Source: Fundidesulfovibrio terrae (lineage in GTDB: Bacteria; Desulfobacterota; Desulfovibrionia; Desulfovibrionales; Desulfovibrionaceae). From it: a stretch of DNA of 64,000 bases. The position numbers and the translations under genes were made by a program. Each line of letters starts with the position of its first letter. The first letter of the stretch is position 1. Below, piece after piece: positions 1 to 64,000 of this stretch. The notes below the pieces were generated by a model. It saw nothing but the letters and a program-made list of their open reading frames with translations, did no database searches and had not been told where the DNA came from. The stretch is from positions 248,001 to 312,000 of the forward strand of contig NZ_JAKZFS010000004.1 of assembly GCF_022808915.1 (NCBI RefSeq). The letters run 5' to 3'.

Positions 1-1053
1 CATGGCCGCCACCAGCATGAACTCGGCCGGATAGGTCAGGCTCATGGCCGCCCGGGCGATAGTCACGCGGCCGTCCTCAATGGGCTGGCGCAGCACCTCC
101 AGCACGCTCTTCTTGAATTCCGGCAGCTCGTCCAGGAAAAGCACCCCGCGATGGGCCATGGACACCTCGCCGGGCCTGGGCACGCCTCCTCCCCCGATGA
201 GCCCCGCGTCGGAGATGGTGTGGTGCGGCGAGCGGAAGGGGCGCACGGTGATGAGAGACCCCCCGCGCGCGAGCTCCCCGGCCACGGAATAGACCCGTGT
301 GACCTCCAGCGCCTCGTCGAAGGTGAGGGGAGGCAGCACGGTGGGAATCCGCTTCGCCAGCATGGTCTTGCCCGAGCCGGGAGGCCCCATGAAGAGCAGG
401 TTGTGCCCACCTGCGGCCGCAATCTCGATGGCCCGCTTGGCGTGCTCCTGGCCCTTCACCTCGGCGAAATCCAACGGGAACGGCCCGTCATCCGGCTCGA
501 GCGCGGCCTCGTCGAAGGCCGTGGGGGTAAGGGCTTCCTCGCCGGTGAGGAAGCGCACGGCCTGGTCCAGGGTGTCCACGGCGTAGACCGGCAGTTCCTT
601 GACCACGCAAGCTTCCTGGGCGTTGGCGGCGGCCACCAAAAGCCCCCTGGCCCCGTCCTGGCGCGCCCGGATGGCCAGGGGCAGTACGCCGGACACGGGC
701 TTGAGTTCGCCCGTCAGCGAGAGTTCGCCGGAGAAGAAATAGCCTGAGAGTGATTCTGTGGGGATGACCTCGGCGGCGGCGAGCAGCCCAAGGGCCAGGG
801 GCAGGTCGTAGCCCGAGCCCTCCTTGCGCATGTCCGCGGGGGCGAGGTTCACGGTGATGCGCGAGGGCGGCAGGCGGAATCCCCGGTTCTTGAGGGCCGC
901 GAACACCCGCTCCTTGCTTTCGCGCACCGCGCCCTCGGCCAGCCCCACCATGGTGAAGGAGGGCATGCCCTGGCGGGCCAGATCGGTTTCCAGGACCACG
1001 CCATGGGCCTCGACCCCGGCGAGCGCGGCGGTGAATGCGCGGGAAAGGGCCAC
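1..1053 (-). CDS. comM: YifB/ComM-family Mg-chelatase-like AAA+ ATPase (C-terminus cut by window start)
   Basis: About 351 N-terminal residues are present; the rest lies beyond base 1. Starting from a GTG at 1053 (GGAGGA 4 bases upstream) the protein begins [19 protein letters not shown], the usual YifB/ComM N-terminus, followed by the Lon-like N-terminal domain ([27 protein letters not shown]). A Walker [11 protein letters not shown], is read near 365-395, followed by [16 protein letters not shown] and a Walker B region [13 protein letters not shown]. ComM homologues act as cytoplasmic hexameric helicases that promote branch migration during natural transformation in Vibrio and Haemophilus. 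Whether this organism is transformable is not shown here. The family call is firm; the in vivo role is inferred from homologues. Confidence 0.93.
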
Positions 1054-1234
1054 GTGCTCCTCCAGGTATTGTGTGGGCAAAAAGACGATGCCCCCTGCAG
1101 GGTATCGCACAGGCCACCATATACGCTTTTCCGTGATGTTTATCCAGCTTTCCGGGGCGCGGGATCGATCTGGAGTGCGGCGCGCTTCCCGGCCGCGTGC
1201 CTGGGTGACGCGCGCCTGGCCGTGACGGCGCGGC

Positions 1235-1264
1235 TTGACCTTTTCCCAATTCGTCAAATAGACA
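1235..1264 (+). promoter_or_regulatory. possible sigma-70 promoter for the TPR lipoprotein gene
   Basis: TTGACC at 1235-1240 and TAGACA at 1259-1264 are separated by 18 bases, with an AGGAGG ribosome site at 1285-1290 and a TTG start at 1297. The -10 match is weak (3 of 6), so this is only a candidate. Confidence 0.28.
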
Positions 1265-1296
1265 CGGCAGGAAATAGATAGGCCAGGAGGCTACGC

Positions 1297-1944
1297 TTGC
1301 CAAACGTCATTATCGCAGTGCTGTTCGTGCTCGCCTTGGCCGCCGGATGTGGGCGTCAGGACTCCCTTCCGGCAAATCAACGCCCCATGTACGGCGGGAT
1401 CGAGAAGAGCGACGCCCAGAAGAAGGCGGACGCCGACCTGGTGGCCGGCATCAAGGCCAAGGGATTCACGCTCGAGCAGGGCTCGGAAAATGCCGTGAAA
1501 TTCGGTTGGGAGGCGTTCCACAAGAAGGATCGCGACCTGGCCGTCGCGATGCAGCGCTTCAACCAGGCCTGGCTGCTCGACCCCGAAAACGGCGACGCCT
1601 ACCACGGATTCGCCCTGGTTTCCTACGAGAAGGGAAGCCCCCCGGACGAAGTGGACAAGTATTTCCAGCTGGCCCTTTCCAAACAAAAGGTGGGCATAAA
1701 CGCACACGTCGATTACGGCCGCTTCCTGTGGACCCAGAAAAAGTACCGGGAAAGCCTGGCCCAGCTCCAGAAGGCCTTGGAGATCGATCCCAAGGCCTGG
1801 AAGGCGCGCTCCCACATCTCCTTCGTCTATTACAAGATGGGAGACTACGCCTTGGCCTGCGAATGGGCGCAGAAAGCCAAGGAAAACAAGGACCCCCTTG
1901 AAAAGGGCTACCTTGAGGATATGTGCTCGAAAGCCGGGAAATAG
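1297..1944 (+). CDS. TPR-repeat lipoprotein
   Basis: This 215-residue protein begins at a TTG codon preceded by a strong AGGAGG 6 bases upstream. Its N-terminus is a lipoprotein signal peptide: a hydrophobic stretch followed by the lipobox LAAGC, so Cys18 would be lipidated. The remainder is helical and carries tetratricopeptide-like units (for example WLLDPENGDAYHGFALVSYE and ALEIDPKAWKARSHISFVYY). It is therefore likely an envelope-anchored scaffold or assembly factor. It is a single gene between divergent comM and the convergent chemoreceptor, with a perfect hairpin 17 bases after the stop. No specific partner can be named. Confidence 0.85.
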   Translation: MPNVIIAVLFVLALAAGCGRQDSLPANQRPMYGGIEKSDAQKKADADLVAGIKAKGFTLEQGSENAVKFGWEAFHKKDRDLAVAMQRFNQAWLLDPENGDAYHGFALVSYEKGSPPDEVDKYFQLALSKQKVGINAHVDYGRFLWTQKKYRESLAQLQKALEIDPKAWKARSHISFVYYKMGDYALACEWAQKAKENKDPLEKGYLEDMCSKAGK

Positions 1945-1960
1945 CGGCCCGCGCGCAACC

Positions 1961-1988
1961 GAAAGGCCCGGCGTGGACCGGGCCTTTC
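1961..1988. terminator. bidirectional hairpin between convergent genes
   Basis: An 11-bp perfect stem (GAAAGGCCCGG, 1961-1971, pairs with 1978-1988) has a 6-base loop CGTGGA. It sits between the TPR lipoprotein stop (1944) and the stop of the chemoreceptor on the other strand (2017). The terminal TTTC/GAAA pairs give short U runs in both directions. Confidence 0.7.
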
Positions 1989-2016
1989 GGACCAATCGTG
2001 AACGGGAGCGGCCCAG

Positions 2017-4356
2017 CTACCTGGGCAGCGCCCGGGCGCCGCTCCTGGACGAGCTTCCCAGCGCCCGCGAGCCGCTCCTGGACGAGCCTCCCTCGGACTG
2101 CATCTCCTCGATCAGGCCTCTGAGCACCTGGGCCTGGTTGGCCAGTTCCACCACCGCCTGGGCAGACTGCTCCATGGCCTGGACGGTCTCCGAGGAGATC
2201 TGGTTGACCTCCTCCACGGAGCGGTTGATCTCCTCACTGGCGGCGGACTGCTCCTCGGAGGCGGTGGCAATGGCCCGCACCTGGTCCGAGGAGACCTCCA
2301 CGATGGATACGATCTCCTTGAGGGACTCGCCTGACTTGTTGGCGAGGTTGGTGGCCTTGTCCACGGCCTTGGACGCGTCGTCCATGCTGGTGATGTTCGT
2401 GCGGGCCCCGTTTTGGATCTCCCGGATGGTGTTGCCCACCTCGTTGGTGGCGCTCATGGTCTTTTCGGCCAGCTTCCTGACCTCGTCGGCGACCACCGCG
2501 AACCCTCTCCCTGCGTCGCCGGCCCGGGCCGCCTCGATGGCCGCGTTCAGGGCCAGCAGGTTGGTCTGGTCGGCGATGTCGGAGATGACGTCGATGATCT
2601 GGCCGATGCCTTCAGCCTGGCGGCCCAGGGCGGACATGTTCTCCTTGAGGCGTTCAGCCTGGGTCTGCACGTCGCGGATGGCTTCCACCACCTGGCGGAC
2701 GACGTCCGCGCCCTCCTGGGCCATCTTCTTGGCGTTGTCCGTGCCCTCCGAGGCATGGAGCGCGTTGCGGGCCACCTCCAGCACGGTGGAATTCATCTCG
2801 CTCATGGCCGTGGCCGCTTCCTCGGCGCGGCTTTTCTGAATGGTGGAGCCTCTGGCCGCCTGCTCGATCTGGCCGGAAAGCTGGTCCGAGGCGGACGTCA
2901 ACCGCTCCACCACATCCACCAATTTGTTGGCTGCGGCCAGGATGCCCTCCCGCTGGGCCTGGTCGGCCTGCTTCCTGGCCTGCTCGGCCTCGGCCATGGC
3001 GTCGTTGGCCTTGCGGGCCTCTTCCTCGGCCTCTTGCCCCTTTTGCTCGGCCTGGTGGATCATCTTTTTCAGGTTCTCCACCATGGTCCGCAGGGCGTCG
3101 GCCAGCATGCCGATCTCGTCGGACTGGCGCACGTCCAGCACCTTGGTGAAGTCGCCCTCGGCAACGCTCCCGGCGAAGTCGGCCGACTTCCGGATGGGCC
3201 GCACGATGCCGCCGGAGAAGAACCACAGCAAGACCACCGCCGCCAGGGTCACCGCCGATCCCACGCCCGTCTGCCAACCCACCGCGCTGTCGGACTTGTC
3301 CTTCAGACCTTTCTCCAGGATGTTGGCGTCGGCCATGACCACGTCGGGCTTGACCCGGATGAGCACCGACCAGGGCTTTCCGGTCCGGCCCAGCTGGATG
3401 GGGGCGAAGGCCCTGACCATGCCGGTCACCTGGCCCAGGTCGGCCAGGGATTTACCCGCCTGGACGGTTTCCACGACCTCCTGCCAGTTGTCCGGCAGGA
3501 AGCTCTTGACGTGCTCGCCGATGAGCTTCGGATTGCCGCTGTGGGCCACGATGAGCCCCATGTTGCTGATGACCACCACTTCAGCCTGGCCGCCGTAGAG
3601 CTTCTGGGCCACTTCCTTGCTCAGGTCCTGGAGGAAGTTCAGGCGCAGGTCGGTGCCGGCCACCCCCAGGAACTTGCCGTCCACCACGATCGGCACCGAG
3701 AGGGTGGTCAGCCAGTCCTGCTTGCCCTGGACGATGTAGGGGAAGGGGTCGAGCACGCTCTCCTTGCCCGTCTCCCTGGGTCCCAGGTACCAGCCCCCCT
3801 TGCGCACCCCGTTGGGGTGCTTGTCCTGGCTTTCATACTCCACCAGGGCCTGCCGGGCGATGTTGCCCTTCTCGTCCCGGTTCCAGTAGGGGATGAAGCG
3901 GCCGGTGTCGTCGTAGCCGCCGGTCTTGTTTCCGGCGAAATCCTTGTCGCGCCCGTCGATGGCGTTCGGTTCCCAGGCGGAATAGGTGCCCAGGAACTTT
4001 GGGTTGTCCTTGAGCACGGCCAGGAGGATCTCGTTCAGGGTGTTGCGCAGGGTACCCTGCCCCGCGCCCCCGGCGGTGTCCCGTTCCTTTTTCAGGACCG
4101 AGAAACTCTTGGCCAAGGTCCGGGCGGTGTCCAGATTGGCCTGCAGCTCTCCCTGGATGAAGCCGGCCTGCTCGCTCGCGATGGCCAGCAACCCCAGCTC
4201 TGTGGTCTTGTTGATGAGCTTGGTGACGTTTTCCTTGGTGTACTCCTGCAGCCCCCTGGTCTGGAACAGGCTGAAAACGACCAGGACGGCGGAGGTGGCC
4301 ATGAGGCAAACGGCGGCCATGACGGCGATGCGCGACTTGATGGATTTGAATTGCAT
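2017..4356 (-). CDS. methyl-accepting chemotaxis protein, dCache sensor
   Basis: A 779-residue transmembrane chemoreceptor. The ATG at 4356 ([12 protein letters not shown]) is chosen because GGAG lies 7 bases upstream and the first membrane segment follows at once (about 10-32). A large periplasmic dCache domain (about 40-350) carries motifs such as [39 protein letters not shown]2 is at about 370-388, then HAMP. The cytoplasmic coiled coil has the conserved signalling tip [18 protein letters not shown] near 590-620. The C-terminal tail ends in a near duplicate, [10 protein letters not shown] then [10 protein letters not shown], and lacks a recognisable CheR-docking NWETF-type pentapeptide. 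The ligand is unknown. The gene stands alone, with no che genes nearby. Confidence 0.95.
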
Positions 4357-4514
4357 GCTGGCGCTCCGATGGTTTTCCTCGATAACTATCTGCATCCAAC
4401 CTTTCCAGGCGAGAGTCAAGAATTCTCGCTGAGGTTTGGCGAACCTTCAATCGTGCTCGCTTGCGCCATCGGCCGGAGCGGCGGTCTCTTCGTGTATTTA
4501 CCGCGCCCCAGGAC

Positions 4515-4549
4515 AAAAAAGCGCCCCGTCCTTTCGGACGGGGCGCTTT
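4515..4549 (-). terminator. rho-independent terminator of the lepA-lepB operon
   Basis: A 14-bp perfect stem (4518-4531 with 4536-4549, tetraloop at 4532-4535) is followed on the minus strand by a run of six T residues (4515-4520 complement). It lies 22 bases downstream of the lepB stop. Confidence 0.88.
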
Positions 4550-4571
4550 GGTTGCTCGTGTATGAACCGGG

Positions 4572-5171
4572 CTAGTGGATGATGTTGCCGACCCGGTTCC
4601 AGCGGATATCCGTGATTCCCGCCCAGGACCAGTAGATCACCCAGGCCTTGCCCCGGATGTACTCCCGCGGCACGAAGCCCCAGTAGCGCGAATCCTGCGA
4701 GTGGTCGCGGTTGTCGCCCATGACGAAGTACTGCCCCTCGGGCACGGTGATGGGGCCGTAGGTGGACTTGGTGCCGGGCACCATGTTGGCCTCCACCCGC
4801 TTGTAGGGCTCATCGACCTTCTGGCCGTTGCGGTAGAGCACGTTGTTCTTCAGCTCGATCACGTCGCCCGGGATGCCGATGATGCGCTTGATGTAGTCCA
4901 GGTCGCGGTTCTCGGGGTATTCGAACACGATGACGTCGCCGCGCTCGGGGTCGCCGGTCTTGACCAGGGTCTTGTCCGTGAAGGGCAGCTTCACGCCGTA
5001 GGCGAACTTGCTCACCAGCAGGTGGTCGCCCACCAGCAGGGTCTCGACCATGGATTCGGAGGGAATCTTGAAAGCCTGCACCACGAAGGAGCGGATGACG
5101 AGAGCCAGGATGAGCGCGACGGCCAGGGCTTCGACGTATTCCTTGAGCAACTTCTGCCAGCGAGGATTCAT
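4572..5171 (-). CDS. lepB: signal peptidase I
   Basis: A 199-residue S26-family membrane peptidase that removes signal peptides from exported preproteins on the outer face of the inner membrane. One N-terminal membrane anchor (about 14-33) precedes the catalytic serine box, IPSESMVETL, with Ser40 as nucleophile. The general base is in the box YIKRIIGIPGD (Lys95). The C-terminal conserved box is GDNRDHSQDSRYWGFVP. Length is typical for the short single-anchor type. It is downstream of lepA on the same strand, a common pairing, separated by a GC-rich repeat element and ending at a strong terminator. Confidence 0.96.
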   Translation of the reverse strand: MNPRWQKLLKEYVEALAVALILALVIRSFVVQAFKIPSESMVETLLVGDHLLVSKFAYGVKLPFTDKTLVKTGDPERGDVIVFEYPENRDLDYIKRIIGIPGDVIELKNNVLYRNGQKVDEPYKRVEANMVPGTKSTYGPITVPEGQYFVMGDNRDHSQDSRYWGFVPREYIRGKAWVIYWSWAGITDIRWNRVGNIIH

Positions 5172-5197
5172 GCGGTGTCCTTTCTAAGAAGAGAGAT

Positions 5198-5278
5198 GGG
5201 GGCTTAGCCCCCAAACCCCCGGCAGGGCGATGCCCTGCACCCGCCAGGGGGATCATCCCCCTGGACCCCGCGACGGGG
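5198..5278. repeat. GC-rich compound palindromic repeat (copy A)
   Basis: Four consecutive hairpins fill the lepA-lepB gap: GGGGG CTTAG CCCCC-type at 5198-5212, GCAGGGC GAT GCCCTGC at 5222-5238, a perfect 21-base palindrome at 5244-5264 with arms CCAGGGGGAT and ATCCCCCTGG, and CCCCG CGA CGGGG at 5266-5278. The central 21-base unit matches copies at 11768, 42048 and 62482. Confidence 0.75.
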
Positions 5279-5291
5279 CCTGCGGGGTTGG

Positions 5292-7094
<1,803 letters not shown>

Positions 7095-7243
7095 TTTTCA
7101 CCTGCTGACGTGTGTGCAACAACGCCCTCTAAAAGATGGCGGGGGGAAGGTCAATGAGGCGTTTGGGGTCCAAGCCGCCTCGAACGCCGCCCGAATTGCC
7201 AAGCGCCTCAAGGTATTGAGATCGCGGGGTTGCAATAAATCGT

Positions 7244-7258
7244 CTTGGTGCTACCAAG
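7244..7258. promoter_or_regulatory. short inverted repeat ahead of the rhodanese/YeeE operon
   Basis: CTTGGT GCT ACCAAG is a perfect 6-bp inverted repeat with a 3-base spacer. It ends 6 bases before the AAGGAG ribosome site of the first operon gene. It could be an operator half-site pair or a small leader hairpin. No regulator can be assigned. Confidence 0.3.
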
Positions 7259-7278
7259 TCGCTCAAGGAGACATGCCC

Positions 7279-7893
7279 ATGAAACGCACGGCACCGCTCT
7301 TCCTGGCGGCGATCATCGCCGCCGGGGGGATTTTTGCGCCCCCGCCCGTCTCGCCCCTTTCGATGGCCCAGGCCAAGGAGCCGGTCCTGCCCAGGGCCGC
7401 CACCCCCGCCGAGACCGCCCAGCTGCTGGCCAAGCCGCCGGCTGGATTCGAAATCGTGGACATCCGGCCCCAGGCCGAATTCGCCGACTATGCCCTGCCC
7501 GGCAGCCTGAACCTGGACGCGGCCGCCGTCCTGGCCGACGAATCGTTTTTCACAGGAGCCGGTCCCCTGCTCATCGTGGACAAGGACGGCACCAGGGCCT
7601 TCGCCCTGGCCGGAGCGCTGGCCCAGAAGACCTCGCGCCCCCTGCTGGTGCTGCGGGGCGGCCTGGCCGCCTGGTGGGCCGAACGGGAAATGGGCGCGGT
7701 GGTCAAGGAAACCCCGCTGACCGGCGCGCCGTCCCCGGCTCCCGCCCCGGGCAAGGCCCCCGCATCACCCGGGGCTCCCAGTGCTCCCGGTTCCTCGGGC
7801 TCCCCGGCCCCGGGAACTCCCGCCGCTCCGGCAACGCCCGGTGCGCCCGCTCCGGCCCCGCAACCCCCGGCCTCCAAAAGCGCAGGATGCTAG
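7279..7893 (+). CDS. secreted rhodanese-like protein with Pro/Ala-rich tail
   Basis: A 204-residue exported protein. The ATG at 7279 has AAGGAG 8 bases upstream. A second in-frame ATG at 7273 is too close to that site. The N-terminus is a signal peptide (MKRTAPLFLAAIIAAGGIF). Residues about 45-150 form a rhodanese fold: VDIRPQAEFADYALPGSLNLD and LLVLRGGLAAWWAE. The loop that should hold the catalytic cysteine reads LLIVDKDGTRA, so sulfurtransferase chemistry is unlikely and a binding role is more probable. A 50-residue Pro/Ala/Gly/Ser tail follows and the protein ends in Cys. It is the first gene of the sulfur-handling operon, 3 bases before the next start. Confidence 0.82.
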   Translation: MKRTAPLFLAAIIAAGGIFAPPPVSPLSMAQAKEPVLPRAATPAETAQLLAKPPAGFEIVDIRPQAEFADYALPGSLNLDAAAVLADESFFTGAGPLLIVDKDGTRAFALAGALAQKTSRPLLVLRGGLAAWWAEREMGAVVKETPLTGAPSPAPAPGKAPASPGAPSAPGSSGSPAPGTPAAPATPGAPAPAPQPPASKSAGC

Positions 7894-7896
7894 ACC

Positions 7897-8541
7897 ATGA
7901 GTGACCATATCATTTCAGACGCCCCCCAGGAAGCGCCCGGCGAGGAGAACTCCGCGCCCGAGGGCGGCCGGGACGCCTCGGCGCAGGCCTCGGCCGCGTC
8001 CGGCTCCCCCTCGTCCGCACGGCCAGCCGTGCCGCAAGGCCCCGGCAAACCGCCCATGAACCCCTATCTGGCCGGGATGTTCCTGGGGCTCACCCTCTTG
8101 GCCTCCTACCTCATCCTGGGGGCCGGCCTGGGCGCGTCCGGCGGCTTCGCCCGCTTCGGAGCCTGGCTCGAACATCAGGTCCTCCCGGCCCACGTGGAGG
8201 CGGCCGCCTATTTCGGCCCCTGGTTCCCGGCTCCGCTCAGCTACTACTTGGTGTTCATGGTGGCGGGCGTGTTCGCGGGCGGGTTCCTCTCCGCCATATC
8301 CGGCGGAAGGCTCTCGTTCATGATCGAGCGCGGCCCCACGGCGTCCTCCTCCCGCAGGCTTCTTCTGGCGCTCATCGGCGGCTGCCTGGCTGGGTTCGCC
8401 TCGCGCCTGGCCCAGGGGTGCACCTCGGGCCAGGGGCTTAGCGGCGGGGCGATGCTCCTCACCGGGAGCTTCGTGTTCATGGGCTGCCTCTTCGCCACAG
8501 GCTACCTCACCGCCTGGGCCTTCAGGAGGCAGTGGAAATGA
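7897..8541 (+). CDS. YeeE/YedE-family membrane protein, first half-transporter
   Basis: A 214-residue integral membrane protein of the YeeE/YedE (DUF395) family, members of which import thiosulfate through conserved cysteines. A polar, Ala/Pro-rich N-terminal stretch of about 50 residues precedes the membrane core MNPYLAGMFLGLTLLASYL. The family signature with its cysteine is ASRLAQGCTSGQGLSGGAML. The protein covers only about half of a full-length YeeE. The following gene supplies the other half, overlapping by ATGA. The pair probably assembles into one channel for thiosulfate or another sulfur species. The substrate is inferred from the family. Confidence 0.85.
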   Translation: MSDHIISDAPQEAPGEENSAPEGGRDASAQASAASGSPSSARPAVPQGPGKPPMNPYLAGMFLGLTLLASYLILGAGLGASGGFARFGAWLEHQVLPAHVEAAAYFGPWFPAPLSYYLVFMVAGVFAGGFLSAISGGRLSFMIERGPTASSSRRLLLALIGGCLAGFASRLAQGCTSGQGLSGGAMLLTGSFVFMGCLFATGYLTAWAFRRQWK

Positions 8542-10607
8542 TCGCCACCCTCTATTCCACCGGGCAGTTGAACGCCCCCATCGGTTTCATGGCCGCCCTG
8601 GCCCTGGGCTTCTGCTTCGGCCTGTGCCTGGAGAAGGCCGGATTCGGCAGCTCCAAGCGGCTCGCGGGCGTCTTCTACCTCACGGACATGTCCGTGGTGA
8701 AGGTGATGTTTTCAGCCATGGTCACTGCGGCCATCGGCCTTACGGCCGCCGAGCGCATGGGCGCGGTCAGCCTTGACGCCCTGTACCTCATGCCCACGAT
8801 GCTTGGCGCGCACGCCATCGGCGGCGTGATCTTCGGCCTGGGCTTCGCCATGGGCGGCTGGTGCCCGGGTACGGCCGCCGTGGGCGTGGGTTCCGGACGC
8901 CTGGACGCCCTGGTGTTCCTGGCGGGCATCGTGCTCGGCTCCATCGGCTACAGCGAAGCCTACCCGTGGGTGGCTCCCTACGCCTCCATGGGCTCCAAAG
9001 GGGTGGTGTTCCTGCACCAGAGCCTGGACATCACCAAGGACCAGCTGCTGCTCGGCCTCACGGGCGCGGCCGTGGTCATGTTCTGGATATGCGAGGTGAT
9101 CGAGCGCGGACCGGCCATCGCCCGGCCCGGCGTCAGCAGGATCTTCCTGGCCGGATTCAGCATGCTTTTGTGCGTGGCCGCCCTGGTGGCCCTGAACATG
9201 CCCAAGATCGATATGGCCCCGGGTGCAGCCACCATCGCCTCTCCGGGCGTCCCGGCCGCTCCCCAGGCCCCGGCGGCCTCGCCCGAGGCAGGCCTGCTGG
9301 CCGACGTGCAGACCGGCAAGGACCACGTGGAGCCCGAGGAGCTGGCCGCGCGGCTCATGGCGGGCGACGCCTCCATCACCCTGGTGGACATACGCTCCAA
9401 GGCCGAGTTCGACTCCTTCCACCTCAAGGGGGCGGTGAACGTCGTCGTGTCCCAGTTGCCTGAGGCCCTGGCCGCCAAGCGCGGGCAGGGGATCATCGTG
9501 CTCTACTCCAATGGGATGACCCACCCGGCCCAGGCCCGCGACGCCCTGGTCCGCATGGGCTTCCCCAACGTCTACATGCTCACCGACGGCCTGACCGGAT
9601 TCTTCGAGAGGGTCCTCAAGCCCGCCTCCCTGCGCGACGAGCCCGCCTCGCCGGAAAAGGCCGCCGGTATCGCCGCCGCGCGCAAGTTCTTCCTGCCCGC
9701 CGAGTGGACCAAGCCAGCCGCCCCGGCCCTCCTCACGCCGCCGGGACAGCTGCCGGGCCTCGTGGACGCCGCCTGGCTGGCCGCCAATCTGGGCAAGCCC
9801 GGCCTTGCGGTCATCGACCTGCGCACGCAGCCGCAGTACAACTCCGGGCACATCCCCGGCAGCCTCTCCCTGCAGTTGGAAAGCCTGCGCGGCAACGTGG
9901 GCGGCGTGCCCTCGTCGCTCCTGCCCGCTCCCATGCTGGCCCAGCACCTGAGCCAGATGGGCGTCGGGCCGCGCGACCTGGTGGTGATCGTGGCGGGCGA
10001 ATCCCCCCATGACGCCACCCTGGCCGCCGTGGCCCTGGAACGCGTCGGCCACATCCGCTACGCCGTGCTCTCCGGCGGCATGAAGGCGTGGACCGCCGCC
10101 AACCTTCCCAAGGACATGGCGCTTCCCAAGGTGACCCCCTCGCGCCACCCCGCGCCGGAATACGGCAACGCGCCCGACGCCTTCACCGTGAGCGGGGCCG
10201 AGGTCTTCGCCGCCATGACCGCCGGAAAGACGACCATCATCGACGTGCGCCCGGCAGAGTACTACACCGGGGCCAAGACCGACGAAGCCCGCGCCGGACA
10301 TATCCCCAATGCCGTGAACCGGCCTTTCAGCGAGGACACGGCCAAGGGACCCGGCGACGCAACCGTCCTCAAGCCCGTGGCCGAGCTGGAAAAGGCCTAC
10401 GCGGCCATCATCCCCTCCAAGGATTCGCCGGTCATCGTGCACTGCCGCACGGGACACCAAGCCTCCCAAACCTGGTGGATACTCACGCGCCTTTTGGGGT
10501 ACACCAACGTCAAATACTACGACGCGGGCTGGACCGAATGGGCCGCCCGTCCGGAATGGCCGGTGGCCGCCTCGCCGCCGCCCCCGGACAAGGAGCAGAA
10601 GAAATGA
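8538..10607 (+). CDS. YeeE/YedE transporter half fused to three rhodanese domains
   Basis: A 689-residue fusion. The ATG at 8538 overlaps the previous stop and has AGGAGG 8 bases upstream. Residues 1-235 are a YeeE/YedE membrane domain with family motifs CLEKAGFGSSKRLAG and GGWCPGTAAVGVGSGR. A Pro/Ala linker leads to three rhodanese domains at about 263-360, 406-524 and 549-680. Only the third has an active-site cysteine (VHCRTGHQAS, Cys636). The first reads VLYSNGMTHPA and the second VIVAGESPHDA, so both appear catalytically dead. The likely job is to pass imported sulfur across the membrane to rhodanese carriers on one face. Orientation is not determined. Confidence 0.88.
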   Translation: MIATLYSTGQLNAPIGFMAALALGFCFGLCLEKAGFGSSKRLAGVFYLTDMSVVKVMFSAMVTAAIGLTAAERMGAVSLDALYLMPTMLGAHAIGGVIFGLGFAMGGWCPGTAAVGVGSGRLDALVFLAGIVLGSIGYSEAYPWVAPYASMGSKGVVFLHQSLDITKDQLLLGLTGAAVVMFWICEVIERGPAIARPGVSRIFLAGFSMLLCVAALVALNMPKIDMAPGAATIASPGVPAAPQAPAASPEAGLLADVQTGKDHVEPEELAARLMAGDASITLVDIRSKAEFDSFHLKGAVNVVVSQLPEALAAKRGQGIIVLYSNGMTHPAQARDALVRMGFPNVYMLTDGLTGFFERVLKPASLRDEPASPEKAAGIAAARKFFLPAEWTKPAAPALLTPPGQLPGLVDAAWLAANLGKPGLAVIDLRTQPQYNSGHIPGSLSLQLESLRGNVGGVPSSLLPAPMLAQHLSQMGVGPRDLVVIVAGESPHDATLAAVALERVGHIRYAVLSGGMKAWTAANLPKDMALPKVTPSRHPAPEYGNAPDAFTVSGAEVFAAMTAGKTTIIDVRPAEYYTGAKTDEARAGHIPNAVNRPFSEDTAKGPGDATVLKPVAELEKAYAAIIPSKDSPVIVHCRTGHQASQTWWILTRLLGYTNVKYYDAGWTEWAARPEWPVAASPPPPDKEQKK

Positions 10608-10909
10608 GCGTCATCGCCGAACTCTCCATCTTTCCGCTGGGAGTGCAGGGCAGCCTCGCGCCCTACGTGGCCAAGGCCGTGCACCTGATCCGCGAATCCG
10701 GGCTGCCGCACCACCTGGGCCCCATGGGCACCTGCGTCGAGGGGGAATGGGACGAGGTCATGGCCGTGGTGGACCAGTGCTTCAAGGCCCTGGCCGTCGA
10801 CCAGGAGCGGGTCTACATGACCCTCAAGGTGGACTGGCGCGCCGGACGCGAAAACGGCCTGCACTCCAAGACCGCATCCGTGGAGTCGCAGTTCTGGAGC
10901 GCCCGGTGA
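10604..10909 (+). CDS. MTH1187/YkoF-type thiamine-binding protein
   Basis: A 101-residue cytoplasmic protein of the thiamine-binding MTH1187 (DUF77) family: MSVIAELSIFPLGVQGSLAPY, then LIRESGLPHHLGPMGTCVEGEWDEVM. The Gly-Pro-Met-Gly-Thr segment and the ferredoxin-like beta-alpha-beta pattern are typical. The start overlaps the stop of the YeeE-rhodanese gene (ATGA), showing translational coupling. In other bacteria such proteins bind thiamine or its precursors. Here its coupling to sulfur transport may link sulfur supply to thiazole formation, but that is inference from position only. Confidence 0.85.
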   Translation: MSVIAELSIFPLGVQGSLAPYVAKAVHLIRESGLPHHLGPMGTCVEGEWDEVMAVVDQCFKALAVDQERVYMTLKVDWRAGRENGLHSKTASVESQFWSAR

Positions 10910-11721
10910 AACGCCCGGGCCTTCTCGCTGCGCCGGTTCCGGTCCTGGCTTTGGCGCTCGCCCTGGGTCTTTCGGGGTGCGCCGCGGAGCCCAAGCCCGT
11001 CGATCCCGGGCAGATGGCCCAGGCCAACATGCAGGCCGACCTGACCGCGCTCAAGTCGCGCAACCAGGAACTGCGCATGCGCCTGGAGGAGATCGAGTCC
11101 ATCCTGGGCAAGCAGGGACGCGGCTTCACCCTGGAGGACGTCAACAAGCGCCTGGCGCAGCTCGAGGAGACCGTGTACCGCATGGCCGCCACCCTGGGGG
11201 TGGACGCAGGGACGCGCGCGCCCTCGCCGTCCGGAACGACCGCCGCTCCGGCCGGACAGTACCCCGGCGCGCCCTCCGGCACGCCCGGCTCCTACGGCGC
11301 AGACACGCCCCCGGCCGGACCCATCAGCATGGGGCCGGGCTCCACCGATCCGGCCGAGGCCATCTACAACATGGCCATGGAAGCCTACAACCAGCGCGAC
11401 TACGACCGGGCCAACACCCTGTTCTCGGAGATGCTCAAGAGCTACCCCTCCTCGCGCCAGGCTCCGGGGGCGCTCTTCTGGCAGGCCGAGACCAACTACC
11501 AGCAGGGGGACTACGCCCGGGCCGCGCTTCTGTGCCAGGACCTCATCCAGAAATACCCCAGCAACCCCATGGCCGCGTCCGCCATGCTCAAGCAGGGACT
11601 GTGCTTCCGCAAGCTCGGCAAGCTCCAGGCGGCCAAGATACTGTTCCAGGACGTGGTGAAACGCTACCCCGGCGGCCCCGAGGCCAGAAGCGCCCAGGTG
11701 CAGTTGAAGGAGCTGCGGTAA
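10906..11721 (+). CDS. CpoB/YbgF-like lipoprotein with coiled coil and TPR domain
   Basis: A 271-residue protein starting at a GTG that overlaps the previous stop (GTGA), with GGAG about 8 bases upstream. A lipoprotein signal ends in the lipobox GLSGC. Residues about 35-100 are a heptad-rich coiled coil (LKSRNQELRMRLEEIESIL), then a Pro/Gly/Thr-rich linker and three TPRs beginning DPAEAIYNMAMEAYNQRDYD, as in the YbgF/CpoB C-terminal domain. CpoB coordinates peptidoglycan synthesis with Tol-Pal constriction. No tol or pal gene lies in this window, and the E. coli protein is soluble rather than lipidated, so the function here may differ. Confidence 0.85.
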   Translation: MKRPGLLAAPVPVLALALALGLSGCAAEPKPVDPGQMAQANMQADLTALKSRNQELRMRLEEIESILGKQGRGFTLEDVNKRLAQLEETVYRMAATLGVDAGTRAPSPSGTTAAPAGQYPGAPSGTPGSYGADTPPAGPISMGPGSTDPAEAIYNMAMEAYNQRDYDRANTLFSEMLKSYPSSRQAPGALFWQAETNYQQGDYARAALLCQDLIQKYPSNPMAASAMLKQGLCFRKLGKLQAAKILFQDVVKRYPGGPEARSAQVQLKELR

Positions 11722-11756
11722 GAGAGCAAAGGCAGGAGACGCGAGGAGGGGAAGAT

Positions 11757-11897
11757 GCCTCCGGCGGCCAGGGGGATGATCCCCCTGGACCCTCAACGGG
11801 CTTCGCGTCGATCGACGCGAAGCCCGTTGAAAGTTTTTGAAGGAGAGTCCAGAGAGGAAACTTTTTTCAAAAAGTTTCCTCTCTGGCCGCCGGAGGC
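11757..11897. repeat. nested compound palindrome (copy B), probable bidirectional terminator
   Basis: A 141-base element between convergent genes. The outer 15-bp arms are GCCTCCGGCGGCCAG (11757-11771) and its complement at 11883-11897. Inside are a 21-base palindrome at 11768-11788, a perfect 36-base palindrome without loop at 11794-11829 (arm CAACGGGCTTCGCGTCGA), and an 18-bp stem at 11849-11866 / 11869-11886 with only a 2-base loop. The last stem includes T5/A5 stretches suitable for termination on both strands. Confidence 0.82.
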
Positions 11898-11908
11898 GTT
11901 TTTATCTT

Positions 11909-14440
11909 CTACATGACCAGCATCCGGCGCTGCGGATAGTGTCCCTGCCGCGATTCCAGCGCCGGGGCGCCGGCCGCGCGCAGTTCGGGCGCGCCCTGGT
12001 CGCCGCTGACCATGGAATCGATCAGTTCCCGCAGTTCGCTGGCCTGGGCGGCCAGGTAGGTGACGGCCTCGGCGGTGTCCACCATGCCGAGCGAGGTCTC
12101 CTGGGCGATCTCGTTCACTTCCGACACCGCGCCGTTGACCTGGTGGTGCGCGCTGGACTGTTCCTCGGCGGATGCGGCGATGCGCCGCACCTGGTCGGCG
12201 GTGGCGGAGGTGTAGTCCACGATGCGGGCCAGGGCGTCGCCGGAGCGTTTGACCAGGCTGTTGGCTTGGCTGATGGCCTCGAAGGATTTCTCGGTGCCGT
12301 CGATGTTGAGGCGGGTGACGCGCTGGATTTCGGCGATGCTCTGGGACACCTCGCGGGTGGCGTTCTGGGTCTTTTCGGCAAGCTTGCGCACCTCGTCGGC
12401 CACCACCGCGAAGCCTCGCCCGGCGTCGCCCGCGCGGGCGGCCTCGATGGCGGCGTTCAGGGCCAGCAGGTTGGTCTGGTCGGCGATGTCGTCGATGACG
12501 CCGATGATGCGTCCGATGGAGGTAGCCTTGTCGCCCAGGTCGTTCATGCTTTGTTGGTGTTCATTGGAGAGGCTGAAGACCTTGTCGATGGAATCGATGC
12601 AATGGGCGACGACCTGCGACCCTTCCCCGGCCTGGCCGCTTGCCGCGTCGGAGCTCCCGGCGGCCTCACCGGCCACCCGGGCCACCTCCACCAGGGCGGC
12701 GTTCATTTCATCCATGGCCCGGGATGTTTCGGCCAGGCGTGTGGTCTGGTGGTGGGCTCCTTCGCGGATGCTCTCCACCTGCCCGGAGAGTTCCTCGGCT
12801 CCCTGGGAGACGTGCATGGCGATCAGGTTGGCCTGTTCGGCCACCTGGGTGATCTTTTCGTTCTGGCGGCGGATGAGGGCTTCCTGGTCCTTGATCCCGG
12901 TCAGGTCGGTGAAGAGGGTGAAGGTGCCCAGGGGCACCGCGTCCAGGTCGTAAAGGGGGGCGCAGTCCTGGCGGACGAAGAAGGCCCAGCCGCGCGCCCC
13001 GCGCCCTTCGAGTTCCACGCCGCGCACGGGGTGCTTCTCCGCAAACGAGCGGCGGGGTGCGTCGGCCAGTGAGGGGGTGGCGGCGAAGAAGTCATCCACG
13101 TCCATGCCCGCGCATTCGGCCGGGGCAAGGTCCAGTTCCAGCAGTTCCAGCAGGGGGGCGTTGACGAAGGCCACCTTGCCCTCGGGGGAAGTGACCATGC
13201 AGGGCAAGGTCATGGCCTGGAGGATGCCCTGGGAGAAGCCGAGCTTGTTTTTTATCTCGCCCACCATGCGGGTGATGCCGCCGGAGAGCACGGCCATTTC
13301 GGCCTTGAAACGGCCGGTGAGTTCGGCCTGGAAGTCGCCCTTGGCGATGCGGTCCAGGAACAGGCGCAGGGAGTCGAAGGGCCTTACGATCTCGCGGCGA
13401 AGGAAGGCCACGGAGCAGGCCAGGATGATCGCGGCGGTGCACAGACCCAGGATGAGGCTCGCATTGGTGAGCCTGCGCACGGCGGCGAAAGCCTCGTCCT
13501 TGTCGATGACCGTGACCAGCGCCCAGGTGGCGTCCCCGGCCTTGACCGGGGTGTAGGCCGCGAGGACGGCTTTCCCGGCCACGTCGACGGTGATCTCGCT
13601 GCCGGTGTGGCCTTCCAGGGCCCGGGCCACGGCCGGGATGTCCATCCTGCCCCTGGCCGGGTCGGCGAAGGAGGCCGCCACGGAGTGGGTGTCCGGGTGG
13701 GAGGCGCTGTCCGTGCGCATGAGCCGGTCCGCGCCCGTGAGGAAGCTCTCGCCGGTTTCGTCCTTGCCGGAGCGCGAGGCCATGATGGAGGCCAGGTCCT
13801 CGGGGGCGATGCGCAGCAGGGCCACGCCGTCGATGCCTCCCACGTGGTTGTGCACGGGGCTGGCCACGAAGGCCGCCGGAGCGTTGCCCAGGGGCTGGTA
13901 GGGGGCGAAATCCTCGAACACGGTCCGGCCCTGCATGGCCTTGCGCCAGGACCTGGCCAGGCCGGAGTCCTTGAGGGGGCCCTTGTCCAGGTCCTCGCCC
14001 AGCTCCAGCCCCTTGCTTACGCTGAAGATGACCCGGCCGTACTCGTCCACCAGCAGGGCGTCCCGGTAGCCCAGCACCGAGACGAAGGGCTCGAAGGCTG
14101 GGGCCACGAACTGGACCATCTCCGCGAATTCGGGGTCGCTGACGTCGTTTCGCACGCCGGTGCTGGACTTGCCCATGAAGATGTCCCGCAGCATGCCGAT
14201 GGCGTTGTAGACCTCCTTCACGGAGGCGTAGATGCGCACCTCGGCCAGCCATTTGTCCACCTGCTGGCGCAGGGCCTCGCGGCGCGAGTCGCGCACGGAT
14301 TCGAGCTGGCCGAAGGCCTGCTGGGAAAGGCTGCCGGATGCCTGGCGGACGCTGTAGACACCCATGAACGCAAGGGGCAGGATGCCTATGGCCAGGCAGA
14401 AGATGACGAGTTTGGCGCGCAGGCTGAGCTGGATTTTCAC
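11909..14440 (-). CDS. methyl-accepting chemotaxis protein with Cache and PAS domains
   Basis: An 843-residue chemoreceptor. The GTG at 14440 is chosen because AAGGAG lies about 8 bases upstream and the first membrane helix begins within 10 residues ([20 protein letters not shown]). A periplasmic Cache domain spans about 40-320 and TM2 is near 327-348. HAMP follows, then a PAS domain (about 430-530: [35 protein letters not shown]). The coiled-coil signalling domain has tip [20 protein letters not shown] near 650-680. The tail ends RRMLVM with no CheR pentapeptide. The PAS domain suggests a second, cytoplasmic input such as redox or a small ligand; no heme or flavin site can be assigned by eye. 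Confidence 0.95.
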
Positions 14441-14709
14441 GGGGGGACTCCTTGGAAGTTGCGCGCGCATCCTAGAAGCCCATGGTTGGGGCTTGGTTGA
14501 CAACCGGTTACAATTGGGTGACGGCTATTTCAGATCGCAAAAGGCGGCAATGCCAGGACATCCAGGAGGGCACGAAAGAGCTGGAGAACACGAAGGGCGC
14601 GGCCATGCGCCGATAGGGGCGCGCGGGCGCGGTCATGGTTTCGTCACACAGGGCGGATAGGTTCGGCATGCCGCACAAGCGGCGAGAACGTCCCTGAAAG
14701 GAAGGCCAC

Positions 14710-15915
14710 ATGACCCTGGAAGGTTCGAAGAAGAAAAATTACGTCATCGACACCAACGTCCTCATCGAAAACCCCAACTCGGTCCTGGCGCTACGAAACG
14801 GCAACGAAAACAACATCTTCATCCCCTACCACGTGCTCATGGAGCTGGAGACGCTCAAGAACACGCCCAAACTGCGCCACATCGTCTCCCAGGTCATCAC
14901 CAGCCTCATCGAGAACCGCGACCACATCACCTTCATCCGCAACGGCAACTCCGACTCCCCCTTCACCCACATCGTCGACAACTACATCCTGCGCGAGATC
15001 GAAACCGCCCAGGACATCCAGGACCCCATCCTGGTGACCAACGACCGGCTCCTGCAGCTGCAGGCCTCGCTGCGCAACATCAAGAGCGAGGAGCTGCGCG
15101 ACTCGAAGCCCTTCGAGTCCGAGTCGCAGCTGTACACCGGCTTCGTGGAGGAGCCCCGGAACGCCCCGCCCAACAGCTTCCTGTGGCGCGACGGCAAGCC
15201 GGTGATGCTCAGCCCTGAGGGCGAGCGGCCCATCGGCTACGTCAACGACGTCTGGAACCTGAAGCCCCGCACGGTATACCAGAACCTGGCCCTGGAGCTC
15301 ATCACCTCCGGGCACGTGGACCTGGTGTCCATCCAGAGCGAGGCCGGGTTCGGCAAGACCTACCTGGCCCTGGCAGCCGCGCTGTATCTTGTGCTGGAGC
15401 GCAAGGAGTACGACAAGATCTTCGTGGTCAAGCCCACCATCGAGATCGGCGCCAAGCTCGGCTACCTGCCGGGCGACATCGCCGAGAAGATGGAACCCTA
15501 CATGAAGTACATCTTCGACCTCTTGGTGAAGCTGCACCGCCAGCGTCCGGCCAACAAGGTGTTCTTGAACCCCAACGACGAGGCCCTGCGCCTGAACGTC
15601 AAGAAGTTCGAGATACTGCCCTTGGGCTACGTGCGCGGCATGAACATCGAGAACGCCTTCGTCATCATCGACGAGGCCCAGAATCTGTCGCGCTCGGAAG
15701 TGCGGGCGCTGCTGACCCGCATGGGCGAGGGGGTGAAGTGCGTGTGCCTGGGGGACACCTCCCAGGTGGACAACCCGTACCTCAACGAGGCCAACAACGG
15801 TCTTAACTGGATCGTCAGGAAATTCAAGGGGTTTTCGAACTATGGGCACATCGTCCTGAAGGGCGATCGATCGAGGGGGCCCATCACGGACATGGTGCTC
15901 AAGAGCAAGCTGTAG
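14710..15915 (+). CDS. PIN domain-PhoH family ATPase
   Basis: A 401-residue protein of the PIN-PhoH class (YlaK-like, sometimes called PhoH2). The N-terminal PIN nuclease domain (about 9-135) has the acidic motifs YVIDTNVLIENP (Asp14) and LVTNDRLLQLQ. The C-terminal PhoH P-loop domain (about 185-400) has Walker A EAGFGKT (211-217) and Walker B VIIDEAQN (318-325), then LGDTSQVDNPYLNE. PIN-PhoH proteins from mycobacteria unwind and cleave RNA. The ATG has AAGGAAGG upstream. It is monocistronic and divergent from the chemoreceptor. No antitoxin-like partner gene is seen upstream. Confidence 0.94.
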   Translation: MTLEGSKKKNYVIDTNVLIENPNSVLALRNGNENNIFIPYHVLMELETLKNTPKLRHIVSQVITSLIENRDHITFIRNGNSDSPFTHIVDNYILREIETAQDIQDPILVTNDRLLQLQASLRNIKSEELRDSKPFESESQLYTGFVEEPRNAPPNSFLWRDGKPVMLSPEGERPIGYVNDVWNLKPRTVYQNLALELITSGHVDLVSIQSEAGFGKTYLALAAALYLVLERKEYDKIFVVKPTIEIGAKLGYLPGDIAEKMEPYMKYIFDLLVKLHRQRPANKVFLNPNDEALRLNVKKFEILPLGYVRGMNIENAFVIIDEAQNLSRSEVRALLTRMGEGVKCVCLGDTSQVDNPYLNEANNGLNWIVRKFKGFSNYGHIVLKGDRSRGPITDMVLKSKL

Positions 15916-15939
15916 GCGCACGCGCGCCTCTCGATTCCC

Positions 15940-15956
15940 GGGCGGGCCATCCGCCC
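15940..15956 (+). terminator. GC-rich hairpin after the PhoH gene
   Basis: GGGCGG (15940-15945) pairs with CCGCCC (15951-15956) across a 5-base loop, 24 bases after the PhoH stop. There is no following T run, so termination is uncertain. Confidence 0.35.
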
Positions 15957-16441
15957 GCCCCGGGCCAGGGCGGCCGGATGGGGTCCGGTCCGGGTCAGCC
16001 CGGTGTCGTCGCTCCCGGGGCGCCCGTGGGGCGTTCCCGTTGCCCCGTCCCCGCCGCCGGGGGAGCATCCTTTGCGCACCGGAACCTGCTGCCTGGCCAT
16101 CCGCATCCATGAGGGCGGCAGTTCCAGTAAGCCCCCGCCGGGTCTCCTCGTATCCCTCCTTTCGTGCTTCTGCATTCTTGCAATTGTCTGCACTAATTTT
16201 CTATATCATTGTTTGTGTTGATCTTTTTTAGAGGCTTCAAACGCAGTTTCCAGAAAAGAGATTATGTAAAAAAGATAGTCATACGTTTGTCTCCGGAAAA
16301 TATGCTATGCCAGGGCGGTTTGTTCTGCTTTTTGTTGAAACAGAATGGCTGGTCTGGGAGCGATCGTAAAGCATGATCGTTGGTTAGATGCCGTTGTTTG
16401 CGTCCGGAAGCCGTCCAATCTACCCGGACAGGGAGGACCTT
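15957..16441. other. 485-base intergenic region, AT-rich in its second half
   Basis: No convincing gene. Bases 15957-16150 are GC-rich. From about 16160 to 16420 base composition turns markedly AT-rich, with TTGCAA and TATATC-like boxes near 16178-16207 that could form a promoter for the following envelope genes, about 230 bases upstream of the first start. A CGATC...GATCG inverted repeat lies near 16361-16380. No structured RNA could be identified by eye. Confidence 0.4.
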
Positions 16442-16834
16442 ATGAAAAGACAATGGTTGCTGGTCATGGCGCTGCTTGCGGGCATCCTGCTCCTGGCGGA
16501 CGGCCCGGGCTCGGCCCAGGACAAGGCGATGCTGCCCGACGTGGACGGCGTGGTCTGGATGCGGTCCAGTTCGGAAGCGAAGCGCGCCTTCCTGTACGGC
16601 GCGGGAAGCGCCTTCGTGCTGGAGTACTACATCCGCACCAAGCACAACGAACAGCCGTCGCAGTTCATCCTGGGGTGGGTGGAGGTCTTCGGGAACCGGA
16701 CCTGGGGCGAACTGGAGAAGGCCCTGGACGATTACTACGCGGCCAATCCGGACCAGATGCAGGAGCATGTTTTCCGCGTCATCTGGACCCAGATGATCGA
16801 ACCCAAAATGAAGAGGGTTGAGGCACGGCCATGA
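16442..16834 (+). CDS. secreted protein of unknown function
   Basis: A 130-residue protein with a cleavable signal peptide (MKRQWLLVMALLAGILLLA...GSAQ). The ATG at 16442 is preceded by GGGAGG. The mature part is helical: AKRAFLYGAGSAFVLEYYIR and GNRTWGELEKALDDYYAANP. The arrangement (small secreted domain, a Gly-rich turn in helix 1, a long second helix ending in VIWTQMIEPK) loosely resembles the Rap1a/Tai-like fold of the gene at 19120, but lacks its cysteine. It is translationally coupled (ATGA) to the next gene, so it is probably a periplasmic partner of the lipoproteins that follow. Confidence 0.75.
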   Translation: MKRQWLLVMALLAGILLLADGPGSAQDKAMLPDVDGVVWMRSSSEAKRAFLYGAGSAFVLEYYIRTKHNEQPSQFILGWVEVFGNRTWGELEKALDDYYAANPDQMQEHVFRVIWTQMIEPKMKRVEARP

Positions 16835-17079
16835 ACAAGAAACTCGTCTCCATTCTGGCGGTGGCGGTTCTCGGCATGGGCGGCTGCACCAACATGACCC
16901 CCACCCAGCAGGGTGCGCTGTCCGGCGCGGCCATCGGCGCGGGCGCGGGCGCGGGCATAAGCGCCCTGTCGGGCGGCAACGCGGGGGTCGGGGCCTTGCT
17001 GGGCGGCGCCCTGGGCGGCGTCGGCGGCGCGCTCTACGGCCATGAACAGGAAAAACCGAAGTACAGACGCACCTACTAA
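16831..17079 (+). CDS. glycine-zipper lipoprotein
   Basis: An 82-residue lipoprotein: signal peptide with lipobox GMGGC, then TNMTPTQQGALSGAAIGAGA and further Gly/Ala repeats typical of a glycine-zipper (YMGG/SlyB-like) membrane hairpin, ending in a short basic tail KYRRTY. Such proteins insert in or under the outer membrane. The start overlaps the previous stop (ATGA). The gene lies between a secreted helical protein and a tandem-repeat lipoprotein, which suggests an envelope-stability or stress module. Confidence 0.85.
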   Translation: MNKKLVSILAVAVLGMGGCTNMTPTQQGALSGAAIGAGAGAGISALSGGNAGVGALLGGALGGVGGALYGHEQEKPKYRRTY

Positions 17080-17158
17080 CGTACCGATGACGTCCCGGGG
17101 CCGAGGCCGCCGGGCACATCGCCCCGGGCCTTGCGGGCCCACAGGGAGGAGATTCCCC

Positions 17159-17989
17159 ATGCGCCATGGAAAATACCTTTCGATCGTCGTCCTGCTTCTT
17201 TCCTGCCTGATGCTTTTGGGCGGATGCGCCCCGCGCAGGCATTACGACTCCTCCGCCACGAGCACCCCCTACTACCGGGACGAAACCGGCCGGGCCTACT
17301 ACCGGGACGCTTCAGGGCGCTCCTACTACAAGGATGATCGGGGAAACAGGCATTACATGGAGCCGAAGATCGTGGAGCGCGTCCCTGCTCCTGCCGGGGA
17401 AATGACCGTGCGATACTACGTTGACGCCACGGGAAGGCGATACCTCCTGGATGAAGGAGGGAACAGATACTACATCAACAACGACATAATGCGGATATTC
17501 GTCGATGACGTGGGGAACAGGTTTTATGTCGATGCGGCCGGGGTGAAGCATTTCATCAAGGATGGAGTGGTGCGGACGTATTATACCGATCCGTCCGGCG
17601 TGGTTTATTACGTCGATGATTATGGGACCAAGTATTACGTTCCTGACGTGGCAAGGCATTACTATATCGATGAGAGCGGAAGGAAATTTTACGTCACCGA
17701 CAGCGACAAACGTTTCATCGTCGATGAGCGGGGAACCAGGTACTATGTCGTGGACAGCGTCCCCGGGGTGGTGACGGAGACTGTCCGGCCCATGCCCAGG
17801 GTGATGGAGCCCGTCGAGATCATCCGCGTGCAGGAACCGATGAGCGCGCGCGAAGCAGCCATGCTCGGTTGCAACTCCAAATGGAACGCCTGCCAGTCCG
17901 ACTGCAACGGCCTCGACTCCGAAACGGCCAAGGAAAGGTGCTTGAAGCGCTGCGACAACGATCGAGAGAATTGCATGCGCAACTACTGA
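17159..17989 (+). CDS. lipoprotein built of short YY-x-D-x-x-G repeats with a Cys-rich tail
   Basis: A 276-residue lipoprotein. The ATG at 17159 has GGGAGGAG upstream, and the lipobox is LLGGC. From about residue 30 to 200 it is an array of roughly 10-12-residue units of the form YY(R/V/K)D(xx)G(R/N/T)xYY, for example YYRDETGRAYYRDASGRSYY and FVDDVGNRFYVDAAGVKHF. The layout recalls aromatic beta-hairpin repeats of YD or choline-binding type, but the sequence fits neither family cleanly. The last 45 residues hold six cysteines (CNSKWNACQSDC, ERCLKRCDNDRENC), probably disulfide-bonded. The array is expected to bind carbohydrate or wall polymer, or to be structural; this is inference. Codon use is less GC-rich than in neighbours. 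Confidence 0.82.
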   Translation: MRHGKYLSIVVLLLSCLMLLGGCAPRRHYDSSATSTPYYRDETGRAYYRDASGRSYYKDDRGNRHYMEPKIVERVPAPAGEMTVRYYVDATGRRYLLDEGGNRYYINNDIMRIFVDDVGNRFYVDAAGVKHFIKDGVVRTYYTDPSGVVYYVDDYGTKYYVPDVARHYYIDESGRKFYVTDSDKRFIVDERGTRYYVVDSVPGVVTETVRPMPRVMEPVEIIRVQEPMSAREAAMLGCNSKWNACQSDCNGLDSETAKERCLKRCDNDRENCMRNY

Positions 17990-17998
17990 GAACAAGAC

Positions 17999-18021
17999 GC
18001 CCGGCTCCGGCCGGGCTTTTT
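17999..18021 (+). terminator. rho-independent terminator of the envelope lipoprotein operon
   Basis: GCCCGGC TCCG GCCGGGC (17999-18016) is followed by TTTTT (18017-18021), 9 bases after the repeat-lipoprotein stop and facing the convergent exporter gene. Confidence 0.85.
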
Positions 18022-18052
18022 GTGTCCCCACGGGGAGCGCGCCCGGGCCGGA

Positions 18053-18796
18053 TCAGCGCAGGGCCGTCCCAGCTGCCTGCCAGACCATGGAGGTCCCGAT
18101 CAAACCGAGGAGCGTCAGCACTACGGTCCGGAAGGTGCGCTCGTCCACCTTGCCGCAGCAGGCGCCGCCGATCTTGATTCCGGCCAGCAGCGCGGGCAGG
18201 GACCACGCGAAGAGCGTGAGCACCTGGCGCGTCACCACCCCCTGCGTGCTCTGCACCGTCACGATGCACAGCCCCGTCAGCAGGAAATAGAAGGTCAGGG
18301 TGGCGCGCAGCTCGTCACGCCGCCAGGGCTGGCGCGACGCCCAGGCTATCACTGGCGGGCCGTTGGCCCCGGTGCAGACTCCCACCGTACCGCTGCAGAA
18401 CCCCGCGACCACCGCCCAGAACCTGCCCGCAGGCGCTGTCCGGGGTGCCGGGGAGACCACGGACTGGGCCACCAGCAAGAGGATCACCGCTCCCAGAATC
18501 CCCTTGATGAGGGCGTCCGGCGCATCTTTCAAAACCCAGGCACCAGCGGCCATGCCCGGCAGGGAGCCTGCGATGAGGGTCTTCATGGGGCCGCGCTGGA
18601 TGTGCCCGTGCAGGCGCGCCACCATCACCACGTTGATGGACACGGCCACCAGGCTGCCCAGGGGGACGGCCGTGCGCACGTCGAGCACGGTCAGGAGGAG
18701 CGGCAGGGCCACCAGCACGGAGCCGAATCCGGCGAAGCCCTGGACGAATCCGGCCAGCAGGGCGGCGGTGAGGCAGACGGGCAGAAGCGGTTCCAT
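18053..18796 (-). CDS. TauE/SafE (TSUP) family sulfite/organosulfonate exporter-like protein
   Basis: A 247-residue polytopic inner-membrane protein with about eight hydrophobic segments. Family features include FVQGFAGFGSVLVALPLL near the N-terminus and FCSGTVGVCTGANGPPVIAW in the second half, the two inverted-repeat signatures of TSUP transporters. Characterised members move sulfite, sulfoacetate or related anions. In a sulfur-metabolising organism that role is plausible, but the substrate cannot be read from sequence. It is a single gene, convergent with the lipoprotein operon. Confidence 0.88.
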   Translation of the reverse strand: MEPLLPVCLTAALLAGFVQGFAGFGSVLVALPLLLTVLDVRTAVPLGSLVAVSINVVMVARLHGHIQRGPMKTLIAGSLPGMAAGAWVLKDAPDALIKGILGAVILLLVAQSVVSPAPRTAPAGRFWAVVAGFCSGTVGVCTGANGPPVIAWASRQPWRRDELRATLTFYFLLTGLCIVTVQSTQGVVTRQVLTLFAWSLPALLAGIKIGGACCGKVDERTFRTVVLTLLGLIGTSMVWQAAGTALR

Positions 18797-19119
18797 AGGG
18801 TGTGCGATGTCCTTCGGACGGCGGGGGGAAACCGTGTCCGACCAGCGGAGTAAGTTCCGCGTGGGAGGAAGGCAAGCGAAGAAAAGGGAACCGGCGGTTC
18901 GGATTCCCCGAACGCTCAGGAACGGTGGCTCAGGCCCGACAGACCGTCTCCGCGCGCGCCTGCGCCTCCGCCATCAGGGTGCGGGTCCGCAGGATACTCA
19001 CGGGGTTGCCTCCGGCTCTCCGGGCGGAGTATGGTGCCGGCCGGCCTTTTCGGCTGCGGCGCTTGCGGCGGGAGGCCCCTCCGTGTGTCCGCCCGATTCC
19101 GAACCAAGGAGTGAACGCC
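18797..19119. other. intergenic region between the divergent exporter and Rap1a-like genes
   Basis: About 320 bases with no supported gene. It contains the candidate promoter at 19006-19035 and small GC hairpins, such as GCGGA GTAAGT TCCGC near 18846. The leftmost part presumably holds the exporter promoter, but no clear boxes were found. Confidence 0.4.
19006..19035 (+). promoter_or_regulatory. candidate promoter of the Rap1a/Tai-like gene
   Basis: TTGCCT (19006-19011), an 18-base spacer and TATGGT (19030-19035). The same TTGCCT ... TATG pattern precedes the GAK operon at 21161, which supports it as a local housekeeping promoter form. Confidence 0.4.
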
Positions 19120-19458
19120 ATGAAAAAGATTCTTCTCTGCGTCGTATTGCTGATGATCCCCACTGCGTCATACGCAAAGTATTTCACTCCAGAGCTGCTC
19201 TCGGAATACCTCAATTCCGGCGAGTGCGAGAAGCGTAACCAGGCCGCCGGTTACATCGTGGGGGTGTACGACTCCTTCGAGGGGGTCATCTACATGCACC
19301 ACGAGGGGCTCAAGCGGGAGGAGCTGGTGGACGTGGTGGACCGGTTCATGAAGCAGAACAAGGAGGGCATCTACTATTCCGCGCAGCTCATGGTGCTGCG
19401 GGCCATCGAGGATTACGTGAAGAAGCAGGAAGAGGAGAAACGCCGGAGTTCGCAGTAG
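19120..19458 (+). CDS. small secreted Rap1a/Tai-like protein
   Basis: A 112-residue protein with signal peptide MKKILLCVVLLMIPTASYA. The ATG at 19120 has AAGGAG 8 bases upstream. The mature domain, LLSEYLNSGECEKRNQAAGYIVGVYDSFEG, fits the Rap1a/Tai (Ssp1-type immunity) domain, which has a Cys near the start followed by a Gly-containing helix. Relatives in Serratia are periplasmic immunity proteins against type VI amidase effectors. Many homologues occur away from T6SS genes, and none is seen here, so an immunity role is unproven. The C-terminus is a charged helix (KKQEEEKRR). Confidence 0.7.
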   Translation: MKKILLCVVLLMIPTASYAKYFTPELLSEYLNSGECEKRNQAAGYIVGVYDSFEGVIYMHHEGLKREELVDVVDRFMKQNKEGIYYSAQLMVLRAIEDYVKKQEEEKRRSSQ

Positions 19459-19569
19459 CCGGAGTCCGCAGTAGATCGTTGGGTTGGATGGTTGCAGAAC
19501 GTCCGGCTCGGTGGCCCCTGTGCCGTTTCCGCCAGGGAAAATCGTGAAGGGGGATTCGGCGGAAGCTGA

Positions 19570-21030
19570 TCAGCCGGCCATCAGGCTGCCGGCCTGGGCG
19601 GCCTCGCGCGCGTCCTCGCGGGAGGCCGCGATGCTCACCCGATTGCGTCCGGCGAGCTTGGCCGCATAGAGGGCCTGGTCGGCCTGGGCCACCAGGCTGG
19701 CCGGAGTGGCGGCTTGGCCCGGCGCGAATCCGGTCATGCCGATGGAGATGGTGAGCGGGATCATCCGCCCGGCGTAGCGCAGCGTGATCGAGCTCACGCG
19801 GCGGCGCAGCCTCTCGGCCAGCATCCATGCCTGGGACTGCCCCGTGTGCGGCAGGATGACGGCGAATTCCTCGCCGCCGTAGCGGGCCAGGAAATCCGAG
19901 GAGCGAAGGCCGCTTTCCAGGGCATGGGCCGCGTGCTTGAGCGCGGCGTCACCGGCAAGGTGGCCGTGGGTGTCGTTGACGGCCTTGAAGTGGTCCAGGT
20001 CGGCCATGAGAAGGACGAAGCCCTCCTTGTGGCGTATGTGGCGCTTGAGTTCCTGGTCCAGGCGGGCGTCAAAGCTCCGGCGGTTGTACAGGCCGGTCAG
20101 CCCGTCGCGGTCGGCCCTCCGCTTGAGCAGCAGGTAGTCCAGGGAGTGCTTGACGCACGGGGCCAGCTGGTTGAGCGCCTCACGGGCGGTCTCCTGCTCG
20201 TGCTTGGCCAGGTCGCGGTGGATGAGCACGCTCAAGCACCCGAAGGGCTTGTCCTCGACGCGCAAGGGCACCAGCAGCGCCCGTCCCGGTTCGGCCGGGG
20301 CGGATTCGTCCCCGCCGGGCACCGGGTGCGTCCGGTAGGAACTGGGCGGCGCGCCGCGCAGGCGCGAGGCCAGGTCCAGCAGGTAGTCGGTCCGCGCGGC
20401 CTTGGCCTGGACCGACAGCCCATCGGGCAGGAATATCTCGCTCTCGGCGGACAGTCCCCAGAACACTCCGAGCACTTCCGACACCGGGAAAGCCAGCCCC
20501 AGGTCCTCGCGGAGGCAGGCCAGGATCTGCGCCAGGTCCAGGGTGGACATGGCCCTGGCCAGCATATGCTGGAAAAAGGCCAGGCGTCCGTTCTCCTGCG
20601 CCATGTGGTCGCGTTCGCGCTGGGCCTCGCCCAACAGCTTGGCGATGTCCTCGAAGACTCCGGCGGTGTCGCGCGCGGCCTTGATGGCGGCGACTATGCG
20701 GGCCTTGGCCAGGGGCGGAGCCAGGCAGGCCAGGAAGCCTCCGGCCAGGACCTCGTCGTGGCCGGGCAGGTCGCCGTCCGAGGCCACCAGCACTTTGCGC
20801 GCGGTCTTGAACCAGGCGGGCGGCGCGGCCTGGAGGCTCCTCCAGGCGGGGACGTCCAGGAACACCACCAGGGGGTCGGCACGGTCGTAATCCGTCTGGG
20901 AGGGGGTGTCGCGCACGTCGAAGCGCCTGACGTCCAGGTCCTCGCCGGCGGCCAGGCGAATGCGCTTGGCGGGCTGCCCGGCCAGGCCCAGGAGCCAGAT
21001 GGGAGAGGAACTCTTGGCGGACTTGCGCAT
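19570..21030 (-). CDS. GGDEF diguanylate cyclase with GAF-like input
   Basis: A 486-residue soluble protein. The ATG at 21030 is preferred over the one at 21057 because GGAG lies 8 bases upstream. The N-terminal half has a receiver-like segment without a clear phospho-acceptor site (DPLVVFLDVPAWRSL...VLVASDGDL), then a GAF-like region (about 160-310: LVPLRVEDKPFGCLSVLIH). The C-terminal GGDEF domain begins RDGLTGLYNRRSFD, keeps the active site RYGGEEFAV (about 385-389) and the inhibitory RxxD site RSSD five residues upstream. It should make c-di-GMP with product inhibition. It is divergent from the GAK operon. Confidence 0.93.
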   Translation of the reverse strand: MRKSAKSSSPIWLLGLAGQPAKRIRLAAGEDLDVRRFDVRDTPSQTDYDRADPLVVFLDVPAWRSLQAAPPAWFKTARKVLVASDGDLPGHDEVLAGGFLACLAPPLAKARIVAAIKAARDTAGVFEDIAKLLGEAQRERDHMAQENGRLAFFQHMLARAMSTLDLAQILACLREDLGLAFPVSEVLGVFWGLSAESEIFLPDGLSVQAKAARTDYLLDLASRLRGAPPSSYRTHPVPGGDESAPAEPGRALLVPLRVEDKPFGCLSVLIHRDLAKHEQETAREALNQLAPCVKHSLDYLLLKRRADRDGLTGLYNRRSFDARLDQELKRHIRHKEGFVLLMADLDHFKAVNDTHGHLAGDAALKHAAHALESGLRSSDFLARYGGEEFAVILPHTGQSQAWMLAERLRRRVSSITLRYAGRMIPLTISIGMTGFAPGQAATPASLVAQADQALYAAKLAGRNRVSIAASREDAREAAQAGSLMAG

Positions 21031-21160
21031 GCGTGGTCTCCGGATGGTGGTGCTCATCGCCGCGTTTCAAGCAAGTTTGATGCCGGGAATTTTTTGCCCC
21101 CGGACCGGACCACGGCCGCCGCCGGTAACAGGATCGCCATGTCGGCGGGGTAGGAACACT

Positions 21161-21188
21161 TTGCCTCCCGCCGGGAAGGTGCTATGTG
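21161..21188 (+). promoter_or_regulatory. candidate promoter of the GAK operon
   Basis: TTGCCT (21161-21166), a 16-base spacer and TATGTG (21183-21188), 34 bases ahead of the first start codon and in the gap divergent from the diguanylate cyclase. Similar boxes occur at 19006. Confidence 0.4.
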
Positions 21189-21221
21189 AAAATCTCTTTT
21201 ATCTCCGGGAGGACGCCCGTC

Positions 21222-21791
21222 ATGAGCATGAGCAACAAACACAAAGCGGAAGTTACGCTTGAAAAGAGCGATCTGGCCGGATGGCTGCGCGGCCTCGCCG
21301 AGGCCGTGGAGGCGGGGGAAATCGCCACCGAGGCCGGACCCGTGAGCCTGGAAGGCTACAGGGCCGTGAAGATATCCTTCAAGGAGACCTTCGAGGGCAA
21401 GGTGCGGGCCAAGCTCAGCGTGAAGTTTCCCCGGCCTGCCCTGGTGCTGGCGGGCGAGCCGGGCGAAGCCGCTGAGGACGAGGAGTCCGAAGAAGGCGGA
21501 GCGCTTCCGAAATACAAGTCACTGAAAAAGCACATGAAGCAGACCTTCAAGGCCATCGGGGCGGCCTTGCTGGCGGGCCAGATGCCCCCGCTCCTGGAGG
21601 CCCAGAGCTTCATAGCTGACTCCAGGCTCATGGTCAGCTATCCCGGCAAGGGCGACGAGTTCTACGCCGCGTTTCTCGAGAAGACGGTCGCCTTCGAGGC
21701 CGCCCTTGTCGCTTCCGACCTGGAGGCCGCCAAGTCCGCATATCTCGATCTGGCTCAGCTCAAGCGGGACTGCCACTCCCGCTACGTGTAG
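21222..21791 (+). CDS. GAK system XXXCH-domain protein with amphi-Trp-like N-terminus
   Basis: A 189-residue cytoplasmic protein. The ATG at 21222 has GGGAGG upstream; a second Met lies two codons on. Residues about 8-75 (LAGWLRGLAEAVEAGEI ... KVRAKLSVKFPRP) follow the same pattern as the amphi-Trp protein two genes downstream. An acidic linker (EDEESEEGG) leads to a helical C-terminal domain ending LKRDCHSRYV, in which Cys184-His185 is the hallmark XXXCH pair. The CH pair resembles the end of a heme-c site but lacks the first Cys, so heme attachment should not be assumed. This is the first gene of the seven-gene GAK operon. Confidence 0.85.
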   Translation: MSMSNKHKAEVTLEKSDLAGWLRGLAEAVEAGEIATEAGPVSLEGYRAVKISFKETFEGKVRAKLSVKFPRPALVLAGEPGEAAEDEESEEGGALPKYKSLKKHMKQTFKAIGAALLAGQMPPLLEAQSFIADSRLMVSYPGKGDEFYAAFLEKTVAFEAALVASDLEAAKSAYLDLAQLKRDCHSRYV

Positions 21792-21800
21792 GCGCGCGCC

Positions 21801-23000
21801 ATGTCCGGCTCGAAAATGGAACTGGTGAAGACCCCCGGGGCGCCCGCCTCTTCCCCGTCTTCGAAGGTCTGCTCGGAGATAGACCTCTCCGCCATCCCCC
21901 GCGAAGTCACCGAGTGGGACCTGGAGACATTCCTGGAGATGACCTGCCCCGGCGTCACCCCGGAGCAGGCCCGGATAGTCCGCAACCCGTCCGTGCGGTA
22001 CCCCCGCCAGGAATACGTCCTGGCCGTGCACTGGCACCCGGAGCAAGTGCCCATGGACGTCATCCGGGACCGCATCGCGGCCATGTTCCCGGGCAGCCGC
22101 GACGAGCTCATCATCCCCACCCAGCACAATCAGCTGCTCACCTGGGGCGAGTACGCCGGGGTGGAGGTGGACTGCTATTCCCACGGCTTCAACCGCAAGG
22201 TGCAGCTCCTGGTGCACATGCGCGCCGATCGCCTGGACCGGGCCGGGGTGCTGGCAAACATGCTCAAGCACACGTTCAAGTACCGCTCCTCGCAGCTCTT
22301 CGAGTATCTGGACGCCCTGTGCGACCCCGAATGGGAGGAGCGCCGCCAGCAGGCTGCGGGCAGGGCCGGGTCCGACGAGGATGTGGTGGAGTTCACCGCC
22401 ATCCACGCCAGGCGTCTGAAGGGCCTGCTCATCCAGAACGAGATGCGCACCCCCCAGGACGCCATCAAGAACAAGCTGGTGCGCAACTACCTGGACTGCT
22501 TGCGCGAATTCTACGACGCCCGGTTCATCAACAAGGCCCAGGTCTACGCCAAGGCGGTCAAGGAAGTGGTCAAGGACAACTTCTCCCTGGCGTACTTCTA
22601 CCGGGCCTCGGAGGTGGTGGAGGAGTGCCGGGCCATGGGGGCCGGAGTGGTCATCCCCCACCCGGAGCAGTTCTGGCCCATCCTTCTTCGCAACTACGAC
22701 GTGGACGGCATCGAGGTGTGGAACCCGCAGTCGCAGCAGTACACGGAGTTCCTCATCAACGTGGTGCTGGACCAGAACCGGCGCGGCTACCACAAGGACA
22801 GGCCCATGCTCATCTTCATGGGCGACGACTGCCACCTCTCCGAGAAGCTCAAGAAGCCCGAGGAGCAGGACAGCGACAAGGCCGCCCGCGAGGTGGGCCT
22901 GCAGCCCGCCTGGGACGACCTGGGCATCTCCAAAGCGCTCATCATGGCGGGGGTGAGCCGCAAGACGGTCATGGACGAATACCGCACCCGCCTGGGTTAG
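21801..23000 (+). CDS. PHP-like putative metal-dependent hydrolase in the GAK operon
   Basis: A 399-residue protein that I do not recognise as a named family. Several clusters look like metal ligands in the order seen in PHP or amidohydrolase-like barrels: HWHPE (His77, His79), PTQHNQ (His109), VEVDCYSHGF (Glu122, Asp124), later VVIPHPEQFWPI, GIEVWNPQSQQYTEF, and IFMGDDCHL near the C-terminus. The spacing is suggestive but no motif is decisive. It starts 9 bases after the XXXCH gene with a poor ribosome site, so it may depend on coupling. Its place inside the operon suggests hydrolysis of a GAK intermediate or product. Confidence 0.6.
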   Translation: MSGSKMELVKTPGAPASSPSSKVCSEIDLSAIPREVTEWDLETFLEMTCPGVTPEQARIVRNPSVRYPRQEYVLAVHWHPEQVPMDVIRDRIAAMFPGSRDELIIPTQHNQLLTWGEYAGVEVDCYSHGFNRKVQLLVHMRADRLDRAGVLANMLKHTFKYRSSQLFEYLDALCDPEWEERRQQAAGRAGSDEDVVEFTAIHARRLKGLLIQNEMRTPQDAIKNKLVRNYLDCLREFYDARFINKAQVYAKAVKEVVKDNFSLAYFYRASEVVEECRAMGAGVVIPHPEQFWPILLRNYDVDGIEVWNPQSQQYTEFLINVVLDQNRRGYHKDRPMLIFMGDDCHLSEKLKKPEEQDSDKAAREVGLQPAWDDLGISKALIMAGVSRKTVMDEYRTRLG

Positions 23001-23013
23001 GAGTACGCACGCG

Positions 23014-23325
23014 ATGGATACTACGGACAACAAAGACCAGCCCGCACGCGAGGGCAAGTTCTTCTACGAATCGGTGCAGGACGCCAAAACCCTGGTGGAA
23101 TACCTGCGGGCCCTGACCGACGGCTTCGAAAAGGGCGAGATGCGCTTTTCGCGCAAGGACCTGGACATGACGCTCTCGCCCAAGGGGCTCATCGGCTTCG
23201 CGGTGGAGGCCAAGGCCAAGGAGGGGCGCATGAAGCTGGCCCTCAAGTTCGCCTGGCGCGAGGCCGTGGCCGATCCTGAGCGGGATACCGACAATCTGGT
23301 CATCACCTCGGGGGGCGGAGAGTAG
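23014..23325 (+). CDS. amphi-Trp domain-containing protein, GAK system
   Basis: A 103-residue protein essentially made of one amphi-Trp domain: KFFYESVQDAKTLVEYLRAL, then DGFEKGEMRF and GRMKLALKFAWREA. The domain name refers to an amphipathic segment ending in Trp. It is a compact cytoplasmic module found as a companion of GAK genes, with unknown biochemical activity. The gene lies 13 bases after the PHP-like gene and 3 bases before the PhoU-kinase fusion. Its similarity to the N-terminal part of the XXXCH protein suggests the two arose by duplication and may dimerise or present the same ligand. Confidence 0.85.
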   Translation: MDTTDNKDQPAREGKFFYESVQDAKTLVEYLRALTDGFEKGEMRFSRKDLDMTLSPKGLIGFAVEAKAKEGRMKLALKFAWREAVADPERDTDNLVITSGGGE

Positions 23326-23328
23326 CGG

Positions 23329-24975
23329 ATGCGTTTTCTGGAAGGCATCGAAGAGAATTTCCGCTTCATGGTCCTGGAAGTGACCAAGCAGGTCGAGAAC
23401 ACCCTCAAGGTGCTCGAGAACCCCGATCCGGCCCTGGTGGTCAAGATAGAGAGCCGGGACGACTACATCGACAACCTGAAGAGCGTCATCGAGAACAAGT
23501 GCTTCTCCCGCATCCACACCGGATTCGGCAGCGACAAGCGGGCCATCGACATGGCCCGGGCGGTGAACATCATCACCTCCAACCTGGAGCGTCTGGCCGA
23601 CCACGCGGTGAACATCGTCATGCAGTCGCAGTACCTGCGCGACCCGAACTTCATCAAACGCTACGACTACAAGGCCTTCTTCACCGAGATCATCAAGGCC
23701 CTGCGCTTGGTGGTGAAGGCCCTCTACAACCAGGACATCACCCTGGCCTTCCGCATCTGCCGCGCCGAAGTGACCCTGGACGCCCTGTTCAAGACCAACT
23801 TCGACATCATCCTGGCCGACCTGCGCAAGGGCGAATCCCCCGAGAACTGCATCACCGCCCACAACATCTTCCGCTACCTGGAGCGCATGGGCGACACCAT
23901 CCTGAACATCGGCGAGGCCATCATCTTCGCGGCCGTGGGCGAGAAGTTCAAGATCCACCAGTACGAAGCCCTCAAGGAGACCCTCTCGGAACTGGGCGAG
24001 GAAGTGCCCATCTCCGACGGCGAGTTCCACTCCATCTGGGGCACGCGCTCGGGCTGCCGCATCGGCATGGTGGCCGGAGAGCGCAAGGGCAGGCGTTCAA
24101 GCGGCGTGCTCTTCAAGGAGGGCAACCCCGAGAAGCTGCGCCGCGAGGTGGAGAACATCCGCCGCTGGGAATCCATCATGCCGGGCCTGCCGCCCAAGGT
24201 GCAGGCCTTCCACGAGGACGTCGAGTCGGCCTCCATGCTCATGGAGTACCTGGGCGGCTGCACCTACCAGGAGGTGGTGCTCACCGGCGCGCCCGAGGTG
24301 GCCGCCAACGCCACCTTCATCCTGGAGCAGACCGCGCGCCAGCTCTGGACCCAGACCCGCAAGGACACGCCCGTGCAGGCGGGCTACGTCAGCCAGTTGC
24401 GCCAGCGCCTGGACGACGTCTACCGCATGTACCCGTCGTTCCGCACCAAGGCCATGACCCTCATGGGCCTGGACATCCCGGCCTTCGAGGACCTGGTGGA
24501 TGCCACGGCGGATCTGGAGACCCGGTTCCAGGCCCCTTTCACCGTGTTCATCCACGGCGACTTCAACATCAACAACATCGTCTACAACCACGAAGAACAA
24601 CGAATCCACTACATCGACCTGCACCGCGCCAAGAACAGCGATTTCGTTCAGGACGTGTCGGTGTTTCTCATCTCCAATTTCCGCCTCCCCGTGCTGGACA
24701 GCCTGCTGCGCACCCGCCTGGACCGGGTCATCAACGAATTCCTGGCCTTCTCCCGGGAGTTCGCCGCCGAGTCCGGGGACGAGACCTTCGAGGTGCGCCT
24801 GGCGCTGGGGCTTGTGCGCTCGTTCGTCACCTCCAGCCGCTTCGAGTTCAACCACCGCTTCGCCCACGAGATGTACCAGCGCGGCGTGTACATCATGCGC
24901 AAGCTCGACGCATTCAGGCAGGGCGGGCGGCCCTGGCGGGAGTTCATCCTGCCCGCGGACGTCCTCATTTACTGA
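23329..24975 (+). CDS. PhoU-like domain fused to an aminoglycoside-phosphotransferase-fold kinase
   Basis: A 548-residue two-domain protein. Residues about 1-215 are a PhoU-like helical bundle: MRFLEGIEENFRFMVLEVTK and NLERLADHAVNIV, with the second repeat YLERMGDTILNIGEAIIF. Residues about 240-548 are an APH/choline-kinase-type domain with the Brenner motif FIHGDFNINN (His409, Asp411, Asn416) and the metal-binding Asp430 in IHYIDLHRA. The kinase therefore looks active toward a small molecule. PhoU domains bind phosphate-transport or metal clusters, so phosphate status may gate the kinase. It is 16 bases upstream of the ATP-grasp gene. Confidence 0.87.
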   Translation: MRFLEGIEENFRFMVLEVTKQVENTLKVLENPDPALVVKIESRDDYIDNLKSVIENKCFSRIHTGFGSDKRAIDMARAVNIITSNLERLADHAVNIVMQSQYLRDPNFIKRYDYKAFFTEIIKALRLVVKALYNQDITLAFRICRAEVTLDALFKTNFDIILADLRKGESPENCITAHNIFRYLERMGDTILNIGEAIIFAAVGEKFKIHQYEALKETLSELGEEVPISDGEFHSIWGTRSGCRIGMVAGERKGRRSSGVLFKEGNPEKLRREVENIRRWESIMPGLPPKVQAFHEDVESASMLMEYLGGCTYQEVVLTGAPEVAANATFILEQTARQLWTQTRKDTPVQAGYVSQLRQRLDDVYRMYPSFRTKAMTLMGLDIPAFEDLVDATADLETRFQAPFTVFIHGDFNINNIVYNHEEQRIHYIDLHRAKNSDFVQDVSVFLISNFRLPVLDSLLRTRLDRVINEFLAFSREFAAESGDETFEVRLALGLVRSFVTSSRFEFNHRFAHEMYQRGVYIMRKLDAFRQGGRPWREFILPADVLIY

Positions 24976-24991
24976 TTTTCCGGGAGCGCAC

Positions 24992-25864
24992 ATGAAAAAG
25001 ATAGGTGTCGTCGGCCTGACGGACGGATGGTCCTCCGAGATATTGGCCGACGCGTGCAGAAAGCTGACGGGGTTTCGGCTGCTCATCGACATGGACCGCG
25101 CCGTGCTGGACCTGGACCGGGGCACGGTGTTCTACGGCGGGCAGGATCTCTCCGAACTGGACGCCCTCATCGTCAAGAAGATCGCCCCGCAGTACTCCCC
25201 GGACGTGCTCGACCGGCTGGAGATGCTGCGCTTTTTGGAACTGAAGGGGCTGCCCATATTCTCCAAGCCGTCTTCGATCCTCAAGCTCATCGACCGGTTG
25301 AGCTGCACCGTGGCCCTGCGCGCGGGCGGCCTGCCCATGCCCGCCACGGTGATCACGGAGGACGTGGACGAGGCCCTCGCGGCCGTCGGACGCTTCGGCC
25401 GGGCCGTGTTCAAGCCCCTGTACTCCACCAAGGCCCGGGGCATGGAAGTGATCGCCGCCGGGCCCGAGGCGCGCTTACGCATCGAAGCCTTCCAGAACGG
25501 CGGCAACAAGGTGATCTACCTGCAGAAGATGCTGCCGCCCCTGGAGAGAGACCTGGGCGTCACCTTCATGGGCGGGCAGTACCTGGCCACCTACGCGCGC
25601 AAGTCAGGCGGTACCAGCTGGAACACCACCACCAGCGCGGGCGGTAAGTACGAGCCCTACGAGCCCTCGCAAGAGATCGTCGAGCTGGCCCGCAAGGCCC
25701 AATCGCTCTTCGACATGGCCTTCACCTGTGTGGACGTGGCCGAAACCGCCCAGGGGCCCATCGTGTTCGAGGTTTCGGCGTTCGGGGGCTTCCGGGGCCT
25801 TCTGGACGCCTGCGGCATCGACGCCGCGGAGGCCTACGCCCGGTATGTCCTGGAGAGGATTTGA
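24992..25864 (+). CDS. ATP-grasp family ligase, GAK system
   Basis: A 290-residue ATP-grasp enzyme. The ATG at 24992 follows CGGGAG. N-terminal domain: KKIGVVGLTDGWSSEILADA; central ATP-binding region: LKLIDRLSCTVALRAGGLPMPATV, then RAVFKPLYSTKARGMEVI, with the expected lysine in FKP; C-terminal metal-binding region: VDVAETAQGPIVFEVSAFGG. It resembles RimK/MptN-type ligases that add an amino acid to a carboxylate, forming an amide bond with ATP. The real acceptor is unknown. Its stop overlaps the kinase start (TGATG). It is the G (grasp) component of the GAK system. Confidence 0.88.
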   Translation: MKKIGVVGLTDGWSSEILADACRKLTGFRLLIDMDRAVLDLDRGTVFYGGQDLSELDALIVKKIAPQYSPDVLDRLEMLRFLELKGLPIFSKPSSILKLIDRLSCTVALRAGGLPMPATVITEDVDEALAAVGRFGRAVFKPLYSTKARGMEVIAAGPEARLRIEAFQNGGNKVIYLQKMLPPLERDLGVTFMGGQYLATYARKSGGTSWNTTTSAGGKYEPYEPSQEIVELARKAQSLFDMAFTCVDVAETAQGPIVFEVSAFGGFRGLLDACGIDAAEAYARYVLERI

Positions 25865-26946
25865 TGAGCCAGCCCACGGTTCCCACGGTCAGGGGGCTCG
25901 TCGCGCCCTTCCTCGAACGCTTTGACTGCCCCCACCTGCTCAGGCTGGATTTCGGCGGGTTCGGGGTGGACGTGCGCGTAAACGACGAGCGCCTGGCGGC
26001 CTGGCTGGCGGACTACTTCCGCGATTTCCACCGCGCCCCGGGACCGGCCCACTGCGAGGTCCTGGCCGTGGAGTGCGATCCGCAGACCCTGCCCGTGACG
26101 TACTCGGTCAAGGAGCCCGAACCGGGCAAGACCAAGATCAAGGAGGAATGGGCGGACCTGGTCGACGGGCGCGTGGTGCGCAAGCGCCTGACCGGGATGC
26201 TCTTTCTTTTCGGCCAGGGCTGCAACCTGGCCCTGGGGCCTTGCCTGGACAACCCCAACCAGGTGGTCAACTTCATCAACAACCGCTTCATCGAGCATAA
26301 GCTCAACCAGGGATGCCTGCTGGGGCATGCCGCCGCAGTGGCCTGGGACGGCGAGGGGCTGGCCCTGGCAGGGTTCTCGGGCATGGGCAAGTCCACCCTG
26401 GCCCTGCACATGATGAACCTAGGGCTTGATTTCGTCTCCAACGACCGGGTGATGCTGGGCCGGGACAGCGGCGGGCTGACCATGTACGGCGTGGCCAAGA
26501 TGCCCCGGGTGAACCCCGGCACCGTGCTTCACAACACAAGCCTCGCGGGCGTCATGCCGGATGCGGACCGGGCCGCCTTCAAGGACTTGCCAATCGAGGA
26601 GCTGTGGAGCCTGGAGCACAAGTACGACGCCTTCATCGACGAGTGTTTCGGGCCGGGACGTTTCCAGCTTGAGGCGCGCATGAAGGGGCTGGCCATCCTC
26701 AACTGGAAGCGCGGCGGCGGCGAATTGAAAGTCGCACGCGTGGACATCGCCCAGCGCCGTGACCTTTTGCCCGCGTTCATGAAGAGCACCGGGCTTTTCT
26801 ACGACACCGGCGCGGACATGCCCATCCCGGATTTCTCGGAGGACGCCTACGTGGAGGCGCTTGGGGGGTGCACGGTGCTGGAAGTGACCGGCGGGGCCGA
26901 TTTCGAGACGGCCGCGCGCGAGCTGACGAAATTTCTGAAGGGATGA
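25864..26946 (+). CDS. HprK-related kinase B, GAK system
   Basis: A 360-residue P-loop protein related to HPr kinase/phosphorylase. The ATG at 25864 overlaps the ATP-grasp stop. The Walker A is GFSGMGKST (170-178), followed by LHMMNLGLDFVSNDRVML, equivalent to the HprK region that places a catalytic Asp, here SNDR. There is no HPr or PTS gene nearby, so the substrate is probably a small molecule or another GAK protein instead of HPr. An N-terminal domain of about 140 residues (VRGLVAPFLERFDCPHLLRL) precedes the kinase core. Confidence 0.88.
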   Translation: MSQPTVPTVRGLVAPFLERFDCPHLLRLDFGGFGVDVRVNDERLAAWLADYFRDFHRAPGPAHCEVLAVECDPQTLPVTYSVKEPEPGKTKIKEEWADLVDGRVVRKRLTGMLFLFGQGCNLALGPCLDNPNQVVNFINNRFIEHKLNQGCLLGHAAAVAWDGEGLALAGFSGMGKSTLALHMMNLGLDFVSNDRVMLGRDSGGLTMYGVAKMPRVNPGTVLHNTSLAGVMPDADRAAFKDLPIEELWSLEHKYDAFIDECFGPGRFQLEARMKGLAILNWKRGGGELKVARVDIAQRRDLLPAFMKSTGLFYDTGADMPIPDFSEDAYVEALGGCTVLEVTGGADFETAARELTKFLKG

Positions 26947-26950
26947 CCAT

Positions 26951-28144
26951 ATGCCCACAGTCACCATCTCGCACACGGTCACGCTTCCCGATCCGGTGAA
27001 GATCGCGCGCTACCTGAAGGCCCCGGAGCTCGGACCGCGCGTGCTGTTCTTCAGCGGCGGCTCGGCCCTGCGCGACCTCTCGCGGGAGCTTGTGCGCTAC
27101 ACCCACAATTCGGTGCACCTGATCACGCCCTTCGACTCGGGCGGGTCCTCGGCCAAGCTGCGCGCCACCTTCAACATGCTGGCCGTGGGCGACCTGCGAA
27201 ACCGGCTCATGGCCCTGGCCGACCGGACGCTGCATGGCAACCCGCAGATATACGACCTGTTCGCCCACCGGCTGCCCAAGGATTTGCCCCAGGACGACCT
27301 CAAGGCGCGCCTCGACGCCCTGGTGGACGGCAGCGATCCCCTGGTGGGCGCGGTGCCCGACCCCATGCGCAAGATCATCCGCAGCCATCTCAAATTTTTC
27401 CGCAAGGCCATGGAGGGCACGAATTTCAACCTGCGCGGCGCGAGCATCGGCAACCTGATCCTGGCGGGAGGCTTCTTCAACTACAATCGCCAGATCGACC
27501 CGGTGATCTACATGTTCACCATGCTGGTGAAGGCGCGGGGCACGGTGCGCCCCATCATCAACAAGGACCTGACCCTGGTGTCGGAGATGGCCGACGGGAC
27601 GCTCCTGGCCGGGCAGCACCTGCTCACGGGCAAGGAGACCGGTCCCATCACCCAGCCGGTGAAGCGGGTGTACCTGAGCAAGAGCCAGAAGGACCTGCGC
27701 CCGGTGGAGGTGAACGTGCGCCGCAAGGTGAAGGAGCTGATCCGCTCGGCGGAGCTCGTCTGCTACCCCATGGGTAGCTTCTACTCGAGCCTTCTGGCCA
27801 ACCTGCTGCCCAAGGGCGTGGGGGACGCGGTGTCCAAGGCCCAGTGCCCCAAGGTGTTCGTGCCCAATCCGGCGGGCGATCCCGAGCAGTTCGGCCTGGG
27901 CCTGGGCGACAGCGTGCGCCGGCTGCTCGAGGCCCTGCGGGCAAGCTGCGTGAAGCCCAGGCCCACGCAGTCGCTTCTCAACTTCGTGCTGCTGGACAAG
28001 GGGCGCGGCTACCAGGCGCCTCTGGCGCTCAACCAGATCGAGGCCATGGGCATCAAGGTCATCGAGGCGGATCTGGCGAGCACGGCCAACGCGCCCTATT
28101 TCGACGAGCGCGCGGTCATTGAGCTCCTCCTGTCCGTGGCTTGA
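26951..28144 (+). CDS. CofD-related protein, GAK system
   Basis: A 397-residue member of the CofD/YvcK (UPF0052) superfamily. It has the nucleotide/glycine motif RVLFFSGGSALRDLSREL (about 35-50) and the superfamily signature LITPFDSGGSSAKLR (about 57-71), then GASIGNLILAGGFF. CofD itself transfers a lactyl-phosphate group to the deazaflavin FO in F420 synthesis. YvcK relatives bind UDP-sugars. No other F420 genes are in the window, so this is better seen as transferase or sensor of an uncharacterised GAK metabolite. It is the last gene of the operon. Its final 29 bases overlap the convergent AT-rich gene. Confidence 0.88.
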   Translation: MPTVTISHTVTLPDPVKIARYLKAPELGPRVLFFSGGSALRDLSRELVRYTHNSVHLITPFDSGGSSAKLRATFNMLAVGDLRNRLMALADRTLHGNPQIYDLFAHRLPKDLPQDDLKARLDALVDGSDPLVGAVPDPMRKIIRSHLKFFRKAMEGTNFNLRGASIGNLILAGGFFNYNRQIDPVIYMFTMLVKARGTVRPIINKDLTLVSEMADGTLLAGQHLLTGKETGPITQPVKRVYLSKSQKDLRPVEVNVRRKVKELIRSAELVCYPMGSFYSSLLANLLPKGVGDAVSKAQCPKVFVPNPAGDPEQFGLGLGDSVRRLLEALRASCVKPRPTQSLLNFVLLDKGRGYQAPLALNQIEAMGIKVIEADLASTANAPYFDERAVIELLLSVA

Positions 28145-28895
28145 TCGGCTGGTTCACCGACAATATACTACTTATTTGAGGCTTCTTGTCTGAAGTCGAT
28201 CTGCAAATAAAGGAGGCTCCCCCAGGATCGGCATTAGGGATGAAGGTTATTGCGACATCAACCATTTTGTCGCAACATTTGAATGTCCAGATTTCTTCCC
28301 AAACACCCTTGAATGTCTTGTCTCCTTCAGTCACGTCGTGAAACCCCTCGGAGACGCGCATGTCAAATACATTGACATCTTCACATTTTTTGTCACCTGT
28401 TTTTATTGCTTGCAGATGTACGTTGGTTAAGGCTGACGTCAAAGCGTCTTTAATCAACAATTGTGATGCGTTTGTGGTCCCGGGGAGAAGCATGTCACAT
28501 TTTGGTTTCTCTCTGTCGTTGCTGGCAGTGAATAAGGCGTTGTAAATTTTTGATTCCCCGCAACGATCAAATTTGTATCTTACTTTCCATATGCCTTTTG
28601 ACGGAAATAGTCTTCCGTAATTAAACTCAATAGGTTGAATGATGTATACGAGGATTGGCGTAATACCATATTCTTTCGTGGTACAATTTGATTGAATATT
28701 TAATTTTGAATCTTGTGTCGTGCCAAGTTTGACCATGTCGTTCAGTATGTCGATAGACATGATGGAATCCATCGCTTCCTTGTCTTGTAATAATTCGCTT
28801 GTCGTTCGTATAGGTGTTTGACAATCGGCTATTCCGTGAAAAGTAAGTAGTAAGCATAATGTGAATTTTGTGATTTTAAATAGGATGTTTTGCAT
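28116..28895 (-). CDS. AT-rich gene for a secreted protein of unknown function
   Basis: A 259-residue protein in strikingly AT-rich DNA compared with both sides. The ATG at 28895 is preceded by GAGGA 6 bases upstream and gives a signal peptide (MQNILFKITKFTLCLLLTF...GIADC). The mature protein has eight or more cysteines, including DRCGESKIYNALF, KKCEDVNVFD and TFKCCDKMVDVA, suggesting disulfides in the periplasm. Codon use is foreign. Its 3' end reads 29 bases into the CofD gene, and the last residues (VNQPIKPRTGGAQ) are encoded by that GC-rich overlap, so the original stop may have been lost on insertion. No family recognised; horizontal acquisition likely. Confidence 0.7.
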   Translation of the reverse strand: MQNILFKITKFTLCLLLTFHGIADCQTPIRTTSELLQDKEAMDSIMSIDILNDMVKLGTTQDSKLNIQSNCTTKEYGITPILVYIIQPIEFNYGRLFPSKGIWKVRYKFDRCGESKIYNALFTASNDREKPKCDMLLPGTTNASQLLIKDALTSALTNVHLQAIKTGDKKCEDVNVFDMRVSEGFHDVTEGDKTFKGVWEEIWTFKCCDKMVDVAITFIPNADPGGASFICRSTSDKKPQISSILSVNQPIKPRTGGAQ

Positions 28896-29266
28896 TTTTT
28901 CCTCAATTTGAAATGAAATTTCTGAGTCTTTTACGCCGCATTTTGCCTGCGCTTGCACAGCCACATCACCTGCGAAAGGGGTAGGGGTACGGCCTAGGAC
29001 GAGTGATTCCCGGCCGGAACAATGGCGAATACTTTCATATCCCGCGCCGAGTTCGGTCCTGGCATATGAAAATATGCCAGTATATGCGATAATGAATTGA
29101 CAAGCACGTTTTTGTCAAGGGCAGCCGAATCGGTTGTTTCTTGATTCGGCCCATCCACGCAAAGCCGTGAAGGCGCTCGGATGATTCCAGAGGGAGGGCA
29201 GGTTGAGAGGTCGCGGCGGTCCCCGCCATCGCAGGCCTTCACCCTGGGACTTTCACACCAGGGCTT
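28896..29266. other. intergenic region with three inverted repeats, no supported gene
   Basis: About 370 bases of mixed composition between two minus-strand genes. It contains the inverted-repeat cluster at 29059-29150. Short reading frames on the minus strand (for example 28994-29242) have no ribosome site or recognisable protein character. A TTGACA-type box on the minus strand (29113-29118) with CATTAT 18 bases further could be the promoter of the AT-rich gene. Confidence 0.4.
29059..29150. repeat. cluster of three consecutive inverted repeats
   Basis: CTGGCATAT GAAA ATATGCCAG (29059-29080) is a perfect 9-bp stem with a GAAA tetraloop. TTGACAA and TTGTCAA (29097-29103 and 29112-29118) form a 7-bp inverted repeat. 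GCCGAATC and GATTCGGC (29124-29131 and 29143-29150) form an 8-bp stem with an 11-base loop. Three stems within 92 bases suggest a structured RNA, a complex operator, or the edge of an inserted element. Confidence 0.55.
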
Positions 29267-31600
29267 TCAGCCCGTGCAGGCAGTGAGCCCTACGGGGCCG
29301 CGCCGGTCACGCACCCAGACGTTGCCGGGCCTACTCTTGGCGTACTTCTTCATCTCCGCCGAGCGCTGGGAGATGGACTCCAGGGTGCATGCCCCGTGGC
29401 AGTCCACGATGGCCAGCGACATGGACACGATCGGGAACTTGCCTTCCTTGCCGCTTCTGTCCTTGCCCGTGATGTATCCGGCCGTCCGGTCGGCTTCGTT
29501 GTAGCAGTCGCCCACCAGCCGGGCGAAGCAGCGCGTGACGGCCTTGCAGATGCGCTCGGCCTTGTCCGGGGTGGTGCAGATCACGAAGTCGTCGCCGCCC
29601 ACATGGCCCAGGAAGTCCGTGGGCGCGCCGTGGCGGCGCATTGCCCAGGCCAGGATGCGCGCGGCCAGCAGGATGATTTCGTCGCCAGCCTTGAACCCGT
29701 ACGAATCGTTGTAGACCTTGAAGTTGTCCAGGTCCGCGTAAAGGAAGCTGACCGGGGTCCCGGCCGCCACGCGGCCTTCCAGTTCGCGCTCGATGGCCAC
29801 GTTGCCGGGCAGGCCCGAGAGGGGGTTGGCGCCCTTGGCCATCTCCATCTGCACCTGGGCCAGGGCGTCCAGGATCATCTGCACCGAGGCCAGGCCCGCC
29901 AGCAGGCCGTCTCGCGTGACCAGCACGTGGTCGTACACCTTGTAGCCGTCGCGGTTCATGGCCGCCTGGGCCGCGATCTCCACGGGGGTGTTCCAGTCCA
30001 CCACCAGGGGCTGGCTGTCCATGATCTTGGTGACGGGCCGGTTGGTGTACAGGGCCAGGCCGTACTGGGAGGAGAGCACCCGGTCCATCTGGTGGCGGGT
30101 GACCAGGCCCACGGGCCTGCGGCTCGAGACCACGGCCACGGAGCTGACCCGGGGGTGGGCGTCGAAATAACGCTTGAGGTCCCCCACATGGGATGAGGTC
30201 TGCACCTGGACGGCCTCGTCGGCGTGGATGCCGATGGGCGAGGAGCACTTGAGCTCGGCCGTGGAGCGGCGCTTGCGCCCGGCCAAAAAGAGCGACGCCT
30301 CGGCCGAGATGTCCGGCTTGGGGGCGGCCGGGCGGGCCAGGTAGTAGCCCTGGCCGTAGTGCACGCCCATGGACACCAGGGAGGACAGTTCCGTGGCTGT
30401 CTCGATGCCCTCGGCGATGATCTTGCACCCCACCTTGTCCGAAAAGGTGAGGAAAGTCTCGATGAGGGCGCGCTTCACCGGGTTGGCGTCGATGCCCTGG
30501 ATGAGCGACATGTCCAGCTTGATGAAGTCCGGGCGGATCTCGGCGATGGACCACAGGCCGGAATAGCCGGTGCCCACGTCGTCCACCGCCACCTTGAACC
30601 CTTCGCCCCGGTAGTGGTCCAGGGTGCGGTGGAAGAGGGAAAAATCTTTGGTGGAGTGGCGCTCGGTGATCTCCAGGACGATGTCGTGGGGCTCGAGCCC
30701 CAGGGTTTCGAGCAGCTTGAGGGTTTCGCCGGGGCTGAAGGACGGGTCTACCAGGGTGCGCGGGTGGACATTCAAAAAGAGTTTGCGCCCGGGCGGCAGG
30801 GCCCCGAACCCGGTGACGGCGGCGGTGCGGCAGGCGCGCTCCAGGGGGAACACCAGGTCGTGCTCCTCGGCGAAGCCGAAGAGCATGGCCGGGTTCTCGA
30901 AGGTGCTGCCCCGGGGGCCTCGGGCCAGGGCTTCCCAGGCGAAGATGTCGCCCGCGCGCAGGTCCAGGATGGGCTGGTAGACCGCGCGCACCTGGGGGGC
31001 GTCGATAAGGCCCCGGAACTCCTTGAGGAGCACCGCCCCGGCGGGGTCCAGGCTGCCCCGGATCATGCGGTGGGCGTCGGCCAGGGCGGAGTGCACGGCC
31101 TGTTCGAGCTTCCTGCGCGAGATGCCGGTGATCTGGGCCGCGCCCACGGCGATCTCCATGTCCTGGCCGGTGAGGTTGAGGGCCTCGCGCTTGAGCCTGG
31201 CGCGCAGGCTCAGGCGCATGATGGAGCCTGTGTGCAGAAGCGGTCCCATCTCGGCCTTGTACGCCCCCACGGCCAGCAGGAACTTGTCGTTCTCGAGCTT
31301 GTCCAGGACCATGAAGGGCAGGCTGTCCACGCGCTCGCGGGCCAGGGCTTCCAGTTCCTTTTCGGCGCACTGGCTCAGGGCGTCGGCAATGGCGCTGCCG
31401 TAAATCCGGCTGAAGATGTAGAAATCCTGGATTTCAAAGAGGAGCAGTCCGACGACTCCGTCTTTTTTGAGCAGGTTCTCCATGGCCTCGCGGTGGGGCG
31501 AGGCCAGAAGCGAGAGAGGGCGGCGGCTGTCGGGGACGGTTCCCCGCCGGTTCGCCGGCCTGGCCAGATGGGGGCTTAGGTCGATCACGCCTTCGAGCAT
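29267..31600 (-). CDS. EAL-CBS-GGDEF c-di-GMP signalling protein
   Basis: A 777-residue soluble protein with, in order, a degenerate N-terminal GGDEF-like domain (about 40-185, active site not conserved), an EAL phosphodiesterase domain (about 200-440), a CBS-like pair (about 460-590: ITKIMDSQPLVVDWNTPVEI) and a C-terminal GGDEF domain with HVGGDDFVI (about 667-671). EAL residues look complete: WEALARGP, LFLNVHP, EITERHS, VAVDDVGTGYS, IKLDMSL, AEGIET. It may therefore both make and break c-di-GMP, with the CBS pair sensing adenine nucleotides. The ribosome site for the ATG at 31600 is weak; an ATG at 31483 is an alternative. Confidence 0.9.
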   Translation of the reverse strand: MLEGVIDLSPHLARPANRRGTVPDSRRPLSLLASPHREAMENLLKKDGVVGLLLFEIQDFYIFSRIYGSAIADALSQCAEKELEALARERVDSLPFMVLDKLENDKFLLAVGAYKAEMGPLLHTGSIMRLSLRARLKREALNLTGQDMEIAVGAAQITGISRRKLEQAVHSALADAHRMIRGSLDPAGAVLLKEFRGLIDAPQVRAVYQPILDLRAGDIFAWEALARGPRGSTFENPAMLFGFAEEHDLVFPLERACRTAAVTGFGALPPGRKLFLNVHPRTLVDPSFSPGETLKLLETLGLEPHDIVLEITERHSTKDFSLFHRTLDHYRGEGFKVAVDDVGTGYSGLWSIAEIRPDFIKLDMSLIQGIDANPVKRALIETFLTFSDKVGCKIIAEGIETATELSSLVSMGVHYGQGYYLARPAAPKPDISAEASLFLAGRKRRSTAELKCSSPIGIHADEAVQVQTSSHVGDLKRYFDAHPRVSSVAVVSSRRPVGLVTRHQMDRVLSSQYGLALYTNRPVTKIMDSQPLVVDWNTPVEIAAQAAMNRDGYKVYDHVLVTRDGLLAGLASVQMILDALAQVQMEMAKGANPLSGLPGNVAIERELEGRVAAGTPVSFLYADLDNFKVYNDSYGFKAGDEIILLAARILAWAMRRHGAPTDFLGHVGGDDFVICTTPDKAERICKAVTRCFARLVGDCYNEADRTAGYITGKDRSGKEGKFPIVSMSLAIVDCHGACTLESISQRSAEMKKYAKSRPGNVWVRDRRGPVGLTACTG

Positions 31601-31761
31601 GGGGAGGCAATACCTGTAACGTGGAAAGAGGCGTGCCGGGCGGGTGAAATCACTGTTAAGAACGTGTTACGGCGTTGCGGGAGGCAATGCCCGGGACGCC
31701 GAGGGCTTGCCAATCCGTTTGCAGGGCCGTAGGAAGGGCGCATGGCCGGAAGGAGGCCGGG

Positions 31762-32538
31762 ATGCCGGAAAACAAGAGCTTCATGGACGACTTTTATAGC
31801 GAAACCATGACGGAGATGGCGGAGAATTTCTTTACCCGCCGCCGTGAACTGGAGACCCGGATGGAGGGCTTCGCCCGGCTGTCCGGCGAAGTCCGTTCCT
31901 ACGCGGTCAAGGCCCTGCGGCGGTGGAGGACGTTCTGCATGCTTCTGGCCGATGACGCCCGGACGGCCGGATTCCTGCGGCGGATCGGCGTGGACCCGGG
32001 GGAGATCCCTGCGATCGCGAACCAGGCCGGGGAGCCCTGGCACTTCAAGCCCCAGTTCGCCCTCACGGCGCGCGGGCGTTACCGCAAGAGCGTCCGCTAC
32101 GCCTACCGGGCCTTGCGCCAGGCCACACAGGACTACATGGAGGGGTGCTACGGCACCGACCCCAAGAACCCGAAAAAGAAGATCGTCCTGCCCAACTATT
32201 TCGCGCTCAGGGACATGGCCGAGCAGATCAACAGGGAGGTGGCCACCGTGAACACCGCCCAGTGCCCGTCCTCGGTGCTGAGCTACGCGAAATCGCTCGA
32301 TCCGTCGGCGTCCGAGAGGGAGGCCGTGATGGGTGGCATGGTGGGGGAGGACGTCTGCAGGCTCGATGAGTCCATGGCCTTCCACCCCGTGGATTTTTCC
32401 GCCCTGGAGCTGCCTGAGCTGCCGGTCCTGCCGCCCCTGGACGACGTCGAGGATGCGTTGGATGAAGCCTGCTGCGATGCCTACGGCGACTGCCGGGAGG
32501 CCGCACAGCGGGCCTTGGCGTACATCACCGGCCCATGA
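31762..32538 (+). CDS. helical protein of unknown function
   Basis: A 258-residue cytoplasmic protein with no signal peptide or membrane segment. The ATG at 31762 follows AAGGAGG by about 6 bases. The N-terminal part is rich in Arg/Glu helices (FFTRRRELETRMEGFARLSG, YRKSVRYAYRALRQATQDYM). The C-terminus is acidic with paired cysteines (LDEACCDAYGDCREAAQRAL). I do not recognise a family. It is divergent from the EAL-GGDEF gene and alone in its transcription unit. The good ribosome site and codon pattern support a real gene. Confidence 0.75.
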   Translation: MPENKSFMDDFYSETMTEMAENFFTRRRELETRMEGFARLSGEVRSYAVKALRRWRTFCMLLADDARTAGFLRRIGVDPGEIPAIANQAGEPWHFKPQFALTARGRYRKSVRYAYRALRQATQDYMEGCYGTDPKNPKKKIVLPNYFALRDMAEQINREVATVNTAQCPSSVLSYAKSLDPSASEREAVMGGMVGEDVCRLDESMAFHPVDFSALELPELPVLPPLDDVEDALDEACCDAYGDCREAAQRALAYITGP

Positions 32539-32664
32539 AGGGCTCCCGGCCCGTCACATTGCGGCAGGCGGCGCGTCCGACCCGGCCGCCTTCGTCATCA
32601 AATGGCAACACGGACTCCGGAGGGGCAGGCTCGTGCAGGTTTCCTGGCGGCGTGGACGCGCTCC

Positions 32665-33123
32665 TTACCCTTCCGTTTGTGACTTCAACCGCTTTTTGAA
32701 CCCCGCATGCCCGGCGTAGCCGAGGGATTGATAGAATCCATGAGCCCGGGTCCGCTTCTCGTCGGAGACGAGCACGGCGTAATTGCAGTTGTTCAGCCGC
32801 CCGAATTCTTCCAGGGAGTTCACGAGCAGTTTCCCGGCGTTTTTGCCTCGATGGCTGGGCAAAACGACCACGTTTTCGATCAAAAGAAACGGATCGCAAT
32901 TCCCGACAAGGTCATGGCACACTATTCCCATTGCCGTTCCAATGACTTTGTGGCTGTCGCAGGCGACGGCCACAAAATAGAGCGGATTGTTTGAAATGAT
33001 TTCGATTCGCTTCTTGAGGGAGTCGGCATTGGAAGGCCGGCCAATGAACTCGAGGAACAAGTCGGACAGGGAGGCTATGTCGTCAAGGCTCGCCTTGCGG
33101 ACCAAATAATCATGCTCACGCAT
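32665..33123 (-). CDS. GNAT-family N-acetyltransferase
   Basis: A 152-residue single-domain GNAT enzyme that should transfer an acyl group from acetyl-CoA to an amine. The ATG at 33123 is chosen over upstream starts because GAGGAGG precedes it. The fold is visible as LVRKASLDDIASLSDLF (strand 1 and helix 1), LLIENVVVLPSHRGKNAGKLLV with the CoA-binding pyrophosphate loop HRGKNAGK, and HGFYQSLGYAG in the final motif. GC content is lower than in neighbours, and it has its own candidate promoter, suggesting a recently gained cassette. The substrate is unknown. Confidence 0.88.
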   Translation of the reverse strand: MREHDYLVRKASLDDIASLSDLFLEFIGRPSNADSLKKRIEIISNNPLYFVAVACDSHKVIGTAMGIVCHDLVGNCDPFLLIENVVVLPSHRGKNAGKLLVNSLEEFGRLNNCNYAVLVSDEKRTRAHGFYQSLGYAGHAGFKKRLKSQTEG

Positions 33124-33191
33124 CAAAAATATCCTCCTCTTTGGGAACCCCTCCCGGTGTCCGGCTTTGAAAAGCAGGAACCTGTTCTGCA

Positions 33192-33221
33192 AAAATAAAA
33201 CAAAGTATTGAGGGTTGTCAT
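33192..33221 (-). promoter_or_regulatory. candidate promoter of the GNAT gene
   Basis: On the minus strand ATGACA (33221-33216) and TATTTT (33197-33192) are separated by 18 bases, about 70 bases ahead of the ATG at 33123, in a locally AT-rich stretch. Confidence 0.4.
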
Positions 33222-33259
33222 TCCCGCAGGGAGTCTGAACGAATCTTGATGGCGTGACA

Positions 33260-35143
33260 CTAGAGCGCTGAAAACCGGCGCAGCCACAGCTCCAGGCAGG
33301 CCAGGGCCCAGAGACGCTTGCCGTGGTCGATCCGCCCCCGCGCGTGCTCGTCCAGCAGGCGGGCGATCTCCTCTCGCCTGAACAGGCGCGCGACGGCCAC
33401 CCCGCCCAGGAGCAGTTCTCGGCTCCAGCCCGAAAGCCCCTCGCGCATCCACTTGCCCACGGGGATGCCGAAGCCCTGCTTGCCCTGGGCCGTGACCTCG
33501 GGGGGCAAGAGATCCGCGAAGGCCTTGCGCAGCAGGTACTTGCCGGTGCGACCGCGCATTTTGAGGCGAGCCGGGAGGCGGGCGGCCCACTCGGCCAGTT
33601 CGTGGTCCAGGAGTGGCGAACGCCCTTCCAGGCCGTGGGCCATGGCCATGCGGTCGGCCTTCACCAGCAGGTCTCCCGGCAGGTAGGAGCCGAGGTCCGT
33701 GGCCAGGGTGCGGTCCAGGAAGGTGTTGGCGCGGGCGCCGTCGAACAGCCGGGCGAGCAGGTCCAGGGCGTCGACGCTGGGCCGGACCTCGGGCCTCCAG
33801 AGCCTCCCGGCGGCCTCAGGGGTGAAATAGGACCCCCAGCGCACGATGCTGGCCTTGGGGCTGATCGCCGCCACCTGGGCCAGACGCTTGAGCCCGGCCA
33901 CCCAGTCGGATTCGATCGGCCGGTCGCCGGCTTGCGGCCACGCGGCAAGCAGGGCCGGGACGAGGCCCTGGGTGACGAAGCGGGGCAGGGCGGCATAGGG
34001 CGCGACCAGGGGGTCCAGCCAGTAGCGCTGGTAGCCCGCAAACAGTTCGTCCCCGCCGTCGCCGTTCAGGGCCACGGTGACCTTGGTCCTGGTTTCCCGG
34101 GCCAGGAAGTACGAGGGCAGGGCCGAGGGGTCGGCGAAGGGTTCGCCCACGTGGGCGACCACCTGCTCCAGGGTGCTCGGCACGTGGCCGTACTCCACCA
34201 TGAACTCGCTGTGGTCCGTTCCGTAGCGGGCGGCCATGGCGCGGGCCTTGTGGAGTTCCGAAAAGGCCGCCTCCGCAAAGCCGATGGAGAAGGTCTTCAC
34301 CGGCTCGTCCGAGAGCCGGGACATGAGGGCCACCACGATGCTCGAGTCTATGCCGCCGGAGAGGTGCGCGCCCAGGGGCACGTCGGACATGAGCCGGATG
34401 CGAGTGGCCTCGGTGAGGCGCTCGCGCAGCTCCTCGGCCAGCTGGTCCTCGCCTGCGGTGAACTTGGGCTCGAAGGCGAGGCTCCAGTAGCGGGCCGTGT
34501 CCAGGCGGCCGTCCTTCCAGGCGAGGTGGTGGGCCGGGGGGAGCTTTCGCAGGGCCTTGAAGGCGCAGAGCGGGTCAGGCACGTACTGCAGGCTCAAATA
34601 GAGGCCCAGCGCCTCGAGGTCCGGCTCGCGGCTCACGCCCGGGAAGGCCAGAAGCGAGGCCGGTTCCGAGGCGAAGAGCAAATGCCCCTGGTGCAGGCAG
34701 TAGTAGAAGGGCTTCTTGCCCAGGCGGTCGCGCGCGGCGAACAGGGACTGGCCGCGCTCGTCCCAGACGGCGAAGGCGAACATGCCGCGCAGGCGTTCGA
34801 CGCAGGCCGGGCCGTACTCCTCGAAGGCATGCAGGATGGCTTCGGTGTCGCTTGCGGTGGCGAAGCGGTGACCCTTGGCTTCCAGGTCGCGGCGCAGGTC
34901 CAGGTGGTTGTATATCTCGCCGTTGAAGACGATCCACAGGGACCCGTCCTCGTTGCACATGGGCTGGTCCCCGGTGGCCAAGTCGATGATGGCCAGGCGG
35001 CGGTGGGCAAGCCCGGCCCGCCCGCGCGTAAAGAAGCCCTCGCCGTCGGGCCCCCGGTGGGCGATGGCGGAGGCCATGGCAGCGAGGGTTTCGCGCCCGG
35101 GAGTGGCCCCGGCAGGGGCGATGATTCCGGCGATGCCGCACAT
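33260..35143 (-). CDS. asparagine-synthetase-type glutamine amidotransferase (first paralogue)
   Basis: A 627-residue AsnB-like enzyme. It starts MCGIAGIIAPAG, so Cys2 is the N-terminal glutaminase nucleophile after Met removal; HRGPDGEGFF, LAIIDLATGDQPM and FNGEIYNH complete the class II glutaminase domain (to about 210). The synthetase domain has the PP-loop SGGIDSS near 262-268 and NGDGGDELFAGY. It hydrolyses glutamine and uses ATP to amidate a carboxylate. Location among glycosyltransferases, and a second paralogue at 37355, suggest amidation of a sugar acid or peptide in a surface glycan rather than asparagine synthesis. Confidence 0.93.
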   Translation of the reverse strand: MCGIAGIIAPAGATPGRETLAAMASAIAHRGPDGEGFFTRGRAGLAHRRLAIIDLATGDQPMCNEDGSLWIVFNGEIYNHLDLRRDLEAKGHRFATASDTEAILHAFEEYGPACVERLRGMFAFAVWDERGQSLFAARDRLGKKPFYYCLHQGHLLFASEPASLLAFPGVSREPDLEALGLYLSLQYVPDPLCAFKALRKLPPAHHLAWKDGRLDTARYWSLAFEPKFTAGEDQLAEELRERLTEATRIRLMSDVPLGAHLSGGIDSSIVVALMSRLSDEPVKTFSIGFAEAAFSELHKARAMAARYGTDHSEFMVEYGHVPSTLEQVVAHVGEPFADPSALPSYFLARETRTKVTVALNGDGGDELFAGYQRYWLDPLVAPYAALPRFVTQGLVPALLAAWPQAGDRPIESDWVAGLKRLAQVAAISPKASIVRWGSYFTPEAAGRLWRPEVRPSVDALDLLARLFDGARANTFLDRTLATDLGSYLPGDLLVKADRMAMAHGLEGRSPLLDHELAEWAARLPARLKMRGRTGKYLLRKAFADLLPPEVTAQGKQGFGIPVGKWMREGLSGWSRELLLGGVAVARLFRREEIARLLDEHARGRIDHGKRLWALACLELWLRRFSAL

Positions 35144-35320
35144 ACGGGTGTTCCTAGTATAACAAGTAACGTTCTTGAAACGCTGGCCGGGGCGAAAAAG
35201 CGTTTCTAGTTGCGTGCAGGCGAAGAATGCGCACGCCCTGTCGTGGCGCCCGGCCCGGGCCCTCTCCGGCCGATTCCATGACCTGGCGCAGGGAAAATTC
35301 CGGCCAGGGCGGGGCCACGG

Positions 35321-36490
35321 TCATGGGCGGCGGGATCTTGAGGCGAGCCTGGCGCACAGGTCCAGGTAGCGCGCGGCCACGCCGCCCCAGGAGTAGTCGC
35401 GCTCCACCCGGCCTCGTCCGGCGCGGCCCATGCGCGAGCGCATCGTTTGCGCTTCGTCCCCGCCGGTTCCGATAAGCCGGGCCAGGGCCACGCACAGTTC
35501 CCCGGGCGAATCCGGCGCGACCAGCAGGCCTGATTCTTCCGGCACGACCAGCTCTTCGTTTCCGGCGATGCGGGTGGCCACCACGGGCAGCCCCGAGGCC
35601 ATGGCCTCGAGCACGGCGTTGGGCATGCCCTCGTCGCGGGATGCGAACACGAACACGTCCATGTCGCGCAGCACCTCGGCCAGCTGCGGACGGCGCATCC
35701 AGCCCCGGAAGAACACCTTGGCCTCGATGCCGAGCTCCCTGGCCCGGGTCTCGAGTTCAGGGCGCTGGGGGCCATCGCCCGCGATGTGCAGCTCCCAGAG
35801 GGAGGAGTCCTGAAGCCGGCCCAGGGCGTCGAGCACCGTGTCCAGGCCTTTCTGGTAGACCACGCGACCGTGGAAGAAAAGCCGCACGGGGCCGGGCCTG
35901 CGCGCTTCCTCGCGGGGGTGGAAAAGCTCGGTGTCCGCGCCGTTGGGGATCACCGGATAATTGAGGTTCGGCTCGAAGGCTCGGGCCAGGGCCGCAAGCC
36001 CTGCGCTGTTTGGCACCACGGCCCCGGCCTTGCGCCACAGGAACCGGATGGCCGGGCCGGTGAGGGCGTGCATGCGGGCCAGGTCGTAAGGCTGGAAGCC
36101 CGGCACGTCGCCCCCCCGCAGCGACACCACGTAGGGAACGCCGCGAAGGGCCTTGAGGACCCAGGCCGACGGCCCGCTTGGGATGCCGAAAAAGGCCACG
36201 CAGGCGTCGGGCTTGAAGGACCTTGCGTAGAGCGGGACGTAGACGCAGGCGGTGGCCATGAACACGGCCATCTCCCAGCTGGCGCACTTCTCCTCGAAAC
36301 GGCGCACGGTGGGGATGCGCCGGACGGTGAAGCCGTCGACACGTTCGTTGCGGGGAAAATCTCCGAAGGCCGAGGTGACCACCAGCACGTCGTGTCCCTG
36401 CCGGGCCATCTCCCGGGCAATGTGGGCAGTGGCGTTGCCCGCGCCGCCGCCCAGGGGCGGGTACTCGTAGTTGACCAGCAGGATGCGCAT
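35321..36490 (-). CDS. family 4 glycosyltransferase
   Basis: A 389-residue GT-B enzyme. The ATG at 36490 overlaps the methyltransferase stop (ATGA) and gives a proper N-terminus, MRILLVNYEYPPLGGGAGNA, containing the GG loop that contacts the acceptor or membrane. The C-terminal donor domain has RLFFHGRVVYQKGLDTVLDA and the E-x7-E motif in ASRDEGMPNAVLEAMASGLP (retaining mechanism). It probably transfers a hexose to a lipid-linked or polysaccharide acceptor at the cytoplasmic face. It is in the cluster asnB - GT4 - methyltransferase - asnB - GT2. Confidence 0.93.
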   Translation of the reverse strand: MRILLVNYEYPPLGGGAGNATAHIAREMARQGHDVLVVTSAFGDFPRNERVDGFTVRRIPTVRRFEEKCASWEMAVFMATACVYVPLYARSFKPDACVAFFGIPSGPSAWVLKALRGVPYVVSLRGGDVPGFQPYDLARMHALTGPAIRFLWRKAGAVVPNSAGLAALARAFEPNLNYPVIPNGADTELFHPREEARRPGPVRLFFHGRVVYQKGLDTVLDALGRLQDSSLWELHIAGDGPQRPELETRARELGIEAKVFFRGWMRRPQLAEVLRDMDVFVFASRDEGMPNAVLEAMASGLPVVATRIAGNEELVVPEESGLLVAPDSPGELCVALARLIGTGGDEAQTMRSRMGRAGRGRVERDYSWGGVAARYLDLCARLASRSRRP

Positions 36491-37299
36491 CAGGCGGGTT
36501 TCCTGCACACGATGGAGGCGGTGGTGGTGGCCAGGATGTCGCGGTTTCGCGAAGCGAACTCGGGGGCCAGGAAAGGGGCCACGGCGGCCAGACCGTCGGG
36601 GTCGGCGCTGCGCTCCACGACCTCCGCCTCGAAGCCGCAGCAGGACAGGGCGGCCAGATGGTCGTCCAAACGGTGGCGCGGCAGATCGCCCGGGTCCAGG
36701 AAGTTGTCCCAGGCGGCCTGGGAGAACGTCAGGAAGTGAAAGGGATATTTGAAGAAATGGTCGCGATAGTCCACCCGGTGCAGCATGGTCCCGCCCGAGG
36801 CCAGCACCCGGTGGCACTGGCGGAAGCAGGCGATCGGGTCGGCCACGTGCTCCAGCACCGAGTTGGACACGATGAGGTCCGCGCTGCCGGACTCCAGGGC
36901 GTCCAGGTCGCGCACCCGGTCCACCCGTCCCCCCAGGCCCGTTAATCCCCCTGGATGGCGCCGTGAGACGTCCTGGGCAATCCACGCGTCCAGTTCCGCG
37001 TCAAAGGGCGCAAAGGGCTCCACGCCCGTCCAGGAGCCCCCAAAGCGGGCGATCCATTCATGGCCCGTGCCGTTCGCCGCGCCGCAGCCCAGTTCCACCA
37101 CGCGCGTCCCCCGGATGGCGACGCCGGCCTCCCGCGCCAGGCGCTGGTAGGCGGTGACGATGGGTTCGGGGTCCAGGCGTCCCTGGTTCACCCGCCAGTA
37201 GGGAATGAACGCGCCGATGCGGTCCAGCACCGCGCCGCTGAACAGGAAGCGGCGCACCAGGCGCAGGGTGACGTATTCCAGGTTGGACCAGAGGATCAT
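36490..37299 (-). CDS. SAM-dependent methyltransferase
   Basis: A 269-residue class I methyltransferase. The ATG at 37299 has GGAG 7 bases upstream. Motif I is RVVELGCGAANGTGHEW. The post-I acidic residue lies in WTGVEPF, and motif II/III is DLIVSNSVLEHVADPIACF, as in the Methyltransf_11 type that modifies sugars or small molecules. The leader segment ILWSNLEYVTLRLVRRFLF is hydrophobic and may bind the membrane. Overlap with the GT4 gene indicates coupled translation and a common product, perhaps a methyl-capped glycan. Confidence 0.88.
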   Translation of the reverse strand: MILWSNLEYVTLRLVRRFLFSGAVLDRIGAFIPYWRVNQGRLDPEPIVTAYQRLAREAGVAIRGTRVVELGCGAANGTGHEWIARFGGSWTGVEPFAPFDAELDAWIAQDVSRRHPGGLTGLGGRVDRVRDLDALESGSADLIVSNSVLEHVADPIACFRQCHRVLASGGTMLHRVDYRDHFFKYPFHFLTFSQAAWDNFLDPGDLPRHRLDDHLAALSCCGFEAEVVERSADPDGLAAVAPFLAPEFASRNRDILATTTASIVCRKPA

Positions 37300-37354
37300 G
37301 GACGCGCTCCACGAGGACGCATGCCTGGCCGCGCGGCAAGGGCGCGCGGGCGAG

Positions 37355-39214
37355 TCACGCGGCGCTCCTGCGCTGGTGGCGGCCAAGCACCCAGAGGTTC
37401 CACAGGGCCAGGCGGTGGTCCGCCTTGCCCGAGCGGTGTTCGTCCTCCAGGCGGGCGGCGCGGGAGCGGTCGATGCATCCGGGCAGGGACGCCGTGTCCA
37501 GGCGCAGGCGTCCCTCGTGGAACCACAGGCCCACGGGAGCGCCGAAGCCCTTCTTCTTGCGGTGTAGGATGTCGGCCGGCAGGACAGGCTCCAGGGCCTT
37601 CTTCAGGATGGACTTGCCCTGCCCGTTCGAGAACTTGAAGCGGTGGGGGATGCGCCGGGCCAGGTCCACCAGCTCGATGTCCAGGAAGGGGGCGCGCACC
37701 TCCAGGGAGTTCAGCATGCTGGCCCGGTCCACCTTGGTCAGGATGGCGTCCTGCAGGTAGAAGCGGGCGTAGAACTCAAGAGTCTTGTCGGTGAGGTCCT
37801 TGGCCGGGGTCTCGTCCCAGGCCTCTATGGCCTCGCTGTAGACCTCCTCGGGGTCGCAGGGCGCGGCGAAGAGCTCCGAGAGCATGGCCGGGTCCGCCGG
37901 GCCGAGCCAAACGGGGTTCCAGAGCTTTTTCGGGTGGGAGAGCCCGGACAGGAAGCGGTTCACCTTGAAGGAGACGTGCATGTTGGAGTGGCCCACGGGC
38001 AGGCGCGCGGCAAGCATCCGGAGGGCCTTGTGCACGGGGCGCGGGCACAGGGCGGCGTATGCCTCGGCCGCGGCCAGGGCCTTGAAGGGGTCATAGCCCG
38101 CGAAGAGCTCGTCGGCCCCATCCCCGCCCAGGGCCACGGTGACGTGCTTCCTGGTCTCGCGGCAGAGCAGGTACGTGGGCAACAGCGAACTGTCGCCCAT
38201 GGGCTCGTCCAGGCGCGCGGCCAGGTCCGGCAGGATGTCCAGGGCCTTGTCCAGGCTCAGGGTCTCCTGGTGGTGGAGGGTGCCGAAGAGCTTGGCGGCG
38301 CGCAGGCTGTGGGTGGATTCGTCGAAGCTCGCCTCGGTGAAGCCCACGGAAAAGGTGCGCAGGGAACTCGCATGCCGAACGGCCAGGGCGGTGACGGCCG
38401 AGGAGTCGATGCCGCCCGAAAGGAACACCCCCAGGGGCACGTCGCTCATGAGGCGGCGGGCGACGGCTTTTTCCAGGAGATGGCGTATCTCCTCGCCCCA
38501 GGCGGCTTCCGGATCGGCCGGAAGCCGGTCGAGGGGCTCAACCCGGTAGGACCAGTAGCGCTCCACGCGGTGCGAGAAGTCCCTCAGGGACACCAGCATG
38601 GAGCACCCGCCCGGCAGCTTGCGCACCCCGGCGTACAGGCTGTTCGGGGCCGGGATGAAGCCGTAGGCGAAGTATTTGCGAAGCGCCAGTTCGTCATGGG
38701 AATCAGGGACGGCCGGATGGCTCGCAAGGCCCGACAGCTCCGAGGCGAAGGCGAAGAACCCCGGGCGGATGTGGTAATAGAGCGGCTTCTTGCCGAAGCG
38801 GTCGCGGCTTACAAACACCTCGCCCTTCTCGGCGTCGTGCACGGCGAAGGCCCACATGCCGTTAAGCCTTGCGGGCAGGGACGCGCCCCATTCCCGGTAG
38901 CCGTGCAGGAGCACCTCGGTGTCGCTATGGCTGGTGCGGAAGCGGTGGCCTTTGGCTTCGAGCTCGCGGCGCAGCTCCGCGTGGTTGTAGATTTCGCCGT
39001 TGAAGGTGACGGTGAGGCGCTCGTCGGCGGTGGCCATGGGCTGCGCGCCCGCGGCCAGGTCCACGATAGCCAGGCGCAGGTGGCCGAAGAAGAGCCTGTG
39101 GCCGGGGTGGCGGTAGGTGCCGCTGCCGTCCGGGCCGCGATGGGCCATGCGGGCCATCATGGCCTCAAGGACGGCCTGGTCGCCTTGCCCGGCGAAACCG
39201 CAGATGCCGCACAC
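37355..39214 (-). CDS. asparagine-synthetase-type glutamine amidotransferase (second paralogue)
   Basis: A 619-residue AsnB-like enzyme beginning at GTG (39214), which places Cys directly after the initiator as required: (M)CGICGFAGQGDQ. The glutaminase motifs HRGPDGSGTYR and FNGEIYNHAEL and the synthetase PP-loop SGGIDSSAV are intact, with GGDGADELFAGYD further on. It is clearly diverged from the first paralogue at 33260 (different C-terminal domain and insertions), so the two probably amidate different substrates. It begins 6 bases after the stop of the upstream GT2 gene, indicating one operon. Confidence 0.93.
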   Translation of the reverse strand: MCGICGFAGQGDQAVLEAMMARMAHRGPDGSGTYRHPGHRLFFGHLRLAIVDLAAGAQPMATADERLTVTFNGEIYNHAELRRELEAKGHRFRTSHSDTEVLLHGYREWGASLPARLNGMWAFAVHDAEKGEVFVSRDRFGKKPLYYHIRPGFFAFASELSGLASHPAVPDSHDELALRKYFAYGFIPAPNSLYAGVRKLPGGCSMLVSLRDFSHRVERYWSYRVEPLDRLPADPEAAWGEEIRHLLEKAVARRLMSDVPLGVFLSGGIDSSAVTALAVRHASSLRTFSVGFTEASFDESTHSLRAAKLFGTLHHQETLSLDKALDILPDLAARLDEPMGDSSLLPTYLLCRETRKHVTVALGGDGADELFAGYDPFKALAAAEAYAALCPRPVHKALRMLAARLPVGHSNMHVSFKVNRFLSGLSHPKKLWNPVWLGPADPAMLSELFAAPCDPEEVYSEAIEAWDETPAKDLTDKTLEFYARFYLQDAILTKVDRASMLNSLEVRAPFLDIELVDLARRIPHRFKFSNGQGKSILKKALEPVLPADILHRKKKGFGAPVGLWFHEGRLRLDTASLPGCIDRSRAARLEDEHRSGKADHRLALWNLWVLGRHQRRSAA

Positions 39215-39220
39215 GGGGGG

Positions 39221-40183
39221 TCAGTCCCCGCTGTCGCAGTTTCGGGTCCTGTCCACGATGTAGGTGGGTTTGTCCTGGGACTCGTGGTACGTTCGCATGA
39301 GGATCTCCGCGATGAGCCCCATGAAGATGGACATGAACCCCATGAGGAAGAAGAGCACCACGGTAAGCGGCAGGGGCGTCTCGATGAAGCTCTTGCCCGC
39401 GAAAAACTTCAGATAGAGCATGAGCAGAAACATCAGGAAGGCCACCAGCAGCGCCACCAGCCCGAACCCGCCGAAGAGGTACATGGGCTTCTGAGCGTAT
39501 TTGTCCAGGAACTTCACAACGATAAGGTCGAGGATGACCTTGACGGTGCGCTCGAAGCCGTACTTCGAGACCCCGTGAACTCGCGGATAGTGGGTGACGC
39601 CCACCTCGGTGACCTTGGCCCCCTGCCAGGTGGCGTAGATGGGCACGAAGCGGTGCATCTCGCCGTAGAGCTTCACGCCCTTGATGATCTCCTTGCGGTA
39701 GGCCTTGAGCGAGCAGCCGTAGTCGTGCAGATGCACGCCGGAGATGGCGGAGATGATGAAGTTGGCCACCCGGCTAGGGAAGTTGCGCTTGAGGGGGTGG
39801 TCCTGGCGGTCTTTTCTCCAGCCTGACACCACGTCGTAGCCTTCGGCCAGCTTGGCCAGGAGCTTGGGGATGTCGGCCGGGTCGTTCTGCAGGTCGCCGT
39901 CCATGGGGATGAGGATATCCCCGGAGGCGGCGTCGATGCCCGCCATCATGGCCGGGGTCTGGCCGAAGTTGCGGCGCAGATGGATGACCTTCACCCGGTT
40001 GTCGGCCTGGGCCACTTCCTTGAGGCGCGCGGCTGTCTGGTCGGTGGAGCCGTCGTCCACGATGATGACCTCGTAGGGGCGGCCCATGGTGTCGAGCACT
40101 TCGGAAAGCTTCTCGTGCAGCGGGTGGATGTTGTCCGCCTCGTTGAACACGGGGATGATGATCGAAAGGGATTGTTCTCGCAT
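39221..40183 (-). CDS. polyprenol-phosphate glycosyltransferase (GT2, DPM1/ArnC/GtrB-like)
   Basis: A 320-residue GT2 enzyme: SIIIPVFNEADNI, VIIVDDGSTDQT, LIPMDGDLQNDP (DXD-type metal site) and the DPM1-like segment GVSKYGFERTVKVILDL. Two C-terminal membrane helices (about 235-258 and 270-298) anchor it. Relatives transfer a sugar from a nucleotide donor to undecaprenyl phosphate, producing a lipid-linked donor for periplasmic GT-C enzymes. The GT39-like gene at 50029 is a plausible user. It is probably the first gene of the operon that runs down to 33260. Confidence 0.92.
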   Translation of the reverse strand: MREQSLSIIIPVFNEADNIHPLHEKLSEVLDTMGRPYEVIIVDDGSTDQTAARLKEVAQADNRVKVIHLRRNFGQTPAMMAGIDAASGDILIPMDGDLQNDPADIPKLLAKLAEGYDVVSGWRKDRQDHPLKRNFPSRVANFIISAISGVHLHDYGCSLKAYRKEIIKGVKLYGEMHRFVPIYATWQGAKVTEVGVTHYPRVHGVSKYGFERTVKVILDLIVVKFLDKYAQKPMYLFGGFGLVALLVAFLMFLLMLYLKFFAGKSFIETPLPLTVVLFFLMGFMSIFMGLIAEILMRTYHESQDKPTYIVDRTRNCDSGD

Positions 40184-40327
40184 GCTTGGGGACCGGACTA
40201 CACCAGAGAGCCCTGGGCATCAACCCTGGGCGGCAATTTGCAGAATTGTAGCGCTGTGTTGGCTAGATGAATCATTTCCATGCATTGTGACGGCACGAAG
40301 CCGGGACGGTGTTCAAAGGGCGGCGCT

Positions 40328-41992
40328 CTAGCCCCGGCTATAGGGGCGCAGGTCGATGAGGAAAGCTCCCGGCCGCAGGGGGATGCGGGCGAAGCGCGAC
40401 TGGTCCAGCACCGCGAAATGCGTCCGGTCCCGGGTCATATCCCTGATGGCCTGGCCGAAGGGCTCGAAGAAGGGGTCGCGGGTGAGGAACTCGCGGGTGA
40501 AGTGGGACTCGTCCACCAGCAGGAAGTCCACGCCGAAGTGTTTGGCGAAGGCCGCGACATCGGCTGCGTCCTCGGCGTAGTAGGCGGCGAAGAGCCCGTC
40601 CAGGCGCGGGCGGATCTGGTTCCAGTAGCCCACACTCCAGGGCTGGGCCAGCTCGGTGTTCACGAAGCCGTTGCGTTTCGCGAAGGTCTGGACATTGTCC
40701 ATGAGGTCGGGATGCCCGGCGACCAGGGCGTCCTTGGGCGTGGCGGCCTCGACGCCATCGTAGAGCGCCTTGTCCGGACGCAGGTCGTAGAGTCCCACCC
40801 CCATCAGGCGCACCCCGCCGGCCACTGCCAAGACGGCCAGGAGGGCGACGGTCGCGCCTTTCCCGGTCCAGGCCCGGCGCGCCCGCCAAGCCGCGCGGAG
40901 GCAGGCGGACAGAAGCAGGGCGTAAAAGAGGTTGATCGGGTACTGCACGTAGCGGTCGGGCACGAACAGGGCGAAGGCCCTGGCCCGGGCCATCACGTAA
41001 AAGAGGAGGAACGACCCGCCGATCCAGGCCAGCGGCTTCGCCCGCCGGGCCAGCTCGCGCCAGGGGAGCTGGCCCGCCCCCTTCCAGAGCGGCCAGGCCA
41101 GCAGGCACAGGCTCAGGATGCCCGGAATCAGGGTGAGTTCCTTGAACAGACCGATGCCCTCGAAGGGAAAATACACGAAATCGAGGAAGGGATTGGGCAG
41201 CGGCGCCAGGTCCAGGCGGCCCTTGGGACCGAATTCCGGCCTGCCTGCCGTTTCAGCCAGGCTGACCAGGGGCCCGAAGCCCTTCATGGCGTACACCTGG
41301 GTGAAGGCCAGCACGGCCGCGGCTGAAGCCACCAGGACGATCCAGTGCCTGCGGGTGTTCAGCCATACCCCTGGGCGCCCCTTGACGTGGGACCAGGCTT
41401 TCTGGGCCGTGACCGCCAGGGCGCAGGGCAGGAAGATGTACGGGATGAACAGCGCCTGCGCCGCCAGCACCCGGCCGAGCCACGTGCCGCTGCCGAGGAG
41501 CCAGGCCAGGGCGAAGGCGGCCAGCAAGGGGCTGGCAAAGGCGCGTGAAAGTCCGCCCGCCATGTTGTCCAGGAAGAACGGCATGAGCCAGCCTGCAGCC
41601 AGCGCGGCCCACCCCGCGTCCCTTCCGCCCAGGCGGCGGCCCAGCCCCATGAGAAGCAGGCACTGCGCACAGTAGAGCGCGCCCGTGACCACCTTGCTGA
41701 ACTGCAGCGGGTTCATGAACCACGATCCGCACCAGTACAGGAACTTCACGCCCCACGGGACGTAGGCTTCGGAGTAGGCGTTCAGGAGGTCCGGCGGATA
41801 GAGGGCCGGGTCGAGCCAGCGCTGCATCCAGAAGATCTGCTGGCGCAGGTCGTCGTTTATGACCAGCGGGCTGGCCAGGGATTTCCAGTGGGCCAGGCAG
41901 AAGACCGCCGCACTGGCCGCCAGGGCGACCAGCCACCGGGACGCCGGGATAGCCGGTTCGGCCGGGCCTGATTTCGTATGGTCCATGATCAT
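40328..41992 (-). CDS. polytopic membrane protein, possible GT-C-type glycosyltransferase
   Basis: A 554-residue protein with about ten hydrophobic segments in its first 420 residues and a soluble C-terminal domain (DKALYDGVEAATPKDALVAG to the end). No catalytic motif was identified. The general plan of periplasmic loop 1 (SLASPLVINDDLRQQIFWM, with an acidic pair after TM1), many helices and a periplasmic tail resembles GT-C glycosyltransferases. The start is uncertain: ATG at 41992 or 41986, with no strong ribosome site. The open frame further upstream runs into the palindromic repeat and is unlikely to be coding. It lies downstream of the GNAT/ABC operon. Confidence 0.72.
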   Translation of the reverse strand: MIMDHTKSGPAEPAIPASRWLVALAASAAVFCLAHWKSLASPLVINDDLRQQIFWMQRWLDPALYPPDLLNAYSEAYVPWGVKFLYWCGSWFMNPLQFSKVVTGALYCAQCLLLMGLGRRLGGRDAGWAALAAGWLMPFFLDNMAGGLSRAFASPLLAAFALAWLLGSGTWLGRVLAAQALFIPYIFLPCALAVTAQKAWSHVKGRPGVWLNTRRHWIVLVASAAAVLAFTQVYAMKGFGPLVSLAETAGRPEFGPKGRLDLAPLPNPFLDFVYFPFEGIGLFKELTLIPGILSLCLLAWPLWKGAGQLPWRELARRAKPLAWIGGSFLLFYVMARARAFALFVPDRYVQYPINLFYALLLSACLRAAWRARRAWTGKGATVALLAVLAVAGGVRLMGVGLYDLRPDKALYDGVEAATPKDALVAGHPDLMDNVQTFAKRNGFVNTELAQPWSVGYWNQIRPRLDGLFAAYYAEDAADVAAFAKHFGVDFLLVDESHFTREFLTRDPFFEPFGQAIRDMTRDRTHFAVLDQSRFARIPLRPGAFLIDLRPYSRG

Positions 41993-42032
41993 GCTGTCGA
42001 TGCCGCCGAAAGGTCCGGAGCCGTACCCGTTG

Positions 42033-42080
42033 CCCCTAAAGGGGATTCCAAAGGGACTGGTCCCTTTGGCCACCGGAGGC
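42033..42080. repeat. palindromic repeat (copy C)
   Basis: In reverse orientation relative to copy B. A small CCCC TAAA GGGG hairpin (42033-42044) is followed by a 22-base palindrome at 42048-42069 with arms CCAAAGGGAC and GTCCCTTTGG, then CCACCGGAGGC (42070-42080), the complement of the GCCTCCGGTGG flank shared with copies B and D. Confidence 0.78.
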
Positions 42081-42115
42081 TTTCCCTGGCGATTCCTCCC
42101 GCTCTCCCGGCCCGA

Positions 42116-43243
42116 TCAGATTTCCCGGTCGTAGAGCCTGAAGGTACGCCACTTGCGGCCGCCGAACATCTGCAGGGTCTTGTTCCACTTCACCAGCGAC
42201 TCGGGGATGAGCGAGCAGTCGCACCACACGCCCGCGCTCTTCCAGCGGTTCAGGGTGATCATGATGTTCATGATGAGCGCGTAGTGGAGCTTGCGCCACT
42301 GGTGCGACTTCTTCACGCCGATGATGATGGCCCTGGAGGCCTTGAGGGGCGCGATGCGGCAGTCGTAGAGCAGGCGCAGCATGCCCAGCCAGTTCAGCTT
42401 GCCGCCGGTCTTGTGCAGGGTGTGGTTGATGTCCGGAGCCACGACGCTGAACGCCAGGATCTCGCCGTTTTCCTCGATGAAGCTCACGAGTTCGGGGCGC
42501 AGCACGGGTTTGAGCTGCACGAAGATGTCGTTGAACTGGCGCTCGGTCAGCGGCACGTGGCCCCAGTTCTTGTCCCAGAGGGTGTTGAACATCTCCAGGA
42601 CTTCCGGGCCGCGCTTGATGAATTCGCTGGTCTTGCCCTGGGTGATGGTGAGCCCGGCGGCGGCCATGATGTCGTCGCGGCGCTTGATGAGCTCTTCCAG
42701 GGGCATGGGCAGCTTGTCGATGATGTAGCCGAACCAGTCGAAGGACTTCCTGAATCCCCAGTTCTCCACGAGCTTCTCGTAGTAAGGGGGATTGTAGGTG
42801 TGGAACATCACCGGGCGTTCGCCGTAGCCCTGGATGCAAAGCCCCACCTCGTCGTAGATGCCGAACGAGAGCGGCCCGTGCAGCTTGGTCTTGCCCCGGG
42901 CCTTCACCCAGTCGGCGGCGGTCTGGAACAGGGCGTTGGCCGTGTCCTGGTCGTCGATGCACTCGAAGAAGCCGAAGAAGCCGGTGTCGGTATCGTGGTG
43001 CTTCTCGTAGGCGAAGTTCAGGTGCGCGCTGATGCGCCCGACGACCTTGTCCCCGTCCTTGGCCAGAAAGAGCTGGACCTGGCCCACCTCGTAGAAGGGG
43101 CCGGTCTTGGGGTCCAGGAAGGAGCGCAGGTGGGGAATGACGGGGGGGACCCAATGCGGGTCCCCCTCGTAGATCGAAAACGGAAACTGGATGAAGTCTT
43201 CCATGTCCTGCTTGGAGGACACGGGGATGATGCGCGCTGTCAT
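42116..43243 (-). CDS. large GNAT-fold protein (YghO-like), putative N-acyltransferase
   Basis: A 375-residue cytoplasmic protein. It begins MTARIIPVSSKQDMEDFIQF and has the shape of a double GNAT domain: DPHWVPPVIPHL, VQLFLAKDGDKVVGRISAHL, FGFFECIDDQDTANALFQTA (about 70-125) and later FIEENGEILAFSVVAPDINH. The usual CoA pyrophosphate loop is degenerate, as in the YghO-like group. Members of this type of GNAT have been linked to bacterial ceramide N-acylation. That assignment here rests on its operon with an alpha-oxoamine synthase and is not proven. It starts 1 base after the adaptor gene. Confidence 0.75.
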   Translation of the reverse strand: MTARIIPVSSKQDMEDFIQFPFSIYEGDPHWVPPVIPHLRSFLDPKTGPFYEVGQVQLFLAKDGDKVVGRISAHLNFAYEKHHDTDTGFFGFFECIDDQDTANALFQTAADWVKARGKTKLHGPLSFGIYDEVGLCIQGYGERPVMFHTYNPPYYEKLVENWGFRKSFDWFGYIIDKLPMPLEELIKRRDDIMAAAGLTITQGKTSEFIKRGPEVLEMFNTLWDKNWGHVPLTERQFNDIFVQLKPVLRPELVSFIEENGEILAFSVVAPDINHTLHKTGGKLNWLGMLRLLYDCRIAPLKASRAIIIGVKKSHQWRKLHYALIMNIMITLNRWKSAGVWCDCSLIPESLVKWNKTLQMFGGRKWRTFRLYDREI

Positions 43244-43244
43244 G

Positions 43245-44195
43245 CTATTTCTTGGGGATGATGGTCACCTGCGCCTTGAGACCCTCCTTGAGGGCATAGT
43301 CGGCGTTGGGCAGGGTGAGCTCGATTTCGTAGTAGGAGGGCTGCTGCAGCGCCGTGGGCAGGGGCGCCCAGGGGATGCGGCTGACCGTAGCCGTGAATTC
43401 CTTCCCGGGGATGGAGTCGAAGACAACCTTGGCCTGGTCGCCCAGCTTCAGGCGCAGGGCCTCGATCTCGTGCACCTGGGCGCGGATGAGGATGGGGTCC
43501 AGCACGCCCACCTGGAAGAGCTCGGTCTCACGGGCGAGCTTCACGCCCTTGCGCAGCTCGGGGTTGATCCAGAGCACGTAGCCGTCCACCGGGGCCTTGA
43601 TGATGCCTTCGCTCGGCAGCGATCCGAAGTTGGCCTTGGGACCGAAGCGGTCGCGGGCCAGATCCAGGCGCTGCTGGGCCTGTTCCTTCTCCACCGCGAG
43701 CTTCTCCTGCTGGGCCACGCGCTGCTTTTCGAGCACGTCGATCTCCTGGGCGTTCTGGGCGAGCGCCTGGGAGGTGGCCATGTTCTGCTTCTCCATGACC
43801 TCGAGTTCCTTGCGCTTGACGCGCAGCTTGTCGATGTCCCGGGCGGTGGTGGCCAGCTGGTGCTCCAGATCCTTGACCGACGCCAGGGACAGGGTGCGCT
43901 TCTCGGACATGCGCGTTTCCAGCGGGATCTCGAAAGTGGCCAGCACGTCGTCCTTCTTCACCTTCTGACCGATGGCCACGGGCATGGACATGATCTGCGA
44001 GGTGTAGGGCAGGGTGACGGAAAGCTTCAGCGGGCTGTAAAGCTTGCCGGCGAAGATGATCTCCTGAGCCAGAGGAGAGGGGTCGACGGGCTTGGCCTGC
44101 TGCGGCGCGGCCGGGGCCTGCGCCTGGTTCTGGGCGTGGGCCGCGCAGGGCAGGAGCGCAAGGGCCAGAGTGAGGCAAAGTGAACGTATCGTCAT
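43245..44195 (-). CDS. periplasmic adaptor (HlyD/MacA-like membrane fusion protein)
   Basis: A 316-residue exported protein with signal peptide MTIRSLCLTLALALLPCAAHA, so it lacks a permanent TM anchor, unlike MacA. The lipoyl half-motifs flank a long coiled coil (about 95-185: ASVKDLEHQLATTARDIDKL to LAVEKEQAQQRLDLARDRF). IIKAPVDGYVLWINPELRKG is the second lipoyl strand, followed by a beta-barrel (GDQAKVVFDSIPGKEFTATV). It bridges the inner-membrane ABC transporter and the TolC-like channel encoded by the three adjacent genes. Confidence 0.9.
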   Translation of the reverse strand: MTIRSLCLTLALALLPCAAHAQNQAQAPAAPQQAKPVDPSPLAQEIIFAGKLYSPLKLSVTLPYTSQIMSMPVAIGQKVKKDDVLATFEIPLETRMSEKRTLSLASVKDLEHQLATTARDIDKLRVKRKELEVMEKQNMATSQALAQNAQEIDVLEKQRVAQQEKLAVEKEQAQQRLDLARDRFGPKANFGSLPSEGIIKAPVDGYVLWINPELRKGVKLARETELFQVGVLDPILIRAQVHEIEALRLKLGDQAKVVFDSIPGKEFTATVSRIPWAPLPTALQQPSYYEIELTLPNADYALKEGLKAQVTIIPKK

Positions 44196-44198
44196 CGC

Positions 44199-45710
44199 TT
44201 ATTTCTCCCAGGCGGCGACGTCGACGTACTGGCCCTGGAGGTCGCCGGTGAGGTGCTTGAGGGTGAGGAGCGCGACGTCGCGCTTGGTCTGCTCCAGGAT
44301 CATTTTCTGCCGCGCCTCGTAGAATTCGTTGCGGTCGGTGACGTACTTGTCGAAGTCCACCTGGCCGGTCTTGTAGCGGTATTCGGTCTGCTCGTCCTGG
44401 AGCTTGTTGAGCTCCATCTTGGAGTTGGCCAGGGTGAAGTCGGCCGTGGTGGCCTGGTAGTCGGACATGGCCTTCTGCACGCTGACCATGAGCTCGAACT
44501 CCTTGGCCCGCGCGCCGGCGTAGACCTGGTCCATCTTCTTGTACTGGCGGGCGATCTCGCGGCCCCTGGTCCAGTAGTCCAGCGGCATGCTGATGTTGAT
44601 GCCGGGATAGAAGGGGAAGCCGCTCTTGTTGCTGCTGGTGCTGGTGTTGTTGAAGGCGTCCACGGTCTGGAAGGTGAAACCGAAGGTGGGCAGGAGCTTC
44701 ACGTAGGACAGGCCGATGTTCATCTTCTGAAGGTTCTTCTCGTACTCCTGGATGCGCAGGTCGAAGGAGTAGGCGCGGACCTTCTCGTCGGTGACGTCGG
44801 CCGGGCTGAACTTGCCCAGGATCTGTTTCTTGGCGGCGGCCACGTCCAGATCGAGCTTGTTGGTGAAGGGCACGCCCAGGATGAACTTGATGTCGTCCAT
44901 GACCATGGCCCGCATGGAGTTGACCTTGTCGTCCTCGGCCTTGGTCATCTGGATGCGGGTTTCGGCGATGCGGATGTCCAACTGGGTGGCCTGGCCCATG
45001 CCGAGCCTGGTCTTGAAGAACTCGAGGTTCTGCTTGGCCAGTTCCTGCTTCTTCTTCACCACTTCCTTCTGCTCCTGCATGGCCGAGAGTTGGAGGAAGT
45101 CGGAGGCCAGACGCTTGAGACCCTCGCCGATGACCTTGAGGTGGCCCAGAACTGCGATGTTGGTCATCTGGTTCTTGGCCTTGACGTCGAACCCGGCCAG
45201 AATGGGGTTCCACTGGCTGGTGGAGAAGCTGATGGTGTAGGGCTTGTCCGTGGTTCCGTCGGTCTTGGTGGGCATGCGGAACCAGTAGGTGGTGTTGATG
45301 CTGATGGTGGGAATGAAGGTGCCCCAGGCGTCCTGGACGTCCAGGCGCTTGGTTTCGATCTCCAGGGCGGATTTCACCAGCATGGGCGACTGCACCAGGG
45401 CCACGCGCACGCATTCGTTGAAATCGGCGGGCTCCTTGACGGTGGTGGACATCTCCTTGGAGGAGTCCATGGGAGGAGCCATGTCCTGGCCCTTGGCGGG
45501 AGCGGGCTGGGCCGTTTCGGTGGCCTTGGCCGGAGGGGCGGTGGGCAGCGTCTCGGACTGCAAGGGCTTGACCTCGCCCGACTTCACCGTGGCGCCCTTG
45601 GTCTGCTGGGCCATGGCCGGACAGGCCCAGGCCAGGGCGAGGCAGGCCAGGACGGCCAGGGTTTTGAATCCGGACGGGAGCCTAACCGGGCCAGCTGTGC
45701 GGTGCATCAT
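44199..45710 (-). CDS. TolC-family outer-membrane efflux protein
   Basis: A 503-residue protein with a signal peptide (FKTLAVLACLALAWACPAMA), a Pro/Lys/Thr-rich linker, then the two helical repeats of the TolC fold: ADFNECVRVALVQSPMLVKSA and, in the second half, MNIGLSYVKLLPTFGFTFQT with SGFPFYPGINISMPLDYW. It should form the trimeric outer-membrane duct for export. Two consecutive Met codons at the start make the exact initiation ambiguous by one residue. It is 3 bases before the adaptor gene and 12 after the ATPase gene. Confidence 0.9.
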   Translation of the reverse strand: MMHRTAGPVRLPSGFKTLAVLACLALAWACPAMAQQTKGATVKSGEVKPLQSETLPTAPPAKATETAQPAPAKGQDMAPPMDSSKEMSTTVKEPADFNECVRVALVQSPMLVKSALEIETKRLDVQDAWGTFIPTISINTTYWFRMPTKTDGTTDKPYTISFSTSQWNPILAGFDVKAKNQMTNIAVLGHLKVIGEGLKRLASDFLQLSAMQEQKEVVKKKQELAKQNLEFFKTRLGMGQATQLDIRIAETRIQMTKAEDDKVNSMRAMVMDDIKFILGVPFTNKLDLDVAAAKKQILGKFSPADVTDEKVRAYSFDLRIQEYEKNLQKMNIGLSYVKLLPTFGFTFQTVDAFNNTSTSSNKSGFPFYPGINISMPLDYWTRGREIARQYKKMDQVYAGARAKEFELMVSVQKAMSDYQATTADFTLANSKMELNKLQDEQTEYRYKTGQVDFDKYVTDRNEFYEARQKMILEQTKRDVALLTLKHLTGDLQGQYVDVAAWEK

Positions 45711-45722
45711 GTCTCTCCAGGG

Positions 45723-46409
45723 CTAATAGGGCTTGAGCAGTCCTTCGGACAAAAGGCTTTTCCGGGAGCAGCGCTCGGCCGTGGCCGCGTCGTGGGTGAC
45801 GATGACCATGGCGACCCTGGCCTCCTCGGTGATTTTCACGAAGTAATCCATGACGCGTTCAGAGTTGGCCTGGTCGAGCTGTCCGGTGGGCTCGTCGGCC
45901 AGGATGAACTCGGGTTCGTTCACCAGGGCGCGCGCGATGGACACGCGCTGGCGTTCGCCGCCCGACAGGCGGTTGGAGGGCTGGCGCACCCGGTGCTCCA
46001 GGTTGACCCGTTGCAGGGCCTCCATGATCATGTCGGGCCGTTCCCGGCGTTTAACCCCGGTATAGATCAGGGGCAACTCCAAATTCTCGTATACCGTGGA
46101 ATTCTCGAGCAAATCGCAGCTCTGGAACACGAAGCCCATCTTCTCGCGGCGGAATATCGCCTGGGCGTCGCGGTCCAGCGACAGCACGTCCACACCGGCC
46201 ACATTGTACACGCCGCTGGTGGCGGGCTGGAAAATGCCCAGGATGAAGAGCAGCGTGGACTTGCCCGAGCCGGATGGGCCCATGATGGCCACCATCTCGC
46301 CCCGGCGGACCTCGAGGTTGATGTCCTTGAGCACGGAGATCTTCTCCGCCCCCGAGTTGTAGTCCTTGGTCAGGTGCTGGATGTCGATGACGAGTTCGCT
46401 GTTATTCAT
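45723..46409 (-). CDS. ABC transporter ATP-binding protein (MacB/LolD type)
   Basis: A 228-residue ATPase of the LolD/MacB/FtsE group. Walker A is GPSGSGKST, the ABC signature LSGGERQRVSIARAL, Walker B EFILADEPTGQLDQ and the H-loop VTHDAAT. It overlaps the permease gene by 8 bases. Such ATPases drive mechanotransmission across FtsX-like permeases rather than classic transport through the membrane, moving substrates from the periplasm or outer leaflet of the inner membrane to a TolC-type duct. Confidence 0.95.
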   Translation of the reverse strand: MNNSELVIDIQHLTKDYNSGAEKISVLKDINLEVRRGEMVAIMGPSGSGKSTLLFILGIFQPATSGVYNVAGVDVLSLDRDAQAIFRREKMGFVFQSCDLLENSTVYENLELPLIYTGVKRRERPDMIMEALQRVNLEHRVRQPSNRLSGGERQRVSIARALVNEPEFILADEPTGQLDQANSERVMDYFVKITEEARVAMVIVTHDAATAERCSRKSLLSEGLLKPY

Positions 46410-47652
46410 AACGCATGGCGTCCACGACCTGCATCCGGCTGGCCCGGATGGAGGGATAGAGTCCCGAGCCGACTCCCAGCACGGCGGCGAAGGCCAGGCC
46501 GGCCGAGAGGCACAGGAAGAAAAGGCCCTCTGGGGGGCTCGAGCCGAGCATGCGGCTCATGTATTCGATGCCCACGCGCCCGATGAGCACGCCCAGGAAG
46601 GCGGAGGAGAAGGTGACGGTGAGGGCCTCGAAGAGAAACTGCCACAGGATGTCGGAGTCTTCCGCGCCCATGGCCTTTTTCAGGCCGATCTCGCGGGTGC
46701 GGGCCGTGACCGCCGCCATCATGATGTTCCAGATGCCGAAGCCGCCCAGCACCAGGGTGGCGCCGATGGAGGCGTAGATGAACAGGCTCACCCACCAGAA
46801 CATGCGCTGCACCTGCTGCAGGGGCTCCCAGCCCACCTGGATGCGCAGGCCCTTGTTGGACTGGTTGGCGGGGATGACGGACTCCAGGGCGGCGGCCACG
46901 GGGGCCACGTCGTCCCAGGTGTTGCAGCGGATGTACAGGCTCGAGATCTCCGAGATGTTGGGGATGCGGGCCTGGGCCGTGGTGATGGGCAAAAAGGCCA
47001 TGAGGGTCTTGTCGGCCGCGCGCACGCCGCCGATGATGCCCACCACGTGGTAGAGGTTGTTGTCCAGGCTGAGCATCTGGCCGATGGCGGCCTCGGGGGA
47101 GCCGAAGATGGTTTTGGCCAGGTCCTGGCCGAGCACGCACACCTTGTTGCCCAGGGCGATGTCCTCGGCGGTGAAGAGCCTGCCCAGGCGGGGCGTGAAG
47201 GAGAACAGCGACCAGTAGTTGGCGTCCACGCCCAGCAGGTTGAAGCCGTAGACCTTTTCCTGGTAGGTGGTGGTGGCCCCGGAGCGCAGCCTGCTCTTGG
47301 TGACCTCCTTGACCCCCGGGATCTGCTCCACAGCCGCGATGGTGCCGGAGCGAAACCATTCCTGGCGGTCGTACATCTGGGGATCGAAGTGGGCGGCGAT
47401 GATGGTCGCGCCGCCTAGGAGGTCCAGGTCGTTGTTGAAGTTGGCCTTGAGGTCGCGGCCCATGGTGACGATGGTGATGAAACCGGCGGTGCCCAGGGCG
47501 ATGGCGGCCATGACGCCTATGTAGCGGCGGCGCTTGCGCAGAACCTCGCGGAAGCTGATGCGGATAAGGTCCCGGAAGCGCAGGAGTCTCGTCCCGCGGT
47601 CGGGAGGGAGAAAACCCGCTGCCCGGAGGCTTTGCAGTGATTTGTTTGCCAT
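46402..47652 (-). CDS. FtsX/MacB-type ABC permease
   Basis: A roughly 416-residue membrane protein with the MacB topology: TM1 (RRRYIGVMAAIALGTAGFIT), a large periplasmic domain of about 200 residues (MacB_PCD-like; FGSPEAAIGQMLSLDNNLYH), and three C-terminal helices containing the FtsX signature TARTREIGLKKAMGAEDSDI. The start is uncertain: ATG at 47652 or 47661, or GTG at 47682. None has a strong ribosome site. The periplasmic domain is the part that would select cargo. It is encoded directly after the alpha-oxoamine synthase. Confidence 0.9.
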   Translation of the reverse strand: MANKSLQSLRAAGFLPPDRGTRLLRFRDLIRISFREVLRKRRRYIGVMAAIALGTAGFITIVTMGRDLKANFNNDLDLLGGATIIAAHFDPQMYDRQEWFRSGTIAAVEQIPGVKEVTKSRLRSGATTTYQEKVYGFNLLGVDANYWSLFSFTPRLGRLFTAEDIALGNKVCVLGQDLAKTIFGSPEAAIGQMLSLDNNLYHVVGIIGGVRAADKTLMAFLPITTAQARIPNISEISSLYIRCNTWDDVAPVAAALESVIPANQSNKGLRIQVGWEPLQQVQRMFWWVSLFIYASIGATLVLGGFGIWNIMMAAVTARTREIGLKKAMGAEDSDILWQFLFEALTVTFSSAFLGVLIGRVGIEYMSRMLGSSPPEGLFFLCLSAGLAFAAVLGVGSGLYPSIRASRMQVVDAMRYE

Positions 47653-47711
47653 GCTTCTCATAGGGGCGGCCCGTGCCGCCACCTGATTAGACTATCCGAA
47701 TAACGGTATGG

Positions 47712-49004
47712 TTACAACAAGGACTGGCTGGAGCGCGCTCCGGCGATGGTGGAGGCCTGTCCGGCCGCCGCTTCTTCCTCGGCCGCGACCTCGTCCTGGT
47801 CCTGGATGCGGATGCGGTACTTGCGCGCCATCTCGTCCATGACCTCCAGCACGAAGTCCAGCTGCCTGTCCTCGTGGGTGGACATGCAGGCGGTGCGGAT
47901 GAGCGCCTGCCCGCGCGGCACGGCCGGATAGATGGCCGGCAGGGCGAAGATTCCCCTGTCGAAGAGCTCCTGGGCGAACATGAACGCCTTCTCGTCGGAG
48001 CCGATGGTGATGGGGATGATGGGCGAGAGCGACTGGGTGATGCGAAGCCCCATCTCGTTGTAGGCCTTGCGCATGCGGGCGGTGATGGAGTGCAGGCGCG
48101 TAACTCGCTCGGGCTCGGCCTCGAGGATGTCGATGCAGGTGAGCGCGGCGGTGGCGCTGGCCGCGGGCAGGGCCGCGGAGAAGATCTGGGTGCGCGACTG
48201 GTGTTGGATGTATTCGAGCACGTCCACGTGGTCCGAGGCGATGAAGCCGCCGATGGAGGCGAACGCCTTGGAGAAGGTGCCCATGATGAAGTCGGTCTGG
48301 GCGGTGACGCCGAAGTGCTCGGCCGTGCCCCGCCCATTAGGGCCCAGCACGCCCAGGCCGTGTGCGTCGTCCAGGTAGACGAGCAGGTCAGGGAACTGTT
48401 TCTTGAGCCCGGCCAGCTCGTCCATGACCGCCACGTCGCCGGACATGGAGAAGATGCCCTCGGTGATGAGCAGCACCTGTCCGTCGAAGTCGGGCTTGGC
48501 CATCTCCGAGGCGATCTTGCGGGCGGCGGACCCGGCGTCGTTGTGGACGAAGGTGCCCATTTTCTTGGTGCCGCCCAGGCCCGCGAAGATGGAGGCGTGG
48601 TTTTCGCGGTCGCAGAGCACGTAGTCGCTGGGGGTGAGCAGGCAGCCCAGGGCGCCCAGGTTGGTGGAGAACCCGGTGACGTGCAGCACGGCGCGCTTCT
48701 TGCCCACGAAGGCGGCCAAGCGTTCTTCCAGGGTCTGGTGCAGCACCATGTTGCCCGAGAGGAAGCGCGAGCCGCCGGGGCCGGTGCCCATGCGGAAGAT
48801 GGCCTGGGCGGCGGCTTCCTTGACGCGGGCGTCATGGGCCAGTCCCAGGTAGTCGTTGGAGCCGATCATCACCAGGCGTTTCCCGGCGACCTCCACCTCG
48901 GTGCCCCAGGAGCGGTTGATGGGGCGGAAGTAGGGGTATATTCCCGCATCCCTCAGGTGGCGGGTGATGCCGGACACTTTCTGGCAGCGTTCATGCAATT
49001 TCAT
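47712..49004 (-). CDS. PLP-dependent alpha-oxoamine synthase (serine palmitoyltransferase/KBL/AONS family)
   Basis: A 430-residue fold-type I PLP enzyme. The ATG at 49004 is preferred (AGGAACG upstream). PLP-binding residues are complete: GTGPGGSRFLSGNMVLHQTL, His136 in ENHASIFAG, the Asp212 motif LDDAHGLGVLGPNGRG and the Schiff-base Lys246 in MGTFSKAFAS. The family condenses an amino acid with an acyl-thioester with loss of CO2. Members are BioF, KBL, HemA and serine palmitoyltransferase. There are no bio, tdh or hem genes near it. The HASI motif and export-operon context favour a lipid-forming role, but substrate is unproven. The Ala/Glu/Ser-rich C-terminal tail is unusual. Confidence 0.85.
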   Translation of the reverse strand: MKLHERCQKVSGITRHLRDAGIYPYFRPINRSWGTEVEVAGKRLVMIGSNDYLGLAHDARVKEAAAQAIFRMGTGPGGSRFLSGNMVLHQTLEERLAAFVGKKRAVLHVTGFSTNLGALGCLLTPSDYVLCDRENHASIFAGLGGTKKMGTFVHNDAGSAARKIASEMAKPDFDGQVLLITEGIFSMSGDVAVMDELAGLKKQFPDLLVYLDDAHGLGVLGPNGRGTAEHFGVTAQTDFIMGTFSKAFASIGGFIASDHVDVLEYIQHQSRTQIFSAALPAASATAALTCIDILEAEPERVTRLHSITARMRKAYNEMGLRITQSLSPIIPITIGSDEKAFMFAQELFDRGIFALPAIYPAVPRGQALIRTACMSTHEDRQLDFVLEVMDEMARKYRIRIQDQDEVAAEEEAAAGQASTIAGARSSQSLL

Positions 49005-49119
49005 CGGCTGGCGTTCCTCACGAATGGATTTGCCTGGATGGCGGACGGAAGGCGCTTTATGCGCCATTTTAGGAAGGGGCCTCTACCCCAAATAGAGTTC
49101 CCCTGCAACCCTTCGCCTG

Positions 49120-49599
49120 TCAATGGTCCTGGGCGCTCAGGTATTCGCGGACGTGGCGGGCGTTTTCCTTCATGATTTTCCCAAGCGCTATGCGGGCCCG
49201 GTCGTATTGACCCGGGAAGGCCGGGGTGTAGTAGACCTCGTCGTCGTCATCGGCCAGCACCAGGGTGTAGCTGCGGGTCCAGACGCTGCGCTTGGCCGAC
49301 CATTCCAGATAGATCCAGGCCAGGCGTTCGCGCCTGTCGGCGGTGATGGCCCGGGCCACGCCCCAGGCGTACGCCTCGCTTCCGGTTTCGGGCTTGCGGA
49401 ACTTGACGAAGTCGGGGCGCTCGTACGTCAGGTCAGAGGATTGGCAGAAGCCGCGCGCCGCGGTTTCCCAGGCGGCCTGGTACTGGTCCACGGAAAGTCC
49501 GTGCAGGCCCATGGGCGGGTAGACGTATCCGTTCCAGAAGGCGAAGGAGCCGATGGCCAGGCCCAGAAGGACCGCAAGGATGAGCAGGAGGCGCTTCAT
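49120..49599 (-). CDS. membrane-anchored protein of unknown function
   Basis: A 159-residue protein. The ATG at 49599 overlaps the stop of the gene before it (ATGA), and GGGAGG precedes it. One N-terminal hydrophobic helix (MKRLLLILAVLLGLAIGSFAF) anchors a soluble domain: YQAAWETAARGFCQSSDLTY and YTLVLADDDDEVYYTPAFPG, ending in a charged helix. No family recognised. It is the third gene of a unit led by the GT39-like transferase, so it may assist glycan transfer at the periplasmic face. Confidence 0.75.
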   Translation of the reverse strand: MKRLLLILAVLLGLAIGSFAFWNGYVYPPMGLHGLSVDQYQAAWETAARGFCQSSDLTYERPDFVKFRKPETGSEAYAWGVARAITADRRERLAWIYLEWSAKRSVWTRSYTLVLADDDDEVYYTPAFPGQYDRARIALGKIMKENARHVREYLSAQDH

Positions 49600-50039
49600 T
49601 TTCCGGCCTCCCTCGGCGCGGACGGCCTGCACAGGCTCCAGCCCAGGGACCAGCCCTCGGCCTCGAGCCGCCTGGCCCGGGCGAGCTTCTCCTCGGCCAT
49701 GTCCACGTAGTCGGCGTTGCGCGAGTCCTTGGCCGCGGTCTTGCGGATGGCCCGCTCCAGCCGGTCGCGGTTCACCAAGTCGCCATCCGGCGGATTTTCG
49801 CCCCGGGCCCGCATCTCGCGCCAGCGGATGTCCAGGGCCTTGCCGGTCTGGTAGTTGAAGTCGAAGTGGCGCTCCTTCATGATGAGGGAGTTCTCGCCGT
49901 CGTTCACGAGTCCCTGGTAGAAACGTCCGGGCTCGAGCGCGGGGTAGACCTCCGGCAGCTTCATGAATCCCTTCCAGGCGGTGAGCGCCAGGCAGAAGAA
50001 GAGACCCAGCTTCACCATGCGGGTGAGATCAATCCGCAC
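49596..50039 (-). CDS. membrane-anchored protein of unknown function, GT39 operon
   Basis: A 147-residue protein starting at GTG (50039) with AAGGAG 7 bases upstream. It overlaps the GT39 3' end by 11 bases. An N-terminal hydrophobic helix (VKLGLFFCLALTAWKGF) precedes a soluble region with FYQGLVNDGENSLIMKE and a basic helix (DRLERAIRKTAAKDSR). No family recognised. Coupled translation with both neighbours indicates a role together with the glycosyltransferase. Confidence 0.75.
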   Translation of the reverse strand: MRIDLTRMVKLGLFFCLALTAWKGFMKLPEVYPALEPGRFYQGLVNDGENSLIMKERHFDFNYQTGKALDIRWREMRARGENPPDGDLVNRDRLERAIRKTAAKDSRNADYVDMAEEKLARARRLEAEGWSLGWSLCRPSAPREAGK

Positions 50040-51642
50040 GGGGGGACTCCTTGCGCTTGTAAATCACCAGCGGCTTCTGGGGCGGCCCGGCGGGAATGAA
50101 ATAGTGGAACTGCGGCCCGGCCCGGTTGCCGAAGGTCTCGTCGGGCAGGTCCAGTTCGATGCGCTCGTAGTCGCGGGCCAGGTCCAGGTGGTTCTCGATG
50201 AACTCCCTGGGTGCGAAGAGGAATCCGTCGCGGTTGACGCGAACGTCGCGGCGCATGCTCACCCAGTCGGGCTTCTCGTCCAGGGCGATGGGGCCCTGCA
50301 GGCCGCCTATGATCCGGAAGGGCGTGTAGAACTGCAGGGGCATGTCCCCGTATTCGGCCAGGATGGTCTGTCCGGGCTTGGCGTTCTTCAGGAAGAAATT
50401 GACGAGGCTGATGTTCACGTCGGGATAGCCGCAGAGAACCTCGTTCAGATAGAGCTTGAGGGGGATGTTCACCGAGGTGAGCTGGCGCAGGTCGTTCTGC
50501 CAGGGGCGGTTGACGATGGCCAGGCGCTCCATGGGGATGATGTGCAGCCAGTTGGTGAGGCCCACCAGTATGAGAAACAGCGCCCCGGACGGTTTCGAGA
50601 ACCGCCAGAGCGCGAGCCCGGCCCAGGCCAGCAGCATGGCGCACGCCGGATAGAAATGGACGATGTACCGGTGGAAGCGCTGGGGGAACAGGGACAAGAT
50701 GAGCAGGCTTCCGATCATGATGAGCACCATGAACAGGCAGAAGCGTTCCGCCGGGGCCTGGGGGCCGCCCCGTCCCAGGAAGAACCCCCTCCAGCGCCAG
50801 GCCAGGGCGGCCAGCACCGGCAGGGGGATCATGTACATGATCCAGTCCGAGAAATAGAGCATGATGTTCTCGGGCACGAGCATGATGTTGAAGAGCGAGG
50901 ACTGCCGGCCCATCCTGTAGAGGAAGATGCCCGGCACGATCATCACGCAGGAGATCGCTATGGCCAGGGCCACGCGCCTGAAGGAGAGATCCTTGCGGTA
51001 GAGCAGGATCGCCGCCGCAAGCAGCGGCGGCGACAGGGAGAGCAGCAGCAGGTAGTTGGCGTGGAAAAGAAGCCCGAGGCCCAGGCCGATGGCCAGGAGC
51101 GGCGGTGTGCGGCGTTTCCAGTCCCCCAGGAATCCCCAGAGGATCAGGAGCATGATGAGCCCGCCCGCCGCGTAGTAGCGTCCCTGGCGGGCGTAGAGGA
51201 GAAACGGCGTGTACACCGTGAGCAGGGCCGCCGAGACGCGCGCCCAGGCCAGGTCGCCGAAGCGGCTCATGATGAAGAGATACGTGGCCGCGATGCAGAG
51301 AAGGCCGGTGACGGCGAAAAAGAACCGGGCCCAGAAGGTGGAATGCGGGTCCACGAGCTGTCCGGCGGCGGAAATGTAGATCTGCAACCAGGGGGACCAG
51401 CGCCAGATCATGTCCTGGCCGAACTCCCTGCGCTCCTCCTGGGAGACGATGTTCACGCCGTCCGTGACGTAGGGCAGTCCGGTGCGCACGACGTTGCGGC
51501 CCAGGTTGGCGGTCTCGGCTTCGTCCTGCCACAGGGGGCGCGAACCGAGGTTTACGAATATGAGGAAGGCCCCCAGGGCCAGGATGGTCCAGAAAATTGG
51601 GTCGCGTAAGAAGCGGGAGTGGGTTGCGGATATGGTGCTCAT
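50029..51642 (-). CDS. GT39/ArnT-like membrane glycosyltransferase
   Basis: A 537-residue GT-C enzyme with about ten membrane helices. The catalytic acidic pair follows the first helix in SRPLWQDEAETANLGRNVV, typical of the PMT/ArnT family, in which the first periplasmic loop holds the base. A periplasmic C-terminal domain (from about 350: QFYTPFRIIGGLQGPIALDE) completes it. It would transfer a sugar from a polyprenol-phosphate carrier to a protein, lipid or polysaccharide. Polyprenol-phosphate synthases of the type encoded at 39221 and possibly 51781 could provide its donor. Confidence 0.88.
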   Translation of the reverse strand: MSTISATHSRFLRDPIFWTILALGAFLIFVNLGSRPLWQDEAETANLGRNVVRTGLPYVTDGVNIVSQEERREFGQDMIWRWSPWLQIYISAAGQLVDPHSTFWARFFFAVTGLLCIAATYLFIMSRFGDLAWARVSAALLTVYTPFLLYARQGRYYAAGGLIMLLILWGFLGDWKRRTPPLLAIGLGLGLLFHANYLLLLSLSPPLLAAAILLYRKDLSFRRVALAIAISCVMIVPGIFLYRMGRQSSLFNIMLVPENIMLYFSDWIMYMIPLPVLAALAWRWRGFFLGRGGPQAPAERFCLFMVLIMIGSLLILSLFPQRFHRYIVHFYPACAMLLAWAGLALWRFSKPSGALFLILVGLTNWLHIIPMERLAIVNRPWQNDLRQLTSVNIPLKLYLNEVLCGYPDVNISLVNFFLKNAKPGQTILAEYGDMPLQFYTPFRIIGGLQGPIALDEKPDWVSMRRDVRVNRDGFLFAPREFIENHLDLARDYERIELDLPDETFGNRAGPQFHYFIPAGPPQKPLVIYKRKESPRAD

Positions 51643-51704
51643 GGTTTAAGCGGCGGTTCTCTACCCGCAATCTCGTCGAAAAACAAGGGCGGGCTCTTTG
51701 GGGC

Positions 51705-51733
51705 TTGACAGGGGGCGGGGGTTGGGGATTAAT
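51705..51733 (+). promoter_or_regulatory. promoter of the GT2 gene
   Basis: A perfect TTGACA (51705-51710), a 17-base spacer and ATTAAT (51728-51733) lie 48 bases ahead of the ATG at 51781, with CCGGAGGA just upstream of that start. This is the best sigma-70 match noticed in the window. Confidence 0.55.
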
Positions 51734-51780
51734 GCCCCGTTTCCGATTCCAGCAAGAGATCTTACCGGAGGATTCCCCCG

Positions 51781-52584
51781 ATGATGAACGGCAAGAAAGT
51801 GGTGGTGGTCATGCCGGCCTACAACGCCGCCGCCACACTGGAGCGCACCCTTTCCGAGGTGCCCCGCGACATCGTCGACGATGTCATCCTGGTGGACGAC
51901 GCCAGCCGCGACAATACCATCGAGCACGCCCGCAAGCTCGGCATCAAGTGCTTCCTGCACGAGCGCAACTGGGGCTACGGCCGCAACCAGAAGACCTGCT
52001 ATTCCGAGGCCCTCAAGCTCGGCGCGGACGTGGTCATCATGGTGCACCCCGACTACCAGTATACTCCTCTGATTATCCCGGCCATGGCCAACCTGGCCAC
52101 GTCCGGGCTCTACGACGCGGTGCTCGCGTCGCGCATCCTGGGCGGCACCGCCCTGGCTGGCGGCATGCCCGGATACAAGTACGTGTCCAACCGCGTGCTG
52201 ACCCTGTCCCAGAACCTGCTCATGGGGGCCAAGCTCTCGGAGTACCACACCGGCTACCGCGCCTTCACCCGCGAAGTGCTCGAGACGCTGCCCCTGTGGG
52301 AGAACTCCGACGACTTCGTCTTCGACAACCAGATGCTGGCCCAGACCCTGTTCTTCGGGTTCAAGATCGGCGAGGTGAGCTGCCCCACCAAGTATTTCGA
52401 CGAGGCCAGCTCCATCAACTTCAAGCGCAGCTGCATCTACGGCCTTGGCTGCCTGAAGACCGCCTGGCAGTTCCGCATGCAGAAGATGGGCAAGGGCGAC
52501 TACAAGATCTTCGACCCCAAGGGCCGGGGGTTGAAGCATTCCGATTCCGACTACTACACCGACCAGACCGTCACCTGCGAATAG
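51781..52584 (+). CDS. family 2 glycosyltransferase (polyprenol-phosphate mannosyltransferase-like, soluble)
   Basis: A 267-residue GT2 enzyme with no C-terminal membrane helices, so it is the short form. Motifs: [48 protein letters not shown] (the DXD position reads HPD-Y, as in some DPM1-like enzymes) and [18 protein letters not shown]. It is a monocistronic gene with a strong promoter and terminator, divergent from the GT39 operon. It probably forms a sugar-phosphate lipid or extends a surface glycan. Confidence 0.9.
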
Positions 52585-52611
52585 CGGGCGCGGTCCCGAC
52601 AGGACTTGACG

Positions 52612-52644
52612 AGCCCCCCGGCCCCGCGGCCGGGGGGCTTTTTT
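52612..52644 (+). terminator. rho-independent terminator of the GT2 gene
   Basis: AGCCCCCCGGCC (52612-52623) pairs perfectly with 52628-52639 across a 4-base loop CCGC, followed by a T run to 52644. It lies 27 bases past the stop. Confidence 0.9.
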
Positions 52645-52913
52645 GTGCGCCGGGTGCCGTTGCGCGCGGGGGGGGGGGGAATTGTTGTGGTTCGAACGCC
52701 ACGGGCGCAAAACATCTGCCGCCATCGGCCCAGGCCATGGATATTGCTGCGTCCGCCCCATACCAGACCGCCAGGACAGGGTATGCTGATCCGAGAAACG
52801 TCCTTGCTCTTTGCGTCAAAACGATGCAAATTTCGCCGCTTGTTAAAAAAATCCCAAATGACGGATATAAACGGGGCGACATTCGGAGCGCCTGAACGAC
52901 CGGAGGAATGGGC
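52645..52913. other. intergenic region with a 12-G homopolymer
   Basis: Leader region of the third chemoreceptor. It contains a run of twelve G residues at 52668-52679, unusual even in this GC-rich genome, and the flagellar-type promoter candidate at 52816. No gene is supported here. Confidence 0.6.
52816..52842 (+). promoter_or_regulatory. possible sigma-28 (FliA) promoter of the chemoreceptor gene
   Basis: TCAA (52816-52819), a 15-base spacer and GCCGCTTG (52835-52842) match the sigma-28 layout TAAA-N15-GCCGATAA in spacing and in 8 of 12 positions. Chemoreceptor genes are often in that regulon. The match in the last four bases is poor. Confidence 0.35.
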
Positions 52914-55283
52914 ATGTTCAAGTTCATGGACCGGGTACGGTTGCAGACAAAGTTGCAACTTGCTGTGATGATGATTGTTTTTGTCGCGGTGACCCTCTCG
53001 GCGGGACTGTCCATCTACAATATTTATTCGAAGGCCCTGAAGCTGGGCCAGTCACTGGCGGAAACGTCGGCAAGCGGCGTGGCGGAAGTGCTCGACCTCT
53101 ACCACAGGGCAAGCAAGTACCGCCTTGAGGCGGTGCTGGACATCCTGGAATCCCAGGTGGATATTGAGTCCTTCTCGCCGTCCTTCGACAAGGACAACGC
53201 CGTCGTGGACCGCATGCGCGAGCGCTACGACACCAGTGCGACCTATTTTTATTTCACGGACAAGGGCTTCGAGCGCATCTCCACCAACCTCGTGCAGGAC
53301 GGCAAGCGCATGACGGGCACGGCCATCGACTCCGGCCCGGTTTTCGAGGCCCTCAAGGCCGGACGCCCCCACCAGGGCGTTTCCATGCTGGGGGGGATCT
53401 ACCGCATCGTGGAGTACCGGCCCCTCAAGAAGAACGGGCAGGTGGTGGGGGCGGTGTTCGCGGGCAAGCGCATCTTCAGCCAGGATTTCATTGACTACCT
53501 GAAAACCGTGACCGTGAACGGAAAAGGCTATCCCTTCATTCTCGACGGCCAGGGCAACTTCGCCTACCACCCCGACCCCGGGTTCAACGGCAAGCCGTCC
53601 AGCCAGGTCTCGACGGTGGCCGACCAGCTGATGTCCAACAAGGAGAAGTTCCTTACCTACGAGACCCGGGGGCAGCACAAGGTGGCGGCCATGGAGGAGT
53701 TTCCCGAGTACGGCTGGAAGATTTATTTCGGCATGACCCGGGACGAAACCCTGCACGGCCTGGACTGGGTGGTCTACAAATCCTCCCTGCTGGGCCTGGG
53801 GCTGGCCATGGTGGGCTCCTTCCTGAGCCTGGTGCTGCTGGTGTCGCGGGTGCTGCTCGATCCGGTGAAGCGCATCGCCCACGCCTCGGAACAGATCGCC
53901 AAGGGCGAGTACGACGTCTCCATCGACTACGAGGCCCCGGACGCCCTGGGCGAGACCGCCGACAGCGTACGGCGCCTGGCGTTGACCGTGAAGGAGAAGA
54001 TCGGCTTCATCCAGGGGGTGCTCGATTCCATCAAGTCCCCCAACATCATCTGCGACACGGCGGGCAAGGTCCTCCAGATCAACCGGGAGATGGTCGAATT
54101 CCTAGGCGCGGGGGGAACGCCCGAGAGCTGGAAGGGGCGCACGGCCGGGGATCTCATCTTCGGCGACCCGAACCGCAAGGCCGTAATCCAGCAGGTGATC
54201 GAGGAGCGCACGGCCCGTATCGGCTACCAGTCCGACGTGACCTCGCGCTCGGGCGAGGTCAGGCACGTGCGCATCGACGCCGTGCCCCTCTACGACCTGG
54301 ACGGACACCTGATCGGCGGCTGCTCGGTGTGGACGGACATGACCGAAGTGGTGCGCAGCCACCGCGAGGCCGAGGACAACCAGAAGCGGCTCCTGGACGT
54401 GGCCCGGGACATCGACGCCTTCACCCAGCACGTGGCGGCGGCCTCCGATCAACTGGCCGCCCAGATCGAACAGGCTTCTCGCGGCACGGAAAACCAGCGC
54501 GACCGCACCGCCTCCACGGCCACCGCCATGGAGGAGATGAACGCCACGGTGATGGAGGTGGCCCGCCACGCATCCGAGGCGGCGGACGGCGCCAGGGACG
54601 TGCAGGAGAAATCCGCCCACGGTGCCCAGGTAGTGCAGGAGGTGGTCTCGGCCATGGGCCGGGTGAGCACCATGTCGCGCGAGCTCTCCGGCGAGATCAA
54701 CGAACTGGGACGCCAGGCCGCGGACATCACCTCCATCATCAACGTGATCCAGGACATCGCCGACCAGACCAACCTGCTGGCCCTGAACGCGGCCATCGAG
54801 GCGGCCCGGGCCGGAGAAGCCGGGCGCGGCTTCGCCGTGGTGGCCGACGAGGTGCGAAAGCTCGCCGAGCGGACCATGTCCGCCACCTCTGAAGTGACCG
54901 GCTCCATCCAGGCCATCACCGGAACCGTGGACAAAAACGTGCGCAGCGTGAACCAGGCAGTGTCGGCCATCGAAGAGTCCAACCGCTTGGCCTCCCAGGC
55001 CGGGGACTCCCTGGAGGAGATACTGGGCATCGCGGGCAAGGCCGTGGACCAGATCACCTCCATCGCCACGGCCGCCGAGCAGCAGTCGGCCACCTCGGAG
55101 GAGATCAACCGCAGCGTGGACGAGATCAACGCCATCGCCTCGGAAACGGCCGAGGGCATGAACCACTCCGCCCAGGCCGTCTCGGACCTGGCCCGGCAGG
55201 TGACCGACCTCAAGGGGCTGGTGGAACGCATGGGCGCGCCCGGGCGGAAAGAGCTGGCGCAGGCCGGATTGGCCCGGCCGTAG
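52914..55283 (+). CDS. methyl-accepting chemotaxis protein, single-Cache plus PAS
   Basis: A 789-residue chemoreceptor. The ATG at 52914 is preferred to 52908 because GGAGGA abuts the latter. TM1 is at about 12-34. A periplasmic sCache_3/Cache3-Cache2-like domain covers about 40-285 ([47 protein letters not shown]). TM2 is at about 288-309, HAMP next, then a PAS domain (about 360-478: [32 protein letters not shown]). The signalling tip [20 protein letters not shown] is near 616-646. No CheR pentapeptide is seen. Ligands of this Cache type are often small carboxylates, but the sensor is not assignable by eye. Confidence 0.95.
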
Positions 55284-55311
55284 CCTGGCCCCGGTCGGGG
55301 ATGTGAAAAGA

Positions 55312-55349
55312 GGCGTCCCGGGCCCGACAGGCCCGTAGCGGCGGACGCC
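55312..55349. terminator. compound hairpin between convergent chemoreceptor and regulator genes
   Basis: GGCGTCC (55312-55318) pairs with GGACGCC (55343-55349), and between them CGGGCC pairs with GGCCCG around CGACA. There is no T run, so it may be a weak or factor-assisted terminator. Confidence 0.4.
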
Positions 55350-55360
55350 GGGCAGTCCGC

Positions 55361-55852
55361 CTAGGCGTCCCGGGTCTGGCCCGGGCTGGGGGGGGAGATG
55401 GCCCTGGTCTCCACCATGGCCACGCGCAGGTCCCCGTTTTCCTGCAAGAGCCTGCGAACGGTCAGGTTCAGTTCGCGGTTCTCCTGCCGGAGTTCCTTGT
55501 GCTCTTGGCGCAGCTCTTGGGTTTCCTTCCTGAGGTCCGTGGCCTCCCGGCGCAGCGCGGCCAGCTCCTGTTCCAGGGCCGTTTCGGAAAGCGCGGCCCG
55601 GATGTCCGTGGCCAAATCGTCGGAGGCGTACTCCTGCGAGCGCATGACCCCTTCACCCAGAAGAAGCCAGCGGGGCTCGATACCAAAGATGGTGCAGAGG
55701 GCCCTGGCGATGCCGGTGTCGGGCTCGGTGACGCCCCGTTCGTAGCGCCCCAGGGTGTTCTGGTGCACCCCGAGGCGCTTCGCGAATTCGGCCTGGGACA
55801 GGTCTCCGCGGATGATTTTCAACCGTTGCGCGGTCGTAGTGGCTGTGCCCAA
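55361..55852 (-). CDS. XRE-family transcriptional regulator with C-terminal coiled coil
   Basis: A 163-residue protein. A TTG start at 55852 (GGGGAA upstream) gives a sensible N-terminus GTATTTAQRLKIIRGD. An upstream open frame to 55933 has no good start. Residues about 10-70 are a helix-turn-helix of phage-repressor type: LSQAEFAKRLGVHQNTLGRY with recognition helix QNTLGRYER. A strong coiled coil follows (LRREATDLRKETQELRQEHK, LRQENRELNLTVRRLLQENG), so it should oligomerise; it has no protease domain. The upstream AT-rich gap and the orphan gene at 56333 are candidate targets. Confidence 0.82.
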   Translation of the reverse strand: MGTATTTAQRLKIIRGDLSQAEFAKRLGVHQNTLGRYERGVTEPDTGIARALCTIFGIEPRWLLLGEGVMRSQEYASDDLATDIRAALSETALEQELAALRREATDLRKETQELRQEHKELRQENRELNLTVRRLLQENGDLRVAMVETRAISPPSPGQTRDA

Positions 55853-56332
55853 TGAGTTCCCCGAAAAATATATGTCTGATGTTGGACACGTCGCGAGCGT
55901 CTGGTCGAATGTAACACAGGACCACCAAAACAATTTTTAGTCACGGCTACCAATAACGGTTGACCATGAACCAAAAACAGGTTTATTAACGTCTCGCGGA
56001 CAGTAGATAGCTCGACATCCCATGAACACTTCTACTTGTCCCGTAAACAGGGGTCAACGTCCGAAAGGCGTATTGGCTTGGGCGTTGGACTCGCCCTGTG
56101 CTATATCGCCCATGCGAAAACACGGAGCCGGTCCCGGGTCATGCGTCTCTTTCACGGCCAGCCGGGCGTTCAGGGCGTTGCGCTGCGCGTTCAAGGAATA
56201 TGCGGTCACGCGCTTGTTGATAGTTCGGCATGTTTTGGAAAAGCTTTAGTGTCTTGCCGCCCACAGGCGAGGCGTTTGCTTGCCGGTCAGTGATCGTCTT
56301 TCGGACCGGGGCCGGTAGTGTGGAGCAATGGC
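55853..56332. other. 480-base divergent intergenic region with promoter-like boxes
   Basis: Lower in GC than its surroundings, between the regulator and the Cys-rich orphan. On the plus strand TTGACC (55960-55965), an 18-base spacer and TATTAA (55984-55989) form a candidate promoter. Short inverted repeats TGTC..GACA (near 55872) and GGTT..AACC (55958-55972) could be operator sites for the XRE regulator. The small frame at 56022-56249 lacks a ribosome site and is not supported. Confidence 0.4.
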
Positions 56333-56959
56333 ATGACGTTTATGCGTTTGCGCCTGGAGATTGACGGCAAGCCGGACCTCCACGCCGATATTCAGGTGGG
56401 CTCGCCGGGCCCTTCCGGCGCGTGCCGTTTTTTCTCCCAAGGATGTTACGACGCCCGGGAAGCTGGCCCCGAAGCCGGCGCCAGCCCAGACTTCCCCGGG
56501 GGCTGCAAAGCCATCGCGGCATGCTCCGAAGTTTTCTCCTTCTTCACGCAGGTCGTTTCCTACGAGAAGGCCAGTGCCGTCCTGCACGGCATGGGAAGTC
56601 CGGCCGCGTTCAACGGTTCGGCGCAGTGCGTGGCGGCGTTTTCGCTGCTGTGCTGCCTGGTGCATTCCGGGTGTGGGTACCTGGGGGAATACGCCTTCCT
56701 GCTGCGAAGTCTCTGTCAGTTGCAGGGGCAGGCCGAAGCGGTGGAGGCGCTGGGCGCTCCCATGAGCTCCGGCCGCTTCGCGGGCAAGGCCAAGAAGAAT
56801 TGGTACGCGAGGTTCATCGAGCGCCTCGGCAGCCGTACCGGGGTGCTGCTGGACGAGCTGGACAGGCAGGGCGGCAACGACACCCTGCGCAACGCCTGTC
56901 AGATACTCTATTCCGTGGGCAGCCTGGCCCTGTCCCAGGAGGACGGCCAGGACGGCTGA
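56333..56959 (+). CDS. Cys-rich protein of unknown function
   Basis: A 208-residue soluble protein. The ATG at 56333 follows GGAG by about 7 bases. The N-terminal third has paired and spaced cysteines (CRFFSQGCYDAREAG, GGCKAIAACSEVFSFF, LLCCLVHSGCGYLG), which could bind a metal, although no standard cluster motif is present. The C-terminal part is helical (KKNWYARFIERLGSRTGVLL). No family recognised. Divergent placement opposite an XRE regulator suggests the regulator controls it. Confidence 0.68.
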   Translation: MTFMRLRLEIDGKPDLHADIQVGSPGPSGACRFFSQGCYDAREAGPEAGASPDFPGGCKAIAACSEVFSFFTQVVSYEKASAVLHGMGSPAAFNGSAQCVAAFSLLCCLVHSGCGYLGEYAFLLRSLCQLQGQAEAVEALGAPMSSGRFAGKAKKNWYARFIERLGSRTGVLLDELDRQGGNDTLRNACQILYSVGSLALSQEDGQDG

Positions 56960-56984
56960 CGCTCACACCGGTCTCCCGGCCCGG

Positions 56985-58190
56985 CTATCTGAAATCGAAG
57001 GCCGCCTTCATGGATCCGCTCCCGGCCTTGTCGAAGGCGGATTGAAACGCGCGCTTCCAGTCCTCTATCCTGTAGAGTCCGGTCAGAAGCCCCTGCGTGG
57101 GGTAGGCGCCCGAGGCCAGAAGGTCCAGGCACGCCTGGTAGGTGCGCACGCGCCCGTCCTTCCACGGGGCCGTGGCGTAGCTGGCCGAACCCGTCACCCG
57201 CAGTTGCCTGAACCACAGGCTGGACACGTCGGCCTTTCCTATCTCCGAAGCCGTGCCGATCATGACGTAGCGGCCCCTGGCCCGAAGCGCCAGCAGGGAC
57301 TCCTGGAAGGTCCCGGACGAGGCCACGCAGTCGTAGACCACGTCCGCTCCGCCCTCAACGTTGCCGCCGCCCATGGTGGTGGGCACGAAACGGCCCCCGC
57401 AGGCTTTCGCCAGCTCCTGGCGCGAGGGCGAGCGCAGCACCGTGTCGGCTCCCCCTGCCTCGGCCATGTCCGCCTGGAAGCCGTGCCGGGCCACGGCCAC
57501 GATGCGCCCGGCAAAGCCCATGGCCCGCAGGCAGCGCACCGCGTGCTGGCCGAGCACCCCGGCCCCCCAGACCACGGCCGTGTCGCCTGGTTCGGGGAAG
57601 TTCTCCAGGATGGGCTGCATCACCGAAGCCATGGAGTCGACCAGCACCGCGTCCTCGTCGCTCACGCTGTCCGGCACGTGCAGCACCTTGGAGGGATGGG
57701 CGGCTGTGGTCTCGGCCATGCCCCCCGAGGCTTTCGCGTTGAACCCCAGGAAAGACCCCGGCGGCAGCGCGCCGTCCAGGAAATTCTCGCACAGGTTGTA
57801 TTCGCCCTTGGCGCAGAAGCGGCACGGGGGCAGCTCCCGGCAGGCGCAGTCCAGCACCGGTTCCACCAGCACGCGCTGCCCGGGCGCGAGGTCCGAGCCC
57901 GCGGGGGCGGACTCGACCGTGCCCAGCACCTCGTGGCCGATGACCATGGGCAGGGAGGCGTAGGGCTCGAGCAGCATGGACTCTGCGCCCTTGAGCAGGT
58001 TCACGTCCGAGCCGCAGATGCCGCACAGGCGGGTCTTGATGGTCACCCAGCCGGGACGGGCGGGCGTAAAGGGCACGTCCTCCAGTTTGAGGGGCGTCAC
58101 CAGATGGTGGAAGCGCTTGCGCTGCAACTTGGTGAAGAAGGCCGAGAGCAGGTACCGGGGGATGGAGCGGTGGTAGACGAGGGCTTTCAT
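56985..58190 (-). CDS. zinc-dependent medium-chain dehydrogenase
   Basis: A 401-residue MDR alcohol/sorbitol dehydrogenase. Catalytic-zinc ligands lie in RLCGICGSDVNLL and MVIGHEVLGTVE. The structural zinc lobe has four cysteines in CACRELPPCRFCAKGEYNLC. The NAD(P) site is VVWGAGVLGQHAVRC. An atypical N-terminal extension of about 25 basic residues (RYLLSAFFTKLQRKRFHHLV) precedes the GroES-like domain. The neighbouring divergent radical SAM and GT4 genes suggest oxidation of a sugar or alcohol intermediate for the same pathway. Confidence 0.9.
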   Translation of the reverse strand: MKALVYHRSIPRYLLSAFFTKLQRKRFHHLVTPLKLEDVPFTPARPGWVTIKTRLCGICGSDVNLLKGAESMLLEPYASLPMVIGHEVLGTVESAPAGSDLAPGQRVLVEPVLDCACRELPPCRFCAKGEYNLCENFLDGALPPGSFLGFNAKASGGMAETTAAHPSKVLHVPDSVSDEDAVLVDSMASVMQPILENFPEPGDTAVVWGAGVLGQHAVRCLRAMGFAGRIVAVARHGFQADMAEAGGADTVLRSPSRQELAKACGGRFVPTTMGGGNVEGGADVVYDCVASSGTFQESLLALRARGRYVMIGTASEIGKADVSSLWFRQLRVTGSASYATAPWKDGRVRTYQACLDLLASGAYPTQGLLTGLYRIEDWKRAFQSAFDKAGSGSMKAAFDFR

Positions 58191-58244
58191 GGCCGGGGTT
58201 CTGCGGCAGGCCCGGCGGCCCTGTCAAGGCCGCTTCGGCCGAGG

Positions 58245-58273
58245 TTGACTCCCGCATTGGCCGGGAGTAAGGA
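58245..58273 (+). promoter_or_regulatory. possible promoter of the radical SAM gene
   Basis: TTGACT (58245-58250), a 17-base spacer and TAAGGA (58268-58273) are located about 80 bases upstream of the ATG at 58356. The -10 box is poor. Confidence 0.3.
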
Positions 58274-58355
58274 GCAGCGTCCCACTTGGGTTGAAAAAAA
58301 CCCTCGGGATATCGACAATTCCGCCGGTTCGAACGTGTCCGGCCCGCGAGGTACC

Positions 58356-59570
58356 ATGTCCAAACGCTCCAGCATCGCCCTGGGAACCATCCTCAAGAAT
58401 TTCGCCCGGGTTTCCCGCCATCCGTGGATCGCATCCCGGCTCGTCGCCCTCGAAAAGGAAAAGATGCTTTTCAAGTGGCTGAATCCCAAGGCACACGAAG
58501 GCGTTGCCCGCTCCATCCGTCAGGTGTCCATCCGCATCACCGACCTGTGCAACCTGCGCTGCCACACCTGCGGCCAGTGGGGCGACCAGGGCTTCATGCA
58601 CTGCGCCGACCTGAAGTCGCTCAAGAAGGCCGAGGTCAGCCCCGAACGCTACCACCTGCTGCTGGCCGACTTGGCCACCCACGGCCATTTCCCCTCGGTG
58701 TACCTGTGGGGCGGCGAGCCCACCATGTACAAGGGCTGGCTCGAGATCATCGAGCACGCCACCGTGCTTGGCATGCCCACCTCCATCGCCACAAACGCCA
58801 CGGGCCTGGCCAAGGCCGCCGAGCGCCTGGTGGCCGCGCCCATGTTCCTGCTCCAGATGTCCATCGACGGCCCCGACCCGGACACCCACAACGCCGCGCG
58901 CCCCTCGGCCGGCGGCGGGAACAACTTCCAGGACATCCTGGACGCCCTGGAGGCGGTGAACGAAGAGAAGCGCCGCACCGGCAAGAAGTTGCCCCTGACG
59001 GCCTCGCTCACCACCATCTCCCAGGCCAACGCCCACCGCCTGGTGGACATCTACGAAACCTTCAAGGACAAGGTGGACCTGTTCGTCTTCTACCTCTCCT
59101 GGTGGATCGACGAGAAGTCCGCCGACGCCCACGAGGTGGACTTCAACAACCGCTTCGGCTTCGCCCCCAAGCTGCACCGCGGTTGGGTGGGCGACTGGAC
59201 CATCAAGGACTACGCCACGCTGGACGCCCAGCTGAAGGAAGTGCTGCGCCGCTCCAAGAGCCTGAATTCCCCGGCGGTGAACATCATCCCCAACATCACC
59301 GGCGTGGACAACCTGCGCGAGTACTACACCGACCACTCCACCACCTACGGCTACGACCAGTGCATTTCCATCTACCAGGCGGTGGAGATCGACTCCAACG
59401 GCGACATGTCTCCCTGCCGCGACTACCACGACTACGTGGTGGGCAACGTCAAGAAGAACACCATCACCGAGATCTGGAACAACGAGGCCTACCGGAAGTT
59501 CCGCTCGAGCCTCACCACCGAGGGGCTCATGCCCGCCTGCACCCGCTGCTGCGGGCTGATGGGATATTAA
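58356..59570 (+). CDS. radical SAM protein with SPASM-type C-terminus
   Basis: A 404-residue iron-sulfur enzyme. The ATG at 58356 has GAGG 6 bases upstream. The [4Fe-4S]-SAM motif is CNLRCHTC (Cys65, Cys69, Cys72). LWGGEPTMYKGWLEI is the GGEP SAM-binding motif. C-terminal cysteines (YDQCISIYQ, MSPCRDYHDY and PACTRCCGLMGY) form a SPASM/twitch-type auxiliary cluster site. Known SPASM enzymes modify peptides, but others act on sugars or lipids. No small precursor-peptide gene is visible next door, and the following gene is a GT4, so a carbohydrate or lipid substrate is favoured here. Confidence 0.93.
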   Translation: MSKRSSIALGTILKNFARVSRHPWIASRLVALEKEKMLFKWLNPKAHEGVARSIRQVSIRITDLCNLRCHTCGQWGDQGFMHCADLKSLKKAEVSPERYHLLLADLATHGHFPSVYLWGGEPTMYKGWLEIIEHATVLGMPTSIATNATGLAKAAERLVAAPMFLLQMSIDGPDPDTHNAARPSAGGGNNFQDILDALEAVNEEKRRTGKKLPLTASLTTISQANAHRLVDIYETFKDKVDLFVFYLSWWIDEKSADAHEVDFNNRFGFAPKLHRGWVGDWTIKDYATLDAQLKEVLRRSKSLNSPAVNIIPNITGVDNLREYYTDHSTTYGYDQCISIYQAVEIDSNGDMSPCRDYHDYVVGNVKKNTITEIWNNEAYRKFRSSLTTEGLMPACTRCCGLMGY

Positions 59571-60679
59571 TGGCCGCGAGGCGGACGGTCCTGCTGCTGC
59601 AGGACCTCCTCTTCGGGGGCACCCAGCGCCACGCCCTGGAGCTGGCCCGGCGCATCGACCGCAGGCGCTTCGCTCCGGAATTCTGGATGCTCTCCTCGGG
59701 GGCGGACTTCGCCCCCCAGGCCCGCGAGGCGGACGTGCCCATGCGGTGGCTGTCCGATAAGCGCGCGGTCACTCCAGGGGCGATTCTCTCACTTCGGCGA
59801 GAGCTTGCGCGAAGCCGCCCGGACATCCTCATGCCCCTTACCGCCGTGCCCAACATCTGGGGGCGCGTTTTCGGACGCCTCTCGGGAGTGCCCGCCGTGC
59901 TGGCCACCTGCCGGGGCGGGGGAAACATCACGCGCCAGCACGAGCGCTTCCTGGCCCGCCTGGCCCACCACCACATCGCCAACACCCGCGCCCTCAAGGA
60001 CGCCTTGGTGGCCCTGGGGCGGCGCGAGGACCAGGTCACGGTCATCCCCAACGGCGTCGACACGGACTTCTTCACCCCGGACCCCGACGGCGTGGGCCCG
60101 GTGCGCCAGGTGATCCTCTGCGTGGCCCGCTTCGTGGAGGACAAGGACCACCAGACCCTGCTGGCCGCCTTCGACATGGCCTGGGCCAAGGTGCCCGGGG
60201 CCGAACTCTGGCTGGTGGGCGACGGGCCGCTCAAGGGCCGCGTGGAGTTCTCCGCGCGCCGCCTGGCCAGCCATGAGCGCATCAAGTTCTTCCCCGGCGG
60301 CTCGGACCTGCGCCCCTTCTACCGCCAGGCCGCGGTGCTCACCCTCTCCAGCCTGCGCGAGGGGCTGCCCAATGTCATCCTTGAAGGAATGGCCTCGGGA
60401 GCGCCCATCGCCGCCACGGCCGTGGGCGGCATACCCGAGGTGGTGGAGGAGGGCGTGACCGGGCTTCTCTCCCCGGTTCGCGACGCCTCCCGCCTGGCCG
60501 GGAGCTTCGTGCGCCTGCTCTCGGACGAGGACGCCCGCGCCCGCATGGCCCGCGAGGCCAGGGCTGTGGCGGTGCGCGACTACTCCATGGCGGCCATGGT
60601 GGCCCGCCACGAGGAGCTTCTGGACCGCCTCGCATCCGCCCCGATTGGGGCTGGTCAAGCGGGTCCGCGCAGACTATAA
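59570..60679 (+). CDS. family 4 glycosyltransferase
   Basis: A 369-residue GT-B enzyme. The ATG at 59570 overlaps the radical SAM stop (TAATG), and an alternative start is not needed. The N-terminus TVLLLQDLLFGGTQRHALEL has the Gly-Gly-Thr acceptor loop. The donor domain has VIPNGVDTDFFTPD, ILCVARFVEDKDHQTLLAAF and the E-x7-E site in SSLREGLPNVILEGMASGAP. It should be a retaining transferase at the cytoplasmic membrane. Tight coupling to the radical SAM gene implies sequential steps on one product. Confidence 0.92.
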   Translation: MAARRTVLLLQDLLFGGTQRHALELARRIDRRRFAPEFWMLSSGADFAPQAREADVPMRWLSDKRAVTPGAILSLRRELARSRPDILMPLTAVPNIWGRVFGRLSGVPAVLATCRGGGNITRQHERFLARLAHHHIANTRALKDALVALGRREDQVTVIPNGVDTDFFTPDPDGVGPVRQVILCVARFVEDKDHQTLLAAFDMAWAKVPGAELWLVGDGPLKGRVEFSARRLASHERIKFFPGGSDLRPFYRQAAVLTLSSLREGLPNVILEGMASGAPIAATAVGGIPEVVEEGVTGLLSPVRDASRLAGSFVRLLSDEDARARMAREARAVAVRDYSMAAMVARHEELLDRLASAPIGAGQAGPRRL

Positions 60680-60847
60680 GCCCCTTGTCCGCGAGGGATT
60701 CCGAGCACATCCCGTAACTTTTCCCCGCCGGAAAGCGACCAGGGATGGAGGCGGCCACGCCCAGGCCGGCGCGGGCAAGCCCCGCCACCGGCCTGAACCA
60801 GATCATCATGCCCGGCCCGGACACCACCCGGGCCGCCGGAGAATACC

Positions 60848-61255
60848 GTGAGAGCTTTTCTTCTTGCCATAGCCATGCTCCTCGTGGCACTGACCCCCGC
60901 CCTCGCCCAGGCGGACGTCACAGGCCTTTGGGTGGCCGAATTCTTCGGCAACAAGGTTGAGTGCAACCTGGAACAGCGCGGCCAGTTCCTCTACGGAGTG
61001 GCCACCGTCACCACCAGGACCGGCGAGAGCAACACCTACCACCTGGCCGGGTTAGTCGACGGGAAGCATATTCGCGCCCTGCACGGCAGCGGCAACTACT
61101 TCGAAGGCGAGATTCAGGGAGAGGACAAGGCGTCGGGGACGTTCTTCTTGATCAAGAGCGGCCAGTCCATCGCCATGCAGGCCGAGAGGACCAAGCGCGG
61201 CCAGACCGTTCCCGGCGGCCTCCAGTGGCCGCCCGGCTATCCTCCCTCCAACTGA
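60848..61255 (+). CDS. small secreted beta-rich protein of unknown function
   Basis: A 135-residue protein starting at GTG (GGAG 8 bases upstream) with signal peptide AFLLAIAMLLVALTPALAQA. The mature part reads as alternating beta strands: VTGLWVAEFFGNKVECNLEQ, FLYGVATVTTRTGESNTYHL and GNYFEGEIQGEDKASGTFFL, reminiscent of small lipocalin-like or DUF2147-like barrels. One Cys is present. The tail is Pro/Gly rich. It sits 19 bases before the GT21-like gene and is probably co-transcribed. Confidence 0.78.
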   Translation: MRAFLLAIAMLLVALTPALAQADVTGLWVAEFFGNKVECNLEQRGQFLYGVATVTTRTGESNTYHLAGLVDGKHIRALHGSGNYFEGEIQGEDKASGTFFLIKSGQSIAMQAERTKRGQTVPGGLQWPPGYPPSN

Positions 61256-61274
61256 GTCTCGCAAGGATGTGTTC

Positions 61275-62450
61275 GTGAAAACAGTCTTCGTGCTGACCGC
61301 TCTGGCGGAAATAGCCATGCTCCTGGCCCTGTACCTGGCCGGGCGCAAACACGTGCTCGGCGGGCTCAAGCGCCCCTACGCCGGACCACGCCCCCTGGAG
61401 AACGCCCCCCGCACGGCCATGATCGTGCCCATCACCGGTGACACACCGGCCGTGCGCGCCGGGCTCGAAAGCCTGCTGGCCCAGGACTACCCCAACCTGC
61501 GCTACGTGCTGGTCACCCGCGACGAGGCCGACCCGGCCACCGCCGTGGCCCGCGCCCTGGTCCGGGGACGGGACGACGCCGAGCACCTGCTCAGTGGCCC
61601 GTCCGCCGCCTGCGGCCAGAAGAACCACAACCTCCTGGCCGGAGTGGCCGCCGTGCGCGACTGGGCCGAGGTCTACGTCTTCTGCGATTCCACCCATGTG
61701 GCCCGGCCCGACCTGGCCCGCCTGCTGGTCGATCCCATCGCCCAGGGCAAGGCCCCAATCTCCGGCGGCTTCCACCGCGTCGTGCCCCTGGACGCCTCCG
61801 TGCCCACCCTGGGCATGCTCAACGTCTGCCTGTTCCTGCACAGCCTCCAGCCCATCCGGGCCATCACCCAGCCCTGGGGCGGGGCCATGGCTGTCACGCG
61901 CCAGCTCTTCGAGGAGCACGGCATCGCCCAGGTGTGGGAGAAAAACATCGTGGACGATTTCTCCCTCGGACCCCACCTGGCCAAGCGCGGCATCCGCTCC
62001 TGGCCCGTGGCCGAGGCCTGCCTGGATACGCCGCTGAAAAGCGTGCCGTACTCCATCTGGGAGGACTGGCTCACCCGGCAGCTCCTGTACCTCAAGTTCT
62101 GCACGCCCGAGATGTGGATAGGCTCCCTGGCCGTGGTCTGGATGTTCTCCGTGCCGCCGCTCCTGGCGGTGTTCGGCCTGCTCGGGGCGGTGACCGGCTC
62201 CGCTGACGCTTCCTGGTGGGTAGGGGCGGTCGCCTGCTACGCTGCCGGCTTCGCCGCGGTTGGGCTGGTCTTCAGGACGCTTTCGCCCAGGCCCATCGGA
62301 TTCTGGGACTGGACCAAGGGATTCTTCGCCTCGCCCATCATCACCGTCTGGTGCTACCTGCGCACCTGGACCACCTTCACCATGCGCTGGCGCGGCATCG
62401 CGTACAAGGTGACGTGGGGTGGACGGGTCGTGGAGGTCATACGGGGGTAA
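61275..62450 (+). CDS. GT21-like membrane glycosyltransferase (ceramide/hopanoid glucosyltransferase type)
   Basis: A 391-residue membrane enzyme. The GTG at 61275 is preferred over that at 61269, since AAGGA is 7 bases upstream. An N-terminal helix (FVLTALAEIAMLLALYLAG) precedes a GT2-fold catalytic domain. GT21 landmarks are present: VYVFCDSTHVARPDL (D2), WGGAMAVTRQLFE, NIVDDFSLGPHLAKRG (D3) and a terminal RW motif in TFTMRWRG, with two further membrane segments between. GT21 enzymes glucosylate ceramide or related lipids; HpnI acts on hopanoids. The substrate here is unknown. Confidence 0.78.
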   Translation: MKTVFVLTALAEIAMLLALYLAGRKHVLGGLKRPYAGPRPLENAPRTAMIVPITGDTPAVRAGLESLLAQDYPNLRYVLVTRDEADPATAVARALVRGRDDAEHLLSGPSAACGQKNHNLLAGVAAVRDWAEVYVFCDSTHVARPDLARLLVDPIAQGKAPISGGFHRVVPLDASVPTLGMLNVCLFLHSLQPIRAITQPWGGAMAVTRQLFEEHGIAQVWEKNIVDDFSLGPHLAKRGIRSWPVAEACLDTPLKSVPYSIWEDWLTRQLLYLKFCTPEMWIGSLAVVWMFSVPPLLAVFGLLGAVTGSADASWWVGAVACYAAGFAAVGLVFRTLSPRPIGFWDWTKGFFASPIITVWCYLRTWTTFTMRWRGIAYKVTWGGRVVEVIRG

Positions 62451-62470
62451 GAGCAAGAGGGGAGGAGGAC

Positions 62471-62504
62471 GCCTCCGGCGGCCAAGGGGACTGTGTCCCC
62501 TTGG
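62471..62504. repeat. palindromic repeat (copy D)
   Basis: GCCTCCGGCGG (62471-62481) leads into a 23-base palindrome at 62482-62504 with arms CCAAGGGGAC and GTCCCCTTGG around TGT. It is followed by AATCCCCAACGGCTTCGCG, the same downstream motif as in copy B (CAACGGGCTTCGCG). Confidence 0.8.
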
Positions 62505-62560
62505 AATCCCCAACGGCTTCGCGCGATTCGAGAGGCACGATTCAGAGAAATGTGAAAGGC

Positions 62561-62590
62561 GGGATGCGCACACAACTGCGCATCCCGTCT
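62561..62590 (+). terminator. terminator after the GT21-like gene
   Basis: GGGATGCGC (62561-62569) pairs with GCGCATCCC (62578-62586) across an 8-base loop, followed by GTCTTTT. It lies beyond repeat copy D and before the convergent flippase gene. Confidence 0.7.
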
Positions 62591-62640
62591 TTTGGTTTGT
62601 GAAGCGACGAGGGGCGTCGCCTAAGCCGCGTGGAGCCGGG

Positions 62641-64000
62641 CTAGGCCGCCTTCGGCAAGGCCTGGGCTTTCATCTCCCTCCACCACTTGTACCCGAGCAC
62701 CCCGAACGGGGCCAGCCCGCCCGCTTCGGCGATTTCGCGGATTCCCAGAAGGCCGAGGCCGAAGTAGAGGCCGGCGCCGAGAAGCGTGGCCGTCAGCACC
62801 GGCCGCACCGCCCGCCATTTGATCAGCCCCATCTCCCGCTGGCAGGAGTACGTGGTGCAGCAGCACACCACGCCCTTGGTGATCACGATGGCCAGCCCCG
62901 CGCCGAGAAGCGGCATCTTGGGGATGAGCAGGGCGCACATCACGATGTTCAGGGCCAGGCCGCCGGCGTAGATCCAGAACAGGGCGTTCTGGCGGTGCTG
63001 GCTCATCATCAGGTAGGCCGCCAGGTTGTGCACGAAGCTGAACATCACCGACGGCACCAGCCATTTCTGCAGCCACATGGCGTCCACGTAGCTCTTGCCG
63101 TAGATGAGCCCGATGATGCGGTCGGACTCCACGAACAAAAAGAACATCACCGGGATGGACGCGCCCAGAAGCCACTTGACCGAGTTGTCCTTGAGGCGGT
63201 CGAAGCCCTCCTTGTCGTGGCGCCACAGCCCCACGAACAGGGGGAACAGCACGCTCTTCATGAGCAGGCTGGAGATGGGTATCTGGATGGCGTCCACCAC
63301 CTCCCAGGTGGCCGAATACTGCGCCACAGCGTAGGGGCCGGAGAACTTCTGCAAAAAGAACAGGTTGGCCTTGTTGTACAGGATGGAGAAGAAGGCCAGC
63401 AGCACAAACACCAGCCCGCCCTTGGCCGTGTTCCAGGTGCGGGCCAGGGCTTTGCCCTTGAGGGCCAGGCTCTGGATGTCGGTCTTGTTCACCGCCACCC
63501 AGGCCCCGCCGACCAGCGAGATGCCGTTCTCGATCAGCTTGAAGAGCGCGATCCAGTGGGGCGCGAACCCCAGCGCCAGGGTGCCCAGCGCCCAGCCGTA
63601 GCCGCACACGGCGGCGACCGACCTGATGCGCGCCTCCAGATCCTGCCTGCCCTGCACCCGGCAGGCCACGAAGAAGCTCGAGGCCAGGGCCTCCAGGCCC
63701 ACGCCCGCCGTGATCACCTGGATCAGGTTGGTGAGTCCGGCCGTGTAGCGCTGCTGGGTGATGAACACCCACACCCCGAGCCACCCCAGCACCAGGATGA
63801 GCCCCTTGATGAGGGTGTACTGGGCCAGGATGTCGCCCTTGTTGCCGTATTTCTTGGAAAGCGACGACACCAGCGGCTGGTTCAGGCCGAATTCGCCCAG
63901 AAACAGCACGATCATGGCCGTGTTGAAGGCCAGCTGGAACTCGCCATAATGGCTCTGGTCCACGCGGGCCAGATAGATGAAGAAGCACGTGTGCAGGACG
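62641..64000 (-). CDS. Wzx-like polysaccharide flippase (MATE/MOP superfamily), N-terminus beyond window
   Basis: At least 452 residues. The reading frame continues upstream through the window end (FFIYLARVDQSHYGEF), so the first helix is missing and an apparent start at 63963 is not the true one. The N-terminal pattern FIYLAR(x)DQSHYGEFQLAF is typical of Wzx/PST flippases. About twelve membrane helices are expected; FFSILYNKANLFFLQKFSGP and SSLLMKSVLFPLFVGLW are in the centre. It should flip a lipid-linked oligosaccharide across the inner membrane, matching the glycosyltransferases to its left. Confidence 0.88.
   Translation of the reverse strand, partial: VLHTCFFIYLARVDQSHYGEFQLAFNTAMIVLFLGEFGLNQPLVSSLSKKYGNKGDILAQYTLIKGLILVLGWLGVWVFITQQRYTAGLTNLIQVITAGVGLEALASSFFVACRVQGRQDLEARIRSVAAVCGYGWALGTLALGFAPHWIALFKLIENGISLVGGAWVAVNKTDIQSLALKGKALARTWNTAKGGLVFVLLAFFSILYNKANLFFLQKFSGPYAVAQYSATWEVVDAIQIPISSLLMKSVLFPLFVGLWRHDKEGFDRLKDNSVKWLLGASIPVMFFLFVESDRIIGLIYGKSYVDAMWLQKWLVPSVMFSFVHNLAAYLMMSQHRQNALFWIYAGGLALNIVMCALLIPKMPLLGAGLAIVITKGVVCCCTTYSCQREMGLIKWRAVRPVLTATLLGAGLYFGLGLLGIREIAEAGGLAPFGVLGYKWWREMKAQALPKAA

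Follow-up and report, generated by a model that had tools for sequence, protein, structure and literature searches.

The window analysed here, a stretch of 64,000 nucleotides from Fundidesulfovibrio terrae, contains seven adjacent same-strand genes between positions 21222 and 28144 of the forward strand, which constitute a complete GAK operon (Table 1). Based on the open reading frames (ORFs) of the window, the intergenic gaps are, in gene order, 9, 13, 3 and 16 bases, an overlap and 4 bases, as described in the initial annotation. The ATP-grasp and HprKB genes most likely overlap by a single base, in a TGATG stop/start at 25862-25866; the ORF list gives an alternative HprKB start, TTG at 25861. 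Promoter scanning returned 2 sites against 1.0 in shuffled sequences, and terminator scanning returned 4 against 5.2, neither being informative.

Table 1. Genes of the GAK operon in the window and the basis of their assignment.
Product	Length (aa)	Position	Strand	Basis
amphi-Trp-like + XXXCH protein	189	21222..21791	+	TIGR04358 over cut-off
PHP-fold phosphoesterase-like protein	399	21801..23000	+	predicted fold; no Pfam/NCBIfam match
amphi-Trp domain protein	103	23014..23325	+	TIGR04354 over cut-off
PhoU-APH fusion (PhoU-type domain, then APH/EcKL-type kinase domain)	548	23329..24975	+	Pfam PhoU, EcKL, APH
GAK ATP-grasp enzyme, RimK/LysX/MptN-like	290	24992..25864	+	TIGR04356; alignment to LysX structures
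HprK-related kinase B (HprKB)	about 360	25864..26946	+	TIGR04355; Walker A; N194-D195-R196
GAK CofD-like / YvcK-like protein	397	26951..28144	+	TIGR04357

Five of the seven proteins exceed the curated cut-offs of the NCBIfam GAK families TIGR04354-TIGR04358, all in one locus: XXXCH (91.8 bits, cut-off 40), amphi-Trp (67.2, cut-off 31), grasp_GAK (447.7, cut-off 300), HprK_rel_B (517.9, cut-off 200) and CofD_rel_GAK (528.0, cut-off 340). This supports the proposal that these genes represent the GAK system as catalogued. The fourth protein is matched by the Pfam models PhoU (89.2 bits, cut-off 23.5), APH (29.0, cut-off 23.2) and EcKL (35.8, cut-off 22). The GAK models are names with no function attached, and no tool assigned the proteins to a characterised pathway, in agreement with the initial annotation, which had proposed an undescribed pathway.

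The GAK ATP-grasp gene is patchily distributed, being carried by 20 of the 297 genomes of the phylum. The carriers were compared with 39 non-carriers hand-picked from the 277 genomes in which the grasp model was not over its cut-off; G116, in which the grasp model matched partially and below the cut-off, was searched and excluded from both groups (HprKB was over the cut-off in this genome, and PHP, full PhoU-APH and CofD were not found). HprKB exceeded its cut-off in 19/20 carriers and 0/39 non-carriers, PhoU-APH was found in 20/20 carriers (one partial) and at full length in 0/39 non-carriers, and the PHP-like protein in 17/20 and 0/39, respectively; Fisher p values for the co-occurrence of these three with the grasp gene, kinship being ignored, ranged from 4e-16 to 4e-12. 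None of the GAK models matches PhoU-APH or the PHP-like protein, yet both co-occur with the grasp gene as tightly as the named members and are neither over cut-off nor of full length in the hand-picked non-carriers; therefore, both belong to the GAK system, as had been proposed for PhoU-APH. Weak HprKB matches below the cut-off were seen in 6 of the 39 non-carriers.

The expected co-occurrence of the genes in other genomes was also found in the neighbourhoods of the relatives, which hold all seven genes in 7/20 cases and at least six in 12/20, so the gene set is not a product of chance. Correlations of gene-family distances (r 0.41-0.85) were calculated without a null model and carry no weight as evidence. 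The record labels of carriers include Desulfobacterota with sulfate reducers, planctomycetes, myxobacteria, Nitrospirae, spirochaetes, and alpha- and gammaproteobacteria; some are named strains. Compact GAK cassettes are borne by three Rhodobacterales plasmids (3/5 GAK plasmid matches examined), and a PhoU domain was also found in one plasmid cassette.

No match to the PHP-like protein was obtained at E<=1e-3 in NCBIfam and PADLOC or at E<=0.1 in Pfam, and searching the solved structures with its sequence profile gave no PHP protein either; the PHP match came from fold comparison alone. In the structural model (pLDDT 91.5), residues from about 149 to 259 form a long helical stretch, and just three Foldseek matches fell below E 1e-3, including BAD_1165 (3e0f, E 7.3e-5) and RNase AM (YciV, E 1.8e-4), with probability 1.00, low TM-scores of 0.32-0.51 (0.32-0.38 by query) and 14% identity. 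RNase AM is reported to act on 5'-phosphorylated RNA ends and to have a site that overlays an AMP-bound relative (PMC9410882). H77, H79, H109, E122, H139, H287, D343 and H345 are invariant in 59 aligned rows and can be read as the HxH/H/E/H/DxH-type metal residues. The second gene is thus supported as a PHP-fold protein, a predicted phosphoesterase, and it is new here that its model best matches PHP phosphoesterases of the nucleotide type. The fold and these residues appear to be shared with BAD_1165 and RNase AM, whereas the GAK protein differs in its 399 aa length, its helical stretch and the absence of a Pfam/NCBIfam PHP match.

The hydrolase differs between GAK carriers, which is also new here. 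In seven carriers, six alpha-/gammaproteobacteria and one delta, a histidine phosphatase and a metallophosphoesterase stand in the operon in place of PHP, and PHP is absent genome-wide from all of them (0/7). Among 41 long loci, 27 have PHP, 7 have the metallophosphoesterase, none has both and 7 have neither, kinship being ignored in these counts. Four genomes with neither-hydrolase loci were covered by the genome-wide PHP search, which found PHP elsewhere in three (L039, L040, L071) and none in the fourth (L056); L043, L048 and L059 lay outside that search. A universal hydrolase swap is not supported, since three carriers of the phylum, G080 (67% complete), G333 and G231, have neither a PHP nor a metallophosphoesterase match. 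The metallophosphoesterase is weakly ApaH-like (E 0.047), and the NUDIX half of a partner gene, a SixA-NUDIX fusion, has its closest matches among Ap4A hydrolases and diphosphoinositol phosphohydrolases. As read from its sequence, the NUDIX box of the fusion looks non-canonical, and RHG is missing from the SixA half in L095 and L099.

The GAK ATP-grasp enzyme is closest to LysX/RimK/MptN by family profile and alignment, with 141.5 bits to MptN (cut-off 350), a weak 21.9 to CofF (cut-off 300) and 38.1 to Pfam RimK (cut-off 21). It shares the family, the domain layout, D248 and E260 with the LysX/ArgX/RimK/MptN ligases, whereas in 12/12 aligned GAK enzymes Ser262 takes the place of the EVN asparagine of LysX relatives, and residue 216, Ser or Ala, that of the RGG arginine. 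The amide-linking step that had been assigned to this enzyme is doubtful because both residues are missing. HprKB shares His156, the Walker A motif (G171-T179) and the second Asp and the Arg of DDR with HPr kinase/phosphorylase; it differs in the first Asp of DDR, which is Asn194 in 19/19 rows, and scores 25 bits against the HprK model (cut-off 240).

The CofD-like protein tracks the GAK system loosely. It is over the cut-off in 15/20 carriers and in 7/39 non-carriers, the latter all of one genus, and its gene was found in 24/41 long loci; at 8/20 neighbourhoods, two of these on short contigs, it stands alone. One of the five carriers without an over-cut-off CofD has a broken copy. The second-best family is YvcK (108.1 bits, below its cut-off of 196); the Pfam CofD model is matched with 122.9 bits (cut-off 30), and the nearest solved structures include UPF0052 proteins. 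YvcK/GlmR are the closest characterised relatives by family profile, and a role in cell-wall precursor control is reported for GlmR (PMC6171935). A core transferase role, as first suggested, is not supported by this distribution or by the resemblance of the protein to YvcK-type proteins rather than to the F420 transferase. The occurrence of an HprKB-CofD fusion (L070) is new here; another fusion (L096), without parts of both proteins, is probably a deletion or an assembly artefact.

At its N-terminus the XXXCH protein carries a further amphi-Trp-like domain (20.5 bits, cut-off 31, hence under it), a detail absent from the initial annotation; it appears in the model (pLDDT 88.2, pTM 0.56) as a separate beta-alpha-beta domain, while the predicted C-terminal domain has four cytochrome c'-like helices and ends in Cys184-His185. 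Cytochrome c' gave the best Foldseek matches (E 4.8e-3, probability 1.00; none below 1e-3), and a profile comparison gave E 0.0016 over positions 151-191. The four-helix fold is thus putatively shared with cytochrome c', but the CXXCH haem attachment motif of the latter is missing, the window protein having only Cys184-His185. CH lies near the C-terminus in 36/37 XXXCH ORFs, with the first Cys missing in the aligned rows shown, and the XXXCH ORFs of L086, L097 and L098 end in CH. The cytochrome c'-like prediction without CXXCH is new here.

Regarding the link to phosphate, PhoU-APH contains a PhoU domain with conserved GD..E residues. In 89 aligned rows, H409, D411, N416 and D430 of the kinase part and R186, G188, D189 and E196 of the PhoU part are at least 97% conserved. 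In 4/92 loci a PhoU gene lies directly upstream on the same strand; a Poisson estimate for this arrangement was set aside, since both of its premises, independence of the loci and a frequency of one PhoU in 3500 genes, are doubtful. Pst/PhoU genes in the wider neighbourhood (10/92 loci vs 2/60 control regions, Fisher p=0.13) were not significantly enriched against control regions drawn only from the relatives of the window, a poor match for the alpha-/gammaproteobacterial loci. The idea that phosphate status gates the system through PhoU draws on the PhoU domain and on these directly upstream genes.

The gene set, its co-occurrence and the protein families or predicted folds are established computationally, and residues that look catalytic are conserved in the kinase, PHP-like and HprK-like proteins. 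From these we infer the function of the operon: tentatively, it may encode a cycle, linked to phosphate, in which a phosphorylated and probably nucleotide-like small molecule is made and unmade. PhoU-APH would act as the first kinase, with a PhoU half that senses the status of phosphate or metal-phosphate; the product would be activated further by the ATP-grasp enzyme via an acyl-phosphate or phosphoryl step, and HprKB would add or regulate a phosphate, with the CofD/YvcK-like protein as a possible target. The signal would be removed by the PHP phosphoesterase and elsewhere by the histidine phosphatase and metallophosphoesterase, with or without NUDIX. The amphi-Trp and XXXCH proteins may be small binding or scaffold subunits, and CofD an accessory regulator. 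Of the phosphorylated metabolite initially envisaged, the route that makes and removes it stays the best reading, while CofD as a core transferase is not supported and the amide step is doubtful. An extended version is improbable: GAK would be a widespread second-messenger system for phosphate status, in which PhoU-APH, ATP-grasp and HprKB make a new nucleotide signal of the phosphoanhydride or acyl-phosphate type. The amphi-Trp, XXXCH and CofD-like proteins would read this signal, and a hydrolase that can be PHP, metallophosphoesterase, histidine phosphatase or NUDIX, in exchange for one another, would erase it; the system would stand as a convergent bacterial counterpart of phosphate control by inositol pyrophosphates.

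Small proteins are known substrates of HprK, RimK and LysX, and a protein-modification relay modelled on HprK acting on HPr, RimK on S6 and LysX on LysW is possible, if rather doubtful. Amphi-Trp/XXXCH (or CofD) would be the substrates, one of them phosphorylated by HprKB, while the ATP-grasp enzyme would ligate a residue or use the small protein as a carrier and phosphatases would reset the relay. The presence of the amphi-Trp protein in 37/41 long loci is consistent with such a relay, as are the HprKB-CofD fusion in L070 and the duplication of HprKB in G251 and G315, with one copy in each half of a split system. In the amphi-Trp protein, S20 (47/54 rows) and S/T26 (48/54) are fairly conserved, which leaves room for a protein substrate and speaks against a metabolite cycle; however, its conservation is otherwise sparse, with W81 alone at least 97% conserved in 127 rows and P56 and W81 alone invariant in 54 rows, S20 is missing in a same-genus genome (L020), and neither S20 nor S/T26 is present in L017. 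APH-type kinases, moreover, mostly act on small molecules. The assembly of an F420-like cofactor, in which a CofD-like transferase and an ATP-grasp ligase would give a phosphodiester- and amide-linked product as initially proposed, is unlikely: the Pfam CofD and RimK matches and the relation of the grasp enzyme to MptN and, weakly, CofF fit it, but it was rejected as CofD does not track the GAK system, is often found alone and is closest to YvcK/UPF0052-type proteins, and no cofactor gene occurs among the annotated subset of recurrent neighbour clusters.

Bacterial signalling of the inositol pyrophosphate or polyphosphate kind, in which histidine, NUDIX and cysteine phosphatases would balance an ATP-grasp kinase to maintain phosphate homeostasis, is very unlikely. 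Its enzyme classes are those of the fission yeast cycle, in which the Asp1 kinase is opposed by histidine acid, cysteinyl and Nudix pyrophosphatases (PMC11323792), and the PPIP5K kinase is likewise an ATP-grasp enzyme (PMC11836120). Neighbouring genes encode a histidine phosphatase in 7/92 loci, SixA-NUDIX in 6/92 and an LMW-PTP-like protein in 6/92; the LMW-PTP-like (vs 1/60 controls, p=0.25) and NUDIX (vs 0/60 controls, p=0.08) enrichments are not significant. The inositol version is disfavoured by full-length inositol-1-phosphate synthase (Ino1), present in 1/20 carriers vs 11/39 non-carriers (p=0.04; 3/20 vs 13/39 with partial matches over the Pfam cut-off), and the GAK grasp enzyme keeps the LysX-like E260 and is closest to LysX/RimK/MptN. 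The polyphosphate version is likewise disfavoured: PPK2 occurs in 0/20 carriers vs 3/39 others, and PPK1 in 0/20 carriers vs 31/277 others, the latter difference being not significant (p=0.24) and uninformative. The likeness to the yeast cycle would be one of analogy only, a phosphate-linked kinase set against comparable phosphatases, whereas GAK has extra HprK, APH and CofD proteins and 19/20 carriers lack full-length Ino1. Anti-phage defence or a selfish mobile cassette could be suspected from the patchy distribution and the plasmid-borne cassettes, but is hardly to be expected: the defence reading was rejected as none of the seven proteins matches PADLOC, and no recognisable defence genes were seen in the annotated plasmid flanks.

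No paper on GAK was found in a literature search whose coverage is thin for subscription papers and preprints, and the GAK set is conserved but apparently uncharacterised. The constant PhoU-kinase partner and the varying hydrolase provide a testable hypothesis, namely that a phosphate-linked molecule is made and unmade by this system. If true, this would add to bacteria a new route for phosphate signalling or for a cofactor.

The seven open reading frames of the operon and their spacing agreed with the initial annotation, and its assignment to the GAK families (NCBIfam TIGR04354-TIGR04358) was borne out by an HMM search in which five of the proteins exceeded the cut-offs. The fourth protein is a PhoU-APH fusion according to Pfam, and the second (PHP-like) matched nothing in NCBIfam, Pfam or PADLOC at the thresholds applied. 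No paper on the GAK system, the amphi-Trp domain or the TIGR accessions was found in a literature search whose scope excluded most subscription papers and preprints; the term 'XXXCH domain' occurs once in a Salmonella phage paper. Genes for GGDEF and EAL-GGDEF proteins border the operon on either side, and EAL-type ORFs similar to those of the window (by sequence cluster only) are also close to GAK genes in the loci L020, L035, L059 and L065.

Coordinates of the operon, its surroundings and CofD-containing features in related loci
Feature	Sequence	Position	Strand	Remark
GAK operon, seven genes	window	21222-28144	+	
GGDEF gene	window	19570-21057	-	
EAL-GGDEF gene	window	29267-31600	-	
Two asparagine-synthase-like, glycosyltransferase-like and methyltransferase-like ORFs	window	33260-40183	-	perhaps a polysaccharide cluster
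HprKB-CofD fusion, 779 aa	L070	3874-6213		no ambiguous residues; one metagenome-assembled contig
CofD_GAK alone	L026, in G012 (1.5 Mb genome)	9556-10722		
CofD_GAK alone	L027, in G017	7757-8800		

The ATP-grasp protein (grasp_GAK) exceeded its cut-off in 20 of 297 genomes of the phylum, and these carriers were compared with 39 hand-picked phylum genomes without it. The expected co-occurrence of GAK genes in other genomes held in this comparison of genomes: HprKB was over cut-off in 19/20 carriers and 0/39 non-carriers, six of the latter having weak matches (Fisher p 1e-14, phylogeny ignored, as in the tests that follow). PhoU-APH was detected in all 20 carriers (one partial) vs 0/39 (p 4e-16, the query matching non-carriers through its PhoU part only), PHP-like in 17/20 vs 0/39 (p 4e-12), and CofD over cut-off in 15/20, plus one broken copy, vs 7/39 (p 3e-5). 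One of the three carriers lacking PHP-like is a genome 67% complete, and the seven non-carriers with CofD all belong to one genus. Based on these counts, PhoU-APH and PHP-like are members of the GAK system, and CofD is more loosely tied to it. The system is split between two places in the genomes G251 and G315, with PHP, PhoU-APH and HprKB at one and grasp, a second HprKB and CofD at the other. Contig G084:C113 has internal stops in its PHP and PhoU-APH matches and a split CofD, as in a decaying copy or through sequencing errors. G246 (7e-42) and G290 (2e-44) gave ATP-grasp matches far under the GAK cut-off, with no other GAK protein over cut-off; they perhaps represent a sister family.

Around CofD_GAK, six or more of the seven genes were present in 12 of 20 relatives' neighbourhoods and all seven in 7; CofD_GAK stood by itself in 8, two of them on contigs of only 6-7 kb. 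A grasp profile scan of genome contigs gave at least 485 stretches encoding a relative, not all of which need be GAK. The best 80 of these, many metagenome-assembled, were retained and include Desulfobacterota and records labelled Phycisphaerae, Nitrospirae, Zixibacteria, GN15, FCPU426, Atribacteria, Spirochaetia, Polyangia/Myxococcales, Roseibium/Labrenzia, Onishia and Marinobacter. Among the 41 long loci (those of the best 80 with at least 20 kb of sequence), all with grasp as the query, HprKB and PhoU-APH were each found in 38, amphi-Trp in 37, PHP in 27, CofD in 24 and XXXCH in 15.

The predicted structure of the PHP-like protein (59 rows) had a mean pLDDT of 91.5. Below 1e-3 the PDB gave PHP phosphoesterases alone, BAD_1165 (two entries) and RNase AM of Vibrio cholerae, each with probability 1.00, yet the TM-scores were low (0.32-0.38 by query, 0.42-0.51 by target). 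The HxH, H, E, H and DxH-type residues of PHP phosphoesterases are also present and invariant in the 59 rows. RNase AM is described in PMC9410882 as a 5'-3' exoribonuclease that has a PHP domain and three metals and whose site overlays that of the AMP-bound relative CV1693. We infer that the PHP-like protein is a putative phosphoesterase with nucleotide preference. A protein joining an N-terminal PHP-like part, so labelled from motifs, to a GT4 glycosyltransferase, the only part detected by Pfam, lies near 10/92 GAK loci of several phyla (L111, L091, L092, L066, L106, L049, L045, L054, L021 and L019) vs 0/60 control regions drawn from the window's relatives only (p=0.006). The window itself gave no match to this N-terminal part and two weaker whole-query matches that read as glycosyltransferase-type.

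PHP is absent from six alpha-/gammaproteobacterial loci (Roseibium/Labrenzia group, Onishia, Marinobacter) and from the deltaproteobacterial L072; the operons of all seven contain a histidine phosphatase and a calcineurin-like metallophosphoesterase. Three Rhodobacterales plasmids, of five GAK plasmid matches, have a common compact order by record annotation: phosphotransferase (PhoU-APH), grasp, HprKB, histidine phosphatase, metallophosphoesterase, amphi-Trp. A divergent CofD is found on two and a NUDIX gene on one, and Pfam detected the PhoU domain in the one phosphotransferase scanned. The 41 long loci contained PHP in 27, metallophosphoesterase in 7, both in none and neither in 7 (p=1.5e-4, phylogeny ignored). 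Replacement of one hydrolase by the other is strengthened by the absence of PHP from all seven genomes of these loci in a whole-genome search; it is limited by the three PHP-less phylum carriers, which had no metallophosphoesterase match either and argue against a general swap. The sole metallophosphoesterase match in the 20 carriers was 56 residues at 7e-4, in G084. Four genomes of neither-hydrolase loci were searched: PHP lies elsewhere in those of L039, L040 and L071 and was not found in that of L056. A SixA-NUDIX gene is close to 6/92 GAK loci; in L095 it is flanked by PhoU-APH and grasp, and PHP is part of that operon too. For the NUDIX half from L107 the best matches were Ap4A hydrolases (9.5e-7), followed by diphosphoinositol phosphohydrolases (1.8e-4); likeness of the metallophosphoesterase to ApaH is weak. 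The histidine phosphatase, metallophosphoesterase and SixA-NUDIX types had no matches at 1e-10 in the 60 control regions, all of them from relatives of the window.

As to the other proteins, the solved structures closest to grasp are LysX/RimK, and its closest family is MptN; in grasp, however, the EVN asparagine is replaced by Ser and the RGG arginine by Ser or Ala (12/12 rows), and S262 is conserved at 97% or more in 93 rows. HprKB retains the His, P-loop and DR of HPr kinase (HprK), but Asn replaces the first Asp of DDR in 19/19 rows. That Asp is required for HprK catalysis. Both Asp residues are highly conserved in HprK according to PMC11204831. The CofD-like protein is closest to YvcK/UPF0052. 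The gene fusion in L070 suggests that HprKB and CofD work together, and the lone copies in L026 and L027 indicate that CofD_GAK probably has a role separate from GAK; the gene next to them reads like valyl-tRNA synthetase. The XXXCH model (pLDDT 88.2, pTM 0.56) has a beta-alpha-beta domain and a four-helix domain. Cytochrome c' is its nearest structure (E 4.8e-3, none below 1e-3; profile comparison of the C-terminal stretch, 0.0016), but the first haem cysteine is missing, and conventional haem binding is unlikely. The CH pair, close to the C-terminus in 36/37 XXXCH ORFs, is hence conserved for a reason.

A phosphate link is suggested chiefly by the PhoU domain itself, whose residues are conserved at 97% or more over 89 rows. 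The proposed gating by phosphate through PhoU draws support from this domain. In the neighbourhoods, PstA, PstB, PstS or PhoU genes occur in 10/92 GAK loci vs 2/60 control regions, a difference short of significance (p=0.13), and in 0/8 CofD-only loci. In four loci (L023, L030, L042, L079) a same-strand PhoU gene immediately precedes the system, and in L081 the operon comes after PstA, PstB, PhoU and a PhoB-like regulator that scores under its PhoB cut-off. The favoured reading, tentatively held, is a phosphate-linked cycle whose compound is small, phosphorylated and nucleotide-like. Small proteins are the substrates of HprK and RimK/LysX relatives, and a modification relay on such proteins comes close to the favoured cycle because of these substrates and of amphi-Trp in 37 of the 41 long loci from the best 80; it is nevertheless somewhat unlikely, and a strictly invariant acceptor residue was not found in the aligned rows.

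Assembly of an F420-like cofactor is doubtful, and anti-phage defence is hardly credible. Inositol- or polyphosphate-type signalling is improbable. In fission yeast, histidine, cysteinyl and Nudix phosphatases counteract a kinase in the inositol pyrophosphate cycle (PMC11323792), and the related yeast Vip1 kinase has an ATP-grasp fold (PMC11836120). Full-length inositol synthase is absent in 19/20 carriers, and PPK1 and PPK2 in 20/20. Given these absences, any likeness of the GAK system to the inositol pyrophosphate cycle would be convergence on another compound.
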